Source: a virus
Virus record (IMG/VR): IMGVR_UViG_3300034524_000163
Coordinates: 1 to 20,099 of that record
DNA length: 20,099 nucleotides
Direction: 5' to 3' (one strand)
The position numbers and the translations under genes are program-made. Shown in pieces: positions 1 through 20,099 of this stretch. The notes beneath the pieces are model-generated. The model saw only the letters and a list, made by a program, of their open reading frames with translations. It was not told where the DNA came from and ran no database searches. How positions within the stretch are numbered: the first letter of the stretch is position 1; every line of letters starts with the position of its first letter.

Positions 1-107
1 TGCACACACATAATTAGGATCGGCGTGGTTTCAAGAAAGCTGGGGGATCCTTTTGGTTGAGCCGTAGGGGCCATTAGAATCGCCCCTACTTAAAAAAACT
101 GTGTCCA
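1..107. mobile_element. Possible terminal remnant of an insertion sequence
   Basis: No gene is visible in this stretch. Positions 100-107 read TGTGTCCA, the reverse complement of TGGACACA at 19995-20002, where an insertion sequence begins at the other edge of the window. If both are terminal inverted repeats, 1-107 would be the distal end of a second copy lying in the same orientation. Inside it is a perfect 8-bp inverted repeat, GTAGGGGC at 64-71 and GCCCCTAC at 82-89, with a 10-nt loop and no following T-run, so it is not a good plus-strand terminator. The match is only 8-9 bp, so the assignment is weak. Confidence 0.3.
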
Positions 108-120
108 TGAAATCGGGGGC

Positions 121-149
121 TTTACAACTTACTTTAAAATCAATATTAT
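121..149 (+). promoter_or_regulatory. Sigma70-type promoter for the ATPase gene
   Basis: A -35 box TTTACA (121-126) and a -10 box TATTAT (144-149) are separated by exactly 17 nt. Each box matches the consensus at five of six positions. The surrounding sequence is AT-rich, unlike the genes that follow. Transcription would start near 156 and leave a leader of about 65 nt before the ATG at 221. Confidence 0.65.
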
Positions 150-155
150 TTACTC

Positions 156-195
156 ACAATTGGTGGTTATGCTCAGAGAGCTGACACCAAATTGT
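156..195 (+). other. Imperfect inverted repeat in the ATPase mRNA leader
   Basis: ACAATTGGTG (156-165) pairs with CACCAAATTGT (185-195), with a one-base bulge and a loop of about 19 nt. It lies between the predicted transcription start and the ribosome binding site. It could be an operator or an mRNA hairpin, or chance; nothing else supports a role. Confidence 0.25.
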
Positions 196-220
196 CTCTA
201 TGGCACACATAGGAGTCTTT

Positions 221-1861
221 ATGACCGACCCGCATGAAGGCAGGAAAGGGGCATCACTCAAAGGGACCCCGTCCGGCGCTGCGGTTCTGGACCTTGGGGG
301 GCTGTCCGGACTCAGCGAAGAAAAAGCTCACGCCCGTTTTGAGAATGAAGGTCCGAACGAGCTTCCGACACAGAAAAAGCGCAGTCTGCTGACCATCGGC
401 CTCGAAGTCGCCCGTGAGCCTATGTTTCTCATGCTCGTTGCAGCGGGAAGCTTGTACCTTCTTATGGGTGAGCCGGCCGATGCGTTGATGCTGCTCGGTT
501 TCGTATTCGTTGTCATGGCCATCACCATCATCCAGGAACGGCGCACCGAACGTGCACTTGAAGCACTGCGCGACCTGTCGAGCCCCCGTGCCCTGGTGAT
601 TCGTGACGGCGTGCACCGGCGGATCGCCGGGCGCGAGGTGGTCAGGGGTGATCTGGTCGTCCTTTGCGAAGGCGACCGTGTGCCGGCCGATGGCTTATTG
701 AGACGATGCATCAACCTTTCGACAGATGAATCGCTGTTGACCGGCGAGTCCGTCCCGGTCAGGAAAGTCGCATCGGAACAAGCCCGGGAATTGGACAAAC
801 CTGGTGGCGATGACCTGCCCTCGGTATTTTCAGGAACCTTGGTCACCGCCGGCCAGGGCATTGCCGAAATTGTGGCCACCGGAGTCGATTCGCAGCTCGG
901 AAAGATCGGCAAGGCGCTGGAACGCGTCGCGCCGGAGCCGACACTTTTGCAAAAAGAGACTCGCAGGCTGGTGCGCACCTTTGCCATCGTGGGGCTCATG
1001 GCCTGTACCATGGTGGTCGTGGTCTTTGCGGTCACCCGAGGTGGTGGTGTCCATGTCTGGAAGCAAGGCTTGCTCGCAGGCATCGCCATGGCCATGGCCA
1101 CCCTGCCCGAAGAGTTCCCGGTAGTGCTGACCGTGTTTCTGGCCCTGGGTGCCTGGCGCATCTCGCGCAGCCAGGTATTGACCCGGCGCATGCCGGCGGT
1201 GGAGACCCTGGGAGCGGCCACCGTTTTATGCGTCGATAAGACCGGAACACTTACCCAGAACCGGATGACCCTGCGCCAGCTTGCCGTATCATCAAGCGCT
1301 GTAGATTTGGCGAATCACCAGGATGAACTGCCCGAGGTGCTGCATAGCCTGCTTGAAAACGCCATCCTGGCCAGCAAGCGTGACCCCTTCGACCCCATGG
1401 AGCGGGCGCTGCACGAGGCCGGCGACCGGCTGATCAAAAACACGGAGCACCTGCATCCGGGGTGGTCTCTGGCACATGAGTATCCGCTGACCCCAAGCCT
1501 GCTTGCCGTGAGTCATGCCTGGCTCACAGGAAATGGCGACGAAGTTGTGGTGGCCTCCAAAGGGGCTCCCGAGGCCATCGCGGATCTCTGTCATCTGAGC
1601 CCGGAGCATAAGCAATCGCTCTCTCGATGGGTGGATGCCCTTTCTTCCCAAGGTCTTCGCGTTCTTGGTGTGGCACGAGGTGTCGCGCTTGAAAACAGGG
1701 GGGGCAGGTTTATAGTAAGAAAAAACTGGCCGGGTTTTGGCGTTCACAGCAAAGATTCATCAGAGTTTATGGGCAAGGGCCAGACGGGTTGTACCGGCGG
1801 GAGGCGGGAATCGCTCTTTGTTTGGCTGCCAACGCTTCCTCCGCCGCTTGAATCGAGATAA
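221..1861 (+). pseudogene. Cation-transporting P-type ATPase, truncated
   Basis: This is the N-terminal half of a HAD-family P-type ATPase, an inner-membrane pump that uses ATP to move cations. Visible motifs are TGES (about residues 174-177, actuator domain), PEEFP (296-300, ion-path helix M4), the phosphorylation motif DKTGT (339-343) and KGAPE (447-451, nucleotide-binding domain). Hydrophobic segments near residues 68-103 and 255-272 fit the first membrane helices. The start at 221 is chosen over an ATG at 200 because AGGAG lies 5 nt upstream. Family resemblance stops after about residue 490 (near 1690), and the last 55 or so residues look like random translation. The P-domain hinge motifs (TGD, GDGxND) and helices M5-M10 are missing, so the product cannot be a working pump. 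The break lies before the repeats and integron, suggesting that their acquisition or a deletion cut the gene. Ion specificity cannot be judged from this half. Confidence 0.85.
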
Positions 1862-1864
1862 AGC
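1691..1864. other. Unassigned junction sequence
   Basis: Between the last recognisable ATPase codon and the tandem repeats there are about 170 bp that I cannot assign. The reading frame stays open to 1861 by chance. I see no RNA gene, no clear inverted repeat of an insertion sequence and no target-site duplication. This is where the ATPase gene was joined to the integron platform. Confidence 0.4.
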
Positions 1865-2074
1865 AGGCGTGAGTTGGGGCAAGTGAAGCGTGAGATATGG
1901 CGGATCAGGCGTGAGGAACGACGGATGACGCTTCATATGAGACAAATCAAGCGTGAGCAGCCACGGATAACGCTTCATCCGTGACAAATGAAGCGTGAGA
2001 TGCGACAGATTAAGAGTGATCCGTGACGGATAAAGCGTTATTTGCGACGGATGAAGGGCTGGAAGAAGCGGATA
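1865..2074. repeat. Ten degenerate 21-bp tandem repeats
   Basis: Units begin at 1865, 1886, 1907, 1928, 1949, 1970, 1991, 2012, 2033 and 2054, each exactly 21 bp with no spacers. The typical unit starts AAGCGTGAG and ends CGGAT plus one base. Units at 1928 and 1970 carry ACGCTTCAT, the reverse complement of ATGAAGCGT formed at the unit junctions, so the array mixes both orientations and contains ACGGAT...ATCCGT inverted repeats. Because 21 is a multiple of three the array stays open in frame, and the last units overlap the start of the integrase frame. It is not a CRISPR, since no unique spacers exist. It may be a protein-binding iteron-like array or an expanded recombination-associated repeat. 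Confidence 0.8.
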
Positions 2075-3135
2075 AGTCCAACAGAGACAAAGGCGAGAAC
2101 GTGTTGCAGGCAACGCAAGCACAAATCCTGAGAGAAAACGCTCCGCGCAAGTCGCCGTCGGCATCCCCGAACGCCGACAAGCCCAAATTGCTTGACCAGT
2201 TGCGCCAGGCGTTGCGCTCGCGCCATTACAGCCGCCGCACCGAGCAGACCTATTGCCATTGGGTCAGGCGCTACATCCACTTCCACAACGTCCGCCATCC
2301 CGCCGAGATGGCCGAACCGGAAATCAACGCCTTCCTGACGTACTTAGCGGTCAAGGAGAAGGTCGCCGCCTCCACCCAGAACCAAGCGCTTTCCGCTCTA
2401 CTTTTCCTTTATCGTCACGTCCTTAGCCGCGAAGTCGGCGACCTGGGCGGAGTCATCCGCGCCCGCAAGCCCAAACGCCTGCCGGTCGTCATGACCCGGG
2501 AGGAAGTCAAAATCGTGCTGGCGAACCTTTCCGGTGACAAATGGCTCATGGCGTCGCTGATGTACGGAGCGGGCCTGCGCCTCATGGAATGCCTGCGGTT
2601 GCGCGTGCAGGATATCGACTTCGGGCGCAACGAAATCCTTGTCCGCGACGGAAAGGGCGCCAAGGACCGAATCACCATGCTGCCCGCGTCGCTTAAGGTT
2701 CCGTTGCAGGACCACTTCAAGCGCGTCAAGGCGATCCACGAACGCGACCTGGCCGACGGCTGGGGCCGCGTCCTGTTGCCCGACGCGCTGGACCGCAAGT
2801 ATCCCAACGCGCCGAAGGAATGGCGTTGGCAATGGGTATTCCCACAGGAAAACCGCTGGAGGAACCCGAAGACGGGCGATGAGGGACGGCATCACGTTCA
2901 CGAATCCATCATCCAGAAGGCGGTCAACGGCGCGGTGAAGAAGGCCAGCTTGGCCAAACGAGCCACTTGCCATACTTTCCGGCATTCTTTCGCCACGCAA
3001 CTCCTGGAAAGCGGCTACGACATCAGGACCGTTCAGGAACTTCTCGGGCACAAGGACGTGAAAACCACCATGATTTACACCCATGTCCTGAACCGTGGCG
3101 GCAAGGGCGTTAAGAGCCCCGTGGACGATTTGTAG
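2023..3135 (+). CDS. intI: Integron integrase (tyrosine recombinase)
   Basis: This is a site-specific tyrosine recombinase of the IntI family, which inserts and excises gene cassettes at attI and attC sites. From the GTG at 2023 it has 370 residues. An N-terminal SAM-like DNA-binding domain (about 55-140) is followed by the catalytic domain, with R186 in GAGLR, HTFR at 317-320, H343 in LLGH and nucleophile Y352. The stretch around 258-274 ([17 protein letters not shown]) matches the extra helix that separates IntI from XerC/D. The first 50 residues are unlike IntI and are partly encoded by the 21-bp repeats. A GTG at 2101 with AAGGCGAG just upstream would give 344 residues, closer to family size, and may be the true start. 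The gene reads toward the cassette, opposite to class 1 integrons. Domain and active-site residues look intact. Confidence 0.93.
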
Positions 3136-3301
3136 AGGAGAGAAGAGGGGGTCTTATACAGAAACCATATATCCCCCCGCGACGCGCGATCAAGACAGCC
3201 TGACGCATTGTGAATACGGGCTTTATGCAGGAATGGCCGCCGGGGTCTTATGCCGCTCTATCGCGGCCCAAAGGTGTTATGAAGAAACCATATAACCATT
3301 G
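3136..3301 (+). other. Putative attI recombination region
   Basis: This noncoding stretch lies between the integrase stop and the first cassette, where attI should be. It contains two direct-repeat pairs: GGGGTCTTAT at 3147-3156 and 3242-3251, and AGAAACCATATA at 3160-3171 and 3283-3294. attI sites commonly carry accessory direct repeats bound by IntI beside the crossover point, and the second AGAAACCATATA ends 7 nt before the crossover G at 3301. The cassette promoter should also lie here or in intI, but I see no convincing one. Confidence 0.55.
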
Positions 3302-3307
3302 TTAGAC
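3301..3307 (+). other. attI/cassette core junction GTTAGAC
   Basis: GTTAGAC fits the integron core consensus GTTRRRY. Crossover takes place between G3301 and T3302, so the cassette begins with TTAGAC. It is nearly complementary to the first core of the attC at the other end of the cassette (ATCTAAC), as expected for one mobile cassette. Confidence 0.75.
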
Positions 3308-3808
3308 GCCGGTTGGAGCATGCGGCTGCTCACAGAAAAAGTGCTGCAACAAGACTATTGTTTGTGCCTCATAAACGGCACCCTTTCGCCTTCCAGACCG
3401 ATGGAGGGAAGCATGAAGAACTGGCTGTTTCTTGGAGTTGCAATCTTAGGTGAAGTGGTCGCAACGTCCGCATTGAAGTCAAGTTATGGATTCACGAAAC
3501 TGGCACCATCAATTGTGGTTGTAGTTGGCTACGCAATCGCGTTTTACTTCCTGTCCCTCGCCCTTAAATCCATACCTGTTGGCATCGCATACGCGGTCTG
3601 GGCTGGGGCCGGTATTGCGTTGGTGACAGCTATCGCTTGGTTTGTTTACGGACAAAAGCTCGATGCGTGGGGGTTTGTCGGCATCGGTCTTATTGTTAGT
3701 GGGGTCGCTGTGCTGAACTTGCTATCGAAGGCCAGCGCCCACTAATCGCCCGGCATCTAACAATTCATTCAAGCCGACGCCGCTTCGCGGCGCGGCTTAA
3801 TTCGGGTG
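3302..3808 (+). mobile_element. Integron gene cassette carrying an SMR efflux gene
   Basis: A 507-bp cassette runs from the T after the attI crossover G to the G of the attC crossover. It holds one gene (3413-3745) in the usual orientation with attC directly behind the stop codon. Positions 3302-3412 are its leader, with no second gene. The compact layout and the aadA/qac-type attC match cassettes found in clinical and environmental integrons. It is the only cassette in the array. Confidence 0.85.
3413..3745 (+). CDS. qac: Small multidrug resistance efflux protein, QacE-like
   Basis: This 110-residue SMR-family transporter is a proton-driven antiporter of quaternary ammonium compounds and other lipophilic cations, working as a dimer in the inner membrane. 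Four hydrophobic helices are visible (about residues 4-21, 32-49, 57-80 and 86-104). The essential membrane glutamate is E14 in the first helix ([12 protein letters not shown]), as in EmrE. The stretches [13 protein letters not shown] and [11 protein letters not shown] and the ending LLSKASAH are hallmarks of cassette-borne QacE/F/G/H proteins. The ATG at 3413 is preceded by GGAGGG at 3403-3408. The stop lies 9 bp before the attC, the normal cassette layout. From recall it is a QacE/F/G/H relative, but I cannot say which variant. The protein looks complete and functional. Confidence 0.93.
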
Positions 3809-3814
3809 TTGATC
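3755..3814 (+). other. attC: attC site (60 bp) of the qac cassette
   Basis: The site has R'' ATCTAAC (3755-3761), L'' CAAGCCG (3770-3776), a central hairpin CGCCGC-TTC-GCGGCG (3778-3792), L' CGGCTTA (3793-3799) and the final core starting at G3808. The whole resembles the well-known aadA/qac attC sites. The last core reads GTTGATC rather than GTTRRRY. This is expected because the bases after G3808 come from whatever DNA lies next, here a phage gene. Confidence 0.92.
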
Positions 3815-4445
3815 CTTCCGCCACCGCGCCGATGTTCTTGATGGCGTCGGCCATCTGGGTGCCGTTGGTCTTGAACGAGGCCACGGTCTGCGCCATGGCT
3901 CCGGAAAAGGCGGTCGCCCATTCCATGTCGTTCATGTCGGCCATGATGGGCTTGAAGATCCCGTAGGCCGTGGTGAAGGTGCCGACCATCTCCTGGGTGG
4001 TGGCCTTGGTCGCCTTGGCGGTCATGGCGGCCATGGAGGTGAAGACGCCCACCGCCTCGTCGCTGAGGTTGGACAGGGCCGATTTCACGTCGTAGGTGGC
4101 GGTGATGAAGGCGGCCTTGTCGGCACCGGACCATTGGTTGGTGAAGGATTCGGCGGCGTCCTCGATGGCACGGAGATCCTGCACGCCCAAGGACGCCAGC
4201 TCTCCCAGGGCCTTCTGGGTCGCGGCGGTGGAGGCGACCAAGGCGGCGGGCACTGCCATCAGGGCCAGCCCCGCCCCAAGCATCATGGTGCCTTGCTGGA
4301 TACGGTCCAGGTTGCGGGTCATCCGCTCGCTGGCATCGGCCACGGTGGAATCGAGGTCCATCATGGAGCCACGGATGCGCTGCGCGTTCTGCGAGAACGC
4401 ATCCTTCATCGATACCACTATGCCCAGTCCGAGATCGCCGTTCAT
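3765..4445 (-). pseudogene. Phage tail tape measure protein, N-terminal fragment
   Basis: Tape measure proteins set the length of a phage tail and are extruded during infection. The fragment starts with ATG at 4445, directly after the stop of the tail chaperone extension. It has about 212 phage-derived residues, then about 14 residues encoded by the attC site, ending at 3765. Recognisable features are the N-terminal MNGDLGLGIVVSMKDAFSQN, a helical region, a hydrophobic stretch near residues 54-72 (MLGAGLALMAVPAAL), and the Ala/Thr-rich pattern typical of the phage tail tape measure family core domain. Full family members usually have several hundred residues or more, so most of the gene is missing. 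The cut falls exactly at the integron crossover point (3808/3809), which points to IntI-mediated joining rather than random deletion. Without this gene the phage cannot make a normal tail. Confidence 0.88.
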
Positions 4446-4610
4446 CTATCGCCGTTCCGTTTGCTCACGTTCAAAATCAAGCTGCCGCTCGAGGGCCTCG
4501 ACGAACTGACGCCGGACCCTGAGCGGCAGCGAGCGGGTTTCCGACCAGCCCCAGTGCAGTCCGCCGTAAGCGAGAAAGAATGCGTCGCTTACAAGCGAAC
4601 TCCTGGGAAC
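4446..4610 (-). CDS. Tail assembly chaperone -1 frame extension (gpT-like)
   Basis: This stretch encodes 54 residues in the -1 frame relative to the preceding gene, including GGLHWGWSETRSLP and ending in QLDFEREQTERR. It has no plausible start codon near its beginning: the codons around the end of the preceding gene are AGT TCG CTT GTA AGC, with no ATG, GTG or TTG. It is therefore best read as the second part of a frameshift fusion, like lambda gpG-gpGT. Slipping at 4616-4610 would give a 273-residue product (219 + 54). Its stop codon TAG abuts the ATG of the tape measure gene, the conserved position of such extensions. It is presumed to help load tail-tube subunits on the tape measure. Confidence 0.8.
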   Translation of the reverse strand, partial: VPRSSLVSDAFFLAYGGLHWGWSETRSLPLRVRRQFVEALERQLDFEREQTERR

Positions 4611-4631
4611 AAAAAAGCCGGTTCGGCCTCC
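4566..4631 (-). promoter_or_regulatory. Programmed -1 ribosomal frameshift signal
   Basis: On the minus strand the slippery heptamer T TTT TTG (4616-4610) lies in the correct phase, with codons GCT TTT TTG. A Shine-Dalgarno-like GGAGG (4631-4627) lies 10 nt upstream, the spacing known to stimulate -1 slippage in dnaX. Downstream, GTAAGCGA (4592-4585) and TCGCTTAC (4573-4566) form a perfect 8-bp stem with an 11-nt loop, 17 nt after the heptamer, a longer spacer than usual. The zero-frame stop lies inside this stem. Confidence 0.75.
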
Positions 4632-5266
4632 AGGCGGGTGCGGATCTTGGTGCCGCAGCCATCGCATTCGGTTTCGACCGAGGTGTCGATTCCCGCGTCG
4701 ACCCGCGACATCTCCTGCCGCAGCGCGTTGCGGTCGCGCATCGACATTTCCGCCAGGCTCTTCTTGGAGGGAGCCTTGCCGTCGATGTCGAGGATACGTA
4801 TGAGCATGGCCGAGCTGATATTGGGCTCGCGCAGGCTGGCCAGTCGCTTTTCCTTGTGGCCATCGAGATATCCGAAGCGCACGGTTTTCTTCGAGCCGGG
4901 CAGCTTGAAGGAGAACTCCCGCTCCTCGCCGTAGGGGGTGACCTTGAGATCCTCGAGATTGACGGTCACGAAATTGGTCATGCGGCAGGCGCTGTTCGGA
5001 CAGCTCAGCTCCAGCTCCACCTCGTCCCCCAGGGAAATCTGGCGCAGGCGGACCAGGGCGAACAGCCGGTCACCCGAGAGCAGGTTCATCACCTCGGAAA
5101 GATCGGGGGCGGTCTTCTCGTCCAGCCGGACGAAACAGTTGCGGAGCACCTGGTTGATCGCCTCTCCGGAGCGGATCAGGCGCTGGTTGGTGAGTAGTTC
5201 TTCCTCAGCCCCGGTCATTTCCCGGAGCTCGAGTTCAGTGCCGCTTGGCAGTTCAAAGCTGTACAT
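4589..5266 (-). CDS. Tail assembly chaperone (gpG/Mu gp41-like) with zinc ribbon
   Basis: This 225-residue protein lies between the tail tube and tape measure genes, where contractile-tail phages encode the tail assembly chaperone. ATG at 5266 has GGAGG 7 nt upstream. Four cysteines form two knuckles, C89/C94 (CPNSAC) and C201/C204 (CDGC), suggesting a zinc ribbon that folds the two ends of the protein together. Related phage tail and baseplate proteins (T4 gp26-type family) share this look, so a baseplate role is an alternative. The C-terminal knuckle lies just before the frameshift site, so both the short and the extended product keep it. The position, the frameshift and the abutting tape measure gene together make the chaperone call the better one. 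Confidence 0.75.
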   Translation of the reverse strand: MYSFELPSGTELELREMTGAEEELLTNQRLIRSGEAINQVLRNCFVRLDEKTAPDLSEVMNLLSGDRLFALVRLRQISLGDEVELELSCPNSACRMTNFVTVNLEDLKVTPYGEEREFSFKLPGSKKTVRFGYLDGHKEKRLASLREPNISSAMLIRILDIDGKAPSKKSLAEMSMRDRNALRQEMSRVDAGIDTSVETECDGCGTKIRTRLEAEPAFLFPGVRL

Positions 5267-5281
5267 GGTCGATCCTCCGGT

Positions 5282-5743
5282 TTAGGTCCAGTATTGGAAG
5301 CAGATGGTGAGCTTCTCGATGGTGTTCTCGGTGTTGCCGCCTTCGAGCTCGTCGTATTCGAGCGCCTTCACCCAGGCCCCATGCAGGGTCCAGCGGCGGG
5401 TCTCGTTGCCGGTGCGGTCGTAGCGGACAACGTCGATGTCGCGCATGTAGTCGGCCGGAAGGCCGCCGGTGACGGCGTTCACGTCCACCTGTTTCTTGAT
5501 CCATTCGCGGGCCGCCTCGTCGGAGCCGTCCTGCAGGTTGCCTTTCTCGAGGGTGATGTCCTCGAACTTGACCCGGCCCGCCACCTTTTGGTCGAACATG
5601 GACCCGGCCGGGGCGAAGGCCACTTCCTCGAATTCGGTTTTGGGCTCCTGTCCCTTGTGGAACAGGGCCACGTCGAAGCCGTTTACCTCGATGGCGAACT
5701 GCCAGTTCTGGTAAAGGCTCTTGGGCATGTTTCCGCTTCTCAT
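5282..5743 (-). CDS. Phage tail tube protein
   Basis: This 153-residue protein is the likely subunit of the inner tail tube through which DNA passes. It directly follows the sheath gene, as in Mu (L then M) and P2 (FI then FII). Visible features are the N-terminal MPKSLYQNWQFAIEVNGFDVALF, a Gly-containing strand-rich core, and WTLHGAWVKALEYDELEGG followed by ENTIEKLTICFQYW. This last pattern is typical of P2-FII/T4-gp19-like tubes, where the final strands carry conserved aromatics. The start at 5743 has GGGAG 9-10 nt upstream; a second ATG at 5728 (MPKSL) has a poorer site and would shorten the protein by five residues. The gene lies 15 bp after the sheath stop. Confidence 0.85.
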   Translation of the reverse strand: MRSGNMPKSLYQNWQFAIEVNGFDVALFHKGQEPKTEFEEVAFAPAGSMFDQKVAGRVKFEDITLEKGNLQDGSDEAAREWIKKQVDVNAVTGGLPADYMRDIDVVRYDRTGNETRRWTLHGAWVKALEYDELEGGNTENTIEKLTICFQYWT

Positions 5744-5758
5744 AGCCGTGTTCTCCCG

Positions 5759-7288
5759 TTAGATGATTTCTTTGAAGTCCGCGCCGGTGCTGGTCAGGAT
5801 GAAGTTCAGCTCGATAAACTCCGCCGTCTTGGTCGGCTTGACGAACACGCGGGCCACCATTTCGTTGCGGTCGATGACCGCCGGGGTATTGGTCTCCTCG
5901 TCGCACTGGAATGCAAAGTCGTAGAGGCCGCCCTTGTCCTTGATGTCCTGCAGGAAGGGGTTGATCAGGCGGCCGAGGGCACGCCAGGTCTGGGGATGGT
6001 TCGGCTCGAACACCACGAAGCGGGAGGATTCCGAGATGGCTTCCTCCATAAACATCATCAGACGGCGGACGTTGATGCGGTCCACGGCCGAGGGCTGGCT
6101 TTGCAGCGTCTTCTGGCCCCAGATGTTGATGCCGGTGTCGGGGAACACGGCGATGACGTTGACCCCTTCCGGATAGAGCACATCGCGCTCGCCACGGCTG
6201 GTCTTGTAGGCCAGGGAGAGCGTGCCCACGATGCGGCCACGGTCAATACCGGCGGGCGCGTTCCAGACGTTGGTCTTCTGGTCGCTGCGGGCGATGCAGC
6301 CCGCCACCGCGCCGCAGGGCGGCACCAGCTTTTTGCGCGAGTTGACCGGATCGCTGATCTCCAGCCAGGGATAGTAGAGCGCCGCGTAGGAGGAGTTGAA
6401 TGCCGCGTGGCTGTACATCCCTTGTCCCTTGCGGAAGTCGACCGCTTCGAGCGGCTCCAGATGCATGGGCATGTCGGCGATGAACAGCAGATCCTTGCGC
6501 CCTTCGGCATAGGCGATTCCGGCGTTGATCACCGGCACCGTCGTGACGCCGGGAACCATCAGCAGGTTCAGGGCGTCGATCTCGTCAAAGCCATAGAGGC
6601 CGGTATGCTGCGAGGGATCGCCGATGAAGTCCGCATCGGCCAGATCGGTCAGCCCGTTGTCACCGCCGGTGAGTGTGAACACGCCCAATGCCGGACGGTC
6701 GCCGGGCGTTCCCGACACGGCTGCCAGATCCTGGACCAGGATGAAATCCGAACGGTCGTTGATCGCCAGCTCCACATGGTTGGGCAGCGTCTCGTCCATG
6801 CTCAGATCCTTGAACACCTCGACCACATCGCCTTTATGCCGGACCACCAGGTTGAAATGGTTGGCCGGGTCGAGGGAGCCGTCCTCGATGGAGACGGAGA
6901 GCCGGTCGCCCCAGACGCCTTCGTTCACGGCCTCGATCCGCAGGGCGTCGGCGGGCGTCGCCTCCCGGTTCTGCAGCACGATGGAAGATTTGAGCGCCGT
7001 CAGTGTGTCCCGGTCGGTGGAGTCGGTGAGATGGGCGATGCGGGTGACGTAGAGGACCGAGCCGCCGTTGTCGAAAAACGCCCGTGCGGCGTAGGCCAGA
7101 TAGCTCTCGTTGATATAGGAGCCGAAACGGTTGATGAACTGTTCCCAGCTCGTCACCAGCACGGGCTTGTTGATCGGGCCTTTCTCGGCCACTCCGACCA
7201 TGGCGGCCGACGAGGTCGAGATCTGCTTCACATAGAAACTGAAGTCCGTTTCCCGGGTGTAAATCCCGGGCGATAGATAGGTCGGCAT
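5759..7288 (-). CDS. Contractile tail sheath protein
   Basis: This 509-residue sheath subunit forms the outer contractile layer of a myovirus tail. The N-terminus MPTYLSPGIYTRETDFS has the PGVY-like motif shared by phage sheaths. Further sheath hallmarks are the glycine/proline turn AEKGPINKPVLVTSWEQF near residues 34-51, VLYVTRI near 77, the GGDNG turn near 207-211, and a C-terminal half with the WGQKTL...RINVRRLMMFMEEAI pattern near residues 387-415 that is nearly universal in this family. Length is normal and the frame is intact. ATG at 7288 has GGAGG 8 nt upstream. The gene tells us the phage was a contractile-tail type rather than a siphovirus. Confidence 0.95.
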   Translation of the reverse strand: MPTYLSPGIYTRETDFSFYVKQISTSSAAMVGVAEKGPINKPVLVTSWEQFINRFGSYINESYLAYAARAFFDNGGSVLYVTRIAHLTDSTDRDTLTALKSSIVLQNREATPADALRIEAVNEGVWGDRLSVSIEDGSLDPANHFNLVVRHKGDVVEVFKDLSMDETLPNHVELAINDRSDFILVQDLAAVSGTPGDRPALGVFTLTGGDNGLTDLADADFIGDPSQHTGLYGFDEIDALNLLMVPGVTTVPVINAGIAYAEGRKDLLFIADMPMHLEPLEAVDFRKGQGMYSHAAFNSSYAALYYPWLEISDPVNSRKKLVPPCGAVAGCIARSDQKTNVWNAPAGIDRGRIVGTLSLAYKTSRGERDVLYPEGVNVIAVFPDTGINIWGQKTLQSQPSAVDRINVRRLMMFMEEAISESSRFVVFEPNHPQTWRALGRLINPFLQDIKDKGGLYDFAFQCDEETNTPAVIDRNEMVARVFVKPTKTAEFIELNFILTSTGADFKEII

Positions 7289-7290
7289 GG

Positions 7291-7548
7291 TTATTTCCTC
7301 CGCTTGCTGGTGGTCTTGGCCTCATCGGCTGCGGTGTCATCGGTTGCAGTGGGCTTTTCCGGCTCCGGTTCCACGCCGCCGGTCAGGTCGGTGATGCGCA
7401 CCAGGCCGCGTTTTCCGGCGGTCTTGATCTCGGCGGAGAGGTCCTTGCGGGCAATGCTCTTGCGTTCTCGCGGCCCGAGGTGGAGGGTTCCCTGGCCGGA
7501 GAGGTTGAACGTCAGGGGTTGGAACTGCAGGTTTCTGATCTCGATCAC
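7291..7548 (-). CDS. Small phage protein between terminator and sheath
   Basis: This 85-residue protein has a GTG start at 7548 preceded by AAGGAG with 7 nt spacing. It sits where Mu-like phages encode gp38 (DUF2635), just before the sheath, but I do not see the DUF2635 signature. The first 55 residues look like a small beta-rich domain (IEIRNLQFQPLTFNL, then LHLGPRERKSIARKDL) with a Lys-rich, disordered tail ending KTTSKRRK. It loosely resembles the start of the 121-residue protein encoded at 9441-9806. Function is unknown; a tail-joining or assembly role is inferred only from position. It ends 2 bp before the sheath start and so is clearly in the same operon. Confidence 0.75.
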   Translation of the reverse strand: MIEIRNLQFQPLTFNLSGQGTLHLGPRERKSIARKDLSAEIKTAGKRGLVRITDLTGGVEPEPEKPTATDDTAADEAKTTSKRRK

Positions 7549-7560
7549 GGTTGTTCTCCT

Positions 7561-8109
7561 TTACGGTTGAATGGTTCGTTGCTCTGTCACGTCGCCGTGA
7601 AACTGGAAGGTCCGGTCCCGGATCAGCCGACCGTCGCGCAGGTCGCCGTCGTACACCGGGCAGGATTCGATGCGAATGCGTCCGGAGCTTTGCCGGAGGT
7701 TGGAGAGGTTCACCCGGGCCAGGCCGCCCAGAGGAATCAGTTCGGTAAGGTTCAGGCTGCCCTGGTCGGCGATGGCGATCTCCGGGTAAAGCTGGAGGAA
7801 CCGCGACACCGACTCGTGAAACCCGAGCAGTTCGGCCTCTCGATCCACGGTCACCACCAGGTCGAAATCGAGGTGATAGAGCCGGGGAAACCGGCACTCC
7901 TCGAAACTCAGCTCCGGGACATTCTTCTCGAACAGGCGGCTCTGGCTGCGGCGGAAACGGTCTTCCGTCAGCTTCGGCCCCTGGAGGATGACGCTGGGGG
8001 TGCGCTGGACCTCGAACAGGTCATCCGGGAACACCAGCACGGTGTCCGGGTGGATGGCCTGTTTGGCCAGGCGGATCAGGGTTTCTGTGACGGTCTGTAT
8101 CGTGCTCAA
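7561..8109 (-). CDS. Probable tail terminator (Mu gp37-like)
   Basis: This 182-residue protein starts with TTG at 8109, supported by GGAGG 6 nt upstream (no ATG is better placed). It occupies the position of Mu gp37 / lambda gpU-type tail terminators, after the tail-completion protein and before the sheath. Its pattern of an N-terminal helix (TVTETLIRLAKQAIH), then FPDD, PSVILQG and a strand RLYHLDFDLVVTVDREAE followed by a helix ESVSRFLQLYP fits the alpha/beta fold of these terminators. The C-terminus ends in a strand run with FQFHGDVTEQRTIQ. Sequence similarity to named families is too low for me to be certain. Confidence 0.65.
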   Translation of the reverse strand: MSTIQTVTETLIRLAKQAIHPDTVLVFPDDLFEVQRTPSVILQGPKLTEDRFRRSQSRLFEKNVPELSFEECRFPRLYHLDFDLVVTVDREAELLGFHESVSRFLQLYPEIAIADQGSLNLTELIPLGGLARVNLSNLRQSSGRIRIESCPVYDGDLRDGRLIRDRTFQFHGDVTEQRTIQP

Positions 8110-8131
8110 GGGACGCCTCCGTTTTCTGCCT

Positions 8132-8167
8132 GGTTACTTACCGGAAGCGCTGGGGATGTGTCGGAGG
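8132..8167. repeat. 36-bp dispersed repeat, copy 1
   Basis: GGTTACTTACCGGAAGCG, then six variable bases, then ATGTGTCGGAGG. The same element lies at 13536-13571 with 33 of 36 bases identical and in the same orientation. This copy fills most of the 59-bp gap between the tail-completion gene (stop at 8169) and the tail terminator gene (start 8109), the largest gap in the operon between 3809 and 13481. Flanking bases do not match between the copies. Confidence 0.8.
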
Positions 8168-8168
8168 C

Positions 8169-8654
8169 TCAAAGCGCGGAGCGGATCGCCTCGCGATAGT
8201 TCTGGAGGATTTGCTCGCGGTACTTCTCCATCACCGGATGCAGAAAGGGTCTGGCGGGGATGACGATGGTCGCGCCGTTGGGATGTTTGATGGTGGCCCC
8301 GTACTCCATGACGGCACCGATGTTCACCATGTCTTCACCGTCCTTGTTGACGGTGCCGCGCAGCAGTCCGACGAACGCCTTGTCGGCCATGATCTTCTGG
8401 GTGATAGCGTTGACGAGAAAGCCGGTGTCGATGAGCGCCTTGCTGGAACCTTTGCGCAGGGTGGTGCTTGCGGCGAGCTTCACGAAGGCCTGTCCGCCCG
8501 GGGCCTGGGAGCGAATCCCCCGCTGGATCTCGCGCACGAGAAAAAGGGCGTTGCGGATCGTGGCCTGACGCAGGGCCGTGGCCAGGCGCGGCCCCATGCC
8601 GGCGGTCAGCTTGGCGCGGGCCTTGTCCCAGTCACCGGTTCGCCTAACGCCCAT
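8169..8654 (-). CDS. Tail completion / virion morphogenesis protein (gp10 or Mu G-like)
   Basis: This 161-residue protein is probably the tail completion protein that joins head and tail. Features include the basic N-terminal helix region, LKTGFLV-type core (ALIDTGFLVNAITQKI near residues 93-108), the signature VNIGAVMEYGATIKHP, and IPARPFLHPVMEKYREQI. The last two patterns (an Ala/Glu-Tyr-Gly motif and an R-P-F-L-hydrophobic motif) are the mark of the HK97 gp10 / Mu gpG families. Its start overlaps the end of the preceding gene by 11 bp, implying translational coupling. Family length is normal. Confidence 0.8.
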   Translation of the reverse strand: MGVRRTGDWDKARAKLTAGMGPRLATALRQATIRNALFLVREIQRGIRSQAPGGQAFVKLAASTTLRKGSSKALIDTGFLVNAITQKIMADKAFVGLLRGTVNKDGEDMVNIGAVMEYGATIKHPNGATIVIPARPFLHPVMEKYREQILQNYREAIRSAL

Positions 8655-9003
8655 TGAGCTTCACCAGTTGCAGGTTCTTATGAGTGACGGTGCCGAAGAA
8701 GTGTTCTTCCTCCACACTCTGTATGCGATAGGTTTCCCTGTCGGTGGCCAGGCGGTCTTCACCCCGGACATCGGCATCTGGAAGGACGCAGGCGAGCGCG
8801 TCGATCTTGCCGCTCAGCTCCTCCGGCGGGGTTTCGTTCAGTTCGAGGGGGATGACAGAGATCTCCGCGTATTCGGCATCGTCGGTGCCGTAGAGCCGCT
8901 CGCCGGGAACCACGCGCAGGACGCGTGCTGTCTGGCCGGAGGAGAGGATCAGCCGGGCGACGTCGGCCACGGCTTCAGCGCGTTCCCGGTCATTCAACAA
9001 CAT
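8644..9003 (-). CDS. Head closure / head-tail adaptor protein
   Basis: This 119-residue protein lies between the connector and the tail-completion gene, the usual place for a head-closure protein (SPP1 gp16 / HK97 gp7-like). It starts with an acidic and Arg-rich helix (RERAEAVADVARLIL), followed by a strand-rich region rich in Glu and Val. ATG at 9003 overlaps the preceding gene by 14 bp. The assignment is by position and size; I do not recognise a family motif. Confidence 0.6.
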   Translation of the reverse strand: MLLNDRERAEAVADVARLILSSGQTARVLRVVPGERLYGTDDAEYAEISVIPLELNETPPEELSGKIDALACVLPDADVRGEDRLATDRETYRIQSVEEEHFFGTVTHKNLQLVKLNGR

Positions 9004-9454
9004 CGAGATCGATCCCTTGTTCGTAGATGACTGGAGTGAGTCCGCTCGGGGTCAGGATGTAGGATTCCTGGTCGAGCTGGGTGGCCGGGCGCAACTCGGT
9101 GAGCCGCTGGCGGTAGTCGGCGAGCAGATCGGCCTCGAGCTTGGCCCAGTGGCCGGGCTGGCCGGTTTTGTCCACCCGCTTGTCGCCGCTGGAAAAGGAA
9201 AAGGCGTTGGCGGTGGCCGAGCGCATAACCTGGCACGCGTGGATCTGCGCCATGATCACCAAAAGCTCGCGGACCTCGCCGGACGGCTCTGGGATAATCT
9301 CTCCGGCCGTGACGGTCAGCGATTGGTCGAGGTCTCGGCCGACCCGGAAAACGGCCTTCCGGACGCATCTCTCCAGAGTCTGGTCCTCGAAGAGAGATGC
9401 GCCCGGGTCGGACAGGTCGAGCCGCAGGTCGGCGATCAGGTCACTCAGCAGCAC
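8990..9454 (-). CDS. Head-tail connector protein
   Basis: This 154-residue protein starts with GTG at 9454, with GGAGGG 8 nt upstream. The N-terminus LLSDLIADLRLDLSDPGASLF, followed by DQTLERCVRKAVFRVGRDL, is the typical opening of gp6-like / Mu gp36-type connectors, which are helical ring proteins beneath the portal. The middle part (MAQIHACQVMRSAT) is also helical. Overlaps at both ends (14 bp each) place it firmly in the operon. No catalytic motif is present, as expected for a structural adaptor. Confidence 0.68.
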   Translation of the reverse strand: MLLSDLIADLRLDLSDPGASLFEDQTLERCVRKAVFRVGRDLDQSLTVTAGEIIPEPSGEVRELLVIMAQIHACQVMRSATANAFSFSSGDKRVDKTGQPGHWAKLEADLLADYRQRLTELRPATQLDQESYILTPSGLTPVIYEQGIDLDVVE

Positions 9455-9806
9455 CTTGCAGGCCCTCCAGGCGGCTCTTGAGCGCGTCGATCACCGTGCG
9501 ACGTTTCTCGGTGTCCATGTAACCTTTGAGGGTCTCCGGATTGGCTTCCTGGTTGACCTTGGAAATCGCCTCGGTGGCGGAGAGTTTGCTCAGGTCCACC
9601 GGTTCCGCGTCCTCATCTGGCTCGACCAAGGAAGTAGGTACAGATTCCTGTTCCCGTCTGTCGACCGTGGTCAGACGTCCACTCTTCAAAGCCGCCTGGA
9701 TCTGTTTGGTAAGAAGCTCCACTTCAACCACCTGACCGGGCATGAGCTTCAACCCGGCATCAGGGATAACCAGAATGCCGGGACGGATGTTCTTGATTCG
9801 ATTCAT
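9441..9806 (-). CDS. Small phage protein after the major capsid gene
   Basis: This 121-residue protein has ATG at 9806 preceded by GGGAGG. Its first 50 residues have a pattern like a small beta domain (IRPGILVIPDAGLKLMPGQ) and then an acidic linker and a helical tail. Position matches Mu gp35, between the capsid and connector genes. It has some resemblance to the small protein encoded at 7291-7548, in the spacing of its PG turn and of a basic GxL segment. I do not recognise a family; a capsid-stabilising or connector role is only a guess. Confidence 0.7.
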   Translation of the reverse strand: MNRIKNIRPGILVIPDAGLKLMPGQVVEVELLTKQIQAALKSGRLTTVDRREQESVPTSLVEPDEDAEPVDLSKLSATEAISKVNQEANPETLKGYMDTEKRRTVIDALKSRLEGLQGAAE

Positions 9807-9824
9807 GTGACGCCACCTCCCGGA

Positions 9825-10688
9825 TTACGGAATCAGTTTGACCTTGGCCATGATGTCGGGGCGGGTAATGCCCTGACCGATCTCTGACCACACCAGCCAG
9901 CCGGTCTTGAACCGGGTCTTCTGGTCGATGGACTCCGTCTTCAGGTTTTCGCGCACCGGCATCTTGCCGACCTCTTCATCCGGGACGATGATGATCTCGT
10001 CCAGCGGCATGGAGGCGGTCAGCAGAATGCCGCCGGTGCCGTAGTTCTTGATGACACCCTTCTGGCGCAGCTCGAGCTTGGTCTGGGGATCGAGGTTCCA
10101 GCCGCGCATGTCGTTAAACCGACGGCCACGCATGACGATGTACTTCACCGACAGCTCCAGATCCTCGATGATGGAGATGGCCTCGTTCAGGGCGTCTTCC
10201 ACCAGCACGCCACCCGTCACCTCGATAATATTGGCTGCAGGAATGGCCGAGGACAGCACCGAAATGGTGCGGCGGTCCATCTCCTTGCGGATGGCGTCGG
10301 CGGCGCTGGTCTGGATGTCCATCAGCGTGCCGATGTTGCCGTTCTTGAGGACGGAAACGTCCACCATCGGATTGGAGTGGATGCGGTTGGTGGGAAACTC
10401 GACCTCGTCCTTGCCCACTTCCTGTTCCTGAGCTTCACCTTCTTTACTGATCCAGTGGGCCTTGACGGTCGGTTTCTTCTGGTAAACCGGACGTTCGCCC
10501 TTGGGCAGCGTGTGTTTGGTGAGAAGCAGCGAGGAGATCTCCTTGCGTTTGATCTCCTGTTCAATGGGCGCGGCAATGGCGGCGGCAAGCGCCTGCATGC
10601 CTTCCGGCGACTCGAGAGCCTCGCTCATGAGCCGCGCCATGGTTTCCATGTATTCCTGGGAATGGATCTTCAACTGATTGGTTTTCAT
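9825..10688 (-). CDS. Major capsid protein (HK97-fold type)
   Basis: At 287 residues this is the likely shell subunit. It starts with a helical arm (residues 1-50, KIHSQEYMETMARLMSEAL), followed by a strand-rich stretch with NRIHSNPMVDVSVLKNG and a spine-helix-like segment TSAADAIRKEMDRRTISVL near residues 129-147. Then follow VLVEDALNEAISIIEDLEL and the pattern YIVMRGRRFNDMRGW, which is common in HK97-fold capsids where the gene product reports on its own assembly state. The gene is preceded by the decoration-like gene and the protease-scaffold gene, the standard head-module order. AAGGAG lies 9 nt before the ATG at 10688. Length is on the short side but within the range for this fold. Confidence 0.85.
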   Translation of the reverse strand: MKTNQLKIHSQEYMETMARLMSEALESPEGMQALAAAIAAPIEQEIKRKEISSLLLTKHTLPKGERPVYQKKPTVKAHWISKEGEAQEQEVGKDEVEFPTNRIHSNPMVDVSVLKNGNIGTLMDIQTSAADAIRKEMDRRTISVLSSAIPAANIIEVTGGVLVEDALNEAISIIEDLELSVKYIVMRGRRFNDMRGWNLDPQTKLELRQKGVIKNYGTGGILLTASMPLDEIIIVPDEEVGKMPVRENLKTESIDQKTRFKTGWLVWSEIGQGITRPDIMAKVKLIP

Positions 10689-10706
10689 GTGCGTTGGCTC
10701 CTTGGG

Positions 10707-11072
10707 TTAGACGAGCAGGCGGAATTTTAGGACGCCGCTCCGGACGGAAATGGCCTGGGCGATAACAAGTTGCCTGTTGGCGATGTTGCCGCCTTCGAGT
10801 TTTCCGGTGGTGGAGACCTTGAGGTTGTCTCCGGGGTTGATCGTTCCCTCGAAAACATCCGTTTCGTAGATCCCGCCGCCGCAGTAGATGCCCGGCATTT
10901 CACCTCCGGCGTAGTCCTTGATCAGAATGCCGAAAGAGCGAAGTTCGGGATCGGTGTTGACGGCGAACAGGTCGTCGCCGACCACGCGGACCACCTGGCC
11001 GAGCTGGCCGTCGCCTTGGATGTGGCCGTCGCCATAGGCGAGACCCCGGTGACACGGATTGATGAATGACAT
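10707..11072 (-). CDS. Capsid decoration-like protein
   Basis: This 121-residue protein lies between scaffold and major capsid genes, where many phages encode a head-decoration (cement) protein. It is beta-rich and glycine-rich (GLAYGDGHIQGDGQLGQVV, GGGIYETDVFEGTINPGD, then STTGKLEGG). The GDNLKVSTTGKL turn is reminiscent of the DUF2190 / capsid cement proteins, in which a PGD-x-L motif comes before a short strand pair. ATG at 11072 has AAGGAGG with 7 nt spacing. Tail to head gene distance is 18 bp. Confidence 0.72.
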   Translation of the reverse strand: MSFINPCHRGLAYGDGHIQGDGQLGQVVRVVGDDLFAVNTDPELRSFGILIKDYAGGEMPGIYCGGGIYETDVFEGTINPGDNLKVSTTGKLEGGNIANRQLVIAQAISVRSGVLKFRLLV

Positions 11073-11084
11073 GGTGTTTCCTCC

Positions 11085-11660
11085 TTATGCGTTGATTTCC
11101 GAGTGTTCGGGAGAGTCCTCGCCGACACGGTTGCGGTAAGCGGCCATGAACCCGTCGCGCAGGCGGTCCTCGAGCGATACCTTGCGGTCGTCCACATCGT
11201 GGGGCCGGACACCGGCGTCGCTGCGCAGCGGGGTTTCCGTCGATGCCTTGGCGGCGGGCTTGCCGCCCGGATCGCTGTCGGCGGGTTTCTCTTCCTTGTC
11301 CTTGTCCGCTTTTGCCGATTTGGGCAGGCGTTCGTAAGCGGCTTCGGTCGCGGCGAAGGCTTCGTCGGACAGTTCGGCCAGGCGTTTCAGTTCGGCTTCC
11401 CGGTCCTCCTCGGAAGCGAAGGAGAGTCCCTGCTTCTCCAGACGGGTGAGCAGCTTCTTGGCCCGGGAGCGGCAGGCGACCGCCTTTTGTTCGGCTTCCA
11501 GTTCCTGGACGCGTTTCTGCAGCTCGGCGACCTGGGCCTTGAGCTGCCGGTTTTCCTTTTCCAGGTCGGTAACGCGGGCAGGATCGCCTTCCTGCTGGGC
11601 CGGTTTCTTCTTGGCCGCTTCGACGGCCTGGTCATCGGTGGGTTTGGTTTTGTCTTCCAT
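11085..11660 (-). CDS. Nested scaffold protein (in-frame internal start)
   Basis: ATG at 11660 is preceded by a perfect AAGGAG (11674-11669) with 8 nt spacing, in frame with the larger fusion. It would give 191 residues: a short charged lead, a coiled coil (DLEKENRQLKAQVAELQKRV) and a flexible Lys/Ala/Glu-rich tail. This repeats the logic of lambda C/Nu3 and Mu I/Z, where scaffold is made from an internal start in the protease gene. It would assemble the capsid shell and then be cleaved by the protease. Confidence 0.7.
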   Translation of the reverse strand: MEDKTKPTDDQAVEAAKKKPAQQEGDPARVTDLEKENRQLKAQVAELQKRVQELEAEQKAVACRSRAKKLLTRLEKQGLSFASEEDREAELKRLAELSDEAFAATEAAYERLPKSAKADKDKEEKPADSDPGGKPAAKASTETPLRSDAGVRPHDVDDRKVSLEDRLRDGFMAAYRNRVGEDSPEHSEINA

Positions 11661-12308
11661 CGTGGAATCTCCTTCGGGTTGGGATTGGTCGGGCTGGCTC
11701 TGAAGGGACGCCACCTGCAGAATCCTGGCGTTCTCGTCCGCGCCTTTGCGGTCGAGCAGTCCCAGTCCGGTGAAAGTGACGCCGTGCAGAATCTCGAAAA
11801 CGGGTTGGCCATTGAAATCACGGCCCTTGAACTTGCGCAGGTGGGTGCAGTAGTCGGCCTTGTTCTGGAAGCGCTTATGGCAGACCGAACATTCGCCTTC
11901 CTGGTAGTCGCACTCCATGGAGACCTGGGAGATGATCCCGCGCTTTATCAGCTTGTAGGCCAGCCGGGCGGCCGGGGTGTCGTGGACGTACAGCTCGCCG
12001 ACGCATTCCACGCGGCCGCCGTTGTCGTCCTCCAGGTAGTCGGCGGCGACGATGCCACCGACGATGTCGTTGAACTCCTGCGAATGCTGCAGATCGACCT
12101 TCTTGTTCACGGCCGTCATGTGCCGACCGGACAACTCCTCGGCGGTGAAGTGGTCGCCGTTCTTGTTGGTTCCGGTGCGGCAGAGCACGAAGCTGAACTG
12201 GGGGTCGCCCGCCGAACCTACATCCATGGCCTCGGTCGCGAGGCGTTCACCATCGCCCAGCCGGATGTCCACGGGGATGCTGGTGTGGAAGTTCGCGGCG
12301 GCGGCCAT
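11085..12308 (-). CDS. Possible nested protease-scaffold product
   Basis: ATG at 12308 (MAAAANFHTS) begins exactly at the boundary between the methyltransferase and protease regions. GGGAGGAG (12328-12321) lies 12 nt upstream, a somewhat long spacing. The product would have 407 residues, the usual size of a phage protease-scaffold protein. If used, the methyltransferase is made only as an N-terminally extended minor or major form. This is inference from sequence signals. Confidence 0.45.
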   Translation of the reverse strand: MAAAANFHTSIPVDIRLGDGERLATEAMDVGSAGDPQFSFVLCRTGTNKNGDHFTAEELSGRHMTAVNKKVDLQHSQEFNDIVGGIVAADYLEDDNGGRVECVGELYVHDTPAARLAYKLIKRGIISQVSMECDYQEGECSVCHKRFQNKADYCTHLRKFKGRDFNGQPVFEILHGVTFTGLGLLDRKGADENARILQVASLQSQPDQSQPEGDSTMEDKTKPTDDQAVEAAKKKPAQQEGDPARVTDLEKENRQLKAQVAELQKRVQELEAEQKAVACRSRAKKLLTRLEKQGLSFASEEDREAELKRLAELSDEAFAATEAAYERLPKSAKADKDKEEKPADSDPGGKPAAKASTETPLRSDAGVRPHDVDDRKVSLEDRLRDGFMAAYRNRVGEDSPEHSEINA

Positions 12309-13481
12309 CGGAACGGGTTTCTCCTCCCGCTCGGCGCTGGCCTTGGCCCCGGGAGCGCAGACGAACAGACGCTCCTTGGCATTGGAAGCCTCGCCGTGCT
12401 TGGAGGTGATGGCGTAGTGGTGATCCTTGGACTTCATCCGGCTCTGTTTGCCGAAGGAGCCGATGATCCGCTTCATCTCCTGCTCGTTGGGATAGGCGTG
12501 ATCGCGGTAGGAGATCAGCCAGTGCGGGATGTGCTTGGCGTTGCCGAGAAAGGTCTGGAAGAACTCGTTGGCGTTGGCCTTGGTGACGGTCTTGTGGTCG
12601 GTCTCGTAATACTTGACCTTGGTGTCGGCCTTGATTTCGAGCCCTTCCCAATAGGTCATGAGCCCCTCCACGAAGTGGTAGGCCCGCTCGTAGTTGGTGG
12701 TCGAAAACTCGGTGGCGTAGGGCGGATCGAAGTAGGCCAGATCCGCCTTGGCTTTCGGCAGCAGGTCGTTGATGTCCTGCCGGTATGCCTTGTTCTCCTT
12801 GTCGTTGTCGAAAACCAGGGCGTTGATACGCTGCAGGTTCTTGCGCAAGCGATCCTTGAACTCGTCGGGGGTGTCCTGGCGGCGGCCATAATCGGTGGAC
12901 GACGAGAAGTGGCCGAAGCCACCCTTGCCGCTCATGCAGGTTTTGCCGAGGCCGAACAGGGCGATGTCTTTCTTGAAGCCGGAGAGCTTGTCGCAGTTGG
13001 CGCGGATGGTGTCGATCAGCGCATGGACGCCCTTGGCGAAGAAAATGCCCTTGAAGTTGTCCTGAACGAAGCTGCCCGCCTTGGCGTTGTCGGCCAGGAG
13101 TGCCTCGATCTCGTCCTCGCTCAGGCGAACCGAGTTGTTCTCGATGATCGCCTTGGCGGCATGGTGGCAGTAGCGGAGCCGGTCGTTGGCGATGACCTGG
13201 AGGCCCTTGGTCTTGTACATGTAGGCCACGACCGCAGACCCCGAAAAGGCATCCAGCACCGTGCCAGTGCCTTCCGGGGTATGCTTCCAGATCCAGTCGA
13301 CGAGCTTCTGCTTACTGCCGATGTAGTTGGTGATGTACTTGGGGCGCTTCTCGGGAGGGAGCTCTTCAGGAGCGGACTGTTCGGCGGCCTCGGACTCGAG
13401 CGCATCGGGATCGAGAGTCAGCGCCGCATCGGCCTCCAGTAGAAACGCCAGCCTTTCCAGGTCTGTGGCGAACAGTTCCAT
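11085..13481 (-). CDS. Fusion: D12-class adenine methyltransferase, prohead protease, scaffold
   Basis: One 798-residue frame carries three phage functions. Residues 45-375 form a Dam-like N6-adenine methyltransferase: YIGSKQKLVDWIW (53-65), SAM-binding motif LDAFSGSAV (76-84) and catalytic DPPY (252-255). Residues 392-600 look like an HK97-type (S78-like) prohead protease, with candidate catalytic H466 (LQHSQEF) and S521 (SQVSMECDY). A Cys-His knuckle is inserted after the serine (C531, C534, C545, H547), likely zinc-binding. Residues 608-798 are scaffold-like, with a coiled coil near 637-670 and an acidic/Lys-rich disordered tail. ATG at 13481 has GGAG 6 nt upstream, preferred over the TTG at 13484. 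Internal starts with ribosome binding sites at 12308 and 11660 could release protease and scaffold separately. A methyltransferase fused to the protease is unusual; the likely target base is adenine, but its site is unknown. Confidence 0.85.
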   Translation of the reverse strand: MELFATDLERLAFLLEADAALTLDPDALESEAAEQSAPEELPPEKRPKYITNYIGSKQKLVDWIWKHTPEGTGTVLDAFSGSAVVAYMYKTKGLQVIANDRLRYCHHAAKAIIENNSVRLSEDEIEALLADNAKAGSFVQDNFKGIFFAKGVHALIDTIRANCDKLSGFKKDIALFGLGKTCMSGKGGFGHFSSSTDYGRRQDTPDEFKDRLRKNLQRINALVFDNDKENKAYRQDINDLLPKAKADLAYFDPPYATEFSTTNYERAYHFVEGLMTYWEGLEIKADTKVKYYETDHKTVTKANANEFFQTFLGNAKHIPHWLISYRDHAYPNEQEMKRIIGSFGKQSRMKSKDHHYAITSKHGEASNAKERLFVCAPGAKASAEREEKPVPMAAAANFHTSIPVDIRLGDGERLATEAMDVGSAGDPQFSFVLCRTGTNKNGDHFTAEELSGRHMTAVNKKVDLQHSQEFNDIVGGIVAADYLEDDNGGRVECVGELYVHDTPAARLAYKLIKRGIISQVSMECDYQEGECSVCHKRFQNKADYCTHLRKFKGRDFNGQPVFEILHGVTFTGLGLLDRKGADENARILQVASLQSQPDQSQPEGDSTMEDKTKPTDDQAVEAAKKKPAQQEGDPARVTDLEKENRQLKAQVAELQKRVQELEAEQKAVACRSRAKKLLTRLEKQGLSFASEEDREAELKRLAELSDEAFAATEAAYERLPKSAKADKDKEEKPADSDPGGKPAAKASTETPLRSDAGVRPHDVDDRKVSLEDRLRDGFMAAYRNRVGEDSPEHSEINA

Positions 13482-13535
13482 CAACGTCTCCGGTCAGTTT
13501 GCTGTGCTCTCCGCGACCTGCGGGGAGCGTTCAGC

Positions 13536-13571
13536 GGTTACTTACCGGAAGCGTCGGCGATGTGTCGGAGG
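13536..13571. repeat. 36-bp dispersed repeat, copy 2
   Basis: Same element as at 8132-8167, in the same orientation, differing only at three positions in the middle. On the minus strand both copies can be read as LRHI, two variable residues, ASGK and a stop. It lies upstream of the methyltransferase-protease gene, so the two copies bracket the capsid and connector genes. Confidence 0.8.
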
Positions 13572-13635
13572 GTGACGGTGAATTTCAGCGGGCGGGGTTC
13601 AGCCGGAAATTTCCTGGAAGTTGCCGAGATTTGGC

Positions 13636-13672
13636 TTGAAAGTCGATCTGCTATTCGTTATCTTGTGTTATC
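13636..13672 (+). promoter_or_regulatory. Promoter and possible operator of the inserted module
   Basis: A -35 box TTGAAA (13636-13641), a 17-nt spacer and a -10 box TATCTT (13659-13664) form a plausible sigma70 promoter. GTTATC occurs at 13657-13662 and 13667-13672, spaced 10 bp, or one helical turn, overlapping the -10 box. That placement would suit an operator for the HTH protein encoded just downstream, giving autorepression. Binding is not demonstrated. Confidence 0.5.
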
Positions 13673-13709
13673 ATGTTTTATTATTGGGCTCAGAAAAGCG
13701 GTGACTGAC

Positions 13710-13919
13710 ATGGAACCTCAAGACAAATGGCTGACCATCGAGGAGCTTTCCGGCTATCTGAAGATGAGCCGCAGCAAGCTCTATCAGATGGCCCAGAAAG
13801 GCGAGCTGCTCGGTTCCAAGATCGGAACACAGTGGCGGTTCGACCGGGATGAGATCGACGATTGGGTGAAAAGCAAGCGGCCTGCGGCGGATAAAAAATC
13901 CACGGGGGAAACAAAATGA
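13710..13919 (+). CDS. Small helix-turn-helix DNA-binding protein (excisionase family)
   Basis: This 69-residue protein consists of one winged helix-turn-helix domain of the HTH_17/excisionase type: WLTIEELSGYLKMSRSKLYQ, then MAQKGELLGSKIGTQWRF and DRDEIDDWVKSK. The recognition-helix and wing (G-x-x-W-R-F) features are all present. The ATG at 13710 starts the homology; an in-frame GTG at 13701 is also possible and neither has a strong ribosome binding site. Its stop overlaps the start of the helicase gene (ATGA), so the two are translated as one operon. Such small proteins act either as recombination directionality factors or as repressors. With no recombinase beside it, a regulator of the helicase-nuclease is the better inference. 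Confidence 0.85.
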   Translation: MEPQDKWLTIEELSGYLKMSRSKLYQMAQKGELLGSKIGTQWRFDRDEIDDWVKSKRPAADKKSTGETK

Positions 13920-16900
13920 CTACCTCGACAACGCAGAGTCCGAATGAAAAAACCGTTCGTCTGGTCGATTATTTGCTCCGGCTGGCGACTCTGCGTTCGA
14001 AACTGATTCGCGATATTGCCGAATACGAGAAGATCCTTTGGGTTTCAAGCGTCCCGCATGAGCGAGGGTGTTTTACTCAGGCGTGGGGACGTGATGAGGA
14101 GCATGAGCCGGACGAGTGGCTTGAGGTGGAAAATCGGCGGGAGCCGGAATTGCCTGCCGTACCCGCTCAATGCAAAGACTGGGTAAATCAAACTGCACTA
14201 CGAAATAAGGGCGATTTGCCTGAACTTCTGTCAAAAATCACTAGACAAATCCAAAATCCAGATTGGCACGAAGGATCGGATCAACCGGAAACGATTCCGC
14301 ACACTGAACATATAGAAGATCATCCGACGATTCAGCGTGCATGGGATCGGTATGTTGAAGAAAAGTGGCTACCCTGGACAGAGTCACATAATGCCTGGGA
14401 GAAGGTCCACAAAGTATATTCCTCACTCTTTGCCATCCATCAGGAGCAACTACGGCTTGGCGAGGAATACGAGTTGGTACTCGGCTTGGGCTTGCTTACA
14501 TGGCAGACGCCCACCGGCCAAAGAGTCCGGCGTCACTTGGTTGTCGCCGACGCCATCTTGGAGTTTGAGACCCGCTTGGGGAAATTCACCGTCCGTCCCC
14601 ACACGGAGGGTGCTAAGTTGCGCCCTGAACTCGACATGCTGGACATCGAGGAGCAGCCACCGCGCGCGGAGGAAACCGCGAAATCTTCACTGAGCAAAGC
14701 CGAAGATGATCCGTGGGAAAGAGACTGTATTGAAGGCGTCCTTCAGGCTCTTGTGCATTCGATCAACTCGAAAGGCGAATATGAAGACTCTCTGGATGCG
14801 AAGAGCATCCGCGCTTCGGCTAAGCCGATTGTGGAATATGCTCCCGCTTTGATCCTGCGCAAGCGTTCCGTGAAGGGTCTCACCGAAACCTTAAAACGGA
14901 TCAAGGAACAGATCGAAAACGGCGGAGCCATCCCCGGTGAATTCGCAGACCTTGCAGAGATTCACCCGAAAGATAACCGTGAACCAAGCGACGAACCGGG
15001 AGAGGCTGACGCTGCATTCGATGGCGAGATTTTCTTTCCAAAACCATCGAACGATGAGCAACGCCTCATTGTAGAAAAGATTCGAGCGGCAAGCGGTGTG
15101 CTTGTGCAGGGACCGCCTGGCACCGGGAAATCCCATACAATCGCCAATTTGATTTGCCATCTGCTTGCCACAGGACAGCGAACGCTCATCACGGCGAAAA
15201 CGACGCGTGCGCTTCAGGTTCTTGAGGGGCTTGTGCCTGACGAGTTGCACTCCCTCTGCATCAATCTGCTTGGTAGCGGACTTGAGGAACGTCGCTCTCT
15301 CGAATCCAGTGTGGGCGGGATTCTCCGCAAGAGTGAGGAATGGAACGAAGGTAGCGCCCAACAAAAACGCACGGAACTCGAAGATTGCCTGCGGAAGCTC
15401 CGTGAGGAGAAGGAAAAAGTCAACCGGCGGCTCCGTGACATCCGGGAATCCGAAACGCATACGCAGTCCATTGCGGAGGGAACCTATCAAGGGACGGCAG
15501 CTCGAATCGCCGAAGCCGTGAACCGGGATCGAGCCGACTATGAATGGTTCACGGATTCCGTTCCCTTTGACAAGACTTGCCAGGTCGACGTAAACGATCT
15601 ACGAAACGTCCTTGTGGCTTTGCGCCAATTTACGCCAGAGAAGCGCCGAGAATTGAAACTTGCATGGCCAGAAGCGTTGCCGTCTTCTGAACGCTTTGCC
15701 GATCTCGTGAGTGATGAGGCAAGCGCGATTGAAGAAGTGGAGAGAGCGGCGCGTGAGGCCGACGACTGGTTGGCCGATTTATTGGCAAGAAACAATCCTT
15801 CGAGCATTGAGACAATTCTCAACTCTTTCTCATCTTTCCGGGACACTCGCAAAAGACTTCTCGCAGCGCCGTATTCATGGATGGATGATGCCCTGCGCGA
15901 TGTTCTGGGCGGAAATTCATCCCTGTGGAATGAACTCCTTCGTGTTACTCGATATATCATTGCATCAATAGAAGAACTCGTTCCGATTGCCGATGAGACC
16001 CGTATCGAATTCCCGGATACTATTGATACCAAGTCGTTGCGTGAAGACGCCCGCACACTGAAAGAGCATATGGAGAATGGCGGAAAACTGGGTTGGGGGA
16101 TATTTCGGCCCAAACCAGTAAAAGAGCGGTTACACGTTATCAAGACAGTGAAGATTGGCGGACGGCCATGCTCCACTGTCGAGGATTTCTCAAATCTTGC
16201 TGATGCGCTGCATGTTCGTATTGAATGCGAAAAGGCATGGAATTTCTGGAAAGGGCGACGTGACAAAGTTGAAGGGCCGTACGCTCTCCAGCTGACCACT
16301 CTCAAGTCGTTGTGCGATGCGCTCGACAACGTCTTGGCGCTCGAAGAACTCATTGCAAAATGTCGAGAAGCGATAAACCAATGTTCTGGTATGGGCGAGC
16401 CAATATGGGCCGACGAATCCCAAATTGAAGGAATTGCCTCCGCATGCCGTCTTGCACTAGCCCGTATCCGCAAGCGGCGTGCCAGTGGGGAGATCCAAGG
16501 CGTTGAGGCACAGATTTCTCGTGTGGCCGCCGCGGGTGGCGTACATCCGGTCACAAATGAATTAATCGGCGCTATCCGCAGTCGCGACATGGATGGATTT
16601 ACTCAGTGCGCGAATAGGATTCAGGAATTGGAGAGGCAGCGCCAGCGACTTCTGGAGGTAGACGAATATCTCTCGAAACTACGTCCCTTGCTTCCGCAGT
16701 TTACCCAATCTCTGGAACAAACATGCAACGAGCCGTATTGGGAGGAACGAGTCCAGCGCATTGGTGACGCTTGGCATTGGGCGCAGGCGAGGTGCTGGAT
16801 CGAGAATTACATCCGGCAGGAAGATGTTCCCGCGCTCGTCACGCGCGCCAAACAAATCGAGGATGAGATAAATAGCATCATTGCGAAGCTGGCCTCAATC

Positions 16901-18709
16901 CACGCCTGGTCGTTCTGTTTCTCGCGGCTCAAGGAAGACCATCGCCGCCACATGGAAGCCTGGCAGCAGTCCATGCGACGGCTTGGCAAGGGGACGGGGA
17001 AGCACGCGCCACGCCATCGTCGCGAAGCTCAAGGGCACCTCAATGCATGTCGCGAGGCGGTTCCCGCATGGGTGATGCCACTGCATCGTGTTTGGGACAC
17101 GGTATATCCCGCCCCCGGCATGTTCGATGTGATTATCGTTGACGAGGCTTCGCAATGCGGCGTCGAAGCGCTTCCCTTGTTCTATCTCGGAAAGAAGATA
17201 TTGATCGTTGGCGATGACAAGCAGATCAGCCCGGATGCCGTGGGTTTGCCCCGTGATTCAGTGCATCGCCTGATGGAAGAGTTTCTTTACGATTTCCAAT
17301 TCAAGTCATCGTTCGATATTGAGAGCAGCCTGTTCGATCATGGGAAACTCCGGTATGGAACCCGGCGAATCACGCTACGCGAGCACTTCCGTTGCATGCC
17401 GGAGATCATTCGTTTCAGCAACGATCTCTGCTATTCGGATACACCGCTAATTCCATTGAGACAGTACGGTCCGGACCGGTTGCCGCCGCTTGAGCATGTT
17501 TTTGTACGCGGCGGGTATCGGGAAGGTTCGAACAATCGTGCAATCAACCGCCCGGAGGCCGAAGCCATCGTTGAACGAATCGTCGAAATGTGCAGCGACA
17601 GCCGTTATGATAAGAAGAAGATGGGCGTGGTGGTGCTTCAGGGCGAAGCGCAAGCGGCTTTGATCGAGAACCAATTGCTCGAACGATTAGGAGCCGAAGA
17701 AATGGAACGCCGCCGCTTGGTTTGCGGCAATCCATACAGTTTCCAGGGCGATGAGCGGGACATCATGTTTTTGTCGCTGGTCGCCGCGAGCAACGAAAGA
17801 ATTGGTCCGCTCACAAAGGCGGCGGACGAGCGGCGTTTCAATGTCGCTGCCAGCCGTGCCCGTGACCAGATGATACTTTTCCACTCCGTAACGTGTGACG
17901 ATCTCAGTATACATGATTTGCGGCGGAGATTGCTCGATTTCTTCGAGAATACAAAGCCCCAACAGATTGCCGGTATCAACCGGGATGAACTGGAGCGGCG
18001 GGCGGTTCAGGACAATCGAGGTGTCGTGAACCCTCCCGCGCCATTCGATAGCTGGTTCGAGGTAGATGTTGCCCTGGAACTGCTTCGCAAAAATTTTATT
18101 GTACTACCGCAATACGAAGTTGCAGGAAAACGTATCGACCTTGTGGTTGAGGGAGGGCAGGCGCGACTGGCCATTGAGTGCGATGGTGATCACTGGCACG
18201 GTGCGGATCGATATGAAGATGATATGCAGCGTCAGCGGCAATTGGAGCGTTGCGGCTGGGAGTTCTTCAGAGTCAGGGAATCGGTGTTTTACTCAAATAA
18301 GGTTGATGCCTTGAAGGGCCTTTGGGATGCGTTAAAGGAAAGAGGCATTTACCCGCAAAATATTGATATTCCCGACGAACCAAACCTATCCACATCAGCG
18401 CCGCAAGACGAACCGGTCGAGGAAGAATTCCAAAAAAGCGAACCCCCTAGGCCCGTTCATGAGCCAGAGGTCGATATCAAAGTAGAGGTTGAGGATACAG
18501 TAGTTTATGTGGATATTGAAAATCCTCAGGTCGAGAAGCAGGCATTAATAACTTGCGAAAAATCAAACCCGGAATGGGGGGCTATCAATATCAACACACC
18601 AATTGCAAGAGCACTTATAGGTGCGACTCTGGGCTCCACAGTCGAGGCAAAGTTGCCCAAGGGAACGGTCTTGCTGCTAATCAAAGACATTAAGAAGCCG
18701 AGAAGTTAA
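13916..18709 (+). CDS. SF1 helicase with Vsr-like nuclease and GreA/B C-terminal-like domain
   Basis: A 1597-residue multidomain protein. Residues 1-390 are an N-terminal region of unknown role. Walker A GPPGTGKS is at 399-406, followed by a long insertion with coiled coil (about 470-515). Walker B VDEAS is at 1075-1079, then GDDKQ, LREHFRCMPE, NPYSFQGDERD and motif VI SRAR at 1313-1316: a complete DNA2/UPF1-type superfamily 1 helicase. Residues 1380-1490 form a Vsr/DUF559-like endonuclease, with D1408 in RIDLVV and E1421-x-D1423 in IECDGDHWH. Residues 1523-1597 resemble the GreA/GreB C-terminal domain (INTPIARALIG, then LPKGTVLLLIKDI). The gene runs against the phage operon, is less GC-rich, and overlaps the HTH gene by 4 bp, with GGGGGA before its ATG. 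Helicase-Vsr proteins occur among phage-defence genes (for example the Hhe type), so defence is inferred. The Gre-like tail suggests contact with RNA polymerase. All key motifs look intact. Confidence 0.9.
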   Translation: MTTSTTQSPNEKTVRLVDYLLRLATLRSKLIRDIAEYEKILWVSSVPHERGCFTQAWGRDEEHEPDEWLEVENRREPELPAVPAQCKDWVNQTALRNKGDLPELLSKITRQIQNPDWHEGSDQPETIPHTEHIEDHPTIQRAWDRYVEEKWLPWTESHNAWEKVHKVYSSLFAIHQEQLRLGEEYELVLGLGLLTWQTPTGQRVRRHLVVADAILEFETRLGKFTVRPHTEGAKLRPELDMLDIEEQPPRAEETAKSSLSKAEDDPWERDCIEGVLQALVHSINSKGEYEDSLDAKSIRASAKPIVEYAPALILRKRSVKGLTETLKRIKEQIENGGAIPGEFADLAEIHPKDNREPSDEPGEADAAFDGEIFFPKPSNDEQRLIVEKIRAASGVLVQGPPGTGKSHTIANLICHLLATGQRTLITAKTTRALQVLEGLVPDELHSLCINLLGSGLEERRSLESSVGGILRKSEEWNEGSAQQKRTELEDCLRKLREEKEKVNRRLRDIRESETHTQSIAEGTYQGTAARIAEAVNRDRADYEWFTDSVPFDKTCQVDVNDLRNVLVALRQFTPEKRRELKLAWPEALPSSERFADLVSDEASAIEEVERAAREADDWLADLLARNNPSSIETILNSFSSFRDTRKRLLAAPYSWMDDALRDVLGGNSSLWNELLRVTRYIIASIEELVPIADETRIEFPDTIDTKSLREDARTLKEHMENGGKLGWGIFRPKPVKERLHVIKTVKIGGRPCSTVEDFSNLADALHVRIECEKAWNFWKGRRDKVEGPYALQLTTLKSLCDALDNVLALEELIAKCREAINQCSGMGEPIWADESQIEGIASACRLALARIRKRRASGEIQGVEAQISRVAAAGGVHPVTNELIGAIRSRDMDGFTQCANRIQELERQRQRLLEVDEYLSKLRPLLPQFTQSLEQTCNEPYWEERVQRIGDAWHWAQARCWIENYIRQEDVPALVTRAKQIEDEINSIIAKLASIHAWSFCFSRLKEDHRRHMEAWQQSMRRLGKGTGKHAPRHRREAQGHLNACREAVPAWVMPLHRVWDTVYPAPGMFDVIIVDEASQCGVEALPLFYLGKKILIVGDDKQISPDAVGLPRDSVHRLMEEFLYDFQFKSSFDIESSLFDHGKLRYGTRRITLREHFRCMPEIIRFSNDLCYSDTPLIPLRQYGPDRLPPLEHVFVRGGYREGSNNRAINRPEAEAIVERIVEMCSDSRYDKKKMGVVVLQGEAQAALIENQLLERLGAEEMERRRLVCGNPYSFQGDERDIMFLSLVAASNERIGPLTKAADERRFNVAASRARDQMILFHSVTCDDLSIHDLRRRLLDFFENTKPQQIAGINRDELERRAVQDNRGVVNPPAPFDSWFEVDVALELLRKNFIVLPQYEVAGKRIDLVVEGGQARLAIECDGDHWHGADRYEDDMQRQRQLERCGWEFFRVRESVFYSNKVDALKGLWDALKERGIYPQNIDIPDEPNLSTSAPQDEPVEEEFQKSEPPRPVHEPEVDIKVEVEDTVVYVDIENPQVEKQALITCEKSNPEWGAININTPIARALIGATLGSTVEAKLPKGTVLLLIKDIKKPRS

Positions 18710-18722
18710 GTGCTTCTTAACT
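18704..18722. terminator. Hairpin between converging genes
   Basis: AGTTAAG (18704-18710) and CTTAACT (18716-18722) form a perfect 7-bp inverted repeat with a 5-nt loop. It spans the stop codons of both the helicase gene (TAA 18707-18709) and the MuF gene (TTA on the plus strand, 18706-18708). It is AT-rich with no long T-run, so it is at most a weak bidirectional terminator. Confidence 0.3.
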
Positions 18723-19569
18723 CCTCTCGTGCGAATACTGGAAGGTTGGTGCATCGGCAAAAGGGATGAGCGGGTTGTTGGGGAAATTTGTCGCTGGGAA
18801 AGACTTTTCCATCAAGCGGGCCGCAGACCGGACAAGTCCGTTCATCGCTCATTGTCATCCATTCCAACTTTTCGACTCCTACCTGCGTATAGAACTTTTT
18901 TCGTCCCATGTTGTGAGCGCGGAGGACCTCGGTGCGGGCGATCATCTCCATGCGGTACTGAGCCTTGCTGAACACCTTTGTCCCCGCCTGTTTGAACGAT
19001 TCCTTGTATATCACCACTTTTCCTAGATCCCGGACTATGTCGTCGGTTCCTTTTCCCTCGACGATGGCCTGCATGATGACCCGCTTGATGCCGTCTGCGA
19101 GTTCGCGGTGGACGTCACCGGCGAGTGTGAGGTTGTACTGCGCCATGAAGTCGAGGGCATTGGTGTCGACGATGGTGAACACCTTGGTGGCCAACTTGTC
19201 GATGCCATCTGGCTTCAGGTCCGCGTAGAACGGCAGCGCCGCGTCGGCGAGCTCTCCGATTCCCTGCTGGATACCGAGCTTGAAGGAGTCCTTGGTCGTC
19301 TTGCGAAAGACCAGGGTCTGCTCCCGCTTGAGCCGCTTCATGGTGTCGTCGAGTTCGAGCTGGAGTTTTTCCAACCCCTTGAGGGCGGCGAGCTTGTTGT
19401 CCGGCAGGGAGCCGAGGGAGCGGTACTGGAGGATGGCGCGGGCGACCTCGTCTTCGGCCTGTTTCAGCGCCTGGGTGAGTTGGGCCGTGACCTGGTCGTT
19501 GTAGCGGTTGCGGGCCGTCAGGCTTTTCAGGGTGGCCGCCTGGATGCGCTGCTTGAGGTCAGACGGCAT
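18706..19569 (-). CDS. Phage head morphogenesis protein, MuF (SPP1 gp7) family
   Basis: This 287-residue minor head protein is associated with the portal inside the capsid. The C-terminal MuF domain is clear: RTEVLRAHNMGRKKFY (212-227), then the metal-knuckle pattern with C246-x-x-C249 (ERTCPVCGPLDGKVF) and HPFCRC (268-273). The N-terminal two-thirds is helical (QLTQALKQAEDEVARAIL) as is usual. ATG at 19569 has GGGAG 8 nt upstream and shares a base with the portal stop (TGATG), so the genes are coupled. Its stop overlaps the convergent helicase gene by a few bases, so the inserted module was fitted tightly against the end of this gene without damaging it. Confidence 0.9.
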   Translation of the reverse strand: MPSDLKQRIQAATLKSLTARNRYNDQVTAQLTQALKQAEDEVARAILQYRSLGSLPDNKLAALKGLEKLQLELDDTMKRLKREQTLVFRKTTKDSFKLGIQQGIGELADAALPFYADLKPDGIDKLATKVFTIVDTNALDFMAQYNLTLAGDVHRELADGIKRVIMQAIVEGKGTDDIVRDLGKVVIYKESFKQAGTKVFSKAQYRMEMIARTEVLRAHNMGRKKFYTQVGVEKLEWMTMSDERTCPVCGPLDGKVFPSDKFPQQPAHPFCRCTNLPVFAREELRST

Positions 19570-19990
19570 CAGCGGGACTCCCGGCGGTCGATGAAACGAC
19601 AGGCCGGGGCGTCGAAGGTGCGCTCGCTGTTGTGGACCCGGCAGTGGTTGGTGTCAGCAATGAAGTGGCTGCACTCGTCGCACACGGCAGCAATGCCAGT
19701 GAACTCCAGGTCGCCCGACCAGACCAATGCCGCCTCCGCCGTGGGCTCATCGTCCTCGGCCGGAATCCCGAGCATCTTCCGGGCGCGAGGCACGCTGAGG
19801 ATGCCGGAGACGACCATATCCACCACTGGCTTCACCTGCTTCTCGTCCATCAGGTCGATCTGCTTACGTTCGGTCTCGCGGTTGGCGGCCTCTATGTCCG
19901 GGTCCAGATCCATCTTGAGCTGAAGGCTGGAGCGGCTGATGAGCTTGCGGTCGTAGAGTTCGATGAGGAGTTTTGGGTAGCCTTTCGAAT
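19569..19990 (-). pseudogene. Phage portal protein, C-terminal fragment
   Basis: About 138 residues remain of what is probably the portal, the ring through which DNA enters the head. It is inferred from its place just before MuF and from the text KGYPKLLIELYDRKLISRSS, followed by LDPDIEAANRETERKQID, which is typical of the C-terminal part of portals. The 5' part is missing because an insertion sequence begins near 19990; the residues MCPFYS before that come from the element. The C-terminus has an unusual Cys-rich end (CDEC, then C after ten residues and ACRF near the stop), possibly a zinc knuckle. Without the N-terminal part the protein cannot form a portal ring. Confidence 0.7.
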
Positions 19991-20099
19991 AAAATGGACA
20001 CAAGATAGGTTGACGATGCAGAGACGCGGGAGGTGTCCATGAGTGAGAAGAACGTACCGAAACGCTGGTCAGCCAAGCGTAAGCAAGAGGTGGTCTTGC
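19991..20099 (+). mobile_element. Left end of an insertion sequence
   Basis: The phage frame is lost near 19990. TGGACACAAG from 19995 looks like the tip of a terminal inverted repeat, and the matching TGTGTCCA is found at 100-107 on the far left of the window. A gene with a good ribosome binding site starts within 45 bp, as is usual for IS elements. The element continues beyond the window, so its family and target duplication cannot be determined. Confidence 0.6.
20039..20099 (+). CDS. Transposase first reading frame, 5' part only
   Basis: Twenty codons are visible: MSEKNVPKRWSAKRKQEVVL. ATG at 20039 has GGGAGG 5 nt upstream. The text WSAKRKQEVVL resembles the beginning of the first reading frame (helix-turn-helix part) of IS3-like transposases, which often begin with a short charged lead and then RKxExVL. 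The rest lies outside the window, so this is a family-level guess. Confidence 0.55.
   Translation, partial: MSEKNVPKRWSAKRKQEVVL

What the first reader, a model, noticed from the sequence alone, without database searches (positions are those of the whole stretch)
13710..18709. HTH plus giant helicase-nuclease with a GreA/B-like tail: candidate new defence system
Seen: a two-gene operon with 4-bp overlap encoding an excisionase-type HTH protein and a 1597-residue protein with intact SF1 helicase motifs and a Vsr/DUF559-type active site (D1408, E1421, D1423). Known: helicase-Vsr proteins occur as single-gene anti-phage systems, and prophages carry defence genes as cargo. Inferred: this is a regulated defence or superinfection-exclusion unit in which the helicase translocates on nucleic acid and the nuclease cuts. 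The HTH partner and the C-terminal addition set it apart from the helicase-Vsr design I know.
Basis: partly seen in the sequence, partly recalled or inferred. Interest (0 to 1): 0.8.

Follow-up and report, generated by a model that had tools for sequence, protein, structure and literature searches.

The report
Phage-borne helicase-nuclease with swappable tail
A prophage carries, in a spot where sister phages carry other known defence genes, one large predicted helicase-nuclease whose last domain is freely swapped between relatives and in this copy is the part of GreA/GreB that docks on RNA polymerase, which suggests a phage-restriction enzyme whose targeting module can be exchanged.

Summary
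In detail: HTH gene 13710-13919 overlaps by 4 bp a 1597-aa ORF (13916-18709) with intact SF1 (Upf1/Sen1-like) motifs, a Vsr-like MTES_1575 nuclease and a GreA/GreB C-terminal domain (Pfam E 1e-9; AlphaFold2/Foldseek top hits GreA, GreB, Gfh1). New here: (1) the operon is a sharply bounded cargo block (13607-18744) in a myophage-type prophage. Cargo-free sister phages align on both sides, and at the same site other sisters carry a BsuBI/PstI restriction-modification pair or AbiEi/AbiEii, so a defence role is well supported. (2) The HTH is not the helicase's own partner: the same gene and leader precede the restriction-modification pair in one sister, and it is missing beside about 50 other homologues. 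(3) The C-terminal tail is an exchangeable module. A syntenic phage copy, 95-98% identical in DNA through the nuclease core, breaks abruptly into an unrelated tail; across 55 homologues Gre tails sit at four separate places, and other tails are absent, DUF3320, wHTH-like or undescribed. Best reading: an anti-phage helicase-nuclease with a variable targeting tail, here probably RNA polymerase-docking (inferred, untested; one RNAP-contact residue is not conserved). It fails membership tests for Hhe and ProA. New variant of a known kind.

The parts
13607..18744 (.). Cargo block: the stretch absent from cargo-free sister phages (replaces 4.6 kb of L097, positions 5295-9878)
   Evidence: blastn: window 3804-13606 matches L097 at 91%, 18745-19973 at 86%, nothing between
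13636..13664 (+). sigma-70-like promoter TTGAAA-17-TATCTT upstream of the HTH gene
   Evidence: scan (number of hits at chance level), but the 17-nt spacing and similar hexamers recur upstream of the HTH in L137 (TTGAAA/TATTTT) and L002 (TTGATT/TATCTT)
13710..13919 (+). HTH_17 / excisionase-type DNA-binding protein, 69 aa; relative of MAD1 of the MADS system
   Evidence: Pfam 8e-15; NF047737 60.8 bits, below cut-off 80; 77% identical HTH precedes an R-M operon in L137
13916..18709 (+). 1597-aa helicase-nuclease; start overlaps the HTH stop by 4 bp
13916..14965 (+). N-terminal conserved domain (residues 1-350), no known fold found
   Evidence: AlphaFold2 pLDDT 83.6, no PDB match at E<0.001
15041..15490 (+). 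RecA1: Walker A QGPPGTGK (K405) and motif Ia region (residues 376-525)
   Evidence: AAA_11; K405 invariant in 55
15491..16795 (+). fast-evolving insert between motif Ia and motif II (residues 526-960)
   Evidence: 49-75% aa identity to L002 here versus 88-96% after it
17048..17905 (+). motif II (D1076 E1077) and RecA2 motifs to VI (R1314)
   Evidence: AAA_12; closest solved chains are Upf1/Sen1 type
18056..18334 (+). MTES_1575 Vsr/DUF559-type nuclease, D1408, E1421, D1423
   Evidence: 1.5e-26; model matches homing nuclease I-Bth0305I (TMt 0.78) and, more weakly, Vsr
18335..18478 (+). low-confidence acidic linker (residues 1474-1521); the tail-swap breakpoint lies just before it, at about residue 1460
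   Evidence: nt identity to L002 98% at residues 1441-1460, then 48%, then 36%; pLDDT 44-58
18479..18694 (+). GreA/GreB C-terminal (RNA polymerase-docking fold) domain, residues 1522-1593
   Evidence: Pfam 1.2e-9; Foldseek GreA E 2.3e-6, rmsd 1.3
11085..13484 (-). left neighbour: phage D12 adenine methyltransferase fused to a prohead-protease-like part
   Evidence: 43 phage loci
18706..19569 (-). right neighbour: MuF-like minor head protein, 287 aa, lacking the 1240-residue extension of cargo-free sisters

Best explanation
This is prophage cargo encoding a single-protein nucleic-acid restriction factor. Shown by sequence: a Upf1/Sen1-like SF1 motor, a Vsr-like nuclease, a GreA/GreB C-terminal domain, and an overlapping small HTH gene in a defence-cargo site. 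Inferred: the motor translocates on phage nucleic acid and the nuclease cuts it; the C-terminal tail is a swappable recognition module that tells the enzyme where to load; in this copy the Gre-type tail tethers it to RNA polymerase (beta' rim helices beside the secondary channel), so it acts on actively transcribed or stalled phage templates, their R-loops or transcripts. It lacks the Gre coiled coil with the acidic tip, so it should not itself stimulate transcript cleavage. The HTH is a cassette regulator, not part of the effector.
For: Cargo block sharply bounded against sister phages, with R-M (L137) and AbiE (L117, L121) at the same site; same HTH and leader in front of helicase or R-M. 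Homologue next to an Avs4 gene above the curated cut-off, 1506.7 vs 1500; others beside Dnd-like, restriction-type and Wadjet-type genes. Catalytic residues conserved and dN/dS about 0.10. Tail swap: L002 versus window; four separate Gre placements and 20 tail changes on the tree, shuffled mean 23.3; a Gre-like tail also on a DUF4011-type relative. Gre fold by HMM and by model. Precedents: GreA/B-C in predicted counter-invader proteins (PMC8195603); HelD, an RNAP-recycling NTPase with a Gre-like arm in the secondary channel (PMC7749165).
Against: No experiment. RNAP docking is inferred from fold alone: GreA S121, needed for RNAP binding (PMC7527559), is N in the window and varies in the other Gre tails, and FKBP-like domains also bind other partners. 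Most family members have no tail and so must recognise targets without one. Tail classes below Pfam cut-offs were assigned by eye. The window is a fragment with truncated tape-measure and portal genes, so this copy may sit in a dead prophage. Neighbour scans had no matched control.
Confidence: 0.65

Rival explanations
1. Defence helicase-nuclease as above, but the Gre-like tail does not bind RNA polymerase: it is a generic protein-protein or nucleic-acid docking module (for example binding a phage protein, or dimerising).
For: Non-conserved S121 position; unrelated tails (wHTH-like, DUF3320, KOW-like, none) occupy the same place, so no single partner is needed.
Against: Repeated separate gain of specifically the GreA/B-C fold and retention of most of the SPIAR.LIG loop of GreA (TPIARALIG in the window).
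Confidence: 0.35
2. Housekeeping or phage replication/repair helicase rather than defence: a prophage-borne Dna2/IGHMBP2-like enzyme resolving replication intermediates or R-loops.
For: SF1 relatives of this type include repair and RNA helicases (Upf1, Sen1, Dna2).
Against: Opposite strand to the phage genes, absent from close sister phages, replaced by R-M or AbiE, patchy across phyla, copies elsewhere near defence genes.
Confidence: 0.1
3. Prophage superinfection-exclusion or inter-element competition factor aimed at plasmids or related phages rather than a general anti-phage system.
For: Cargo of a prophage; many relatives on plasmids.
Against: Chromosomal copies with no phage genes seen close by (L014, L015, L019); the distinction needs experiments.
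Confidence: 0.3

Closest known systems
Hhe (DUF4011 helicase-Vsr single-gene anti-phage protein; NF042953, PADLOC Hhe)
   Same: SF1 Upf1-like helicase followed by a Vsr-like nuclease; single large protein; defence
   Different: No DUF4011 N-terminus; 134 bits against a cut-off of 2000, best match over the C-terminal half; different N-terminal domain; variable tail
PADLOC PDC-S37 (phage defence candidate) and NCBIfam anti-phage protein ProA (NF058533)
   Same: Best-scoring profiles, aligned from Walker A through the nuclease (203 and 205 bits)
   Different: ProA cut-off 1500 not met; N-terminal part unmatched; six other homologues tested also score only 175-220 bits on PDC-S37, so the family does not seem to be modelled there
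MTES_1575-type SF-I helicase, Vsr REase, wHTH/DUF3320 proteins (Anantharaman 2013, PMC3710099)
   Same: Same nuclease family together with an SF-I helicase; DUF3320 is one of the tails seen in this family
   Different: Those are fused to HEPN and transglutaminase parts; no GreA/B-C tail described there
TPR, GreA/B-C, PIN counter-invader proteins (Kaur 2021, PMC8195603)
   Same: GreA/B-C fold in a predicted defence effector, proposed to act on RNAP hijacked by viruses
   Different: PIN nuclease effector and TPRs, no helicase; unrelated core
HelD (PMC7749165)
   Same: NTPase with a Gre-like element that engages the RNAP secondary channel
   Different: RNAP recycling, no nuclease; the Gre-like part is a coiled-coil arm rather than the C-terminal domain alone

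Membership tests
Hhe | Whole-protein NCBIfam score >= 2000 with DUF4011 N-terminus | tested here: not met
   133.8 bits; no DUF4011 hit
Hhe | SF1 helicase plus Vsr-type nuclease in one protein | tested here: met
   AAA_11, AAA_12, MTES_1575
ProA (NF058533) | Score >= 1500 over about 1903 positions | tested here: not met
   204.8 bits, profile 630-1763 only
PDC-S37 | Full-length match to the PADLOC profile | tested here: inconclusive
   203 bits, profile 298-1376 of 1550; PADLOC's own cut-offs not available here
MADS (methylation-associated defence system) | mad1-mad8 operon | tested here: not met
   HTH 60.8 bits, below the MAD1 cut-off of 80; the cargo block holds only the HTH and helicase genes
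GreA/GreB transcription factor | C-terminal FKBP-like domain | tested here: met
   Pfam 1.2e-9; Foldseek GreA, GreB, Gfh1, Rnk
GreA/GreB transcription factor | N-terminal coiled coil with acidic tip | tested here: not met
   tail begins at the C-terminal domain after a low-confidence linker
Anti-phage defence system | Reduced phage plaquing dependent on catalytic residues | not testable with these tools
   needs plaque assays

The most novel reading that the evidence does not exclude
A family of restriction helicase-nucleases in which the catalytic body is constant and target recognition is set by interchangeable C-terminal modules, one of which docks the enzyme on RNA polymerase through a captured GreA/GreB C-terminal domain, giving transcription-targeted restriction of phage DNA or transcripts.
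Probability: 0.35. Interest if true: 0.85.

Novelty: new variant of a known kind. Interest (0 to 1): 0.62.

Why it matters
How single-protein helicase-nucleases such as Hhe choose their targets is not settled in anything I read here. A natural experiment (two phages, same site, nuclease core 95-98% identical in DNA, different tails) makes the question directly testable by tail swapping, and points to RNA polymerase as one possible handle for recognising phage activity. It also defines a site among phage structural genes that trades complete defence systems, two kinds of them behind one regulator gene.

Tried and rejected
Gre tail as a stable hallmark: rejected, most homologues lack it and four separate placements are forced. 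HTH as conserved partner: rejected. N-terminal domain identity by fold: AlphaFold2 model good, no PDB match at E<0.001. More viral homologues: nuclease-plus-tail only re-found L002-L004, the tail alone found nothing, the HTH only L137 again. Literature on PDC-S37 and on ProA as an anti-phage protein: nothing found. A Gre-tailed helicase in papers: none found.

Full report
WHAT IS THERE. The window is an IMG/VR virus record of 20,099 bases. On its + strand, between phage head genes that run on the - strand, lie an HTH gene (13710-13919, 69 aa) and a 1597-aa gene (13916-18709) that overlap by ATGA. The large protein has AAA_11 and AAA_12 helicase halves, an MTES_1575 nuclease (residues 1381-1473, E 1.5e-26) and a GreA/GreB C-terminal domain (1522-1593, E 1.2e-9, above Pfam's cut-off). 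Its nearest solved relatives by sequence are Upf1/Sen1-type helicases. In an alignment of 55 family members the Walker A lysine (K405), D1076/E1077 and R1314 (motif VI) are invariant, and the nuclease residues D1408, E1421 and D1423 are kept in 52, 51 and 53 rows.

STRUCTURE. An AlphaFold2 model of residues 1370-1597 gives a confident nuclease (most blocks above 95 pLDDT), a low-confidence linker and a small tail domain (about 61-79). Foldseek's top PDB matches are GreA, GreB, Gfh1 and Rnk for the tail (GreA E 2.3e-6, rmsd 1.3 over 73 columns) and the homing nuclease I-Bth0305I (TMt 0.78) and, weakly, Vsr for the nuclease. The N-terminal 395 residues model well (pLDDT 83.6) but match nothing solved at E<0.001: an uncharacterised domain conserved across the family.

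THE OPERON IS PROPHAGE CARGO AT A DEFENCE SITE. The left neighbour is a phage methyltransferase-protease fusion and the right one a MuF-like minor head protein. Forty-three phage loci encode the fusion. In cargo-free sisters (e.g. L097) window 3804-13606 aligns at 91% and 18745-19973 at 86%, and the 5.14 kb in between (13607-18744) replaces 4.58 kb of theirs. In those sisters the MuF protein is 1523-1571 aa; in the window it is 287 aa, so the cargo displaced its long extension. At the same site L137 carries a BsuBI/PstI restriction endonuclease and an Eco57I-type methylase, and L117 and L121 carry AbiEi/AbiEii pairs next to the methyltransferase gene. The helicase core has 53.6% G+C against 61.6% for the phage genes. 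Prophage cargo that alternates with R-M and abortive-infection modules is strong circumstantial evidence for a defence role.

THE HTH IS A SHARED CASSETTE GENE. In L137 the same HTH gene (77% identical protein) and leader (87-90% identical DNA) precede, and overlap, the methylase of the R-M pair. A profile of the HTH finds it beside only three helicases (window, L002, L015) and this R-M operon, not beside the other homologues. A promoter-like TTGAAA-17-TATCTT lies upstream (at chance level by count) and recurs with the same spacing in L137 and L002 (read). The HTH resembles MAD1 of the MADS system (60.8 bits, cut-off 80). I read it as a regulator of whatever cargo follows it (inference).

THE TAIL IS A SWAPPABLE MODULE. 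L002 is a second phage contig with the same neighbours, HTH and helicase (76% identical overall). Through residues 1401-1460 of the nuclease the DNA is 95-98% identical, against 62-90% elsewhere, and at about residue 1460 identity falls to 48% and then about 35%: L002 ends in an unrelated, winged-helix-like tail. That is what a recombination tract ending in the nuclease would leave. Chromosomal relatives L014 and L015 have the L002-type tail, L013 and L019 none. Across the family the tail is absent in most members, or GreA/GreB-type (window, L005 Microvirga, L047 Roseomonas, borderline L017 Muricauda), DUF3320 (Pfam on L072, others by similarity), wHTH-like, a recurrent 'IDKR..GALWVIGG' module in Bacillota with no Pfam hit in the member tested, or KOW-like. 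On a maximum-likelihood tree of the core the four Gre tails need four changes even if only strongly supported branches are believed, and all tail classes need 20 changes against 23.3 in shuffles. A DUF4011-type helicase of Rhizobium also ends in a Gre-like domain by sequence. Tail classes other than Gre and DUF3320 rest on my reading of the sequences.

SELECTION. Between the two phage copies dN/dS over the shared 1478 codons is about 0.10, and the fastest region is the insert between motifs Ia and II (residues about 560-960).

OTHER CONTEXT. A chromosomal homologue (L014) sits about 370 bp downstream of an Avs4 gene that passes its curated cut-off. L003/L004 lie beside Dnd-like genes (my reading), L008 beside a methyltransferase and a restriction endonuclease, and L007 near TIGR02678-02680 genes, which belong to Wadjet-type loci (own knowledge). 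A PADLOC scan of 114 neighbours hits PbeA, AriA, SspE, AbiLi and others, but without a control.

MECHANISM. Shown: gene content, intact motifs, predicted folds, cargo status, tail exchange. Inferred: the motor moves on phage nucleic acid and the nuclease cuts. In Gre factors the C-terminal globular domain docks on the beta' rim helices of RNAP (PMC7527559, PMC4598747), and a GreA/B-C domain has been proposed to steer other counter-invader proteins to RNAP (PMC8195603). HelD shows that an NTPase can engage the secondary channel through a Gre-like arm (PMC7749165). So the window's tail most simply tethers the enzyme to transcribing RNAP. Against this, GreA S121, whose change to P reduces RNAP binding, is N here and variable in the other Gre tails, and most family members have no tail. 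I give the defence reading about 0.8 and RNAP docking about 0.4.

MEMBERSHIP. It works like Hhe and related helicase-nucleases but fails the curated cut-offs for Hhe (134 vs 2000) and ProA (205 vs 1500); PDC-S37 is the best PADLOC profile (203 bits) but covers only part of the protein, and six other homologues score no better than 220. I file it as a new variant of the SF1 helicase plus Vsr-type nuclease kind.

CAVEATS. The window is a fragment; its tape-measure homology (stops at 3804, next to an integron integrase and qac gene) and portal homology (stops at 19973, next to a transposase-like start) are cut, so this prophage may be defective while the cargo is intact.

Noticed in passing
window 2023-3135 and 3416-3745: Integron integrase (TIGR02249, 487 bits) followed by a Qac-family SMR efflux gene (NF033137, 190.6 bits, above cut-off; about 78% DNA identity to plasmid qacL), abutting a truncated phage tape-measure gene.
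   Followed up: partly
window 200-1861: P-type cation ATPase with a disrupted C-terminus, just before the integron integrase.
   Followed up: no
window 19974-20099: Homology to sister phages stops at 19973 inside the portal gene; a + strand frame beginning MSEKNVPKRWSAKRKQEVVL (20039) looks like a transposase start.
   Followed up: partly
window 11085-13484: D12 adenine methyltransferase fused to a prohead-protease-like domain (Peptidase_S78 weak), with relatives in 43 phage loci.
   Followed up: partly
L097 4356-9041 and other sister phages: MuF minor head protein with a conserved extension of about 1240 residues without a confident Pfam domain; lost in the window and L002, shortened in L137, where cargo sits.
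   Followed up: partly
L016, L025, L027, L029, L040, L043, L044, L050 (helicase C-termini): Recurrent small C-terminal module with a motif like IDKR..GALWVIGG.EL; no Pfam hit in the member tested (L043); seems doubled in L029 and L050.
   Followed up: no
L062 9089-14908: Homologue whose ORF runs on into an arginase/agmatinase-like sequence; real fusion or missing stop not decided.
   Followed up: no
L118 7529-8206; L124 2224-3540: Further cargo at the same phage site: an unknown 225-aa protein and an AAA_14-DUF4143 protein.
   Followed up: partly
window residues 1-350 of the large ORF (13916-14965): Conserved N-terminal domain with a confident predicted fold and no PDB match at E<0.001.
   Followed up: partly
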